Assembly: GCA_951799425.1 (NCBI GenBank)
Contig: OX637395.1
Location: 10,766,451-10,830,450, forward strand
Length of the DNA stretch: 64,000 nt
Direction of reading: 5' to 3'
Source of the DNA: Ilex aquifolium
Taxonomy: Eukaryota; Streptophyta; Magnoliopsida; Aquifoliales; Aquifoliaceae
In this document: positions 1 through 64,000 of the stretch, piece by piece
Layout of the letters: each line of letters opens with the position of its first letter
Position numbering within the stretch: the stretch's first letter is position 1
The notes under the pieces: generated by a model
The model's input: the letters and a program-made list of their open reading frames with translations, nothing else
Told to the model about the DNA's origin: nothing
Database searches by the model: none
Translations under genes and position numbers: made by a program

Positions 1-3000
1 ATTACGTGCCTTCCACAGGTGCCACAGAATAAAGCACGGTAGTAGTACCCGCACATGACCTGCAGAAGGAGCACAACGTCGCCAACGAAGCATTAAAGCA
101 TAAGGAGTCTGAAACGGCCAAGATCTGATCCCAAACATCTGATAAAAGTGACCCCACACCTGAACTGCAAGCGGACAATCCAAAAAAAGATGCCTAAGAG
201 TCTCAACAGCCCCACCACACACACACCGGGATACTACATGAAAACCCTGTCTCTCTAATTCATCATATGTGGCCAGGAAACCATGAAACAACCGCCACAT
301 AAAGAATGAGACCTGAGTCAGAATATGCCTTTGCCAGACACAAGAAAACCCAAGCCGAACTGGAGCCACACCTTGAATATCAGCCCAAGCAGTCCTCAAG
401 GAAAAATCCCCATCCAAAGACAAACTCCACCTCATCTGATCAACCCCATGATCCAAAATCGGAATCTGCACAATCTGCTCAACAATTGAAAAAGGCAAAA
501 CTCCCAACAATCGGCCTCTGTCCCATTGTCGACTCGCCCAGTAAGCGGAAACAGGAACCCCAGGAACTACCCCCGGACACACTAAAGCCAACGGCTAATC
601 CCCCAACCAACAATCATACCAGAAACTGACCTCACCGGATCGTACTAACCACCTGATCTTCGGCTCAGCCATGGATCGAATCCCACATAATCGCCTCCAA
701 AGAGGTGAAGCTGGGTAACGAAACTCAATCAGCCTAGGATGGGCGGACCTACAGTACTTGGCCCTCATAAAAGTGGACCAAAGTGACTGTTGAGCATGAA
801 AATTCCACCACAGCTTCATCTCACAAGCCTCATCTAAGTCAGAAAAAGAACGCATCCCTAAGCCGCCCTCCTCTACAGGGTAACATACCTCAGCCCAGTG
901 ACACCAGTGAATCCTCCGATGGGTAGCTGTGTCATCCCACAAGAAATGAGTGAACATCCTCTCTAACTGGTGGAAAACATCCGCAAGAGGCCTCAACACA
1001 TGAAACAAGTGGATAGGCATCGACGCGAGCACATGACGAATCAAAGTGAGCTTACCTCCAAAGGAAAGCAAGCGATTCGCCCATCCAGAAATCCGCTCGC
1101 GCACCTTCCGAATCATCTCATCAAAGTACGAAATTCGAAGATGACCCAAGTAGATAGGGCACCCCAGATAAATAAATGGAAGGTCACGCCTCTGAAAACC
1201 AGTGGTCTGTCGTGCAATCACCTCTCTAGAATGCGAGGCACGCGAACTGATATAGAAACTGCTCTTGCTCTGACTAACTAACTGACTAGAGGCAGCCTAA
1301 TAGTGATGAAGGAAATTCATAACTCGCTGCAAGCTCGACCGGCACCCGTTAGCAAAAATAATAATGTCATCAGCAAAAGCCAAATGTGAAACCGAAACCA
1401 CAACTCCAGTACTATAAGCCACCCCCGGAAACCTAGCATACAAAGAGTCCAAACCTCAAGAGAGATACTCTACAGCAATGATGAACAAACAAGGAGAAAG
1501 GGGGTCACCCTGCCGCAGCCCCCCCTGCGATTAAAAAAAGCCCTGACTAACCCCATTCACCATCACAGAAAACCACGGCCCCCAGATAGCCCGCCGAACC
1601 AAAGAAATCCAGTCCTCAGAGAACCCAAAAGCCCGCAACATCTAGAGTATGAATGGCCAAGACATCCTGTCATATGCCTTAGCCATATCAACCTTCAGCA
1701 CGACATTCCCACCCCGGGAACCTCTCCCCAAATCACGAACCTACTCCTGAGCCAAAAGAACACTGTCTTGCAACACTCGGCCCGTCACAAACCCACTCTG
1801 CGTCGGTGATATGATACGCGGCAACAAGGATGACAGACGAGAAACGAGGATCTTCGTGATCACCTTGTTGCTCACGTTACATAAACTGATCGGCCGAAAA
1901 TCTGCCCAAGTAGAAGGTGACTCCTTCTTGGGCAAAAACACCACCAACGTGCTCATGAATCCTCGTGGCATAGGAGAACCGCTGAAGTAATCCTGAACTG
2001 CCGCCAAAAAATCTACTCACACAATGTCCCAGCAAAACTGATAAAAGCGACTACAATACCCATCCGGCCCTGGCGCACTATCAGAATCAATAAAGAACAC
2101 GGCCTGTCTCACCTCCTCTAGAGTCGGCATAGCACACAACCCAACATCATCTGCATTAGTCACAATAGCTGGAATAGCCGAAAAATCTACAACCTCAATC
2201 TGACCAGCCCCCACAGAGAACAATCCCTGAAAAAAGGACACTTCCGAAGCTCGAATAGCCCCAGGCTCAGTAATCCACTCTGCGTCATCACCCCGGATCC
2301 GATGGACTGAAAGAACATGCCGCTTCTTCCTCACTGAAGCATGAAAGAAGCGGGTGTTCGAATCCCCCTCTCGAAGCCAACGGACACGGGACTGCTGTCT
2401 CATAAAGGACTCCTCACATTGTAAAGCCTGCTGCAACTCAGCCCTGGCCTGATGAAGGGCAGCCCGATCTGAAGAAGACCCTGACTGATCATGTGCCACC
2501 TCTCTCCTACTAACCTCGGCCTCCGCCTCCTGAACCCGCTGAAACACATTACCGAACACTTCCTTGTTCCAGATCTTCAGGGTTTGTTTCAACCGAATAA
2601 GCTTCGATTGAAACGCAGACATCCCCGAAGCAAACACAGGAAGGGTCCAGCTCTGCCGCACAACCTCCATAAACTCTCTGTGCCTAGTCCAAGTGTGAAG
2701 AAACTTGAATCGGCTCGGCCCTCTATTCTGACGCTGATCTCCAGAGATCAACAATGGTGAATGATCTAAACAAGTCCGATTCAGGTGGGCAACCCTAAAC
2801 ACATAAAAATAAGAACTCCACTGAGCATTCACCACTACTCTATCCAATCTCCTCCAGGTACGTCCATTCGTCCATGTGAACGGAGTACCCTCAAACCCAG
2901 CATCCACAAACCCTGTCGAACAGAAGCCACGCAACTGGCATACACAAAGGAAACAAAAACTGGATCCGGTAAGGAAGAATGTCACACCTGGCAGTGAACC

Positions 3001-3389
3001 ACCTGACCATCATCCTGAAGAACCTCCAACCGAAAAGGGGAAGACCAAAAGATCCAAATCTTCCCTGTAATAGAACAAAAACTGTGCTCCATGTGCAAAC
3101 GAATCCGAAAAGACTCCAACTGATCCTGGTCAACAAAAGGCTCCAAAATACAGAACATCGATAAGTGGTGTGAGCGGATCAGCCTACTAAGCCTTCTAAG
3201 CGAAGAGGCCTGGCTGATCCCTCTGATATTCCATATGAGCGTACTAATCATCAGAAAGGAGTGGAAGAACCACACTAAGCGTCCCTCGACCAGGCCTACC
3301 ACCTCTATCTCCTCTGCCTGCTCGACCTCCCCTACCAATACGTTGAGATCTATGCAGCGGGACCTGCCAATCGGACTGTGAGGCATCAT
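1..3389 (-). pseudogene. LINE ORF2 (endonuclease-reverse transcriptase), broken and cut by window edge
   Basis: N-terminal endonuclease signature LIWNIRGI and the acidic ILEPF motif lie in 3389-2982. The C-terminal endonuclease motifs (FTWTNGRTWRRLDRV, then LDHSPLL with the catalytic His) lie in 2985-2017. RT motifs follow in 2007-1741 (FLPKKESP, DFRPISLCNV, TQSGFVTGR). The catalytic motif AFADD is encoded on the minus strand at 1366-1380. The thumb region and the start of the zf-RVT part (YLGCPIYLG, GGLGMRSFSDL) are in 1221-595. At least three frame changes and several stops interrupt it. The zf-RVT end and the 3' tail lie to the left of base 1. Confidence 0.88.
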
Positions 3390-3395
3390 AAAGCA

Positions 3396-4742
3396 CTATA
3401 GCTCCTCCAGGCTGAGAATGGCCCTTCTGCAGGTCAGAAAGGATCCAACATCACCACCCAAGGACTCATCAGAGGATATATCTCCAGTAGAGTGGCTCTC
3501 AACCCCAGTAAAAAATCCAGGGTTAAGAGGGATATCAGTCGAGGTGATACAATCCATGTGCCGACTAGAAACACTCTTATCTCTACGCCTCAAACCAGTA
3601 TCCTCAGAAACTGACACAACCGTAGAATTCTGAACCCCTCGAAGCTCATGAATAGTCGGGCGAACGGCCGGGGTAGTCACAGGTCCATCATGGACTAGCT
3701 CAAAAACTGTATCTACTGAATGATCGGGGCACAAACTCTGCTCCTGCACATCACTAACAGGGATAGTATCCGAACTGACCACAACCACTGGCTCACCCAC
3801 AGTATGCGGCTCAACAACAAGTTGGACAGGAGCAACTGAGGCGGACTCCCCAGCTGTAGCAACTATATCCCTAGAGGGATGAACAACGGTAACGACATCT
3901 ATCACTCCCCCAGAGGATACTCTAACCCTATCGGTACTCTTGGGAGGAACAGTAGGGGCTGGGGCTCTAGGTGCTCCCTCCTGTGGTCTAATCCTGTGTT
4001 GGCCATCACCTCGACCATGTTGTGGCCGGTCTCCACTGACCTCCTCCCGGGGCTAGGAATGGGTGATGCAGGTCTCCACTGAATGGCCTAGATGCCGACA
4101 TCTAGAACAATATTGCGGTACATCCTCGTAGAGAACATCCTGCCAAAATCCAGTCTCCTGTATGCCTATCCTAATCCTCGGCACCCGCGGCCATGTGACA
4201 TCGTACTCAACCAACACCCGGGCAACTGATGGTCGGCTCAAACTCGCTATGGCCTGATCAACCCGTAAAGGCGTCCCAATTGCCGAAGCTATCGAGAATA
4301 ATGCATCCTGGGAGCGCACAAAGTGGACTGGTAAATATGGGAATGAAACCCAGATAGGAACTATGGGCGACTCCTCGGTACAACGAAACTGCGGAGTCCA
4401 CTTAAACATGTGCATCTCTCTGCAATAAACAGACCAAGCCTGCTTCACCCAGAGACGGGTGTAATCCTCCTCAAGGTCGCACATCAGGAGCACGTGTCAG
4501 CTGTCTAACAAATAGGCACTAACCTGCCCCCTCAATCCAATCAGCAGCAAGAATCTCTTGATCATTTCCATTGGAGGACGGCCTCGGATAAATTTGCCCA
4601 CCAGGGCCAACCTGAAAGGAGCTGCGAGTCTCTCAATCTCCTCGTCAGAAAAATCAACCGCCGGAGCACCCCTGTACTGTGTGACCGGGCGGGGAACTCG
4701 ACGAGTGGGAGCGTCAGAGCCAGGAGTGGTAGATCCCCTCAA
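3396..4742 (-). pseudogene. LINE ORF1 (DUF4283 / zinc-knuckle gag-like protein), broken
   Basis: Read from 4742 down. The first frame (4742-4497) contains the typical opening in which the DUF4283 RNA-binding-like fold begins (LVGKFIRGRPP, MEMIKRF). It shifts frame into 4493-4053, which holds the rest of DUF4283 (VPIWVSFPYLPVHF) and a CCHC-type knuckle YCSRCRHLGHSVETC (C-x2-C-x4-H-x4-C). A further frame (3905-3396) reads the low-complexity, Ser/Thr/Val-rich C-terminal part. In plant L1 elements this protein binds the element RNA. At least two frame breaks make this copy non-functional. Confidence 0.82.
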
Positions 4743-5954
4743 AACATCTATGAATGACTTGTGTGGTCGGGTCAGGTCCGGGGCGGAACCGGGGGGTCGG
4801 GTCCAAGAATTGTGAGCAGTAGGTATGGCTGGTTTTGGAGCACCAGGTTGTGTTGGGTTTCAGCCGGGTTGGTGTTTAGCTTGAGGAGGTAGGCGAATTG
4901 TGGGCAGTAGACCGGGTTTGATGATGGGATGGGCAGATTTAGTGGTCTAGATAAAGTATTTGGCATGACTTCCCAAAAGTTAATAATTAGATATTACTTA
5001 AAAAATGGCTACATATTTGAAGGGTCAACTTTGTAAGCACATCAACCTTCAAAAAATACTTTGGAAACACATTACTTACAGAAAAATTGAAAATTTTCAA
5101 TGACACCCATTGTAGATTATGTAACTTTAGGGATACTCCTTATAATTTTTGAGATATTACTATAGTCCCTCGAATTTTGTATGTCCATTTTTCAATGTTC
5201 CTTGTCTTTAGGATTGTCATAGACAACTTAAAAAATAAGTAATTACATCAGCTGTAATCATGACCTAGTTAGAAGACCCAGTCAACTCAGTGTCCTCAAA
5301 ACTGCAAGAGATTTATCGAGTTTAGACACTTCTCTTTTATCCTAATTTTATCATTAGTTAAGAAAATCCGTAAGTTAGAATTAGAATAAGATTTGTATCA
5401 TCCTTAAACTTTTGTTTTATATATACACTACAAAAAAATTGTTTGCCTAGGCAAATTTTCCTGAGAAAAACACAAAAATTTGTCAACAAAAGTTATCCTG
5501 AAAAATTATTTGTCACAACTTTTTTTGGCATGTGCGAGTCAGGAAAAATATTTACTAATTAAAATCTTTTTTTCCTCACTAAACCTTAACTTTTGTCGAG
5601 AAAACATTTCGCAGGGAATTTCCTCACTTTTCGAGGCTAAACATTTTAGTTCGTCGGGAAAAGCAGCTACAAAGGTATGGGAGGAGAGCAATTGCTGACG
5701 AATATATTCCTAGGTAAAAGTTACATTTTTCCAAGAGAATAATTTCCTCGATAAAAAAACCAACTTTTACCGAAGAAATATTTCCTCGGGAAAAAATCTA
5801 TATTGTTCTTCAAATTCAATTTCATATTTATTAAATCATCCACAAATTTAATGTAAGATACAATACACAAAATAATGAGAGAAAAAAAACCAGAATATGT
5901 CAAAAACAACCATAAATATTGATTGAGCAACCATATCTTCATCAAGTTTCACCC

Positions 5955-7425
5955 AAAATCAACCATGTTAGATTATATGTTTGGAATTGGCTAATTTCGT
6001 AGAGTACATTTTAAATCTCAACATATTTCATGGTCATGATACTACAGAGATTGAAGATCCAAAGGCGTCATTGAAGATAGGAGATCAAGCGTCAAAGTGA
6101 CATCATTTGTACTGCAAATGTAGCTTCAAGCTTAGGACAAAGGTAATGACCTAGAGACCTAAGATGATCTCTTGGTTTAATACACTTAGGAGGATTAGAG
6201 TTAAAATGAAGTTGGCTTAGTCCGTGTATGGCTCCTAGGTGTTTTTCAATGAAAATATTTTCTAAAATTGTTTACTATCTTTGAAAACATATTTTAAGCC
6301 ATTAGTGGACCCCTCTTGAGCAACACCCTTAATTTACTGCTCAAGAGAACAAGTTTTTTGCTTGGTTTTAAGGCTTAAAAAAAACTAGTAAGGATCGTCC
6401 TATACTCGCTAATCTTCGCTAGAGCGGTCTTTTTATGACTTTGGGAAGAAATGGGGCAAAGGCCAAATGGAGGAGGAGCAGGGACCACCATTGAGGCCAC
6501 TCGAGCAGTGCCAAGGTCGCTCGAGTGGTCTCCTTCTTCAATGTGAGTTTTGGTTGACACCAAGCAAGAACTCCTTCTTCAATGTGTGAGGTTGAATGGA
6601 AGAATCATCATAGTTGGCATTTTTGGACTTAAGAATCTAGAGTTGTTCTTAAAGCTCATTAGAAAGATGTGGTTCTTTTTTAGCTCATAAAGGCTTACTC
6701 TAGGCTGAGAAAGACTCCCTCTATTTATAAGGAACCAATTAGGGTTATCTTTAAAATCAAGTAATCAGAAATTCGTGTTTGACCACTTGAGGAGTGGGAG
6801 GGTGGTATGTGATGGAATGAAATTGGATTTAAACAACGTCAGGGGAAATTGGGCCGTTGGAGCGACCATGAGACTGCTCGAGCAGCCCAGAGGGTGGCCC
6901 TTACTGCTCTTTATCTTTTGCCTTTCCCACTTTATTCCCTAAGTGTTGAGAGACCTCTCTAGCAAAGGCTAGCGAACATATGACGGTCCCTACTAGTTTT
7001 TTAAGCCTTAAATCGAACAAAAAACTAGTCCACTTGAACACTAAAGGGTGTTACTCAAATGGGGTCCCATAATGACTCAATCTATGTTTTCAAAAGACAT
7101 TTAAAGTTTAGAAAATCTTTTCGTTGAAAAGCACCTAGGAGTCATGGTCGGGTCATTTACCTTTTCCATTGCAATACTAATCATCCTAAGTCTAATGAAT
7201 TTAGCTAAGGGATCATCTTAGGTCTTTAAGGCTATTTACCATTGTCCTAAGCAAGAAGGTGCATGCAGAGCCTTTGTTTTATATAGCTTGAAGAACACAC
7301 TCCTCCCTCATTTTATTGCTTTCGGATCTTCATCGTTGTCGCTTCAAGACCATGAAATAGTTTAGGATTGACAAGGATGTCAAGAAATTAGATAATTACA
7401 AATCATGATCTAACAACATTGTTGC
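5955..7425. repeat. Long imperfect inverted repeat inside CACTA element (copy A)
   Basis: The left arm (about 5955-6440) and the right arm (about 6950-7425) are inverted copies. Matching landmarks include CTCCTAGGTG with its complement near 7130, AACACCCTT with AAGGGTGTT near 7045, and GGCTTAAAAAAAACTAGTA with its complement near 6998. Outer landmarks are TATTTCATGGTC and its complement near 7350. The arms are each roughly 450 bp with a loop of about 500 bp. A transcript through it would fold into a long double-stranded stem. Confidence 0.75.
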
Positions 7426-7689
7426 TTGATGACTTCAATGAGTCTCGTTTTGTCTAGCAATGAACCCTAAAACTCAAACACCAAAGAACAATTCAATACT
7501 AAGATAGTGACAGAGATAGCAACTATAGATTGAGGGAGTTGATGACCTTGACAAGGGTGGCACTGCCATGGGAGAGAGTTTTCAGGTTCTTAGATTTGAG
7601 GTTTGAGGAGCTTTTACAAAAGAGAAAATGGATTGGGACTTGATGGGAGAGATGGGTCGAGGGTTTTAGGTGATTTCGTTTAGGGACAT

Positions 7690-8095
7690 TTTTCCTAAAA
7701 AAATAAAGGAATTTTTCCATTTTGCACTCCAAAAATGTCTCGATTCTCACTTTACACCCCGAAAGATTATTTTTTTTCACTTTGCACCCTGAATGTCATA
7801 AATTGATTTCAATGTGGCTCTCAGACTAACATCCGTTTCAAATTTTATTAAATATTGATGCACAAGCCACCCCAAAATATGAATGGTGACATTACATTAA
7901 TATAAACTCACCATTCACATTTTGGGTGGCTTATGCATCAAATTTTATCAAAATTTGAAACAGATGTTAGTCTGATGGCCACATTGGAACCAATTTATGA
8001 CATCCAGGATGCAATGTGAGAAAAATAATCTTTCAAAATATAAAATGGGAATCGAGATATGTTTCGGGGTGCAAAGTGCGAAAAATCCAAAAATA
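7690..8095. repeat. Hairpin (foldback) MITE nested in CACTA element, copy A
   Basis: Two arms of roughly 185-195 bp face each other around a short centre near 7890. Landmarks are CAAGCCACCCCAAAATATG against its complement CATTTTGGGTGGCTTATG, GACTAACATC against GATGTTAGTC, and CACCCCGAAA on the outer arm against TTTCGGGGTG. No coding frame is present. Copy B holds the same structure at about 39900-40295. Confidence 0.8.
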
Positions 8096-8461
8096 AGTTC
8101 ATCGATGAATCTCTAATTTGATCCCTTAACAATATTGTTTTTTTGGGACTTTTTTTCCCTACAAATTAAACAATTTCCTCAGTGAATCTCTTGATTTTTT
8201 CAATTCATTTTACCAACTGAAATTAGTTTATTGCCCAAATTTTAAAATATATACATATTCAAAATTTTCTTATCAGCTAGGAATTTTTTTGCGGATAAAA
8301 CTACATTTATGGGATTTTTTTTTTGTTTATTTGGTACTTGGAATTTGTGGAATTATTTGCCGACGAAATAATCTTTTCCTCAACATAAAACTTCTTTAAC
8401 TAGGAAATTATTTTCCTGGGTAAAACTTTTCTAGGTAGAAATAAATTTTGTTGTAGTGATA

Positions 8462-9309
8462 GATGAGAAAAGGATACAAAAAAAAAATACAAGAAATTAG
8501 TCACTCTATCTCCTCCAAAATTTCTTTCTTTTGGACTCACCATCTTGAAGGATTCCTAGGTTTGTGAGTGTGGAATCTCATATCCCTCTTATCTACATAT
8601 TATCAAGCCGTTAACATCCAAGAATCTCCCAATCAGTAGGATACAAGCGAGGCTCATAAATTAAGTTTATTCAATTCGACTATGCACATGAAGTGGTAAC
8701 CCGTGTATAGCCTTTCTAGTCAACATTGGTATTAGAGCTATATTTCTTGCTTTCACGTATAGATAATATGCATGATGATTACAAGTGTCATAACATGATT
8801 AAAAATGGATAGTTGTATCTCTTTTTTTTTTTTGTGATTCAGACTGAATTTCTTATATGCATATGATCCTTATTTCCTAATTAGCATGTGTATAAAATTT
8901 GATGGCTTAAAGAGGTGTGGTTTGGTAGGAAAATAAAACCCTATTTTTGAACCTATTTTCCAATAATATACTATTTGTACCAAATGGACTTATGTAGGGA
9001 GAGATATAATGATGCAAAGTAAGCATCACGAACCAATGTTTTCTGCAATTGTAGGGGATTTCTTGACTTAAGGAAGAAGATGAATAGTACCCCACACACA
9101 CCTTGGGGCACATGCACTTATCCTCAACCTCAGATGGTCAAACTACCACCATTCAACTCATTCCATCGTAAGGAATCCATAAATGGTGGCGCCACTTTCA
9201 AAAAGCTGACAAAAAGTGCAGGTATACATCTCTTTCTGGCCCCAAGAGTGGTTAGACATAATGACCAGCATATGAGGCCGACATGTATTCATGGAGAATG
9301 GAGGAGTGT
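8462..9309. other. Non-coding stretch, copy A
   Basis: AT-rich duplicated sequence between the CACTA element and the 9310-9782 segment. The longest open frame, at 9080-9316 on the plus strand, is 78 codons. It does not resemble a known family and is not preserved in frame in copy B, so it is not called as a gene. Confidence 0.6.
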
Positions 9310-9782
9310 GAGGTGAGTTATGAAGGTATTTTTTCAACACCTCCGGACAGTGACCACTTAGAGTGTGATCTTCTAACTAATCACTAATGGTGGCAGTAGT
9401 GCACCACTGTGGCAATTCTAATATACCGTACGTCATATATCCGAGAGTGACTTTGTGTTATTCTCAAATTTCTTCAATTTTAGGATTTTTTTTGTACCTT
9501 CTTAGTGCATAGAAGATCATAATTATTGAAATAATAACACTAGGATTGTCTACATATTATTAATGATATATATATATATATTTTTGCATAATGCAAATTT
9601 GTGATATGTTTATAAAAGTGTATGATGGTGCATAAGGCACTAATTTTTGGCGTTCTAGAGTTTATGACCATGTGCTCACTCCCATAGATAATGGGTGTGG
9701 CTATCCTATTAACCAACACTCATGTTTGTGATGTATGGATAAATGGGTTGGTGAGGGTTGCAATTGGTAATTTATGCACTCA
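9310..9782 (+). repeat. Segment P, copy A (single copy here, twice in copy B)
   Basis: This roughly 470-bp segment starts GAGGTGAGTTATGAAGG and ends at GCACTCA. In copy B the corresponding sequence occurs twice, at 41544-42003 and 47542-47999, on either side of the truncated Helitron. Its first 110 bp can be read as a short C-terminal-looking peptide (EVSYEGIF, TPPD, HLECDLL). That frame is disrupted here by a small insertion near 9380, and I do not recognise the family. Confidence 0.85.
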
Positions 9783-10208
9783 TGTTTATGCTATTTAATT
9801 ATGTCATATTTATTGTTTTTAAGATATTTTTTCAAGGAGTATCACAAGGCAACATCTTCATTTATTTGTTTTGTCATGCAGATATTTGTATTAGGGTTTC
9901 TTCTAATACAATTATTTGGGATGTAATTAATTTTTGGGGAAGCCTTGTGAGGGGATGTGCTTCACTATTGCCAATGTTTCTTTTGATTTTGTCTCAGTAT
10001 GAAGTGCATAAAATAGCAATTAAGACCCTGTGCACAATTTGTTTTGATGCTTATTTTGTGGATGATGAATGGATTAGTTCCCTTAATCGTATAATTAATT
10101 AGATTTTAATTTTACAACTTTCATCTTCAGGGATGATTATTAGCTTAGAAATTTTTTTAATAATCTAATTAATTAAGATATATGTGTGTAATGTCCATCC
10201 CTACCTAT
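9783..10208. other. Non-coding stretch with a short open frame, copy A
   Basis: Contains an open frame of about 114 codons (9758-10102, plus strand) that is also open in copy B at 47975-48319. It starts at TTG rather than ATG, is highly hydrophobic because of T-rich codons, and matches no family I recognise. The preservation is explained by the youth of the duplication rather than by selection. Confidence 0.5.
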
Positions 10209-10620
10209 TGAATGAATTGAAAATGGCTTCAAAGAACATATTTATGATTCAACAAATTGAGTAAAGCTAGATGGGAAAAACTATCACATGTCGCATAGGA
10301 AAATTCAACATCTACTCAATTAACAAGAAGTTTTGGAAACCATAACTACATCCATGACCCCACCAGAGGAAGACAAGATCACCCAACTTTGTCGTGATAA
10401 GTAAAATTTTGAGAATTGGGTCAAAATGACCTGCTTACACACTTTACAATATTAAGCGTCAACCGTGTTGGGGAATTTGAGAATTGCCTCATGGCCCAAG
10501 ACATGTGGAGCTAACCGAATGTTACTTTTGGCCATACTTTGGCTACTAGGCATCGTGCCTTGAACCTTAGGTTCCCACAATATATGAAGGGAAGTAGCTC
10601 TTGTCTCCTAAGCTGGGAAC
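10209..10620 (+). pseudogene. Ty1/copia gag (UBN2-type) relic, copy A
   Basis: With stops and shifts ignored, the plus strand reads motifs of copia gag: LDGKNY-like sequence near 10270, RKIQHLLN near 10300, then EVLETITTSMTPPEEDK and FENWVKMTCLHTL. A second part reads VGEFEN, MAQDMW and LATRHRALNLRFPQYMK up to about 10590. In-frame stops are present. Compared with copy B (48429-49010), about 160 bp of the downstream part is deleted here at about 10591. No matching pol or LTR is adjacent. Confidence 0.7.
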
Positions 10621-11673
10621 CATGGGCCCATGCGGCCCAATATAAGACAAGGGAAGAGTCATACCCTGACCCTCATGAACACATTAATTGATAGCTATAA
10701 TACCAATTTGTAATATTACTTAATAACTCTAATAACAACTTGTAACGACCCGGATCACTTGATCACGTCACTTATAACGCCCAACATCTCACGATCACGT
10801 TACTGAAGCAAAATTTTTACATATCAACCTCACTTGGATATAGATAGGGTATAAGAAAACATTTAATATAGATAGGGTATAAGAAAACATCAAAACAGAT
10901 ATATAACCACAGGTAATCAAAGTTCAGAAATATTATGAAAAGAACTAATACCGAAAATCAAACAGTACCGACTAGGTACTCATAGTAGTGTCACACGAGT
11001 AGGCCAAAACCTTTGCGACCACACAAGGGTCAAGCAAATAAACCTTTTAGTGGGATTACACCACAAGGAACCTATGATCCCTCCACTTGTCAGTATCCAA
11101 GACTTAAAGCCACTAGGCCACCACAACCGATAAGACTCAATCAACCCTCGATGGTCTGAACAACTGGCTCATAGTCCCAATTTAATCTACAGTAGATTAA
11201 ATTGATATAAAAGTTTTGTTGAGTTAAATTGAGTTGTATTACAGTAGATTCAACAAACAGTATTCACAACCAGTCACGTTAGTCAAGAACATTGATAAAT
11301 CACGTTATAAAATAACATTGAATATGTATTTGAGTTTGAAAATCCAAGTCCATTGCAAAGCTGGATAACTTGCCACAGTCTTGACTCAAATACCTGAATA
11401 GTTGTCAAAAATCAAACAGTTAAACTTTCTAGTACCAACTCAAAAATAAGTCCTAGTGACATATTTTTTTAAAAAAAAAAGATTTAGTTTTGTCAAAAAT
11501 TGCATTGATTGCATAAACCGGATCTGGTAAAGAGAAAAACGGTCATTACTGGTGTGATGATGTCGAATTTGGCCAAGTCATATATGGATGGAAAGCCCTT
11601 GAAAATAGGAGTTTGGAGGTCCAAACCCAACCCACAGTCCATGCCCCACACGCCCTCATGTGTAGTGACATTG

Positions 11674-12354
11674 TTATCAGAACTAGACCAAACATCGAGT
11701 TGATAGAGGGACGGAGTCAATAGTTCACTGGTTCAACCGCTGGGTTAATTGGTCGGACCAGTCGTATAATTAAAAAAATAAAAAATATATGAAATATAAT
11801 AATTTAAGTAAAAAATTATGAAACCATAAACTTGATCAACACACTTATTGTACAATAAAAAACATATTCTCATATTTGCGCTAAAATGATATTCAATCCT
11901 TAAAAACATCAAACGCTGCAATCTCTACCCAAAAATAAAAACCCATTTGGGTTGCTTAAAAGTGAAAACCAACAACAACGTTTTGTGTGTGACACTTGAG
12001 AGAGACAGAGACAGAGAGAAGATTTACACATATAGAAGGAAGGAGATAGATCTTAGTTGAGGCACGGAGTCACTGATCTGAGTGCCTTAGTTGAAGCGCT
12101 TGAAGGACCAAAGCTGGTTGGAGATCAACTGGACTCTAGAGCAGTGAGACATCAATTGGAGAAGAAGGAGAAGGTAGATTGACAACCGAACCGTCCAGTT
12201 TGCAAAGACCGTCCAATTCACCGGTTTTACCAAAAACCAGCCAGTTTTACGGTTTTTAGATGATTTAAGTACACATATGGTCTAATTCAAAAATTGGGCC
12301 GATTTAGGCCCTGGTTCACCTGTCCGACCGGCCGGTTCAGTCCAATTCTAATAA
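11674..12354. mobile_element. MITE-like element with TTATCAGAAC termini, copy A
   Basis: The left end TTATCAGAACTAGACC is mirrored on the right by the complement TTATTAGAATTGGAC. Both ends continue into GC-rich inverted motifs (GGTTCAACCG, GGTCGGACC on the left; CCGACCGGCCGG on the right). A short duplication cattg flanks both ends (11669-11673, 12355-12359). It has no coding capacity. In copy B the right part of this element is deleted. Confidence 0.65.
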
Positions 12355-12359
12355 CATTG

Positions 12360-14434
12360 GTTGGTGGTGCACCCCTTCCACCTTTGTGTTCCAGCTTGAC
12401 CCCCTTTCCTTGTTTCTAGCACTCCTTCGTTTCTTATCCAAATTAGGTGATTCAAAGGCTCAAATACTCTTATTTCATCATTGTTTCATATACAAGTGTT
12501 GGATTAAGCAAATCCCTTCCAATTTTTAGAAATTATGCTCAAAGTTGAGCTTCATGTTAAGAACTTCCATGGGCAGTCCTACAAATCGAGTTTTGACAAA
12601 CCAAATGACCAAATCAGTTCAGACAAAGCCCAAAAACGGATTCCTTGACTCTAAAAACATCAAACCTAGACCCCTCCTTTGAGTTTAAAACAAAGTTTTT
12701 CAAAGACCCATGAAAATCAACTTAAAGTTTAAACCTAGGGTTTGATGGTTCTCCCAACTCCGACCACAGAAAGGTTTGAAATTTTAAAATGTAGCATTCG
12801 ATCTAATAAGTACCTTGTGTCAGAATTGAGAACTCTTTAATCGACCAGCAAACTTAACCACAGGAGATTTTGCAAACAGAGGTGCGCGTGCAGAGATCCA
12901 AGTTTGATCTTCCAACCTTCTCTTTCCCCTTCTCTTTTCCAGCTGATTTTCTATCCTCATCTTTGTTCCATAGGAAGAACCTCAACTTATTTAAGCCTTC
13001 CAAGCACCTCGCTCAGCCCATGCATGGCTATATTGAGCAAGAGGAGGACACCTCCTCCTTGCTTGTTGGCAAACTTCCATTGGAGGGCCTTTTCATTATT
13101 TCTTATTTTCAAATTTTTATTTTTTATTTCACCAAATATTCAATTATAAAATATAATGATTTCCTAGCCTGAGAATTTTCTAATTTTTCTCGAAATTCAA
13201 TTTGAGAATTTTATTGAATGATTTTACCCCTACCACGCATGCGCATGATTTGGAATCCACTACTTCACCACTCCTTTCCAACATCACATACATATATTCA
13301 CCCTAGGTTAGTTGAATTTCTTCTATTCTTCCAAATTTTGATCCAATATCTTCATCAAACGATTTTTCCCTTCACTCGGTTTTGTGCGATTTCAAACCAG
13401 TTGTGTCACCCTAGCTTATACAACCCATCATAGTTCACACTCTAGCCCTTATTTCATATTTAAAAAAAATTGACAAAATTCCACAAAAAGTACAACCAAA
13501 TACATGTCCAAAACTCTAATTACCTCAATAAAAAGTAAATTGATAATTGAATCTCAAAATACTAATACATCTCCGAATACTAATATGTCTTCTTTAATTC
13601 CTCAAATATTCTAATCACGATATATGCTCCACAATACTCCTAAAAAATTAATTAAGTGGGGAAGTAGACAATATAATAAGAAATAATATGCTCATAATAC
13701 ATCCATACCAAATAAAATTGACAATTAAACCAATTTCCAAACACAAGTCGAATAGGTTTTTAATTAAAATCATAATCAATCATATCTCATGTATGCAAGA
13801 ACTGGACATATACTTTGTACCTTACCTATCACCCCACCTTAAACCGATCCCACATATATCTTAAATTGGCGATGCAATGGACTATTGGCTATCATAATCT
13901 AGTCTCTACTGTACACAATACATGATCAACGTGCCCACAATACCAATAAAAAGTCAATAGCAATTTAAGCATCATAACAACTCAATCAAAGGGAATACAA
14001 AAAAGGAAGAGTCAAGGATTTACTCTTTGCAAAGAGATTTAAGACATAGCATATGGTATATTACTCCGTACCTCAAATCTTTAGTTGACTCCAATAGATG
14101 TTGTTGTCATAACTTCAAGAGCAACATACTAAAATTTCACCCCAATTGGATTCATTTTGCCTTTGATATTTATGGATTTCTCTTTCTCTCTCTCTCTCTT
14201 TTTTTTTTTTTTCATTCTCCTCTTTCTCTTTATAATTTCCTCTCCTCTCCCTCTCTTCTTTCTTCCCTCTTCCTCTCTTTCTATTATAGCTCTTCCCCAT
14301 TTATAGCCAAAAAAATAACTAGGAGGTGTCTTTTGAAATGAGTACTATAGCTCTTAGCTTGACACTTGTCACACATGCACACAATCTTTCATGTAACATG
14401 ACAAGTATCTTGCCACTTGTCAAACACACACCAA
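12360..14434. other. Non-coding stretch, copy A
   Basis: AT-rich sequence with no supported gene. It contains a CT-rich low-complexity tract at about 14180-14290. The short open frames here (for example 12870-13172) have low-complexity composition, and I recognise no domain in them. All of it is repeated in copy B (53143-54766), apart from the stretch deleted there. Confidence 0.6.
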
Positions 14435-14443
14435 CACTTTGCT

Positions 14444-16105
14444 GGGTTCGGCTCCTCTACGGTAGGCAGGAAACCGCATGACATGCGGTTATACCAAAAA
14501 CGACGTCGTTTTTGGTCCCTGAAATTTCAGCCTTGAAATCCCTTCTTCTTCATTAGACTTCAACAACAAAGCCTCAGTTCAAAAAAAAAAAAACAGCAAA
14601 GCCTTGCGACATCAGCAGATCTGGGCGACTTCAGGCAAGTCCGACAATCTTAGGCAGTTCCGACTTCACATTCATTGCCTTGTTTCTTTAGGTGCCTATC
14701 ATCAGCAATTAAGCTTACCAAATCCATTCTGGCATTTTCTCAAAACAGGTGGAGGGTGGGGAGGTGTGTGTGAGAGATTTTCTTGAAGGAGAAAGAGGGA
14801 GACAGAGAGAAATGAGAAAGGGAAGGGAGAAGGAGAAAGAGAGATGAGATAGCAACTAGCTTGTGTGCTCCAACTATAATGTGAAGAATGTCAAATTTAT
14901 CACTAGTTTTCTTCGTGAAAGCATCTCTAATTTCAACATCAAATGCTCATGGAATTAAATTTCATCTGAATTCTTGTGCCCTTCTCATTTGAATGTTATA
15001 CTTCCAAACTTTTTTTCCTCTGTCGATTTCCACACTTGCATGATTTCCCATATCACTTCCATCCTTAACACCATCAACATCATCACGAGCATAATATGAA
15101 TCCCCTGAGAATTCATGTTCATTGAGGAACTTTGCATGGAGAGTTTCTTAATCCTGATCCGATCAAGCCATCTTCCAACTAAGCTTCTCACAGTAAAATT
15201 TCAAGGTCCTCATCCTCTCAATCTTATGCATTCCAACTGTTTTTCATCCATTGCTTCCAATTATCTGACAAACTAACCAAGAATACATCTCAGTCTCCAT
15301 CCTCTCATCATTACTTACATCCCTACATCAGAATCAGAATAGCCATATAACTCTACCTTTTTCCCTTATAGAATTCTCTTTTCTTTTGCCTCCTTTGGCA
15401 GAAGAAGCAATCCATTTTTTCCGAACTCGAACTAGTTTTCCCCATCTCCATATTCTGTTCATGAGATCAATATACCGATAATGCATTCCCATCAATAGAT
15501 GCTTCTCAACCAAAACATCCTTCATATACACCTCCCTCAAAACCACAGTCTAAGTCCTAATCTTATTGGATACATAAAATATCCCATGATGATGCACCAA
15601 AGCCTTCTTAAACCTTTTATCAAACTCCAAATAATCCCCCAAACAAAACATATTGTCTTTCTCTGCCTTCTTCCCCACCATCAAATGAAGCAACTCATGA
15701 ATTACCCCAACTGTCCACTTCTCTGCCTGATCACTGTTCGGCGCCAAATGAAACGCATCCTCATAAGGCGAAATGTAAGACAAATTTTACCCCTCATCAA
15801 CCCAATTCCTCTCTTTTTTCTCCAAATCAAACCCCCTCGAAAAATTCATCGGAAACCCAATACGTTGCCTGAAGTCGGAGCTGCCTGAGAAAGGCTTTGC
15901 TGTTTTTTTTATTTTTTTGAATTGAGGCTTTGTTGTAGAAGTCTAACGAAGAAGAAGGGATTTCATGGCTGAAATTTCAGGACAAAAAACGACGTCGTTT
16001 TTGGTATGGACTGTTAAAAAAAAAATTACATAAAGCACCAAACGGTGCCGTTCCACTTAACCGCACGTCATGCGGTTTCCTACCTACCGTAGAGGAGCTG
16101 AACCC
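14444..16105. mobile_element. Pack-MULE (Mutator-like) carrying a PORR gene fragment, copy A
   Basis: The 9-bp target duplication CACTTTGCT is exact at 14435-14443 and 16106-16114. The element has long terminal inverted repeats starting GGGTTCGGCTCCTCTACGG. The right repeat spans about 215 bp (15892-16105). The left one is about 55 bp shorter through an internal deletion next to GCGGTTATACC, which copy B lacks. Both repeats contain the palindrome AAAACGACGTCGTTTT and a poly-A/T run. There is no transposase. The interior is a fragment of a host gene read on the minus strand (see the PORR entry). Confidence 0.9.
15334..15893 (-). pseudogene. Captured PORR-domain (plant organelle RNA recognition) gene fragment, copy A
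   Basis: Read from about 15870 down, the fragment shows the family's signature blocks in order: FPRGFDLEKKVRNWVDEG, SYISPYEDAFHLAPNSDQ, EKWTVGVIHELLHLMVGKK, FKKALVHHHGIFYVSNK and VVLREVY. PORR proteins bind organellar group II introns in mitochondria or chloroplasts. Only part of a PORR domain is present, with no transit peptide. Stops break the frame: one where copy B reads GQN (near 15790), and another at 15550-15552 where the family has Gln in IRTQ. Downstream sequence to about 14985 may be the acidic C-terminal part of the same gene. Confidence 0.82.
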
Positions 16106-16114
16106 CACTTTGCT

Positions 16115-17240
16115 TCATCATGCTCACCATATGTTTTCTTCTAGATTACCAAACATTTTACTTTCGACAAATGTCCTACGGTGCACAAAATTTTACACTT
16201 ACATATCCGAATATACCTTCTCGATTACTGCAGATATTCAACATCACATATTTCTAACGTGAAATATATCCAATATTACAGTAATCGGACTCTCCTTTAC
16301 ACAAGGAATTCATTTATGTATTTGAAATTTTAAAAAATACAACATATTAATCACATAAAATTTTAATATTCCTCAAAATTCTATACCGATTTATAACTCT
16401 TATTTAAAAAAAAAATTGGGATGTCACAAGAAGGCTGTTAAGCGGGGAGCTGGGAGACATTAACCAAGGATATTTTGATGAGGAAAGAAAAATTCAAGTG
16501 TTAATAGTAGTATGTATGGTGTCCCCACGCAGACGACTAGTGAAGAGTCTCTCGACTCTCAAGGTTTTGCCTTTTGTTTCATGAGAATTTCCTGTGATTT
16601 TTATTTTGAAGGAAGAGAGTTTTTCCAAATATGAAGAAGGCTCACTTACAGGTATGACTACTCTCTTGTGGTAGGGAAGGTACTTTAGTCGTTTAGCTGA
16701 CTAAGCTACGGGACAACGGGAAAGGGGGAAAATGGCTAATAGCACTGTAAGCCGCTTTTAGGGACTAGAATAGTAACTTAATTTCCAGCTTCTTGCATTG
16801 CATTACCATAAAAAAAAAAATTCATAAAAAAAAGGAGAGAGATTGCTCTTGTGACTCGGAATGAACTTAGGTGCGGGCAGATGGGGCACTACGTGATAGA
16901 GTGCACAACAAAAATACTTCTTCTTAAGGAAGATAATGAGGAGAGGGAGATAGGGGGACGCAACACGAGCATACTAAGTTTTCGGAAGTGAAGAGAGCCC
17001 GCGATGCAGTGTTTGACTTCGGTACACATGATTACGCATTCTTCGCTGAGGTCGGGTCTTCAGTTTCATCACAGGGACAACTGGGTAGTTGTTCAGTACC
17101 TAATGTGGTTGATAAAAGGAGTGCAGATTTTCGCAGCAATTTTCTCCTGGTTGGACAGATAATGGTGCCACTTGGTTCGTTGTTGCAGGACAGCCTGGTT
17201 TAGCTCTCCCTAGAAGGTCCCGACTTGCATGACCCTTTTG
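16115..17240 (+). other. Non-coding stretch with a degenerate zinc-knuckle relic, copy A
   Basis: A short frame at about 16843-16990 reads RCGQMGHYVIECT, which keeps C-x4-H-x4-C of a retroelement zinc knuckle but lacks the first cysteine. The following frame (16988-17203) has no recognised domain. This is probably a retrotransposon gag remnant. Copy B has the same at about 57205-57590. No other gene signal was seen. Confidence 0.35.
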
Positions 17241-17960
17241 GTCAAAAAAAAAATCAAACTAAAAGGCTAAGAGGAAATAATAAAGTATAGGTTTCTTTTT
17301 AACTCCTTAATATATGGACTAGCAAATATCTTGTGCCTCATGACATTATGCAATACAAAAAATTAAATATTAATAATACAATAATTAAATTTTAAATTTT
17401 AATTTAATTATGCAATATAAAATTAAAGTGAATATATAGAAAATAAGATAGAGAGAGAGAGAGAGAGAGATAAGGGAGAGAGAAGTAGATGTAGATTAGT
17501 GGAGTTGTCAGTCATTAAGGAGTGTGTTATTTGAATTGTTTGATATTAGGGGCCTTGTAAAAAGATGATGTTTTTTAGTGAATAAAAAATTATATGATGA
17601 ATTTTATACCATTGAGTCAAAGAAGATAAAAATTGAATTAATCTTGACCATTGTTGTGCTTTTATAAGTTGAGAATTCAATTTCTTATCTATAATATTAG
17701 ACAGATAGCCGGGTATGCTAATTGACCAGATTTTGATTTAAATTTGATCTGAATTTAATTTAACTTAATTTGGTCATATCATACTTCACGGATACAAGTT
17801 TGCATATATCAAGAATGTACCTTATGCTTCAAGATATGATTAAGTGATCACTCAATGAAATTTTTTTTGCTCCAATTCGGTTATTCTGATGGGAGCGTGT
17901 TTGATTTTTGAATTGGGTTTCTATTTTTAATTGATTGGCATATGGGCAACGAAAATAAAT
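16480..17960 (+). repeat. Older direct repeat, left member (copy A)
   Basis: This is a diverged direct copy of 19840-20720. Shared blocks are AAAATTTCAATTATTAATAG-like sequence (16488 and 19845), AGACGACCAG-like sequence followed by GGTTTTGCC (16530 and 19985), and CATACTTCACGGATACA (17780 and 20210). TTAAGTGATC...AAT near 17845 matches 20590. Both members lie inside the large duplication, so this is an older, independent duplication. A (GA)n microsatellite lies at about 17450-17470. Confidence 0.65.
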
Positions 17961-18102
17961 CGTTACACAATTTAATCGGATTTTTAGATTCTTAATTCGG
18001 AAAAGTCGACCTGATTATTATCCATTTGTAGGCTGAACAATAACCTAATAAAATTAGATTCAAATTAAAACTAGGAAAAATATGTCGATGGACCATGCAT
18101 GT

Positions 18103-18173
18103 GCAAATGTCATTGCTAAGGCCGAACAATAACCTGATAAAATTCCTACCATGGCCTTAGTGATGACATTTGC
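18103..18173. repeat. Short stem-loop, copy A
   Basis: GCAAATGTCATTGCTAAGGC at 18103 pairs with GCCTTAGTGATGACATTTGC ending at 18173, with two mismatched positions and a loop of about 30 bases. It is kept in copy B at 58483-58553. Function unknown. Confidence 0.7.
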
Positions 18174-18179
18174 TAAATT

Positions 18180-19838
18180 TTAATTTTTAGTAGATTCAGA
18201 TGAAAATTGTGAAAATAAAGTCAGTTGGATACTGAATTAAAGTTCAGAGTAAGATTGATTGAAATTCGATCAGTGGAAAGGCCTACTAATAACCTGTCAT
18301 GAACTGGAATGCATATATTAGACCTATTCTAAGTTGTAGTCGCAAGTTCAAATGTAAATGTCATCAAGTAGGTCATGCCAATAAGCTTATGTGGTGAAGG
18401 TCAAAATAAAGTTAAAAAAAATGAGAGAAGTTACCTCCGATTTACCCCCTCTGATGTCTAAGTTAGTAGGTACTTAAATGGAGGATAAAACTTTTACTGT
18501 GCTAGGTTAGTTGTGAATGAGTACCTGAGACTCGACTCATTGGACTATTTATACCTTCAAAGAGGATGACATGACATTTTAGGGATCCATCAAGCCGGCT
18601 GGAGGAGCCCTCATAGAGGTAATCATTAGTGAGCTATCATTCTCTCGAGCCGCGCAAGTACTTGGCTTGGGGAAGTTGACGACTCCTCGAGGTCTAGCCG
18701 CATAATGATTACCCGATGTCGAGCACTCAATGCATATCTTCTCAGCATTTAATGACCTCTGCAAAGCTTTATTGAACGGTGTTGAACAATCATTTCATTG
18801 ACACCGAGCATTAAGTTTATGTGCCCCCGAGAAATTCACGTCAGTAAGGGTCATGTCTTTACTTAGATTTTTTTCAAATTCGAAGTGCAATTCAATGTGA
18901 CTTGCCTGCGGAACTAAATGTGACTTGCCTAGTGTTAAATGCTCGGACCCGAGATGCATCTTTCCCTTTAGCTTACTAGGGCATATTCCTTGTGATTCCC
19001 TCCTCGAGGCCGACCAAATATCTCAGTGTTTCACTGTTCGAGACCACATGTTATACTCTAATATGAGAGTCGTTTCATGTCCCGTCTCATCAAATATTTT
19101 GCTTTGGGCCCTCTTTGTGTTAGGCTGCCCTACTTTGACGGAAATTAACAATAAGATTGTATACGAACATGCATGTTATTCAAGAGTGTTTGTTTGCATA
19201 TATTGAACTTTCTTTTATAAATAAACTTGAAGTTTTTCTGATTAAATTTTAGATTTTGACTTTGGTATTAAAGGAGGCATGACACAAAAGTTTATTACTT
19301 TTTGGTTCAAAATATAATCTTTTGGAGTCAATGTACAACAAAAAATATTAGGATCGATTATATGATTTATGACTTCCAATCTTTTGGAGTGTGTGCGATC
19401 CAACAATCTAAAACGTTATAACTTCTTAAAAAATTATATTTTGTTGGGTCCTATTTTTTCACCGAAAAATATTTTTTTGATATTATATCTCTACTTTTTA
19501 ACTAAAAGAAACGTGTCACGTATACAAATTTTTTATTTTATAATTTATAATTTATAATTTTTTTAGTTAATGGTTGCAAGCCATTTAATTCAAAATCGAT
19601 GACGAGATTAATGGAGGAAAAACTCCGAAACTGCTAACTTCAATAGCGTAGTCTGTAGCCTTACCCTATTTTGTGATTTAATACAGGAAAAACTCTTCAA
19701 GTACCATGTACTAATTCTAAATTAATGGTTGAAAACGAAATTTCCAAATGGAGTTCTTGGACCAAGTCCTCGAATAGACTTTCACCGCTGAACTTCGAGA
19801 TAGAGGATACTTTTGACGATATTTTGTTTAAAAAAGAA
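18180..19838. other. Non-coding stretch, copy A
   Basis: No supported gene. The GC-richer part at about 18540-19160 contains short open frames on both strands (for example 18925-19206 plus), which are also open in copy B. I see no recognisable domain or codon bias in them. It may be an old repeat or retroelement fragment. Confidence 0.5.
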
Positions 19839-19839
19839 A

Positions 19840-20720
19840 GAAAATTTCAATTATTAATAGTCATACTAAGTCTGGTGTGTCATGTAAATAGTGAGTATAA
19901 AATTTTCAATTATATAATTAATCGATGACGTCACGTGATATTGACGATACCGGCAAATTGAATATTATCTTGCCAGACGCGGAGACGACCAGCAAAAGGT
20001 CTGTGGATTCTGGAGGTTTTGCCGCTTGTTTGCGGAAAATTTCTCATGGTTTTTGTCAAGAAGTCAAATCCAATCTAAAAGTCTACAGAAGAATTAAATT
20101 TATACAATATTTGTTTCTTTCAATTCCTTAAAATATGGAGAATAAAGAATTAAATTTGGATTCACGTTTTATTTCATTTGAATTTAAATTTAATTTACTT
20201 TTATTATATCATACTTCACGGATACAGATTTTAATAAATTAATAATGGATCTTATACATGAATATATATACATGCAAGGAAAAAAATTTCGTTTCAGAAC
20301 GTTGCAAGGAAACTGAAATAAATCAGTGATAAAATCGAAATTCTAATATTTCGAGGTGTTTCATAATGATTCGACATTTTTATAATATTTCAATGCATTT
20401 GCACAATTATATCGAAATATTTCAAGGTATTTCAAGATACTTTTGTATATTTCGACTAATGTTTTAGAAAGATAATTTTCAATTTTTTTTTTCCATTCTA
20501 TTTCTAAAACCGGTCGAAATGTTTTCATTTCTTATTTGCCTGAAACAATGCACCGAAACGAAATTTTGATATTTATTTCTATAAATAAATTAAGTGATCG
20601 TTAAGTGAAATTGATTTGAATAAAAAAAATTAAATTTGCAAAATACAACTACAATTTAGTTATAAGATCGGAGAGAGTAGGATTTCCGAATTAGATTTAT
20701 ATTTTTAATTGATTGGAAAA
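19840..20720 (+). repeat. Older direct repeat, right member (copy A), with nested MITE-like insert
   Basis: Counterpart of 16480-17960. Relative to that member it carries an extra segment at about 20270-20590. That segment's ends contain inverted AAAATTTCGTTTC motifs (near 20282 and, as complement, near 20558), suggesting a small MITE. Confidence 0.55.
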
Positions 20721-21008
20721 TGCACTACAAAAATTGGATTGGACTCCTATTCTTATTTGTCGCAAATTAATCCAAATATCATACGTGACCAAACAATAAG
20801 CCATCTTAGAATCTAGATCCCTTCCAATATTTTTTTTCCTACAATTTCTCTCTTGGTGGATCATGCAATTCAGTGAGGAGCTCACTTGTATACAATGAGT
20901 ACCACTTAAATTTATAGTAGATGATATGTTTAAAAAAAATTAAAGAAAAAATATATTTGAGGAAACCTCAGTCCGCCATCTTCAATTTTTTGGGTTTTTT
21001 TTTTTTTT

Positions 21009-21042
21009 GGGGGGGGTGGGGGGGGGGGGGGGGGGGGAGGGA
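21009..21042 (+). repeat. Poly-G tract upstream of BBE-like gene, copy A
   Basis: A T-run is followed by about 34 bases that are almost all G, about 680 bp before the BBE-like start codon. Copy B has a shorter, more interrupted version at 61419-61440. It could form G-quadruplex structures, and its exact length may be an assembly estimate. Confidence 0.8.
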
Positions 21043-21656
21043 ATGGGGTGTCAATATTATAGTCTAGGTTAAAATGCTGCAGTTTGAATTATCAACACCA
21101 CCTTTGTGGACCACTTCAACATATACAATTAAATTAGTAAGTCTCACAATGTTTATCACATATTTAATGGTTGTAATTCGTCACGTGGTATAAGTGAGAT
21201 GATGTACACAACATTATTCTTGAACTATAGACGCAAAATAACCCAAAACCACATAGTTTATACAACAAAATGACAAAATGACAAATTCAATCAGGTTAAT
21301 AACAAACCAATAATTATAATTGCATGTGCAATGTGAAAAAACTGGATAATTAAAAGACATGCAATATGCTTTTTCAATTCAGTGTGAGTTGACCTTTTCA
21401 ATTTTTATTTTGAATGGCCCGTCAACCTTCCATTCAGCCACCTCAAGTGAAAGGACAATATGGAACATGTGGCCAACTTGTAGACCCGTTAAATAACTAA
21501 ATGAATCACCCAAATTATAATATTATCCAGCACACGGCTTGTTGACAATCCAGCCCACCTTTGTTGATCGACTTCTAGAGCTGTCAAGCGTCAACCCCAG
21601 TACCCCCTTTTTCACCCACCCAAAATTTAATACACCAGAAATTTTGACTAAAAGTA

Positions 21657-21666
21657 CTACAAATAG
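21657..21666 (+). promoter_or_regulatory. Degenerate TATA box of BBE-like gene, copy A
   Basis: Reads CTACAAATAG, 64 bp before the ATG. The same position in copy B reads the consensus CTATAAATAG (62074-62083). The roughly 20 bp just upstream are unusually diverged between the copies. Copy A has gained TTTTGACT (a WRKY W-box-like core) where B has TTTGGCCT. Whether A still initiates efficiently is inference. Confidence 0.65.
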
Positions 21667-21720
21667 CTCACATTTGATCATCTTTTACCCACAAAATCAT
21701 TGACAATCCAAGGAATCAAA

Positions 21721-23355
21721 ATGAAAATCCCAAGTGCTTCTTTTCTCTCACTTCTTCTCTTTTTCCTCTTCTCAATTTCATGGGCAGCTTCAGCTAATAC
21801 TCATGAACATTTTCTTCAATGTCTTTCCCTCAAACTTCATAACAACACCACAAACCCCCAGGTAATTTACACACCAAACAGCCCTTCATATTCATCTATC
21901 CTACAGTTTTCCATTCAAAACTTGAGGTTTGCTTCACCCGGCACCCCACGGCCTTTAGTCATAATCACACCATTGGAGGAATCTCATATTCAAGGAGCTA
22001 TATATTGTAGCCGAAAACATGGTATAGAGATTAGAGTTCGAAGTGGAGGGCATGATTTTGAGGGTCTTTCTTTCGTTGCTAAAGTACCGTTCGTCGTCAT
22101 TGATCTGACTAATATGCGAGCAGTCGATGTGAATGTTGAAGATGGCACGGCGTGGGTTCAGACTGGTGCAAGACTTGGCGAAGTATACTATAACATTGCA
22201 AATAAAAGTAGAACTCTCGGCTTTCCAGCAGGTCTTTGCCCAACCGTTGGCAGCGGTGGACATATCAGTGGTGGAGGCTATGGCCTGCTACTACGTAAAT
22301 ATGGTCTTGCTGCTGATAATGTCATTGATGCTAGATTAGTTGACGTAAACGGAAGAATTCTTGACAGAAAGTCCATGGGGGAAGACCTCTTTTGGGCTAT
22401 CAGAGGAGGTGGAGGTGGTAGTTTTGGAGTCGTTCTAGCGTGGAAATTGCAATTAGTTGCTGTTCCAGAAACTGTGACTGTTTTCTTTGTAAACAGGACT
22501 TTAGAGCAAAATGCAACTAAACTTATTCATCGATGGCAATATGTTGCAGACAAAATTGATGAAAACCTTTACCTTCGGGTTCTCCTTCGAAGTGTTCTTT
22601 CCAATGGAAAGAGAACAATGTTGGCTTCGTTTGATTCCTTGTTTTTGGGTGGAGTTGATAGTCTACTCCCGTTAATGCGCCGAGAATTTCCTGAGTTGGG
22701 TTTAGTGAAAGAAAATTGTATTGAGATGAGGTGGATTGAAGCAGTACTCAATTTTGCTGGTGGACAATCACTTAATGATTTGATAAATAGGACGTATCCG
22801 TATACCAGTAACTATAAGTTAAAAGCAGACTATGTGAAAGAACCTATTTCTGAACGTGTGTTTGAAGGGATATGGAAAAGGTTTTATGAAGAAGACATCG
22901 GTGTGCCTGTCATGGTTTTGAGTCCTTATGGCGGAAAGATGAGTGAGATCTCAGATTCTGCACTACCTTTTCCGCACAGAGCTGGGACCAAATATGGCAT
23001 TGTATACCAATCGGGATGGCAGGAAGAAGGGATAAAAGCTTCAAATAGGCACTTGAGTTGGATCCGAAGGCTTTACAACTATATGACTCCTTATGTTTCC
23101 AAGAATCCAAGAGTAGGATACGTTAATTACAGGGATCTTGATTTAGGAGTCAACAACGAAGGTAACACGAGCTTTGCACAGGCAAGCATTTGGGGTATCA
23201 AATATTTTAAGAACAACTTTGACAGATTGGTGTACGTGAAGACATTGATTGATCCTGACAATTTCTTTAGACACGAACAAAGCATTCCTACTCTGTCCTC
23301 GCAATGGATAAAGGGATTTGGTCATCATCCACAAGTTGGAAGAGACTCTCAGTAA
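21721..23355 (+). CDS. Berberine bridge enzyme-like (BBE-like) FAD-linked oxidoreductase, copy A, intact
   Basis: Secreted flavoprotein oxidase or dehydrogenase of 544 aa, usual family length and intronless as is common in this family. The start is the ATG at 21721; the in-frame TTG at 21700 is not a plausible plant start. Residues 1-25 form a signal peptide (SFLSLLLFFLFSISWAASA). C34 and C96 fit the family disulfide. The FAD_binding_4 domain spans about 75-215. It holds both covalent FAD attachment residues, H111 in RSGGHD and C173 in GLCPTVGSGGH, 62 residues apart. The C-terminal BBE domain has YVNYRDLDLG (467-476) and ends with DPDNFFRHEQSIP. The family acts on alkaloids, cannabinoid precursors, monolignols or oligosaccharides; the substrate here cannot be told. 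The protein should enter the secretory pathway (apoplast or vacuole). Confidence 0.95.
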   Translation: MKIPSASFLSLLLFFLFSISWAASANTHEHFLQCLSLKLHNNTTNPQVIYTPNSPSYSSILQFSIQNLRFASPGTPRPLVIITPLEESHIQGAIYCSRKHGIEIRVRSGGHDFEGLSFVAKVPFVVIDLTNMRAVDVNVEDGTAWVQTGARLGEVYYNIANKSRTLGFPAGLCPTVGSGGHISGGGYGLLLRKYGLAADNVIDARLVDVNGRILDRKSMGEDLFWAIRGGGGGSFGVVLAWKLQLVAVPETVTVFFVNRTLEQNATKLIHRWQYVADKIDENLYLRVLLRSVLSNGKRTMLASFDSLFLGGVDSLLPLMRREFPELGLVKENCIEMRWIEAVLNFAGGQSLNDLINRTYPYTSNYKLKADYVKEPISERVFEGIWKRFYEEDIGVPVMVLSPYGGKMSEISDSALPFPHRAGTKYGIVYQSGWQEEGIKASNRHLSWIRRLYNYMTPYVSKNPRVGYVNYRDLDLGVNNEGNTSFAQASIWGIKYFKNNFDRLVYVKTLIDPDNFFRHEQSIPTLSSQWIKGFGHHPQVGRDSQ

Positions 23356-23532
23356 AAATTCTTTGATAATCCTACAAGCAAGGGTCTGCTAGCAGCAAAT
23401 TACAATTGTTGTATTGCTTTTGCTTTTTCGTATTATTCTTTATTTCTCAGATTATATTTTCTTTCGTCTTGTTCCTTTTCCTCCAAAGACAAGGGGTAAA
23501 TTTCAAGAAAATCGATGCCTTCGTTGGACTTA

Positions 23533-23538
23533 AATAAA
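23533..23538 (+). terminator. Putative polyadenylation signal of BBE-like gene, copy A
   Basis: AATAAA lies 178 bp after the stop codon in a T-rich 3' region. It is conserved in copy B at 63950-63955. Confidence 0.5.
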
Positions 23539-23683
23539 AGTTGAAATTCTGTTGTTATAAATTGTTTTTTGGTAACTTTAGACTTTATGCTGTGATAAGG
23601 AGATCATATTATAAAATTTTTCTTAATTTAAAATTAGAAATAGTTATACGCCTCCCAAAAAAGAGAAAGAAGTGATCAAGAGA

Positions 23684-25369
23684 AACAACAGTTGATGACT
23701 AGGTGTTCTTGACGAGCAACAACAGTTGATGACTAGGTGTTTCGGTTTTCCCATTGGTTGTCTGCCTTTGAATTATCTTGGGATCCCTATTATTACCACT
23801 AAGCTTAAGTTGCATGACTGCTCTTTGTTACTTGAGAAAGTGGATTCAAGGATCAATTCGTGGGTTAATAGAGCTTTGTCTTATGCTGGGAGACTCCAGC
23901 TCATTAAATCTGTGTTATGTAGCATTCAGGTGTATTGGGCTAGTCATCTCATGCTCCCTAAGAAGGTCCTCCATGCTATTGATCAAAAACTAAGATGCTT
24001 CTTATGGTCTGGAACTGACATGAAAACAAAGGGGGCCAAAGTTGCTTGGAGGGATGTATGTGTTCCCATTAAGGAAGGAGGCTTAGGATTGAAAGATCTA
24101 AGGGCATGGAATAAAGCTCTAATGCTCAAGCATCTCTGGCACTTAATCTCTGACGAGAATAACACTTGGTCTAGCTGGATCAAGGATCACCATCTCAGGG
24201 GCAGGAGCATTTGGGAAACCAAACCATCACAAGTCTGTTCATGGAACTGGAGGAAGCTGCTGCAAATCAGGGAATTAGCAAGACCTTTCATTCTTTATGT
24301 TATTGGGAATGGTGGGAGTACATCTCTCTGGCATGATTTTTGGCATCCTAACGGTCCTCTCTTTCTTAAATGGGGTCCTCGAGTGATTTATGATTCTGGG
24401 ATCCCTAAGAATGCCAAGGTTGCCTCCATTATCCAAGGTAACCAGTGGAGTTGGCCCTCAGTTAATCCTAGAAACTCCACTGTTATTGAGGAGATCATCT
24501 CTTCTATGCCCAATTACTCCCCAACAATGGAAACAAAGGATGTGATCAAATGGCTCCCCCATGTTAATGGAATATTCTCTACTTCTTCCGCTTGGAGTCT
24601 CATCAGGACCATCAAACCAGAGGTGCCGTGGTACCATCTTATTTGGTTCAATCTTCACATTCCCAGATCCAGCTTTATCCTTTGGCTTGCTATTAGGTGT
24701 AGATTGGCCACAAAGGACAGAATTCATAGTTTTACACCCAATTGTGGCACTACCTGTGTGCTTTGTAGAGTTGATCATGAATCTCACTCCCACCTTTTCT
24801 TTGATTGCTCTTACTCAGAAAGTGTTTGGAGGAGTGTCATCAGTAAGTGTGATTGGCCATGGCGTTCTTCTTCTTGGCAGAGTCTCATTGAAGCTATGTC
24901 CACTCAATGGAAAGGCAAGAACCTCCAGAATTCCATTAGGAAGCTTTGTCTTGCTGTCACTGTTTATGTTTTATGGGGTGAAAGAAATCATAGAATCTTC
25001 ACCAATGAGCATAAAGATCCAGGTACTACCCAGATGATTGTTTTGAATATGGTGAGAAGTAGACTCCTCTCTATCAAAATCAAGGACACTCCGTTACATA
25101 GACTGGCCGCTTCTCCTTGGCAACTTCCAGACTCTTGTTTTTGCACATGATGTATTTCTTTTGCTGTTTACAGGCTGTGTAGTCTGTGGAGAGTGCAGAA
25201 TGCAGCCCCCCCAGACTTCCTCTGCCTGCTTTTGTTGGAATGACAGCAGACTGTTGCTGTCTTCTCCATGTTTCTCTGTTTTGATCCTTTTCCCTTAGGG
25301 GTTGGATGTTGTTCTGTACATTTGTTTATCTTCAATATATGTTCCTTTTACTTACCCAAAAAAAAAATA
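23684..25369 (+). mobile_element. 5'-truncated LINE ending in poly-A
   Basis: A plus-strand LINE 3' portion begins inside the RT thumb region, runs through the zf-RVT domain and a roughly 200-bp 3' UTR, and ends CCCAAAAAAAAAA near 25368. The 5' junction carries a 24-bp direct duplication (23684-23707 and 23718-23741) separated by 10 bp. I found no clear target-site duplication. This family differs from the LINE at 1-4952. Confidence 0.85.
23729..25150 (+). CDS. LINE ORF2 C-terminal fragment (RT thumb plus zf-RVT), uninterrupted
   Basis: About 473 codons without a stop, starting at the first in-frame ATG in a truncated element, so it is the tail of a larger ORF2 and not a complete protein. 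Early residues show the post-catalytic LINE block (LNYLGIPI, WVNRALSYAGRLQLIKSVL, EGGLGLKDLRAWNKALMLKHLW). The C-terminal zf-RVT domain shows FILWLAIRCRLATKDR, C-V-L-C and HLFFDC. The RT catalytic motif and the endonuclease are missing, so it cannot mobilise itself. The open frame indicates a recent insertion. Confidence 0.85.
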   Translation: MTRCFGFPIGCLPLNYLGIPIITTKLKLHDCSLLLEKVDSRINSWVNRALSYAGRLQLIKSVLCSIQVYWASHLMLPKKVLHAIDQKLRCFLWSGTDMKTKGAKVAWRDVCVPIKEGGLGLKDLRAWNKALMLKHLWHLISDENNTWSSWIKDHHLRGRSIWETKPSQVCSWNWRKLLQIRELARPFILYVIGNGGSTSLWHDFWHPNGPLFLKWGPRVIYDSGIPKNAKVASIIQGNQWSWPSVNPRNSTVIEEIISSMPNYSPTMETKDVIKWLPHVNGIFSTSSAWSLIRTIKPEVPWYHLIWFNLHIPRSSFILWLAIRCRLATKDRIHSFTPNCGTTCVLCRVDHESHSHLFFDCSYSESVWRSVISKCDWPWRSSSWQSLIEAMSTQWKGKNLQNSIRKLCLAVTVYVLWGERNHRIFTNEHKDPGTTQMIVLNMVRSRLLSIKIKDTPLHRLAASPWQLPDSCFCT

Positions 25370-25767
25370 TGCATGGTTCAAAGTACATATTAGTCAATAG
25401 TAGTATGATTCGGTCAAGTTGTATCTGATTTAAAACTTTTTTTTTTTAATTGTTCCACGTTTCCTGTAAAGTATGAGTCTTATGCAACTAGGTCGAGTCG
25501 TCCGAGGTGTATCTGAGTCAATAGCGAGTCATTCACCTTATTATTACCAAATTGGCAGATGTAGTGTTGCAATGCCCCAATATGACTTGACTCTTTCATC
25601 TTGTGAACGTCTTCTATTGAAAGTTTCGTGTATCTTGTCCGATATCTTATTGTGACACTATAACCAATACGTCTTAGTGTCTTTTGAGTCAATAATTGAT
25701 ACTAAGGCATTGCACCATTAAATCAGAAAGGCATGAACTGAAAATGGTTCTTCTCTATCAAAACATC
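25370..25767. other. Non-coding spacer
   Basis: Between the truncated LINE and an older direct repeat. No gene, RNA or repeat structure was recognised. Confidence 0.6.
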
Positions 25768-25905
25768 ATGAATGCAGACTTTGAAGGGTCTGTAGAGCCC
25801 TAACTTCACCCTCAATAATTTGCCTGCAAGTTTATTATATTGTGAAGGGAGGATCTGTATTAAATGCGTCCATGGAGAGAGAGAGATTGTACTAAACATA
25901 TTAAT
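25768..25905 (+). repeat. Spacer direct repeat R1, first block
   Basis: GAATGCAGACTTTGAAGGG and the following text to CATGGAGAGAGAGAGATTG recur in diverged form at 35433-35570. Together with 28468-28676 (matching 35985-36852 in the same order), this shows an older direct duplication on both sides of the copia element. Confidence 0.75.
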
Positions 25906-26456
25906 CACTGGTGGAGCCGGAGCCAGTCATGGTCCACAAGTCCAAGGGGGCAAATGCCCACCCAAATTTTTTTTAAACTAATATTACCTTTATACATTTG
26001 ATATATTTTTTCATAAAATTTTATTGTGCGCACCCTATCATTTTGTGTACATCAATTGAAATAAACTCACACGTAAAAGACTATGAATTTTGGACCTATT
26101 TTGAACATGATACAAACACGTTTGAATAAGTTTTTGGATATATTGGGATCATTTAGTTATTTTTTTAAAAAAATATTATGGGATAATTAGTTATTATATA
26201 AAAATTAGGGTCATTGTATAATAAACTGTATGGTCATTTTGTAAGTACATAAAAAATTGGTTTCACACTTTCCGAAATAAAAAATTGGTTTCACAACTTT
26301 AAATTGCAAAAAAATTTGATTTTAAAGAATTCTGAATTATCAAATATGATGTAAATAAATATAAGTGTATCCTATTATTTGTATCTATAGAAAAAAAATT
26401 ATAAATTATAACTAAAGTGTCCACCCAAGAACAAATTTCTGGCTTCGCCTCTAGTA
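25906..26456. repeat. Non-coding repeat with inverted GGAGCC / GGCTTCGCC ends
   Basis: The left end GGTGGAGCCGGAGCCAG and the right end CTGGCTTCGCCTCTAGTAG are roughly inverted, and the interior has GGGGGCAAATGCCCACCC near 25947. Sequences of this kind are common non-autonomous repeats in dicot genomes. No target duplication is clear. Confidence 0.4.
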
Positions 26457-28467
26457 GCAATGATGAAAGAAGTATTTATTTTAGTATTTAGCAATGAACT
26501 AATTTGTTTCTTGTATTTATTTGGTTAATTAGCATAAAAAATTAATAAGAAGGTTGTAAAAAAAATTCATTCTATTGTTTGCAAAGCAAGAAAGTTGCAA
26601 GAGAGTTTTTTTAATTCTTCAAATTACCCCTTACCTATATTAACTGTTACAATTGGAGAGTACAAAAATTAGAAGAAAAACTTTTTAATTTTCTAAATTA
26701 CCCTTATTCATATTATTCATGTAAAGGTAATGTATTATTACAAATTTTATCACAATGAGATTGTTTGATCACAGAAGGATGATGTAAATTGAAAGAAAAA
26801 AATAATAAAGTGAAAGGAAAAAATAATATTATATGAATTTAAATAGAATGACTTTTTTCAATAATTTTGGAAAAATATACTTTATAATTGGAAAATGTGA
26901 TATATTTATACTTATACAAATTACCTTTACCCATTAGAAACTCTGAATTCCTGTTTTTTTTTTTCCAATGAACAGAAAGATCTTACTTTAGGATGTAAAT
27001 CTCTGTTTTGACTAAATGAATTAGGATGTGTTTATTAACCCAAATTCTGCACTTAAAATAAATGTATTTGACACTAATTAATTAAGTTCGTTTGATATGT
27101 AAAATTTGAATATCTCAATATATTAAGTACTGTTTAAAAATATGCTAAAATATTAAGTAGGAGATCTCTTAATTAATTTTGATAACAGAAAAACGCTCAA
27201 CAAAAGCATTTTTAATAATATTTATAATATGATAATTTTACTCCAAAATATTTCACAATCTTTTTAAAACTCTAATTATTTTCTCCCCAAAATCCCTAAT
27301 ATCAATCCTCCTCACCACCGTTTCTTTTTTCTGTCGTCTTCTTCAGCGATCACACACATACATGCAAGTTACTTCTTCCCTTTTAATAATCTTTGTATTC
27401 TAGTTGTAATTTTTAAAATTTATGACAATTGACAGCTTTAAGTGATCAATTTAACTTAAATTAATTTTATTATTATGCATACTGCAATATGATTTGTGAT
27501 GTAAATTAAAATGATTTGATATATCGTAATTTTTTATTACATAAAAATATATTTTAAAAATAAAGAGTGAAAGGATAAAACTGAAAATTAATTTATTTTT
27601 AGACATTAGTTCTGTGTAATTATCAAACAGCTCAATTCGGTATTTAAATTTCAATAGATACCAAACAGTCTATAAATTTAGATTTTTAGCTTTCAATTTT
27701 TAGACTCTACTTTCAGTTTTATTAAACAACACCTTAATTACCCTCTTTTATTGACCAGCTCAACACAGTATTTCTTCCACGTCACCAAACTGACCTTTGC
27801 ATCAACTAGTACTCACTTGTCTTGGAAACATTCTTTTTTTTTTAGTTCAACCATAAAAACTGTTCGAATCAGTTTACGTATATTTTGACAAATTTTTTCT
27901 GGTCAAATGCAAGTCATGCACGTCAGAACAAAGGTCTGAGATAAACTCATCATGGTCTGACACTGATATGTTACTAAGATTCGAATTCAAGAAGTTTAGA
28001 TTTATAACTCGTCTCTATTATCATGTTAGCTACCTTGAAGTTTAACCTTCCAGAAACCTTCACCCATCTACCATGAAACCTCTCTTTCTCTCTCTCTCTC
28101 TCTCTCACTCTCTCTTTCTCTCTATTAACCCAACAACAAAAAAACAAGATAAAGGACCTCGGAGATGCAAATCTGGCAATAGAACCCTTCCACGACGCCT
28201 TCGTCGGGGACAAGGAGGTCTCCGTCGTCGCCACTGCAATCGAACATGTAATTAGGAAGATCGATTGGCCAGCGGGGGAATAGCTTCTGTTTTGCAGTTG
28301 TTAATTGTGGGCAGAATGGTTAAAGTCTGAATTGGGTAGTTTGCGAGAAAATCTGCCACGATCAGGAGTCCTCTTTCCTACATTTTCTGCCATATTTCGT
28401 GCTAAACGAACGCAGAGAATCTGAATTTTTTTTCTATTTCCACCACTTCCATGCTAAACAAACGAAT
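26457..28467. other. Non-coding spacer, AT-rich
   Basis: Very AT-rich to about 27760, then a mixed-composition part with a (CT)n tract at 28080-28125. Open frames are short, and the two at 27974-28255 overlap the microsatellite. No supported gene. Confidence 0.6.
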
Positions 28468-28676
28468 CCTTATAAGCTATAGTAAATGGTATGGTGTAAG
28501 TGTGAGCTTGGGATTAAAGGAAAAGTACAAGGTAAGGACAAATATGATCAATTAGGACTTTGAATATGGCTCTTTTATGCTGCCCTCGAGAACGTGCATA
28601 AGGTCTTTGTCGATTCCTATATTTTATTCACTTGCTATTTATCTATTGATTCCTGAAATATAAAAGAATTTTTTTT
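28468..28676 (+). repeat. Spacer direct repeat R1, second block
   Basis: AAGCTATAGTAAATGG followed by GGTGTAAGTGT and CTTGGGATT matches 35987-36080. The following TATTTTATTC...AAAAGAATTTTTT matches 36796-36850. The corresponding R2 sequence lies on the other side of the copia element. Confidence 0.7.
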
Positions 28677-28678
28677 AA

Positions 28679-29021
28679 GGATTAATAGCATTTCTGGCCT
28701 CTAAAATATGTATTTTTTTTTTTTTAGTTCTTTATTGTATCAATTTTGTCAAATTGGTCCCTAAATGATTCAATACGTGTCGCTTTGGTCCCTAATCAGA
28801 TAATTCATAATTTTTTTTAACAGAAATGACCACGTGTCATTTTTTTAGACGGTATCACGTGCCCAACATGTGATCATTCTGTCAAAAACTTAACGGTTCA
28901 TCTATGTAGGACCAAATGATACGAATTGAATACTTTTGGGGTCAAATTGATAAAATTAATATAATGAGGACTAAACTGATAAAAAATACATATTTTAATA
29001 ACCAAAAGTGATATTTTAACC
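28679..29021. mobile_element. MITE-like inverted-repeat element abutting the copia LTR
   Basis: Ends are inverted: GGATTAATAGCATTTCTGG on the left, and the complement GGTTAAAATATCACTTTTGG on the right. Both continue inward to AAAATATGTATTTTT and a (T/C)AATTTGACCCC or GGTCCCT motif. It is non-coding, with no target duplication visible. Its right end coincides with the truncated end of the copia 3' LTR. Confidence 0.65.
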
Positions 29022-29226
29022 GTTTGGCTTGAATAGCATAAAATCAAATTTAAGGTACTTAATGCTATTCTTGAATATTCACAATAAATCAAATTTAAGG
29101 TACTAGATATTATTCTTGAATATTCACAATAAATAGGATAAAAATTTGTAACTGAAAATTTCAAAATTTAAACATAATTTCAATGAAAATTCAATTGAAG
29201 TTTTTAAACTTAATTTTATTCTTACA
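29014..29226 (-). repeat. Copia 3' LTR (truncated)
   Basis: Matches 34835-35047 closely over 213 bp. It contains two tandem copies of a roughly 50-bp unit (AAATCAAATTTAAGGTACT ... TTCACAATAAAT). Homology stops at the MITE end, so the LTR is incomplete. Confidence 0.85.
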
Positions 29227-29805
29227 ATCCCCCACAAGTTTTTTAACTTCAAAATATCTCAAATATTTTACTTATACTTTAATATAGAAAATATGAGCAA
29301 CTATTATATTGTGCAACAGATGTAGGTGTCTTTCGGACTTGAACCTCACTTAGTGTTGACAGTCTCCGTCCGAAGAATCATAGTAACCAAAGGCTTGAAC
29401 TAGACCCTTTGAACCAGAGTTCAACATGTCACACACACAGTACCGATATTGGTCAGGATTCGCGGGTCAGTGCTATTAATGGTCATGCACTTGATCTTGA
29501 TTCTCATGAGAGTTTCTAGAGAATAGCCCATTTCTCATAGTTGCGGCCTCACAACTACTCTCACTTAGGTGAGCCCTCCAAGGGTACATGTGCACAATAC
29601 CCTATAGGAGTGTTCCTGGCTCGGTCTCATTCAGGGTATAATCCTTCCTTACCGTCACACTACATATGCAGTTCTGCCATAGGGATGAGCAGGAAAATAT
29701 CTCCTCTTGGATATTTCCTAAATAACAGTGCTAATGAGTCACGCAGTATAGATTGTTTCTACCCATTAAACTTCCTTCATGGGGTCCCCAATCATAGAAG
29801 TTGGG

Positions 29806-31159
29806 TTACCTCCCTAGGTGATTCCCTTGTGGGCTTAAGTCCATCCCCCTCGACAGTTCTGAGACAACTTTCCTCGAAAGCCCTTTAGTTAGCAGATCAG
29901 CTATATTTAGTTCAGACATCACAAAGTCTAGTGAGATTATGTTTTTACTCAGCATTTTCTTTATTGATTTATATCTCACTTGTATATGTCTATTCATCTT
30001 TTTATTATTATGATTTTGCTTCACAAGCTCAATCACTGCCTTACTATCACAATGTAATGAAATGGCAGGTATGTGTTTTTCCACTAGAGGTATCTCTAGT
30101 AATAAATTCTTTATCCACTCTGCCTCAGCACACGTGGTATCTAGGGCTATAAGTTCTGACTCCATAGTACTTCTTGATATTAGGGTATGTTTTTTAGATC
30201 CCCAAGATATGGCTGCTCCTCCTAACAACAAGACATAGCCAGTAGTAGATTTTATATCTAAACTATCGGTGATCCAATTCGCATCACTAAAGCCCTCAAC
30301 TACACTATAGGAAATCCACTATAACATAAAGAGTAGTCTAAGGTTCCTTTAAGATATTTAAAGACTCTCTCTAAGGCAACCCAATGCTCTTTACTAGGAC
30401 TATGTGTATATCTACTTAGTCTCCCTACGACATGCGAGATATCAGGTCTAGACTTATTTGCTATGTATAATAAAGATCCAATTATTTGTGAATACTTCAA
30501 TTGTGAAATCGGTTCTCCTTTATTTTTCTTCAAATGTACATGAGGATCATATGGTGTTGATACAGACTTACTATCATAAAAACCAAACTTTTTCAACATT
30601 TTCTCTATGGTGCTAGACTGACTTAGAGATATTTCATTAGATGTTTTCTCTATTTTCATTCCCAAGACTATATAGGCTTCTCCCAAATCTTTCATATCAA
30701 ACTTAGTAGATAAATAAGATTTAACATCATTAACGACCTCCAAGTTTGTCCCAAAAATTAGTATATCATCTACATAGAGACATAAAATCACACAAACAAT
30801 ATCACTATCCTTGTAGTATAAAAATTTATCACTTTCATTAATTTTAAAACCATACTCTAGAATTACTTTATCAAACTTCTCATGCCACTGTTTAGGAGCT
30901 TGTTTAAGGCCATATAAAGACTTCACTAACTTACAAACCTTATGTTCTTATCCTTTTACCATAAGCCCCTCAGGTTGTTCCATATATATCTCTTCATCTA
31001 AATCCCCATTTAGAAAAAGCAGTCTTGACATCCATTTGATGTATTACTAAGTTATGGATAGACGCTAGGGCTACTAGTACTCTAATGGTAGTGATACTAG
31101 TCATAGACGAGTATGTCAAAATAATCTATCCCTTTCTTTTGAGTAAATCCTTTAGCCAC
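29806..31159 (-). pseudogene. Copia pol: reverse transcriptase and RNase H, frameshifted
   Basis: The RT continues from 31159 with shifted frames (the conserved QMDVKTAF-type block is near 31030). It is open at 30926-30300: SLYGLKQAPKQWHEKFD, catalytic YVDD in LCLYVDDILIFG, and GSLLYIANKSRPDI. A one-base shift near 30300 separates it from RNase H. RNase H shows GFSDANW just after the shift, [29 protein letters not shown] and [10 protein letters not shown]. The RT and RNase H catalytic residues are still recognisable. Confidence 0.9.
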
Positions 31160-33011
31160 CTATCTAGCTTTATATTTATCTATACTCCCATCGGGTTTTA
31201 GTTTCTTCTTGAATATCCACTTACACCCAATAGCTTTGCTTCCAGGAGGCAATTCTACTATCTCCCAAGTATTATTAAGCAATATATATTCAATTTCACT
31301 ATTAATAGCCTCCTTCCAAAAATGTGCATCTATAGAAGACATAGCTTCTGTATATGTCGTTGGCTCTCCTTCTACTAGAAAAGTAAAAAATCCCTCTCCC
31401 AAGTCCTTTTCTATTCTTGGTCTTTTACTTCTCCTTAACTCTACATGTTGTTCTATATTTTTCTCTATGGGAGCAATAGAACTAGTAGAAGGTTGATCAC
31501 TAGTTGAAAGTGTTTCTCTTACTTGACTAGGCATTGTATTTTTAAAAGGAAAAATATCTACAAAAAATGTAGCATCTCTAGATTCAATTATAGTATTGTT
31601 TGAAATTCCACTAATTTTCGAGTTAATAACTAAGAATCTATTAGCGCTACTATTTTGGGCATATCCTACAGAGACTGTATCTACGGTCTTAGGACCTATT
31701 TTCTTTCTCTTTGTTTCTGGAATAGCTACCTTAGCTAAACACCCACACATTTTCATGATGCTAAGGTTAGGAACTCTTCCCTTCCATATCTCATATGGAG
31801 TTTTCTTATTATCTTTAACATATACTCTATTCCAGATGAAACAAGTACTAAGTATAGCTTCCCCCCACAAATTATCAGATAAGCCGGAACTAGTGAACAT
31901 TGAATTTACCATATCCATTAAGGTTCTATTCTTTCTTTTAGCTACCCCATTTGATTGAGGAGAATAAGGAGGAGTCACTTCATGTATGTTCTTCACAAAA
32001 TGTACTAAGGTCAGTTAGAGTATATTCACCTCCTCTATCGGACATTAGTCTTTTCACTTTTCTCTCTAATTGATTTTCAACCTCATTTTTATATATCTTA
32101 AACTTATTAAATACTTCATCTTTGTTCTTAATAAGGTAAATATAACAATATTTAGAACAATCATCTATAAAAGTCACAAAATATTTATTTTCGGCTCTTG
32201 TTGGCGGTATACTAGAATCACATACATCACTATGTAGAAGTTCTAGAAGTTGGGTATTCCTTTCTACGCTTTTATGGGGTTTTCTAGTTTGTTTGGCTTT
32301 TACGCAAATTTCACACTTATGTTTAAAATCTACATGAGATTTGGGAATAAGATTGAGATCCATTATCCTTTTGATTTTCTTTAGACTTATGTGTCCTAAT
32401 CTTCCATGCCATACATTGCAAGATTCAACATTGAAAACTTGATGAGAAATTTCATTAACTTCCGAAAGTACATTCAATTTAAATAAACCATCACAAATAT
32501 ATCCGTTGCCTACAAATATATCATTCCTAGTTATCACAACTTTATTTGACTCCATTACAACCTTATAACCTTGTTGGACTAAGGACGACCCACTAACTAA
32601 ATTTCTTCTAACTTCAGGAACATGTCGCACTCCCTTCAAGATCAATGTCTTCCCATATGTCATCTTTAACTCTATGTCTCCAATTCCAAGTACTTGTGCG
32701 ATGGAATCATTTCCTAGCGTTACACTTCCTCCACTTGATTTCTGATAAGATTTAAATAAATCACGATCAAAGCAAACATGTATATTAGCCCTAGAGTCTA
32801 ACCACCAATCTTTGTCTTGATAGGTAAAGTTAACTAGGGAACGATTATACCTAAAGGAGGCTTCGGCAGAATTATCTCCATCCACTAGAACATTGACTTG
32901 GGCTCTTGGATCTCTTTGATTTGGCTTGGGCTTTGGCTTATACGGTTCAGTCTTCTTGTAGTAGCAATCCTTAGCCAAGTGATTGGTTTGTCCACAAACA
33001 AAGCAAGGCAT
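31160..33011 (-). pseudogene. Copia pol: zinc knuckle, protease, integrase, start of RT; frameshifted, catalytic residues altered
   Basis: From 33011: knuckle CFVCGQTNHLAKDC, then protease WWLDSRAN, where the catalytic D-S-G has become D-S-R. Next are the GAG_pre-integrase block (WHGRLGHISLKKI, CEICVKAKQ) and integrase (HSDVCD, FIDDCSKY, SDRGGEYT). A frameshift near 31985 leads into 31996-31160, with the block that carries the third catalytic residue. It reads NGVAKRKNRTL where copia elements have NGVAERKNRTL, i.e. the catalytic Glu is Lys. The frame ends at the RT opening (CKWIFKKKLKPDGSIDKYKAR). This copy cannot process or integrate by itself. Confidence 0.9.
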
Positions 33012-33022
33012 CCTCTCTCTCT

Positions 33023-33794
33023 CTAAGCCCTTGAACTTATTATTATTATTATTGTTGTTGTTTTGATAGTTTTGTTTTTGACCATTATTAGGACGACCAT
33101 TAAACCTCTTCCCCTAGGTCGGAAATTGTTATGGTTGTTGTTACTATTTTCCACTAGGTTTACCTTAGGGGGTCTCTCATTTTGTGAGTTTGTACCAACC
33201 CTATGCTTCTCTTCAACCCTAAGCACGTTTATAGTTTGGGTTAAGGTTAACTCTCCTTGCTTATGCCTAAGGGTCTTAGCAAAATTATCCCAAGAAGGTG
33301 GAAGTTTGTCAATTAAGCTTGAAACTTTAAAATCTTCACTAAATGTAGTTCCATCCTTTTCAATTTTCCTCAAAAATTCTTGATATTCATGAATTTGATC
33401 ACCAACGGGTTTATTCTCCACCATTTTATAACTATTAAAATTAGAGATCATAAACCATTTAATTCCTGCATCAACAAATCCCATACTTAGCCTGTAAAGT
33501 GTTCCAAAGTTCTTTAGCGGTTGTCGTAGTATTATGGTAGACATCATAAAGATGATCAAAAAGAGCACTTAGAATTCTATTATGACAATGGTATTCGATT
33601 TGTTCAGGGGTATACCATGAAGAGGACACTTGACTAGATTGAGGCTCTTCTATAGCAGAAATTAAGCCTAGTACGGTCAACCAATATTGAACTTGTTTCT
33701 GCCACCTACAAAAATGTTGACCACTAAAATTTTCGGGTTTGACACCATTATCTTCTTCTAGTCTAGTCATCCTTAATTTAGAATTCAAGGGCAA
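33023..33794 (-). pseudogene. Copia gag, frameshifted
   Basis: Starts at 33794 (MPLNSKLRMTRLEEDNG). It shows the copia gag opening (FSGQHFCRWQKQVQYWLT) and the KELWNTLQAKYG block, and shifts frame near 33480. It then continues at 33568-33023 (NSYKMVENKPVGDQIHEYQ, LIDKLPPSWDNFAKTLRHK). The C-terminal part becomes Asn-rich (about 33160-33030). The zinc knuckle follows in the next frame at 33011. In a live element this protein forms the particle that packages element RNA. Confidence 0.88.
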
Positions 33795-33904
33795 AGAAAT
33801 AATAAGAGATATGCAAAGAACATGTATTGAATTTAAATGTCAACTGTCAAAACTCTATTTGTAACGAAATTAAGAAAGGTGTTTAAATTATTGTAATAAC
33901 TCTT

Positions 33905-34255
33905 GAAACTTTAATTTTTTTTTTCCAAAGCAAGTAGCTATATATTTTTTTTTATTAAAGCAAGTAGCTACTGGTTTTTTTTTTTAGGAAACTGTATTCT
34001 AGAAAAATTCAGAAAACAGAAAACTATTATTTTTTATCTCTAAAAGACTATACATTTTTTTTTCTCGAAAAACAGAAACAGGTTTTTTTTTTCCAGAAAA
34101 CAGTTACAGTTTTCTTTTCTCAAAAAAACAGTAACAGTTTTTTTTCTCAGAAAAACAGTAACAGTTTTTTTTTTCCTGAAAACAGAAACAATTTTTTTTT
34201 TTCCAGAAAACTGTTACTATTTTTGTTTCCAGAAGGAAAAACGTTTTTTTTTTTT
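33905..34255. repeat. Tandem T-run / CAGAAAACAGTAACAG repeats in copia leader
   Basis: Seven or more runs of 8-12 T alternate with short units such as CAGAAAACAG and CAGTAACAG. On the element's strand this is an A-rich array in the untranslated leader upstream of gag. It probably arose by slippage. Confidence 0.8.
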
Positions 34256-34834
34256 TCAACAACAAAAAATCAGCTGCTTTAGATTGTAAAAATAATTATA
34301 GGTCTTACTTATAGATTTATGATTGGAATTTGGAAAAACGGCTACTGAACTTTTGACCAAAGCAACAAATATTAGAATTATGTTTCGAACAAAATAACTA
34401 TGAGTGTTGTAATCTAAAATTAGAAATAAAGCATGCAAATAGTGGTTAGATCATTAAAATATAACATGCGATTTAAACGAATACATGCAGTTTATATAAA
34501 CAAAATAAATTGATTTGGAAAGAGCTGGTCTGCGAGTCCGAGAGGCGTGGGATCATTGTCCTAAAGCAGCTGAGCCTCCCCACTTGAGGGTACTGACAGA
34601 CACCAGCGACTCTAAGATCCAACCCAGACGCTCGCAGCAGCACCTTCTCAATGGTTACGTCCACTAGAAGGTTAGGATGAACCTGACTCGAATCGAGTTA
34701 CTCAAATAACAAATAAAAGAAGATGATTGTATATATCTATATTGCTTATATAAACACTTGGCTGAGAATTGTCTCTCTAGAATAGTTGCTTAGGATGGCT
34801 TATATAGCAATTGGGTTTGAAAGTGACTCTTCAA

Positions 34835-35047
34835 TTTTAATCGTTTGGCTTGAATAACATAAAATCAAATTTAAGGTACTTAATGCTATTCCTGAATATT
34901 CAAAATAAATCAAATTTAAGGTAGTAAATATTATTCTTGAATATTCACAATAAATAGGATAAAAATCCGTAACTGAAAAATTCAAAATTTAAGCATAATG
35001 TCAATGAAAATTCAATTGAAGTTTTAAAACTTAATTTTATTCTTACA
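34835..35047 (-). repeat. Copia 5' LTR (matched part)
   Basis: Matches the 3' LTR fragment. The LTR probably continues leftwards to about 34690, where TATA-like sequence (TTATATAA, 34745-34752) may be part of its promoter. The primer-binding site was not identified. Confidence 0.8.
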
Positions 35048-35825
35048 TAATTTGTAACCTTTCAATGTTATGGATATTGATTATTTCACTATAATTTGTA
35101 TCCTTTCAATGCGTACTTATGCCACTGTGATTTGTTACCTTTCAATGTGGAATTGTGAATATTTATTTTTCTACCTATTCATCAATTATTGAGAGCTTAT
35201 TATTCACGAGGGAGACTGAAAGTGGAAACATTAAATGATGGATAGTACTCGGTCTGTCTGCCTAAAGAATGTAACCATTGGAAGAAATTTCATTGCCCAC
35301 ATAAAAGCTATTGCCAATTTCACCCAAAATAAATAAATAAATAATTAACATACATTGATAATGTATATAGTGACAATTTTTATGCATTTAGCCGCAATAA
35401 TTTTCGTGGCTAAAAGACCAATTTCTTGTAGTGATGAATGCAGACTTTGAAGGGTCTGTAGAGCCCTAAGTCACCCTCAATAATTTGACTGCAAATATAT
35501 CTTATTCTGAAATGAGGATCAGTATGAAATGCTGTCAATCCATGGAGAGAGAGATTGTGCTAAACAAATATCTTTCGCTTTCAACCCAATCAAAAAAAGC
35601 CGTTAGCTTAGTTAGGATATTGGATATGAAAAATGTATCATTTTAAAATAATTCAAACAAAATGGGGTCTATTTTCTAAAAATGCATTTTTTATGAGTTC
35701 AATCGCAGTAGAACTATCTAGTTACAAGAGTTCAATCTCAGGAAAACATAACCTACACAAAAGTCTTAAATTAATTTAATAAACTAACACCCTAAATGAA
35801 AATACATTGTTGTTATTCTCATAGG

Positions 35826-35840
35826 TTTTTTTTTTTTTTT

Positions 35841-35894
<54 letters not shown>
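35826..35894. repeat. Poly-T / poly-A / (TA)n microsatellite
   Basis: About 15 T, then about 15 A, then about 20 TA units. The T/A junction is a perfect palindrome. Confidence 0.95.
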
Positions 35895-35896
<2 letters not shown>

Positions 35897-36554
35897 CTTG
35901 TTTACGAATATCATTGGAATTTTGAAACTGCTGTGGGTTCATTCATTGAAGTGGAGTAGGCCAAATACTTTTAAATACACACTTAGAAGCTATAGTAAAT
36001 GGAATGGTGTAAGTGTACGCTTGGGATTGAAGGCGGATGGATTATTGTACTTGGGATTGAAGGAAAAATACAAGGTAAGGACATAAAGGAGCCAGAAAAA
36101 GTTTTAGGTTGGACACTCTAACATATTTGATCCTAATCGATAAAAAGAATATGACACATTTACACTATTTATTTCATCAATGATCCTTTATGTGCACAAA
36201 AAAAATATTAATTATAATCTTTTATTGAAAATGAGATTAATTTTATCTATTTACAATTGACCCTACAAATTTTCATGGTTTCATAGCTTTTCTAATGACT
36301 TCATTAATAATGACTAATAAAATTAATGTCAAAATCACATATATGTACACTAAAGAATATACCATGTATTTTTTTTTTTTGCTAGGTTTTAAACTCAATG
36401 CTAAAGTGCAAATCCATAATAAATGGTCAAGTAGATCAAAAGATTTTAAAATGAACCCAATATATACAAATTAATCTGAATATGTCCGAATTGTGTCCAC
36501 TGTTAATTACTTAGTTATGAGTATGTACTAATTGATATGATAAGAAAATAAAGT

Positions 36555-36692
36555 AATGCTATAGGAATCTAATTTGGAGACCCAATTCAATGTAGCCGTT
36601 AGATTATTTGGGAGTTTCAAGCTTAGATGGAGTCCATTTCTAATCCAATGACTATGTCGAATTAGGTCCCCAAATTAGTTTTCCAAGCATTT
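36555..36692. repeat. Small MITE-like inverted-repeat element
   Basis: The left end AATGCTATAGGAATCTAATT and the complement of the right end AATGCTTGGAAAACTAATT are inverted. Both continue into TTGG[AG]GACC[CT]AATTC. Length 138 bp, with no coding capacity. Confidence 0.65.
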
Positions 36693-37689
36693 TTCAAGAA
36701 AATAATAGGGTTGACATAATTAGATATACTTAAAAATATATATAATAAATAATGATAAGACAACAAAATTGAGGGTGGACACATGGTCCTTTATATATTT
36801 TATTCGCTTACAATTTATCTATTGTTTCTTGAATTATAAAAGAATTTTTTAAATGTGTATCGACATATCACAATTAAAATGAACAATCAGCTATTACAAG
36901 AAACCCAGATAATAAATAATAACACATGAAAATAATAATGTATCTATATCAAAGTAGAAAACATCCAACGAGTAGTTAAGAAAAATCCGAAAGAATAACA
37001 CAATGGAATCCTCAAATCAAGGGCCAAAAAATAAATCTATACTTGCATTTTGACTTTAATTGACCTATTAACTTTTTGATTGGGAGCTTTTAAGGAGAAT
37101 TAAAGGTGCTCAACTTGACTACGCCAATGGTTAAATATAAAAGAAATTTGGTAGCTCCAAATATAAAGTATTTATAAAATTACAGGATTACTCTAGATTC
37201 CCAGGTGGACATCTTAAAAGTATTTGGCATGACTTCCCAAAAAGTTAATGGCTAGATATTACTAAAAAAATGGCTACATATTTGTAGGGTTAACTTTGGA
37301 AGCACATCAACCTTCAAAAAATACTTTGGAAACGCATTACTTATAGAAAAGTTGAAAATTTTCAACGACACCCATTGCAGATTATGTAACTTTAGGCATA
37401 CTCCTTGTAATTTTTGAGATATTACTATAGTCCCTCGAATTTTGTATGTCCATTTTCAATGTTCCTTGTCGTTAGGATCGTCATAGACAACTTAAAAAAT
37501 AAGTAATTACATCAACCGTAATCATGACCTAGTCAGAAGACCCAGTCAACTTAGTGTCCACAAAATTGTAAGAGATTTACCGAGTTTAGACACTTCTCTT
37601 TTATCCTAATTTTATCATTAGTTAAGAAAATCCATAAGTTAGAATTAGAATAAGATTTGTATCATCCTAAAACTTTTGTTTTATATATA

Positions 37690-40665
37690 CAGTACAAAGA
37701 AATTGTTTGCCTGGGCAAATTTTCCTGGGTAAAACACAAAAATTTGTCAACAAAAGTTATCCTGAAAAATTATTCGTCGCAACTTTTTTTGGCATGTGCG
37801 AGTCGGGATAAATATTTACTGATGACAATCTTTTTTTTCCTCACTAAACCTTAACTTTTGACGAGAAAACATTTCGCAGGGAGTTTCCTCACTTTTCGAG
37901 GCTACACATTGTAGTTCATTGGGAAAAGCAGCTACAAAGGTATGGGAGGAGAGCAATTGTTGACGAATATATTCCTAGCTAAAAGTTACATTTTTCCAAG
38001 AAAATAATTTCCTCGTTAAAAAAACAACCTTTTACCGAAGAAATATTTCCTCGGGAAAAAAGTCTATATTGTTCTTCCAATTAAATTTCCTATTTATTAA
38101 ATCATCCACAAATTTAATGTAAGATACAATACACAAAATAATGAGAAAAAAAAAAACCAAAATACCTCTAAAACAACCGTAAATATTGATTGAGCAACCA
38201 TAACTTCATCAAGTTTCACCCAAAATAAACCATGTTAGATTTATCTGTTTGGAATTGGCTAATTTTGTGGAGTACATTGTAAATCTCAACATATTTCATG
38301 GTCATGATACTACAACGATTGAAGATCCAAAAGCGTCATTGAAGGGAGGAGATCATGCGCCAAAGTTACATCATTTGCACTCAAAATACAGCTTCAAGCT
38401 TAGGAAAAATGTAATGACCTAGACACCTAAGATGATCTCTTGGTTTAATACACTTAGGAGTATTAAACTTAAAATGAAATTGGCTTAGTCCGTGTATGTC
38501 TCCTAGGTGTTTTTCAATGAAAATATTTTCTAAAATCGTTTACTATTTTTGAAAACATATTTAATGCCATTAGTGGACCTCTCTTGAGCAACACCCTTTA
38601 CTGCTCAAGAGAACAAGTTTTTTGCTTGGTTTTAAGGCTTAAAAAAAACTAGTAAGGATCGTCCTATGCTTGCTAACCTTCGCTAGAGCGGTCTTTTTAT
38701 GACTTTGGGAAGAAATGGGGCAAATGCCAGATGGATGAGGGGCAGGGACCACCGTTGAGGCCGCTCTAGCAGTGCCAAGGTCACTCGAGTGGTCTCCTTC
38801 TTCAATGTGAGTTTTGGTTGACACCAAGCAAGAACTCCTTCTTCAATGTGTGACGTTGAATGGAAGAATCATGATAGTTGGCATTTTTGGACTTAAGAAT
38901 CTAGAGTTGTTCTTGAAGCTCTTTAGAAAGATGTGGTTCTTTTTTAGCTCATAGAGACTTGCTCTAGGTTGAGAAAGACTCCCTCTATTTATAGGCAACG
39001 AATTAGGTTTATAAATAACGTCAGGGGAAATTGGATTGAAACAACGTCAAGGGAAATTGGGACGCTGGAGCGACCATGAGACTACTCGAGTGGCCCAGAG
39101 GGCGGTCCTTGCTGCTCTTTACCTTTAGCCTTTCCCACTTTATTCCCTAAGTGTTGAGAGACCGCTCTAGCAAAGACTAGCGAACATGTGACGGTCCCTA
39201 CTAGTTTTTTAAGCCTTAAATCGAACAAAAAACTAGTCCGCTTGAACACTAAAGGGTGTTACTCAAGTGAGGTCTCATAATGACTCAATCTATGTTTTCA
39301 AAAGACATTTAAGGTTTAGAAAATCTTTTTGTTGAAAAGCACCTAGGAGTCATGTTCGGGCCATTTACCTTTTCTATTGCAACACTAATCATCCTAAGTC
39401 TAATGAATTTAGCTAAGGGATCATCTTAGGTCTCTAAGGCTATTTACCATTGTCCTAAGCAAGAAGGTGCATGCGGTGCCTTTGTTTTATATAGCTTGAA
39501 GAACACACTCCTCCCTCGTTTTATTGCTTTCGGATCTTCATCGTTGTCGCTTCAAGACCATGAAATAGTTTGGGATTTACAAGGATGTCACGAAATTAGT
39601 TAATTACAAATCATGATCTAACAACTTTGTCGCTTGATCTCTTCAACGAGTCTCATTGTGTCTAGCAATGAACCCTAAAACTCAAACACCAAAGAATAAT
39701 TCAATACTAAGATAGTGACAAAGATAGCAACTATAGATTGAGGGAGTTGATGACCTTGACAAGGGTGGCACTGCCATGGGAGAAAGTTTTCAGCTTCTCA
39801 GATTTGTGGTTTGAGGATCTTTTACAAAAATGAAAATGGATTGGGACTTGATGGGAGAGACTGGTCGAGGGTTTTAGGTGATTTCGTTTAGGGACATTTT
39901 TCCTAAAAGAATAAGGGAATTTTTCTATTTTGCACCCCGAAAATGTTTTGATTCTCACTTTACACCCCGAAAGATTATTTTTTTCATTTTGCACCCTGAA
40001 TGTCATAAATTGTTTTCAATGTGGCTCTAGGACTAACATCAGTTTCAAATTTCATTAAAAATTGATGCACAAGCCACCCCAAAATATGAATGGTGACATT
40101 ACATTAATATAAACTCACCATTCATATTTTTGGGTGGCTTATGCATCAAATTTTATCATAATTTGAAACAGATGTTAGTCCAATGGCCACATTGGAACCA
40201 ATTTATGACATTCATGATGCAATGTGAGAAAAATAATCTTTCAGAATGTAAAATGGGAATCGAGATATGTTTCGGGGTGCAAAGTGTGAAAAGCCCAAAA
40301 ATAAGTTCATCGATGAATCTCTAATTTGATCCCTTAACAATATTGTTTTTTTGGACTTTTTTCCCTACAAATTAAACAATTTCCTCAGTGAATCTCTTGA
40401 TTTTTTCAATTCATTTTACCAACTGAAATTATTTTATTGCCCAAATTTAAAATATATATATATATTCAAAATTTTCTTATCAACTAGGAATTTTTTTGCA
40501 GATAAAACTAAATTTATGGGATTTTTTTTTTGTTTATTTGTTACTTGGAATGTGTGCAATTATTTGCCAACGAAATAATCTTTTCCTTGGTATAAAACTT
40601 CTTTAACTAGGAAATTATTTTCCTGGGTAAAACTTTTCTTGGTAGAAATAATTTTTGTTGTAGTG
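37690..40665. mobile_element. Non-autonomous CACTA (En/Spm-like) element, copy B
   Basis: Same element and site as 5426-8458, with the target duplication ATA (37687-37689, 40666-40668). The left terminus has mutated to CAGTACAAAG, while the right terminus still ends TTGTTGTAGTG. The loss of CACTA at one end should prevent excision. The internal foldback (about 38220-39660) is shortened relative to copy A near 39000. Confidence 0.85.
39900..40295. repeat. Hairpin MITE nested in CACTA element, copy B
   Basis: Same structure as 7690-8095. The inner arms CAAGCCACCCCAAAATATG and CATATTTTTGGGTGGCTTATG are intact here. Confidence 0.78.
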
Positions 40666-40668
40666 ATA

Positions 40669-41543
40669 GATGAGAAAAGGATACCCAAAAAAAAAAAAAA
40701 ATTACAAGAAATTAGTCACTCTATCTCCTCCAAAATTTCTTTCTTTTGGACTCACCATCTTGAAGGATTCCTAGGTTTGTGAGTGTGGACTCTGGTATCT
40801 CTCTTTTCTACATATTATCAAGCCGTTAACATCCAAGAATCTCCCAATCAGTAGGATACAGGCGAGGCTCATAAATTAAGTTTATTTGATTCGACTCTGC
40901 ACATGAAGTGGTATCCCGTGTATAACCTTTCTTGCCAACATTGGTATTAGTGCTATATTTCTTGCTTTCACCTATAGATAATATGCATGATGATTACAAG
41001 TGCCATAACATGATTAAAAATGGATAGTTGTATCTCTTCCTTTTTTTTTTTTTTTTTTTTGTGATTCAGACCTAATTTTTTATATGCATATGATCCTTAT
41101 TTCCTAATTAGCATGTGTATAAAATTTGATGGCTTAAAGAGGTGTGGTTTGGTAGGAAAATAAAACACTATTTTTGGACCTATTTTCCAATAATATACTA
41201 TTTGTACCAAATGGACTTATGTAGGGAGAGATATAATGATGCAAAGTAAGCATCACGAACCAATGTTTTCTACAATTGTAGGGGATTTCTTGACTTAACG
41301 AAGAAGATGAATAGTACCCCACACACACCTAGGGGCGCATGCACTTATCCTCAACCTTAGATGGTCAAACTACCACCATTCAACTCATCTCATCGTAAGG
41401 AATCCATAAATGGTGGCGCCACTTTCAAAAAGCTGACAAAAAGTGAAGGTATACCGTATACGTCTCTTTCTGGCCCCAAGAGTGACTGGACAAAATGACC
41501 AGCATATGAGGCCCACATGTATTCATGGAGAGTGGAGGAGTGT
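40669..41543. other. Non-coding stretch, copy B
   Basis: Counterpart of 8462-9309, with a longer T-run at about 41041-41060. No gene recognised. Confidence 0.6.
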
Positions 41544-42003
41544 GAGGTGAGTTATGAAGGTACTTTTTCAACACCTCCGGACAGTGACCACTTAGAATGT
41601 GATCTTCTATCTAATGGTGGTAGTAGTGCAGCACTCTGGCAATTCTAATATACCGTACGTCATATATCCGAGGGTGACTTTGTGTTATTCTCAATTTTCT
41701 TCAATTTTAGGATTTTTGTGTACCTTCTTAGTGCATAGAAGATCATAATTATAGAAATAATAACACTAGCATTGTCTACATATTATTAATTATATATATA
41801 TTTTTTGCATAATACAAATTTGTGATATGTTTATATAAGTGTATGATGGTGCATAAGGCACTAATTTTTGGCTTTCTAGAGTTTATGACCATGTGCTTAC
41901 TCCCATAGATAATGGGTGTGGCTATCCTATTAACCAAGATTGATGTTTGTGATGTATGGATGAATGGGTTGGTGAGGATTGCAATTGGTAATTTATGCAT
42001 TCA
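41544..42003 (+). repeat. Segment P, copy B, left of Helitron
   Basis: Starts GAGGTGAGTTATGAAGG and ends GCATTCA, directly before the Helitron CTAG terminus. It repeats at 47542-47999. The peptide-like frame at its start is intact here to TGGCAATTCTAA. Confidence 0.9.
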
Positions 42004-42124
42004 CTAGTAATTGCCCGTGCCTTTAACGAAAAATTAAATTAAAACTCGAAGAATACTACATTACCTAAAGACTCTTTGCAACCTAAACCAACCTGTCAAT
42101 TTGAAATCATTGTAGTCCATACTA

Positions 42125-42715
42125 TTATCCAGAAATTTCAGCAAAGTTTTCTCTAAAAATAGGAACCATAAAAATTTAAACATGTCTACAGAACGTACAA
42201 TCATCATAATTCACCATATCACCACAATAATTACATACACAATCATCAACACATATCCAACCACCAAAACATCAAGCTAGTCCCCACTAATTCCAAGAAA
42301 TTTCGGCAGAATTTCCTCTAAAAATAAAAGCCCAAAAAAATCTAAACCTGTCTACAAAACTTACAATCATACATAATAATCATCATAATACACCATATCA
42401 CAACAATCATCAATACATACCCAACCACCAAAACAACCATCATTCCATACCCAAAATCACCACAATAATCAATTCATACACAATCATCAACACATATCCA
42501 ACCACCAAAACATCAAGCTAGTCCCTACTAATTTCAAGAAATTTCGGTAGAGTTTCCTCTAAAAATAGAAGCCCAAAAAAATCTAAACCTGTCTACAAAA
42601 CTTACAATCATACATAACAATCATCATAATACACCATATCACCACAATCATCAATACATACCCAACCACCAAAACTACCATCATTCCATACCCAAAATCA
42701 TCATAACCATGTATA
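42125..42715. repeat. Tandem repeat array in Helitron 3' region
   Basis: About two and a half units of roughly 165-240 bp. Each contains AAGAAATTTCGG[CT]AGA, CCTCTAAAAATA, CTGTCTACAAAACTTACAAT, and CCAACCACCAAAAC. Repeat starts are near 42131, 42296 and 42536. Confidence 0.85.
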
Positions 42716-43679
42716 ATTAATTAACGGTACAAAAGACGGAACATAAAAAATACACACATGTACAAATAGAGAAACAACTTCAACTTCATCTTCATATCCT
42801 TCCATGTATACCTGAAAATATGTGAAATATAAAAATTATCAAAATATGTGAAGCAAAATAAAACATTTGTAAATCCGAAACATAAGACCCCTTACTTTTA
42901 TCTTTAGTTGGATTCAACATAATTATTGTCATCAATTCCATTACCCTGAATTATCTAAAAAACTAATGAGCACACACTTTGTATGTAGTGGTGGGGGAGG
43001 ATTTAGATTGACATAGGTAAGAATTTAGAGAGACTGTAACAAATTACCAATTTATCTAGGAAAAAATATGGAGGTGTGTAGAGAAAGACTTACGATCAAA
43101 TAATTGAGCAAATAATTGAGCTCCTATCGAATTGGGAGTGATGTAGAAGAGAAAGAGCACATAGTATTTATATGTAGCATTTCAACAAACGGTTCATTTG
43201 CCTAATGATTTCAATCATACATCTTTATTGGTGGCAGTATAGTGGTGTGTGAATTTGATGCGCAAGTATTTGATTGGTTGCAGTTGCGTGTGTGTTTGTG
43301 CATGTATTGTGTGTGTGTTGTTTCTGCATGAAAAGTAGAGAAATATAGAGATTCTGAATAAGAGAGGTTGTCACACCTGGACAATAGTTTGATCAGTGGT
43401 GGGTTAGTCATCGTCAAAGGTGGACATGTCGGTATTGGATTGCAGATCGGTTGAGTTTTTTCAGAGATAATGTCATCTTTCAATATCTCTCTTAAATGTC
43501 CTTTTCACTCCTCTAAACCTTCTCTTCATCACTATCCTTAATGTCCTCGTATCAATACGAACGCACTTTGCCCAATTGGGGGAATGCACAACCACCTAAA
43601 TTATTCACATCTATAAAATTAACACAATATATATTGTAGGAATAGTAAAGTTATTTTGATGTAGTGACATAAGAGTAAA

Positions 43680-46450
43680 TTTACCTGATTACGTTGGCCC
43701 CATCCACAAAGGTCCATTGTATATACTCTATCGTTCTCTTTGGCAAATTCACTCCAATCCTACAAAGATTGAACCTCATAATTAAAATTTACTCCAATCC
43801 ATTGTAAAATTAAAAGTTGAAATGTTGAAAAGATTACATAATTTAGTAGAAATAAACTTGTTTAAACTATACCATTTAAAGGCTACAAATCTGAACACCT
43901 ACACGTGCTAATGAACACATCAACATTAAGAAACTAAAACTCTCAACTACAAAACTGATATTATTTTTTCAAATGAACAACCATAGTTCCTCACTAATTC
44001 AATTGAATACACAGAATAACACGCTAAAAAAATAAGTAATATTGAATGAGACAAACCAAAAACATGTTGACAAATCAAACAACCATAGTCTACAACTAAA
44101 TTATGAGATTAAAACTATTAGCAATAGACGAATTAAATTAATCATAACAATAGGGTGGGCAAGTGAATAAATACTTCATATAGAAAAGATGAGCATTAAA
44201 AAAACAGATAAGTATATACTAGCATATAAAGTGCAAGAAATAGATGAGAAACTTTTAAAATGAACCTAAAGTCAAGAATAAGAAGTGCAAGAAATGGGTG
44301 AAGTGTAAAAGATAAAAGTTGATTGCAAAAGCATGTGTATAAAAGTTGTGCAATAACAAAAAAAAAAGTAGTCCTAATGATGTAAAGTAGCTGCATAAAA
44401 CGACACTTAAAAAAATTTAAATTCAATAACATCCAAATCCATTGTAAAAACTGAGAGAAAAAGATAGGATTAAAAGTCATACCAGTTGGCAAACTTTGTT
44501 TTTTGTTCCTTGGTTAGAAGAGGTTGTTTTTTCTTTCCCCTTAGATTTGACATTCGCCAAAGCATCATACCTTTTTTTCTCCTTTTAAAAAAAACAATTT
44601 ATTGTATGGGGTGTAAGAAAATGCTACTTAAAAGCAAAAAAAAAAAAAATGAATGAGAAATAGGTGTGAGGTAACGCTACCTCACGTATACGGAGACGAT
44701 TTAGTTCATACTCATTGCGAATTACCACTCCTATATTATTATGATGAAGTCTTCGAACTTGTAGACCAAAAAACCTTGAATAGTAAATAAGCGGGGTAAA
44801 AAGACTAGATAAAAAGTAATAAAATGATGAGTAAGAAAAACTTATCATACGTAATTTTCTAGATCGTCGTCCATCTGTCACAACATTAATGAAGATAAAT
44901 AAAAATAAATAAGTTATTAAAAAAAATCAATAAGTGATGTTTAGAGAAAATTAATCAGGTGATAAACTTACGCTGCAAAAAATAACGACATCATCCATCG
45001 GTCGATGATTGTGCAGTTGAAACGGTGGTGGCTACACAGTAAATTTCATAAGCTATGTATAATTAACATCAATCACAATGAAATTTCAACTATTATCAAA
45101 ATTACTCAATTTTTATAACTATAATATTCAATCAAAATACAATTCAATCAAACTTCAACACATTTCACACATCAAGAAATAAAATGTTGAAAAAAAAAAC
45201 TAAAAAAGACTACAACATTCAATCAAAAAACCACCAATAACTCTAATGAAAAAAAATCATAAAGTCAACATCTCATTTCATGAAAGTAACACATTTCAAT
45301 CAAAAGAACACTAACATTCAACCGTAAACCTAATTTCCAATTCCAAATCCCGTCCATTATAAAATTTCATGCAATTAACATGCATTTAATCAAAATACGA
45401 CTAACAACTATAACATTAAATAATAACTTTACAATCTCAATTTGAAAATCCAATTATTGGCACCACAAATATAACTGCTAAAACAAGTTTTCCACATTGC
45501 ATAGCATCTAGCAACTAAATAACTTTAAATCCTAGTGCAAAGACCGATACCGATATCTTACCTTTCATAACTGATCTGGTCATAATCTGGGTCAATGCGA
45601 TCCTTCTCACTGTCTCTGAAAATAGCTACTCAAGAAGGAGTACCACTATCCCTGCTGTTAAGGTTTTTACCTGAAGCTTCACTATCATCTCCACTGAAAC
45701 ACATATTCTTCCCATCTAAAGGGGCCCGAGACGTTGTATGTTCCGACTCAAGACTACTACTACTCGGACTCCTGAAAATTTGAGCCCGTGCCCTGTCATA
45801 CTCTTCCTTCCTCTCTTCCATGTTTCTCATAGGACAACATTTATTCTCACTGGTTTCATTTAAGGATTCTTTACCAGGCCTTGGCCTTATAACAATCTTA
45901 ATCGGCTCATTTTTCGCATTATCCGATGATTTAGTTGTAACCTATAATATAAAGGACAAAAGCCTTGTGCAAAACATTTGGCAGCTAGAGTAAACCCAAA
46001 CACATTTTTATAACATCAAAAATATGTTTTCTACCAAGCTAAGACACTAACAAAACATGACTCCAACTACTCTAAAAACTAATTAGAAATGGTATGAATG
46101 ATTGCTTTTAGGTTTGGCAAAGACACCAAACCTTTTTACCCCCAGTAGAGCTACTAAATGAGCGGCTTCAACAAACTACATGATAATAAAATCTGTTGTG
46201 GGGCATGAACACAGTGGACCCGTGGAAACAACTGGCGCATTATGCGTAGGAAAGTGTATGTATCAACATCAAGCTCCCATGTGTTGGGTTGAACAACAAT
46301 CTATGTAATGTTAAACACGCAGGAATAAGAACAAGGTAAAAGCATAAAGTTTAAAAGAATAATATAGCATTAAAGCACCTTATTAGTATCCCAACAAAGA
46401 AGTCTACGCCCATTCAACGGATCGAACACAGATGCCCACGAATTCAAAAA
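43680..46450 (-). pseudogene. Candidate captured host-gene exons in Helitron, family unrecognised
   Basis: Besides the R3H/SUZ exon, several minus-strand stretches look like exons bounded by AG...GT. Near 46450-46380 one reads SWASVFDPLNGRRLLCWDTN. Near 46311-46190 another reads WELDVDTYTFLRIMRQLFPR. Near 44580-44480 a piece reads RYDALANVKSKGKEKTTSS. Near 43765-43687 a piece reads DWSEFAKENDRVYTMDLCGW and is followed by GTAAAT. I do not recognise the parent genes, and they may come from one or several. Confidence 0.4.
45562..45941 (-). pseudogene. Captured exon of an R3H/SUZ-domain protein gene
   Basis: An exon of about 380 bp is bounded by an AG acceptor (minus strand, just right of 45941) and a GTAAG donor (45561-45557). 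It reads KIVIRPRPGKES, then MRNMEERKEEYDRARAQIFR, which is the SUZ-type motif, then a Ser-rich linker. It ends VAIFRDSEKDRIDPDYDQ, the block that follows in plant R3H-SUZ RNA-binding proteins. One in-frame TGA (near 45635) stands before VAIFRD. The R3H domain itself is absent. Orientation is the same as the Helitron helicase. Confidence 0.75.
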
Positions 46451-46573
46451 ACTAACATATAATCATTGAAAAATTATCATCATACATGTGTGAAAGAAGC
46501 TATTAAAAATATAACAAAAGTCATGGACCTAGACTCGACGTAAGTTGCAATACATAAAAAAAGGTAACAATAT

Positions 46574-47541
46574 TTACACCAAGTGCAACAACACCTCCGG
46601 ATATACGATATTTGTCGTGGTAGCTGATCCATCAGGAGGGAGAAGGACACTTATGCGATCGGCCGAGGTGCATCTAGACATGGCCACATATAGGTGATCG
46701 TGGCTGAATACAGGCGAGCGCAGATCTACACCAACAAACTTGACTGACTGGCCTTGTGACTTGTTGATTGTCATAGCATATGTTAAGCGTACTGGGAATT
46801 GGCGGCTAGTCATTTGAAATGGTAAATCTTTAGACGACGGTGATAATGATATCCGCGGGATGAAACACAGATTCCCAAATTTGTCACTAGTTAGAATTCT
46901 AGTCTCAATAACCCGCGATACACACTTGAAACCCATAAGTCTTGTCCCGTTACAGAGGCCATCTTTTGGGGCTATATTCCTCAACAAAATGATGGGGCAC
47001 CCGACCTTTAGCTCCAACTTGAAAGGCGGTAAACCTGACGGGTTTAGGAAATTCAGAAATTCACTTGGATATTGATTAGTGGTAGAACGATGGAGTTCGT
47101 CCTCATCCGACACCTTGTCAGCTGCCAAGTAGGTATACGTCTCGCCAGGGTAAATTTGTAGAGCAAATATCATCATTTCGAGCAAAAAGAATTGTGCACT
47201 CAGTTAAGTAGGATGGGGTTACCGCACTGAGCACATCTAGTTGTGGATAAACTGTGAAAATTAGTTCATGCAGAGTTTGAAACCTGTGTATCGTTGGAGG
47301 AAGTTCCACAGTATCTTGAGTACTGATCCCAATCTAAGTTTGATGAGAATTTAGTCAGTACATGTAAATGAATAATTAGACGGTTTTATATAAATATCTA
47401 TCTATAATATAAATCACCTCTTTCAAGAAGGATGCGTGAGAAGAATTTGCAGGATGATTGGTATTCAAACGCATATTTATGTCCAAAGTCAATACGCAGA
47501 CACTCGCCCACATTGCAGAACGTCTTAAGGATGCACCTACG
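46574..47541 (-). pseudogene. Helitron PIF1-type helicase, C-terminal half, broken
   Basis: From the junction, the minus strand reads GASLRRSAMW and NMRLNTN (the block after the Walker B region). It passes through frame changes near 47400 and 47180, then is open at 47185-46574. That part has [67 protein letters not shown], and [18 protein letters not shown]. The last two are helicase motifs V and VI. The Walker A motif and the Rep (rolling-circle) domain that should precede it are missing. Confidence 0.88.
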
Positions 47542-47999
47542 GAGGTGAGTTATGAAGGTATTTTTCCAACACCTCCGGACAATGACCACTTAGAATGTGA
47601 TCTTCTATCTAATGGTGGCAGTAGTGCAGCACTGTGGCAATTCTAATATACCGTATGTCATATATCCGAGGGTGACTTTGTGTTATTCTCAATTTTCTTC
47701 AATTTTAGGATTTTTGTGTACCTTCTTAGTGCATAGAAGATCATAATTATTGAAATAATAACATTAGCGTTGTCTACATATTATTAATTATATTTTTTTT
47801 TTTCATAATGCAAATTTGTGATATGTTTATAGAAGTGTATGATGGTGCATAAGGCACTAATTTTTGGTGTTCTAGAGTTTATGACCATGTGCATACTCCC
47901 ATAGATAATGGGTGTGGCTATCCTATTAACCAAGATTGATGTTTGTGATGTATGGATGAATGGGTTGGTGAGGGTTGCAATTGGTAATTTATGCACTCA
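47542..47999 (+). repeat. Segment P, copy B, right of Helitron (second copy)
   Basis: Repeats 41544-42003 in direct orientation and joins the Helitron helicase without a Helitron 5' terminus. After it, copy A collinearity resumes (TGTTTATG at 48000). Confidence 0.9.
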
Positions 48000-48428
48000 T
48001 GTTTATGTTATTTAATTATGTCATATTTATTGTTTTTAAGATATTTTTTCAAGGAGTATCACAACGCAACATCTTCATTTATTTGTTTTGTTATGCAGAT
48101 ATTTGTATTAGGGTTTCTTCTGATACAATTATTTGGGATGTAATTAATTTTTGGGGAAGCCTTGTGAGGGGATGTGCTTCACTATTGCCAATGTTTCTTT
48201 TGATTTTGTCTCAGTATGAAGTGCATAAAATAGCAATTAAGACCCTGTGCACAATTTGTTTTGATGCTTATTTTGTGGATGATGAATGGATCAGTTCCCT
48301 TAATCGTATAATTAATTAGATTTTAATTTTACAACTTTCATCTTCAGTGATGATTATTAGCTTATCAAAATTTTTAATAATCTAATTAATTAAGATATAT
48401 GTGTGTAATGTCCATCCCTACCTATTGA

Positions 48429-49010
48429 ATGAATTGAAAATGGCTTCAAAGAACATATTTATGATTCAACAAATTGAGTAAAGCTAGATGGGAAAAACTA
48501 TCACATGTCGCATAGGAAAATTCAACATCTACTCAATTAACAAGAAGTTTTGGAAACCATAACTACATCCATGACCCCACCAGAGGAAGACAAGATGGTC
48601 CAACTTTGTCGTGATAAGTAAAATTTTGAGAATTGGGTCAAAATGACCTGCTTACACACTTTACAATGTTAAGCGTCATACACAACAACCGTGTTGGGGA
48701 ATTTGAGAATTGCGTCATGGCCCAAGACATGTGGAACTAACCGATTGTTACTTTTGGCCATACTTTGGCTACTAGGCATCGTGCCTTGAACCTTAGGTTC
48801 CCACAATATATGAAGGACCTTAAGCATAGCATAGCTAAGCATCTTCATGTCATGAGCGTTGTGATACGTGATTTATGGGCGGCTAGAAATAACCTTACGA
48901 AAGAATAGAAAATATCAACACTTTCAATGATATTTTGCATACTGCCCAGTAGCTGAAAACTAACTGCCCAGTAGCCCTTGTCTCCTAAGCTGGGAAGCAT
49001 GGGCCCATGC
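48429..49010 (+). pseudogene. Ty1/copia gag (UBN2-type) relic, copy B
   Basis: Longer than the copy A relic. After the shared part it retains about 160 bp that reads DLKHSIAKHLHVMSVVIRDL and AARNNLTKE, which is the expected next part of copia gag. This shows the difference is a deletion in copy A, not an insertion here. In-frame stops are present, and no other part of the element is adjacent. Confidence 0.75.
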
Positions 49011-49492
49011 GACCCAATATAAGACAAGGGAAGAGTCACACCCTGACCCTCATGAACACATTAATTGATAGGTATAATACCAACTTGTAATATTACTTAA
49101 TAAATATAAGAACAACTTGTAACGCCCCGGATCCCTTGATCACGTCACTTATAACGCCCAACATCTCACGAGCACGTTACTAAAGTTCCGAGTAAAAACT
49201 TGTCACTTCAGGCAAAATTTTTACATATCAACCTCACTTGGATATATATAGGGTATAAGAAAACATTTAAATATTAAAACAGGTGTATAACCACATAGGT
49301 AATCAAAGTTCAGAAATATTATGAAAAGAACCAATACCGAAAATCAAACAGTACCGACTAGGTACTCATAGTCGTGTCACACGAGTAGGCCAAAACCTTT
49401 GCCACCACACAAGGGTCAATCAAATAAACCTCTTAGTGGGATTGCACCACAAGGAAACTATGATCCCTCCACTTGTCAGTATCTAAGAGTTA

Positions 49493-50141
49493 TGATCCGT
49501 TTCGTAGAAATGATGGAAAGTAGGAATTGTGGAAAGTAGGAGGGATACGTTTTTTATCTTTCAAGAAAGGAAAATAGGAATGATACATTTTCTTTCTTTT
49601 GTGTTTGGTTGGATGGATGAAAAATAAAAATGACTAATTTTTTTTTTTTTTTGTGCTGACTAAGATTAGGGGTGACAATCGAGTCGTGTTGTGTCAGATT
49701 CGTGTTGAGTAATTACAGGTTTGTTTCGAACATTAGTCAAACAAAACTCAACTCATTTAACTAATTGTGTCGTGTCGAGTTGCAAGTTGACTTGCTTATT
49801 TTTATTTTTTATTTTTATTTTTAATTTTTTAATTTTTTTTAATTTTTAATTTTTAATTTTTTAATTTATTTTTAAAAAATATATATATAAATATATATTT
49901 TATCATTGTATTTTTATATGAAATTATTAAAGATATATAGACAAATAAGATACATCTCAACACAAATAATTAATTTTTCATCCACTTTCCTTCCGATTTT
50001 GGAGGGATTAATTTTGGTGGGTTGGAAGGAAAATTAATATATCCATTTTTCCATCATTCCTAATTTTCTTACCAAATATGATGTTTTATCTATCTTTACA
50101 ACTTTTTATCCTTCCATTTTGCCATCATACCGAACAGAGCA
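49493..50141. mobile_element. Harbinger-like non-autonomous element, TTA target duplication
   Basis: Flanked by TTA at 49490-49492 and 50142-50144; copy A has a single TTA at the empty site. Ends are imperfect inverted repeats: TGATCCGTTTCGTAG on the left, and the complement TGCTCTGTTCGGTATG on the right. TAA/TTA duplication is the PIF/Harbinger hallmark. The interior (about 49671-49790) contains a fragment resembling the end of the hAT family inserted at 50673, followed by an extreme AT tract. No transposase. Confidence 0.82.
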
Positions 50142-51200
50142 TTAAAGCCACTAGGCCACCACAACCGATAAGACTTAGTCAACCCTCTATGGTTTGAACA
50201 AAGACAATTTGTCACTCAATCCTGTGTCTTTTGCAAGAGATTCGAGTAATTAGTTTCACAAAATATAGTTTGCAAGCTTAACAGTTCAACAATTCAGCAA
50301 TTTAGAGCACCCATGGATCTGAATTCAACAAACAGTATTCACACCCAGTCAGTTAGTCAAGAACATTGATAAATCACGTTATAACATAACATTGAATATG
50401 TATTTGAGTTTGAAAATCCAAGCCCATTGCAAAGCTGGATAACTTGCCACAGTCTTGACTCAAATACCTGAATAGTTGAAAAAAAAAAAAGATTTAGTTT
50501 TGTCAAAAATTGCATTGATTGCATAAACCGGATTTGGTAAAGAGAAAAACGGTCATTACCAGTGTGATGATGTCGAATTTGGCCAAGTCATATATGGATG
50601 GAAAGCCCTTGAAAATAGGAGTTTGGAGGTCCAAACCCAACCCACAGTCCATGCTCCACACGCACTCATGCGTAGGCCTGTCAAAATCTAACACGACACG
50701 ATTAACCGACACGAATCGACACGGATTAAACGGGTTTGGGTGAGACCTTAACGGGTTCGGGTGATAAACGGGTCAACCCGTTTAACACGTTTAATAAACG
50801 GGTCGTGTTTGGGTGAGACATGTCAACCCGTTTATAACCCGTTTAAATAAAATTAATATAATAATAAATTAATAATTTTTTTTTAATAACAGCCACACAG
50901 AAAATATATAAACTTATTTTTCCTAACCCTAATCTAATATTGTAGATTCTTGAACGGCTGAAGCTCTGTTGTTGGTTGCGCCTCCAGTCCAAAGCCTCAA
51001 CTCTTCTACTCTCTCTCTCTCTCTGCGAGCTGCGAATAGTGAGCTACGAGATCGAGACTTCGAGCAGGTAGACTTCGAGCCAAGACTTCGAGCAGATCTT
51101 CAAGTCAAGACTTCGAGCAAGTAAATCTTCTTCTTCTCTACCTGTGTTCTTTGTTATTTGTATTAGATATGTGTTAGATCTGTTTTTAGATCTGTGTTTA

Positions 51201-51338
51201 GAGGATATTAAAGCACTTTTTCCTTCTGATTACAATCCTTTCTATGCGGGTTTTGGGAACAGAGACACCGATGAGCTTAGTTACCGAAGAATTGGAATCC
51301 CAAAGGGCAAAATCTTTATTATTAACCCCAAGGGCGAG
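51201..51338 (+). pseudogene. Captured exon of a lipin-type phosphatidate phosphatase (PAH) gene, LNS2 domain
   Basis: Reads EDIKALFPSDYNPFYAGFGN, RDTDELSYRRIGIPKGKIF and IINPKGE, which is the C-terminal part of the LNS2 catalytic domain of plant PAH1/PAH2 lipins. The stretch is preceded by TTTAG (acceptor) and followed by GTTTCT (donor position), so one exon appears to have been taken with its intron edges. The DxDxT catalytic motif lies further upstream in the parent gene and is not here. The surrounding open frame (51144-51374) ends in a stop just after the donor. Confidence 0.85.
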
Positions 51339-51588
51339 GTTTCTTATCGGAACAAAAGTGCCCTGGGTGATTAAGAGTTACACATGAGGAAACTTTCCCA
51401 TAGAAAGATGGATTCAGCAAAATTAATGATGTATCTTTGAAAACAAAAATGAAATGTCCTGGAACCAAAAGATTATATCATTTTTGTAACAATCACTCGC
51501 ATATAATATGCCAAGTGTGTTGCTATAAACACTGTATATGATGAAAGCAAAAAATTGATTACCTTGAACAGTGCAAGTGAAAATTTAA

Positions 51589-51894
51589 ATGATCAAACTG
51601 AATTGTTGTAATGATAAAATTGAGTTCACACAAATAGCAAAATTTAAAATTGGACACCATATTCATCCCCATTGCATCACCTGTGAAGCAGCTAAATCTC
51701 ACATAAAGATTTTTCCCCGCAATAGAACACCTAATAGATTGGAGCCTAGCAAATCTACTCGATCTGTCCAAAAACCACCTTGTTATGATCCTAAAAGCTG
51801 GTCTGATATGCAACAAGATGTTTCTGCTGTTTCTAGAAACATCATATTGTCCATCCTCAAGAGAGGTAATGCCAAGTTTTTGGTACTTATCTAG
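51589..51894 (+). pseudogene. Second exon-like stretch in the hAT element, family unrecognised
   Basis: The plus strand reads [16 protein letters not shown], then [20 protein letters not shown] and [11 protein letters not shown], followed by GTAATG (donor-like). After TGTAG at about 51950 another stretch reads HGNLVVESACCRGGGD. This has real-protein composition, but I cannot name the family. It could be a second captured host-gene fragment or a hAT-derived piece. Confidence 0.4.
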
Positions 51895-52591
51895 TTATGA
51901 ATCTATTTAATTATTAATGTTATATAACATTTCATTTTAATTTGTGTAGGGCATGGGAATTTGGTTGTTGAATCTGCTTGTTGTCGTGGAGGTGGAGATT
52001 TGATATATTTTCACGGGATTTTGTGAATCATGGAATTTGTGGTTGTTTGAGATTGTTATTTGGTGTAATTTTGGAACTTGTGGTTATTTGGGATTGTTAT
52101 TTGTGGTTGTGGTTGTTTGGGATTGTTATTTGGTGAATAATGTAATATGATTGTTATTTGGTGTAATTGTATTATTTCGGATTATATTTATAATTTGTAA
52201 TATGGTTTTTGGTGGAATTTGGTTATTTTGGATTGTAGTTTGTACTTTATAATATGGTGTGGTATATTTAAATATCACATTTATTTGTGTTTCTTTGTTA
52301 GTTTTATAAATAAACAGGTAAATGGGTCAAATGGGTCAAACGGGTCAAACTTGTCGTGTACGGGTTAAATCGACCCTACCCAACTCGACACGTTTAAAAT
52401 TAGACGTGTTAAACGATTCGTGTCGTGTTACCCGTTTATTAAACGGTTCGTGTTCGTGTTTAAATTTTTTACCCGTTTATTAAACGTGTCGTGTACGGGT
52501 TTATGCGTTTTTCACCCATCACCCGTTTAACCCGACACGTAACCGTTTAACCCGACACGTTTGACACCCTTACTCATGCGTAGTGACATTG

Positions 52592-53142
52592 TTATCAGAA
52601 CTAGACCAAACATCGAGCCGATAGAGGGACGGAGTCAATGGTTCACTGGTTCAACCGTTGGGTTGACTGGTCAGACCAGTCGTATAATTAAAAAAATAAA
52701 AAATATATGAAATATAATAATTTAAGTAAAAAATTATGAAATCGTAAACTTGATCAACACACTTATTGTACAATAAAAAACATATTCTCAGATTTGCGCT
52801 AAAATGATATTCAATCCTTAAAAACATCAAACGCTGCAATCTCGACCCAAAAATAAAAACCCATTTGGGTTGCTTAAAAGTGAAAACCAACAACAATGTT
52901 CTGTGTGTGACACTTGAGAGAGACAGAGACAGAGAGAAGATTTACACATATAGAAGGAAGGAGATAGATCTTAGTTGAGGCACGGAGTCACTGATCTGAG
53001 TGCCTTAGTTGAAGCGCTTGAAGGACCAAAGCTGGTTGGAGATCAACTGGACTCTAGAGCAGTGAGACATCAATTGGAGAAGAAGGAGAAGATAGATTGA
53101 CAACCGAACCGTCCAGTTTGCAAAAACCGTCCAATTCACCGG
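52592..53142. mobile_element. MITE-like element with TTATCAGAAC terminus, right end deleted, copy B
   Basis: Counterpart of 11674-12354. The left terminus is intact. The sequence stops at CACCGG (53142), then an 8-base filler ATTGAGAA joins to CCTTGTGTCAG, which corresponds to 12813 in copy A. Confidence 0.7.
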
Positions 53143-53150
53143 ATTGAGAA

Positions 53151-54766
53151 CCTTGTGTCAGAATTGAGAACTCTTTAATTGACTAGCAAACTTAACCACA
53201 AGAGATTTTGCAAACAGAGGTGTGCGTGCAGAGATCCAAGTTTGATCTCCCAACCTTCTCTTTCCCTTCTCTTTTCCAGCTGATTTTCTATCCTCATCTT
53301 TGTTCCATAGGAAGAACCTCAACTTATTTAAGCCTTCCAAGCACCTCGCTCAGCCCATGCATGGCTATATTGAGCAAGAGGAGGACACCTCCTCCTTGCT
53401 TGTTGGCAAACTTCCATTGGAGAGCCTTTTCATTATTTCTTATTTTCAAATTTCTATTTTTTATTTCACCAAATATTCAATTATAAAATATAATGATTTC
53501 CTAGCCTGAGAATTTTCTAATTTTTCTCGAAATTCAATTTGAGAATTTTATTGAATGATTTTACCCCTACCACGCATGCGCATGATTTGGAATCCACTAC
53601 TTCACCACTCCTTTCCAACATCACATACATATATTCACCCTAGGTTAATTGAATTTCTTCCATTCTTCCAAAATTTTGATCCAATATCTTCATCAAACGA
53701 TTTTGCCCTTCACTCGGTTTTGCGCGATTTCAAACCAGTTGTGTCACCCTAGCTTATACAACCCATCATAGTTCACACTCTAACCCTTATTTCATATTTA
53801 AAAAAAATTGACAAAATTCCACAAAAATACCACCAAATACATGTCCAGAACTCTAATTACCTCAATAAAAAGTAAATTGATAATTGAATCTCAAAATACT
53901 AATACATCTCCGAATACTAATATGTCTTCTTTAATTCCTCAAATATTCTAATCACGATATCTGCTCCACAATACTCCTAAAAAATTAATTAAGTGGGGAA
54001 GAAGACAATATAATAAGAAATAATATGCTCATAATACATCCATACCAAATAAAATTGACAATTAAACCAATTTCCAAACACAAGTCGAATAGGTTTTTAA
54101 TTAAAATCAGAATCAATCATATCTCATGTATGCAAGAACTGGACATATACCTTGTACCTTACCTATCACTCCACCTTAAACCGATCCCACATATATCTTA
54201 AATTGGCGATGCAATGGACTATTGGCTATCATAATCTAGTCTCTATTGTGCACAATACATGATCAACGTACCCACAATACCAATAAAAAGTCAATAGCAA
54301 TTTAAGCATCATAACAACTCAATCAAAGGGAATACAAAAAAGGAAGAGTCAAGGATTTACTCTTTGCAAAGAGATTTAAGACATAGCATATGGTATATTA
54401 CTCTGTACCTCAAATCTTTAGTTGACTCCAATAGATGTTGTTGTCATAACTTCAAGAGCAACATACTAAAATTTCACCCCAATTGGATTCATTTTGCCTT
54501 TGATATTTCTGGATTTCTCTTTCTCTCTCTCTCTCTTTTTTTGTCATTCACCTCTTTCTCTTTATAATTTCCTCTCCTCTCCCTCTCTTCTTTCTTCCCT
54601 CTTTCTCTCTTTCTATTATAGCTCTTCCCCATTTATAGCCAAAAAAATAACTAGGAGGTGTCTTTTGAAATGAGTACTATAGCTCTTAGCTTGACACTTG
54701 TCACACATGCACACAATCTTTCATGTAACATGACAAGTATCTTGCCACTTGTCAAGCACACACCAA
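53151..54766. other. Non-coding stretch, copy B
   Basis: Counterpart of about 12813-14434. No supported gene. The CT-rich tract near 54520-54600 is shorter than in copy A. Confidence 0.6.
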
Positions 54767-54775
54767 CACTTTGCT

Positions 54776-56487
54776 AGGTTCGGCTCCTCTACGGTAGGCA
54801 GGAAACCGCATGACATGCGGTTAAGTGGAACGACACCATTTGGTGCTTTATGTAATTTTTTTTTTTTAACAGTCCATACCAAAAACGACGTCGTTTTTGG
54901 TCTCTAAAATTTCAGCCTTGAAATCCCTTCTTCTTCGTTAGACTTCAACAGTAAAGCCTCAGTTCAAAAAAAAAAAAACAGCAAAGCCTTGCGACATCAG
55001 CAGATCTGGGCGACTTCAGGCAAGTCCGACGATCTCAGGCAGCTCTGACTTCACATTCATTGCCTTGTTTCTTTAGGTGCCTATCATCAGCAATTAAGCT
55101 TACCAAATCCATTTTGGCATTTTCTCAAACAGGTGGAGGGTGGGAGGTGTGTGTGAGAGATTTGCTTGAAGGAGAAAGAGGGAGACAGAGAGAAATGAGA
55201 AAGGGAGGGGAGAAGGAGAGAGAGAGATGAAATAGCAACTAGCTTGTGTGCTCCAACTATAATGTGAAGAATGTCAAATTTATCACCAGTTTTCTTCGTG
55301 AAAACATCTTTAATTTCAACATCAAATGCTCATGGAATTAAATTTCATCTGAATTCTTGTGCCCTTCTCATCTGAATGTTATACTTCCAAACTTTTTTCC
55401 CTCTGTCGATTCCCACACTTGCATGATTTCCCATATCACTTCCATCCTTAACACCATCAACATCATCACGAGCATAATATGAATCCCCTGAGAATTCTTG
55501 TTCATTGAGGAACTTTGCATGGAGAGTTTCTTAATCCTGATCCGATCAAGCCATCTTCCAACTAAGCTTCTCACAGTAAAATTTCAAGGTCCTCATCCTC
55601 TCAATCTTATGCATTCCAACTGTTTTTCATCCACTGCTTCCAATTATCTGACAAACTAACCAAGAATTTACATCTCAGTCTCCATCCTCTCATCATTACT
55701 TACATCCCTACATCAGAATCAGAATAGCCATATAACTCTACTTTTTCCCTTATAGAATTCTCTTTTCTTTTGCCTCCTTTGGCAGAAGAAGCAATCCATT
55801 TTTTCCGAACTCGAACTAGTTTTCCCCATCTCCATATTCTGTTCATGAGATCAATATACCGATAACGCATTCCCATCAACGGATGCTTCTCAACCAAAAC
55901 ATCCTTCATATACACCTCCCTCAAAACCATAGTCTAAGTCCTAATCTTATTGGATACATAAAATATCCCAGGATGATGCACCAAAGCCTTCTTAAACCTT
56001 TTATCAAACTCCAAATAATCCCCCAAACAAAACATATTGTCTTTCTCTGCCTTCTTCCCCACCATCAAATGAAGCAACTCATGAATTACCCCAACTGTCC
56101 ACTTCTCTGCCTAATCACTGTTCGGCGCCAAATGAAACGCATCCTCATAAGGCAAAATGTAAGACAAATTTTGCCCCTCATCAACCCAATTCCTCACTTT
56201 TTTCTCCAAATCAAACCCCCTCGGAAAATTCATCGGAAACCCAATACGTTGCCTGAAGTCGGAGCTGCTTGAGAAAGGCTTTGCTGTTTTTTTTTTTTTT
56301 TGAACTGAGGCTTTGCTGTTGAAGTCTAACAAAGAAGAAGGGATTTCAAGGCTGAAATTTCAGGACCAAAACCGACGTTGTTTTTGGTATGGACTGTTAA
56401 AAAAAAATTACATAAAGCACCAAACGTTGTCGTTCCACTTAACCGCATGTCATGCGGTTTCCTGCCTACCATAGAGGAGCCGAACCC
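54776..56487. mobile_element. Pack-MULE carrying a PORR gene fragment, copy B
   Basis: Same element and site as 14444-16105. The 9-bp target duplication is CACTTTGCT (54767-54775) and CACTTTGTT (56488-56496). The left terminal repeat is full length here (about 215 bp, 54776-54990), with the roughly 55-bp stretch that copy A lost. The right repeat is 56273-56487. Confidence 0.9.
55700..56332 (-). pseudogene. Captured PORR-domain gene fragment with MULE-derived start, copy B
   Basis: An open frame from 56332 starts in the terminal repeat (MLDFNSKASVQKKKK) and runs in frame into PORR sequence (FRQRIGFPMNFPRGFDLEKK, RNWVDEGQNLSYILPYEDAF). So the captured fragment is fused to transposon-derived N-terminal residues. 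It ends at a TAG (56111-56113) where copy A has CAG (the Gln in NSDQAEK). Further PORR blocks follow after the stop, and a second stop at IRT* is shared with copy A. Confidence 0.82.
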
Positions 56488-56496
56488 CACTTTGTT

Positions 56497-59400
56497 TCAT
56501 CATGCTCACCATATGTTTTCTTCTAGATTACCAAACATTTTACTTTCGACAAATGTCCTACGGTGCACCAAATTTTACACTTACATATCCGAATATACCT
56601 TCTCGATTACTGCAGATATTCAACATCGCATATTTCTAATGTGAAATATATCCAATATTAAAGTAATTGGACTCTCCTTTACACAAGGAATTCATTTATG
56701 TATTTGAAATTTTAAAAAATACAATATATTAATCACATAAAATTTTAATATTCCTCAAAATTCTATCCCGATTTATAACTCTTATTTTAAAAAAAAATTG
56801 GGATGTCACAAGAAGGCTGTTAAGCGGGGAGCTGGGAGACATTAACCAAGGATATTTTGATGAGGAAAGAAAAATTCAAGTGTTAATAGTTGTATGTATG
56901 GTGTCCCCACGCAGACGACCAGTGAAGAGTCTCTCGACTCTCAAGGTTTTGCCTTTTGTTTCATGAGAATTTCCTGTGGTTTTTATTTTGAAGGAAGAGA
57001 GTTTTTCCAAATATGAAGAAGGCTCACTTACAGGTATGACTACTCTCTTGTGGCAGGGAAGGTACTTTAGTCGCTTAGCTAACTAAGCTACGGGACAACG
57101 GGAAAGGGGGAAAATGGCTAATAGCACTGTAAGCCGCTTTTAAGGACTAGAATAGTAACTTAATTTCCAACTTCTTGCATTGCATTACCATAAAAAAAAA
57201 ATTAAAAAAAAGGAGAGAGATTGCTCCTGTGACTCGGAATGAACTTAGGTGCGGGCAGATGGGGCACTACGTGATAGAGTGCACAACAAAAATACTTCTT
57301 CTTAAGGAAGATAATGAGGAGAGGGAGATAGGGGGACGCAACACGAGCATACTAAGTTTTCGGAAGTGAAGAGAGCCCGCGATGCAGTGTTTGACTTCGG
57401 TACATATGATTACGCATTCTTCGCTGTGGTCGGGTCTTCAGTTTCATCACAGGGACAACTGGGTAGCTGTTCAGTACCTAATGTGGTTGATCAAAGGAGT
57501 GCAGATTTTCACAGCAATTTTCTCCTGGTTGGACAGATAGTGGTGCCACTTGGTTGGTTGTTGCAGGACAGCCTGGTTTAGCTCTCCCTAGAAGGGCCCC
57601 ACTTGCATGACCCTTTTGGTCAAAAACAAAATCAAACTAAAAGGCTAAGAGGAAATAATAAAGTATAGGTTTCTTTTTAACTCCTTAATATATGGACTAG
57701 CAAATATCCTGTGCCTCAAGACATTATGCAATACAAAAAATTAAATATTAATAATACAATAATTATATTTTAAATTTTAATTTAATTATGCAATATAAAA
57801 TTAAAGTGAATAAATAGAAAATAAGATAGAGAGAGAGAGATAAGGGAGAGAAAAGTAGATGTAGATTAGTGGAGTTGTCAGTCATTAAGGAGTGTGTTGT
57901 TTGAATTGTTTGATATTAGGGGCATTGTAAAAAGATGATGTTTTTTAGTGAATAAAAAATTATATGATGAATTTTATACCATTGAGTCAAAGAAGATAAA
58001 AATTGAATTAATCTTGACCATTGTTGTGCTTTTATAAGTTGATAATTCAATTTCTTATCTATAATATTAGACAGATAGCTGGGTATGCAAATTGACCAGA
58101 TTTTGATTTAAATTTGATCTGAATTTAATTTAATTTAATTTAACTTAATTTGGTCATATCATACTTCACGGATACAAGTTTGCATATATCAAGAATGTAC
58201 CTTATGCTTCAAGATATGATTAAGTGATCTCTCAATGAAATTTTTTTTGCTCCAATTCGATTATTCTGATGGGAGCGTGTTTGATTTTTGAATTGGGTTT
58301 CTATTTTTAATTGATTGGCATATGGGCAACGAAAATAAATCGTTACACAATTTAATCGGATTTTTAGATTCTTAATTCGGAAAAGTCGACCCGATTATTA
58401 TCCATTTGTAGGCTGAACAATAACCTAATAAAATTAGATTCAAATGAAAACTAGGAAAAATATGTCAATGGACCATGCAAGTGCAAATGTCATTGCTAAG
58501 GCCGAACAATAACCTGATAAAATTCCTACCATGGCCTTAGTGATGACATTTGCTAAATTTTAATTTTTAGTAGATTCAGATGAAAATTGTGAAAATAAAG
58601 TCAGTTGGATATTGAATTAAAGTTCAGAGTAAGATTGATTGAAATTCGATCAGTGGAAAGGCCTACTAATAACCTGTCATGAACTAGAATGCATATATTA
58701 GACCTATTCTAAGTTGTAGTTCTTATGAACGGATTGCGCAAGTTCAAATGTAAATGTCATCAAGTAGGTCATGCCAATAAGTTTATGTGGTGAAGGTCAA
58801 AATAAAGTTAAAAAAAATGAGAGACTTTACCTTCGATTTACCCCCTCTGATGTCTAAGTTAGTAGGTACTTAAATGGAGGATAAGACTTTTACTGTGCTA
58901 GGTTAGTTGTGAATGAGTACCTGAGACTCGACTCATTGGACTATTCATACCTTCAAAGAGGATGACATGACATTTCAGGGATCCATCAAGTCGACTGGAG
59001 GAGCCTCATAGGTAATCATTAGTGAGCTATCATTCTCTTGAGCCGCGCAAGTACTTGGCTTGGGGAAGTTGACGACTCCTCGAGGTCTAGCTGCATAATG
59101 ATTACCCTGCCTGGGATGTCGAGCACTCAATGCATATCTCCTCAGCATTTAATGACCTCTGCAAAGCTTTATTGAACTGTGTTGAACAATCATTGCATTG
59201 ATATCGAACATTAAGTTTATGTGCCCCCGAGAAATTCACGTCAGCAAGGGTCATTTCTTTACTTAGATTTTTTTCAGATTCGAAGTGCAATTCAATGTGA
59301 CTTGTCCGCAGAACTAAATGTGACTTGCCTAGTGTTAAATGCTCGGACCCGAGATGCATCTTTCCCTTTAGCTTACTAGGGCATATTCCTTGTGATTCCC

Positions 59401-60530
59401 TCCTCGAGGCCGACCAAATACCTCAGTGTTTCACTGTTCGAGACCACATGTTATACTCTAATATGAGAGTCGTTTCATGTCCCGTCTCATCAAATATTTT
59501 GCTTTGGGCCCTCTTTGTGTTAGGCTGCCCTACTTTGACGGAAATTAACAATAAGATTGTATATGAACATGCATGTTATTCAAGAGTGTTTGTTTGCATA
59601 TATTGAACTTTCTTTTATAAGTAAACTTGAAGTTTATCTGATTAAATTTTAGAGTTTGACTTTGGTATTAAAGGAGGCATGATACAATAGTTTATTACTT
59701 TTTGGTTCAAAATATAATCTTTTGGAGTTAATGTACAACAAAAAATATTAGCATCGATTATATAATTTATGACTTCCAATGTTTTTGCAGTGTGTGCGAT
59801 CCAACAATCTAAAACGTTATAACTTCTTAAAAAATTATATTTTGTTGGGTCCTATTTTTGCACCGAAAAATATTTTTTTGATATTATATCTCTACTTTTT
59901 AACTAAAAGAAACGTGTCACGTATACAAATTTTTTATTTTATAATTTTTTTATAATTTTATAATTTTTTAAGTTAATGGTTGCAAGTCATTTAATTCAAA
60001 ATCGATGACGAGATTAATGAAAGAAAAATCCCGAAATTGCTAACTTTAGTAGCGTAGTCTGTAGCCTTATCCTATTTTGTGATTTAATACAGGAAAAACT
60101 CTTCAAGTACCATGGACTAATTCTAAATTAAATTGGTTGAAAACGAAATTTCCAAACGGAGTTCTTGGACCAAGTCCTCGAATAGACTTTCACCGCTGAA
60201 CTTCGAGATAGAGGATACTTTTGACTATATTTTGTTTAAAAAAGAAAGAAAATTTCAATTATTAATAGTCATACTAAGTCTGGTGTGTCATGTAAATAGT
60301 GAGTATAAATTTTTCAATTATATAATTAATCGATGACGTCACGTGATATTGACGATACGGGCAAATTGAATATTTTCTTGCCAGACGCGGAGACGACCAG
60401 CAAAAGGTCTGTGGATTCTGGAGGTTTTGCCGCTTGTTTGCGGAAAATTTCACATGGTTTTTGTCAAGAAGTCAAATCCAATCTAAAAGTCTACAGAAGA
60501 ATTAAATTAATACAATATTTGTTTCTTTCA
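56497..60530. other. Non-coding stretch, copy B
   Basis: Counterpart of 16115-20120. It holds the degenerate zinc-knuckle relic (about 57205-57369), the older direct repeat members (about 56860-58340 and 60240-61130), the stem-loop (58483-58553), and a shorter (GA)n tract at about 57828. No functional gene recognised. Confidence 0.6.
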
Positions 60531-61130
60531 ATTCCTTAAAATATGGAGAATAAAGAATTATATTTGGATTCACGTTTTATTTCATTTGAATTTAAATTTA
60601 ATTTACTTTTATTATATCATACTTCACGGATACAGATTTTAATAAATTAATAATGGATCTTATACATGAATATATATATACATGCAAGGAAAAAAATTTC
60701 GTTTCAGAACGTTCCAAAAAAACTGAAATAAATCAGTGATAAAATCGAAATTCTAATACGTCGAGGTGTTTCATAATGGTTCGACATGTTTTATAATATT
60801 TCAATGCATTTGTACAATTATTTCGAAATATTTCAAGGTATTTCAAGATACTTTTGTATATTTCAACTAATGTTTTAAAAAGATAATTTTTAATTTTTTT
60901 TTCCATTCTATTTCTAAAACCGGACAAAACGTTTTCATTTCTTACATGTCTGAAACAATGCACCGAAACGAAATTTTGATCTTTATTTCTATAAATAAAT
61001 TAAGTGATCGTTCAGTGAAATTGATTAGAATAAAAAAAATTAAATTTGCAAAATTCAGCTGCAATTTAGTTATACGATCGGAGAGAGTTGGATTTCCGAA
61101 TTAGATTTATATTTTTGATTGATTGGAAAA

Positions 61131-62070
61131 TGCACTACAAAAATTGGATTGGACTCCTATTCTTATTTGTCGGAAATTAATCCAAATAGCATACATGACC
61201 AAACAATAAGCCATCTTAGAATCTAGATCCCTTCCAATATTTTTTTTCCTACAATTTCTCTCTTGGTGGATCATGCAATTGAGTGAGGAGCTCACTTGTG
61301 TACAATGAGTACCACTTAAATTTATAGTAGATGATCTGTTTAAAAAAATTTAAAGAAAAAATATATTTGAGGAAACCTCAGTCCGCCATCTTCAATTTTT
61401 TGGGTTTTTTTTTTTTTTCGGGGGAGGGGGGGAGGGGGGGAATGGGGTGTCAATATTATAGTCTAGGTTAAAATGCTGCAGTTTGAATTATCAACACCAC
61501 CTTTGTGGACCACTTCAACATATACAATTAAATTAGTAAGTCTCACAATGTTTATCACATATTTAATGGTTGTAATTCGTCAAGTGGTATAAGTGAGATG
61601 GTGTACACAACATTATTCTTGAACTATAGAAGCAAAATAACCCAAAACCACATAGTTTATACAACAAAATGACAAATTGTCATTCAACCTATAGTAGATG
61701 CATTCAATCAGGTTAATAACAAACCAATAATTATAATTGCATGTGCAATGTGAAAAAACTGGATAATTAAAAGACATGCAATATGCTTTTTCATTTCAGT
61801 GTGAGTTGACCTTTTGAATTTTTATTTTGAATGGCCCGTCAACCTTCCATTCAGCCACCTCAAGTGAAAGGACAATATGGAACATGTGGCCAACTTGTAG
61901 ACCCGTTAAATAACTAAATGAATCACCCAAATTATAATATTATCCAGCACACGGCTTGTTGACAATCCAGCCCACCTTTGTTGATCGACTTCTAGACCTC
62001 TCAAGCGTCAACCCCAATACCCCCTTTTTCACCCACCCAAAATTTAATAAACCAGAAATTTGGCCTCAAA
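61131..62070. promoter_or_regulatory. BBE-like upstream region, copy B
   Basis: Counterpart of 20721-21650. Includes the shortened G-rich tract (61419-61440), a W-box-like TTGACC at 61806, and GTCAAC motifs at about 61840 and 62009. Small indels relative to copy A lie near 61675-61705. Confidence 0.45.
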
Positions 62071-62073
62071 CAA

Positions 62074-62083
62074 CTATAAATAG
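62074..62083 (+). promoter_or_regulatory. Consensus TATA box of BBE-like gene, copy B
   Basis: CTATAAATAG lies 64 bp before the ATG. It is the ancestral-looking version of the copy A sequence CTACAAATAG. Confidence 0.75.
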
Positions 62084-62137
62084 CTCACATTTGATCATCT
62101 TTTACCCACAAAATCATTGACAATCCAAGGAATCAAA

Positions 62138-63772
62138 ATGAAAATCCCAAGTGCCTCTTTTCTCTCACTTCTTCTCTTTTTCCTCTTCTCAATTTCATGG
62201 GCAGCTTCAGCTAATACTCATGAACATTTTCTTCAATGTCTTTCCCTCAAACTTCATAACAACACCACAAACCCCCAGGTGATTTACACACCAAACAGCC
62301 CTTCATATTCATCTATCCTATAGTTTTCCATTCAAAACTTGAGGTTTGCTTCACCCGGCACCCCACGGCCTTTAGTCATAATCACACCGTTTGAGGAATC
62401 TCATATTCAAAGAGCTATATATTGTAGCCGAAAACATGGTATAGAGATTAGAGTTCGAAGTGGAGGGCATGATTTTGAGGGTCTTTCTTTCGTTGCTAAA
62501 GTACCGTTTGTCATCATTGATCTGACTAATATGCGAGCAGTCGATGTGAATGTTGTAGATGGCACGGCGTGGGTTCAGACTGGTGCGAGACTTGGCGAAG
62601 TATACTATAACATTGCAAATAAAAGTAGAACTCTCGGCTTTCCAGCAGGTCTTTGCCCAACCGTTGGCAGCGGTGGACATATCAGTGGTGGAGGCTATGG
62701 CCTGCTACTACGTAAATATGGTCTTGCTGCTGATAATGTCATTGATGCTCGATTAGTTGACGTAAACGGAAGAATTCTTGACAGAAAGTCCATGGGGGAA
62801 GACCTCTTTTGGGCTATCAGAGGAGGTGGAGGTGGTAGTTTTGGAGTCGTTCTAGCGTGGAAATTGCAATTAGTTGCTGTTCCAGAAACTGTGACTGTTT
62901 TCTTTGTAAACAGGACTTTAGAGCAAAATGCAACTAAACTTATTCATCGATGGCAATATGTTGCAGACAAAATTGATGAAAACCTTTACCTTCGGGTTCT
63001 CCTTCGAAGTGTTCTTTCCAATGGAAAGAGAACAATGTTGGCTTCGTTTGATTCCTTGTTTTTGGGTGGAGTTGATAGTCTACTCCCGTTAATGCGCCGA
63101 GAATTTCCTGAGTTGGGTTTAGTGAAAGAAAATTGTATTGAGATGAGGTGGATTGAAGCAGTACTCAATTTTGCTGGTGGACAATCACTTGATGATTTGA
63201 TAAATAGGACGTATCCGTATACCAGTAACTATAAGTTAAAAACAGACTATGTGAAAGAACCTATTTCTGAACGTGTGTTTGAAGGGATATGGAAAAGGTT
63301 TTATGAAGAAGACATCGGTGTGCCTGTCATGGTTTTGAGTCCTTATGGCGGAAAGATGAGTGAGATCTCAGATTCTGCACTACCTTTTCCGCACAGAGCT
63401 GGGACCAAATATGGCATTGTATACCAATCGGGATGGCAGGAAGAAGGGATAAAAGCTTCAAATAGGCACTTGAGTTGGATCCGAAGGCTTTACAACTATA
63501 TGACTCCTTATGTTTCCAAGAATCCAAGAGTAGGATACGTTAATTACAGGGATCTTGATTTAGGAGTGAACAACGAAGGTAACACGAGCTTTGCACAGGC
63601 AAGCATTTGGGGTATCAAATATTTTAAGAACAACTTTGACAGATTGGTGTACGTGAAGACATTGATTGATCCTGACAATTTCTTCAGACACGAACAAAGC
63701 ATTCCTACTCTATCCCCGCAATGGATAAAGGGATTTGGTCATCATCCACAAGTTGGAAGAGACTCTCAGTAA
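62138..63772 (+). pseudogene. BBE-like FAD-linked oxidoreductase, copy B, disrupted by an early stop
   Basis: Same 544-codon layout as copy A, with the ATG at 62138 and stop at 63770-63772. Codon 62 is TAG (62321-62323) where copy A has CAG. That leaves a 61-residue product ending before the FAD domain. After the stop the frame is fully open. The covalent FAD residues (RSGGHD, GLCPTVGSGG) and the BBE domain are intact. I count seven amino-acid differences from copy A: L to F and G to R near the first FAD segment, V to I, E to V, N to D, A to T and S to P. Downstream reinitiation would lose the signal peptide and first cysteine. Best read as a very young pseudogene, unless the stop is polymorphic or a sequencing error. 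Confidence 0.9.
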
Positions 63773-63949
63773 AAATTCTTTGATAATCCTACAAGCAAGG
63801 GTCTGCTAGCAGCAAATTACAATTGTTGTATTGCTTTTGCTTTTTCGTATTATTCTTTATTTCTCAGATTATATTTTCTTTCGTCTTGTTCCTTTTCCTC
63901 CAAAGACAAGGGGCAAATTTCAAGAAAATCGATGCCTTCGTTGGACTTC

Positions 63950-63955
63950 AATAAA
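63950..63955 (+). terminator. Putative polyadenylation signal of BBE-like gene, copy B
   Basis: AATAAA lies 178 bp after the stop codon, conserved with copy A (23533-23538). Confidence 0.5.
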
Positions 63956-64000
63956 AGTTGAAATTCTATTGTTATAAATTGTTTTTTGGTAACTTTAGAC

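Follow-up and report, generated by a model that had tools for sequence, protein, structure and literature searches.

The window, by which we mean the whole 64,000-nucleotide stretch of Ilex aquifolium DNA that was analyzed, contains a 1,900-bp hAT element with host gene sequence between its ends (Table 1). The initial annotation had described a real insertion of a hAT element, and both points stand. The target-site duplication (TSD) is exact over the 8 bp expected of hAT elements, and the 13-bp ends are inverted repeats of each other at 10 of 13 positions and begin with TA.GG, the consensus form of hAT ends. When the flanks of the insertion are joined, they align without a gap to 11603–11721 in the other tandem copy (114 of 119 positions identical), where there is one CTCATGTG and no insert. 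Full-length relatives of the element encode hAT domains. The motifs ACGGG/CCCGT occur seven times in the first 200 bases of the element, six times in the last 260 bases, and once elsewhere. A second copy, located ~194 kb away at 11.01 Mb of C5 (L063, C5:11010000–11014600), has the same TSD as the window copy and similar flanks (100 per cent identity over 1 kb on the right and 97 per cent over 1 kb on the left), and we read it as the window insertion duplicated together with its surroundings.

Table 1. Coordinates of the hAT insertion, its cargo, and its empty site in the window.
Feature	Position	Strand	Basis
Left 8-bp TSD, CTCATGCG	50665..50672	.	Exact repeat of 52573–52580
Non-autonomous hAT element, whole, 1,900 bp	50673..52572	+	TSD, termini, empty site, same-ended relatives at other sites
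5' terminal inverted repeat, TAGGCCTGTCAAA	50673..50685	+	10/13 match to other end
Putative start of 5' leader intron of ancestral transposase gene	51121..51194	+	CAA/GTAAATC; CAG/GTAAATC in longer copies
Lipin/PAH joined-exon fragment	51195..51340	+	146/146 to joined C9 exons; flank test; LNS2
HMG-CoA reductase fragment, antisense, with intron sequence	51338..51817	-	96% to C12:34351341–34352430; PF00368
19-base piece of lipin donor 3' region, CAAGATGTTTCTGCTGTTT	51814..51832	+	Exact; 184 bases past donor stop
Junction of transposase-removing internal deletion, 6-base overlap CTCAAG	51856..51861	.	Comparison with C6 copy
3' part with subterminal ACGGG/CCCGT repeats, common to many family copies	51856..52572	+	Genome search, best 40 of 2,420 candidates
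3' terminal inverted repeat, TTTGACACCCTTA	52560..52572	+	10/13 complementary to 5' end
Right 8-bp TSD, CTCATGCG	52573..52580	.	Exact repeat of 50665–50672
Empty site, CTCATGTG, other tandem copy	11655..11662	.	Joined flanks align gap-free

The lipin (PAH) cargo proposed in the initial annotation is real. The window ORF over this stretch matches the LNS2 domain (Pfam PF08235, 5.4e-20), and the suggested genome search, in which we compared the exon with the plant's own 800-Mb genome, located the parent PAH gene on C9 and allowed its introns to be compared. All 11 candidates of this search were scored, giving 11 places: five elements matching the whole query, three elements matching its first 65 bases, the C9 donor (132 bases, 100 per cent identity), and two paralogs on C12 and C10 (80 per cent). 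The introns of the donor are inferred from its sequence: each of five exons is preceded by AG, each but the last, which ends with a stop, is followed by GT, and the joined exons encode the end of an LNS2 protein (PF08235, 3e-42). Both paralogs (L007, C10:6126723; L008, C12:31307721) have introns at the same places as the donor, as judged by eye. On visual comparison, these paralogs also differ little from each other, even in their introns, which points to a recent duplication.

Specifically, the cargo was described as 138 bp of LNS2-coding sequence from one captured exon with splice-site edges. The lipin source and the coding character were correctly recognized, but the stretch extends over 51195–51340 instead of 51201–51338, and it is a fragment of joined exons, with parts of three, followed after an interruption by sequence from the 3' region of the gene. 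It consists of 9 bases of exon N-1, all 129 bases of exon N (51204–51332), and 8 bases of exon N+1; both donor introns are absent, and all 146 bases are identical to the donor across the two exon–exon junctions. Splice-site edges are not present. Outside the 129-base exon, the flanks in the element agree with the donor introns over 2 and 1 bases and with the adjoining exons over 9 and 8 bases, and because they match the exons and not the introns, the edges of the 129-base stretch are exon–exon junctions. Counting the lipin locus itself, the 64-kb window has two positions with a run of 9 bases or longer for the 5' side and one position with a run of 8 bases or longer for the 3' side. On the 3' side, the final 3 bases of the lipin piece are shared with the adjoining HMG-CoA reductase (HMGR) piece, leaving only GGCGA, 5 of the 8 bases of exon overlap, outside the shared part. 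Strings across the first and the second exon–exon junction occur at 10 and 5 places in the genome, each inside a copy of the element family (0 for the backward-read controls), and the copies on C3 and C15 have the first junction with one mismatch.

The other exon-like stretch that had been noticed in the element is an antisense HMGR fragment of ~480 bp (PF00368, 3e-11). It retains what we read by eye, guided by the HMGR protein, as intron sequence up to an acceptor, CACCCAG/GGAAC, and it is therefore derived from genomic DNA. In a genome search with this piece, eight matches were obtained: two are parts of the donor, five are in elements, and one, at 77 per cent, is on C8. Approximately 602 bp of donor sequence are missing inside the piece, at 51650–51657. 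Splicing was considered as the cause and rejected: the gap has a short shared stretch at its two borders and takes in exon as well as intron sequence, and we read it as a deletion. The joins of the HMGR piece to its neighbours overlap by 3 bases (GGT) and 4 bases (CAAG), the latter being the first 4 bases of the 19-base lipin piece that follows. The genome has six occurrences of this 19-mer, five in elements and one in the donor (C9:8732950), against 0 for the backward-read controls. The presence of lipin sequence on both sides of HMGR, in the right order and orientation, suggests one longer lipin capture, the middle of which was later replaced.

The five copies with the full 146-base piece differ from the lipin donor at 0, 1, 1, 2, and 2 positions, and the HMGR piece differs from its donor by ~4 per cent. 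The capture thus looks fairly recent by sequence divergence, although the lipin donor exon is under selection and the HMGR donor may be an allele or a paralog of the true source. A 100-aa ORF that runs across the lipin piece is probably not selected, and we think that the cargo has no selected function; effects of the cargo on its donors through small RNAs are possible.

To place the window copy within its family, we examined 20 further element loci; four of these (L059–L062) are one-ended, show no match over the lipin piece, and were left out, which gives 17 copies with the window copy. The element search scored 40 of 2,420 candidates and the transposase search scored 85 of 796, so that counts from both are lower bounds. 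Lipin-derived sequence is present in 12 of the 17 copies (146 bases in five, 71 bases in three, and 20–27 aligned bases in four); in the remaining five there are matches of 11–16 bases alone, which we attribute to chance or to repeats of the element itself. Since two of the 12 lipin-bearing copies share a TSD, they represent 11 insertion sites. The TSDs of 13 other copies are exact in ten, have one mismatch in two, among them the C6 copy, and do not match in one (C15); of the copies besides these 13, those at C7:3.62M and C13 have exact TSDs, and the one on C11 matches at 7 of 8 positions. In all five copies carrying the 146-base piece, the piece lies between the termini, contrary to what would be seen if it were outside the element, and these copies have four different TSDs. 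With donors on C9 and C12, this is the pattern of a Pack-hAT. Introns, which are kept in genomic capture by Pack-TYPE elements, are lacking from the lipin piece and retained in the HMGR piece; whether genomic capture should define Pack-TYPE elements is a matter of usage.

The window copy lacks a transposase and is a deletion form, not an autonomous hAT. Frames in the C11 copy contain the hAT dimerisation domain (PF05699, 1.1e-29) and an RNase-H-type domain (PF14372, 2.7e-28), which identify a hAT transposase, and the 4,281-bp C6 copy combines lipin and HMGR sequence with a transposase frame that is interrupted by an in-frame stop. In the C6 copy, ~2.4 kb separate element positions 1–1189 from 1184–1900, which adjoin in the window copy. 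The window copy resembles what an internal deletion would leave of a transposase-bearing, C6-like copy. Because the longer C6 copy has the same cargo, it was probably not the short window copy that made the capture. The transposase frame of the C6 copy starts at CTTAACAG/ATGGATTC, its ATG directly after CTTAACAG, and the cargo would lie in a leader intron between the GTAAATC donor-like site and this acceptor. In the C11 copy, the insert region lies between two occurrences of a 29-base element repeat. A pre-capture state was not found among the copies examined: the transposase-bearing, lipin-free copies at C12:2.50M and C6:28.60M have unrelated sequence in the leader. A similar stretch, TTAGATCTGTGTTAGA, is present in two relatives without lipin, and part of the 9-base 5' overlap may be the element's own. 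At least five further transposase places, outside the lipin and first-junction matches, have stop-free frames of 595–596 aa and are a possible source of movement in trans. These frames are at C6:28600799, C2:11636247, C12:2496750, C12:33382721, and C12:4552550, with ~95 per cent identity to the C11 query. Separately, two equal-scoring hAT transposase frames are arranged tail to tail ~1.2 kb apart on C16 (13250968–13252389 on the plus strand and 13253624–13255045 on the minus strand).

Other members of the family carry host pieces of their own. The copy at C12:32.79M (L050 2150–2950, C12:32789949–32790749) has a piece with 98 per cent identity to C5:624128–624588, which contains, in antisense, an ORF beginning MEVLNPK that has no match in Pfam. 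Spliced capture was considered for this piece and discarded, as the ~1.85-kb gap relative to the donor, of which we fetched the two ends only (GGGTGTGTTTGG and CCAAACGCACCC), looks like an insertion that the C5 donor has gained since. The copies on C4 (L049 1602–2060) and at C7:33.0M (L058) share a piece of C20:17679713–17680159 with different internal deletions; for the C4 copy, spliced capture was similarly rejected, given a 111-bp donor gap with no splice signals by eye, in favour of genomic DNA with a deletion. With the three other captured pieces examined (HMGR, C5, and C20) looking genomic, a spliced source is the exception in this family.

Capture of host genes by hAT elements has been better documented (PMC3260210, PMC2528002, PMC8903248, PMC6710886) than the initial annotation had allowed. 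Nor is spliced capture by a hAT element new in itself, because in Pseudocercospora fijiensis and its relatives a hAT element carries spliced histone H3 sequence, for which a transcript or a retrocopy was inferred as the source (PMC6710886). The fungal element, as far as the available text describes it, resembles the one studied here in its hAT ends, 8-bp TSD, exon–exon junctions without an intron, hAT domain in many copies, and multicopy state. It differs in its fungal host and in its hundreds of copies, most of which (94 per cent) match the third exon only, whereas our element is from a plant and combines the 3' part of lipin with a second gene from genomic DNA at a transposase leader-intron site. 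In maize, the non-autonomous hAT elements Ds2 and Ds-l4 carry gene fragments as filler, sometimes from host genes, and introns are kept where the donor is known, from which the authors argue for genomic DNA (PMC3260210); in the accounts available in that paper, the fragments thus differ from the intronless lipin piece. Hatvine-6 elements of grapevine share a transposase and ends, while the rest is variable and often matches genic introns and exons, comparable to the variable leader intron here; spliced capture is not mentioned in the available text (PMC2528002). The Pack-hAT and other Pack-TYPE elements of maize and rice are likewise non-autonomous terminal-inverted-repeat elements with host coding DNA, for which tandem insertion and re-mobilisation was proposed, in a main text where no words beginning with intron, spliced, cDNA, or mRNA were found (PMC8903248). 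For the Pack-TIRs of animals, 208 of 370 of which are hAT, the model discussed is one that also suits our element, in which gaps are filled while the template is switched where short sequences are shared; there the template is DNA (PMC8277862, available text). Within the open-licence PMC literature searched, as far as its accessible text goes, we found no plant hAT with spliced capture, and no report of the plant setting, of a single insert whose cargo comes from both RNA and DNA, or of a leader-intron site.

Taken together, the sequence comparisons make it probable that the element in the window, a Pack-hAT of the non-autonomous kind with spliced-lipin and HMGR cargo, is an internal-deletion derivative of a longer copy. 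From what can be read in the DNA (the element, the ends it shares with relatives, the exon–exon junctions, the donors, and the order of the parts), we infer break repair, a sequence of events, and movement in trans as follows. A transposase-bearing hAT family would have gained host gene sequence in its 5' leader intron when, in an ancestor of 11 of the insertions studied, a fragment derived from spliced lipin message was used to repair a break within the element, the template being cDNA or RNA directly, or a retrocopy. In one branch, the middle of the lipin sequence would then have been replaced by ~480 bp of antisense genomic HMGR DNA. Later deletion of the transposase region would have produced the 1.9-kb form, which may have moved in trans, inserted in the window, and been copied once more with its surrounding segment. 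Both the 29-base repeat of the C11 copy and the short overlaps where HMGR meets its neighbours are consistent with gap repair by template switching. That the break in the leader intron was filled by direct copying of spliced host RNA, or of its first cDNA, is a tentative proposal, which we would put at clearly less than an even chance.

A processed lipin retrocopy, made beforehand by retrotransposon enzymes either elsewhere or inside the element and then carried by the hAT, is a branch of this explanation and not an alternative to it, and we give it nearly an even chance. It is consistent with the sequence facts, the authors of the fungal study leave "transcript or retrocopy" as the choice in the available text (PMC6710886), and frames of copia-like and LINE-like type are present in the window. 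However, no free lipin retrocopy was found in the assembly: the exon–exon strings are confined to element copies, and the exon query leads to the eight elements, the donor, and two intron-bearing paralogs. Of the marks of a processed pseudogene, the lipin piece shows the loss of introns, but visual inspection of the 3' piece and of the surroundings of the insert revealed neither a poly-A tract nor a clean TSD of its own; the 29-base element repeat is near the insert and does not abut lipin on the left.

The capture of lipin from genomic DNA, with breakpoints at exon edges by chance, would make the element an ordinary Pack-TYPE case. Genomic capture is the rule in the available text of the maize Ds study (PMC3260210) and for the three other pieces examined in this family, and the sequence flanking the piece on its 5' side, TTAGATCTGTTTTTAGATCTGTGTTTAGAG, is repetitive and rich in AT. 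On the other hand, both ends would have had to stop at splice sites and then to continue by chance for 9 and 8 bases of the neighbouring exons, and the same-orientation 19-mer that follows is otherwise found only in the 3' region of the same gene. We regard such a capture as very improbable. Genomic capture from an unsampled, intron-poor lipin paralog, instead of from C9, is in our view very improbable: introns near the 3' ends of genes can be lost and the assembly may be incomplete, but the window copy matches C9 at 146 of 146 bases, and the other two lipin loci keep both introns. A chance match to lipin is refuted by the same identity together with the LNS2 score (5.4e-20) and the presence of the piece in five copies at four insertion sites, which leave it a vanishingly small probability.

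In this element, a plant hAT carries two exon–exon junctions and 3' sequence of one donor beside an intron-bearing fragment of another. The leader intron of a transposase gene would be a site at which cargo could accumulate while the coding frame stays intact, and a direct RNA-to-DNA capture route, if true, would exist alongside the genomic one, with marks of both in the same insert. The similar copies, the known donors, and the lipin-free relatives with open frames in the same genome make the capture route testable.

Elsewhere in the window, a frame at 598–1296 has no Pfam hit, and the frames at 4056–4496 and 23699–25147 look LINE-like (DUF4283 and zf-RVT), the latter located just behind the first of two berberine-bridge-enzyme-like frames (21667–23352 and 62324–63769; PF01565 and PF08031; 562 and 482 aa). 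Several apparently copia-like frames lie within 29809–33568, with RVT_2 in the tested frame at 30303–30947, and a frame with a Pif1 2B helicase domain at 46577–47203 is possibly a Helitron remnant. The tandem segments to which the two berberine-bridge-enzyme-like frames belong, 14491–23583 and 54876–64000, are 96.5 per cent alike, and the second of them reaches the end of the window.
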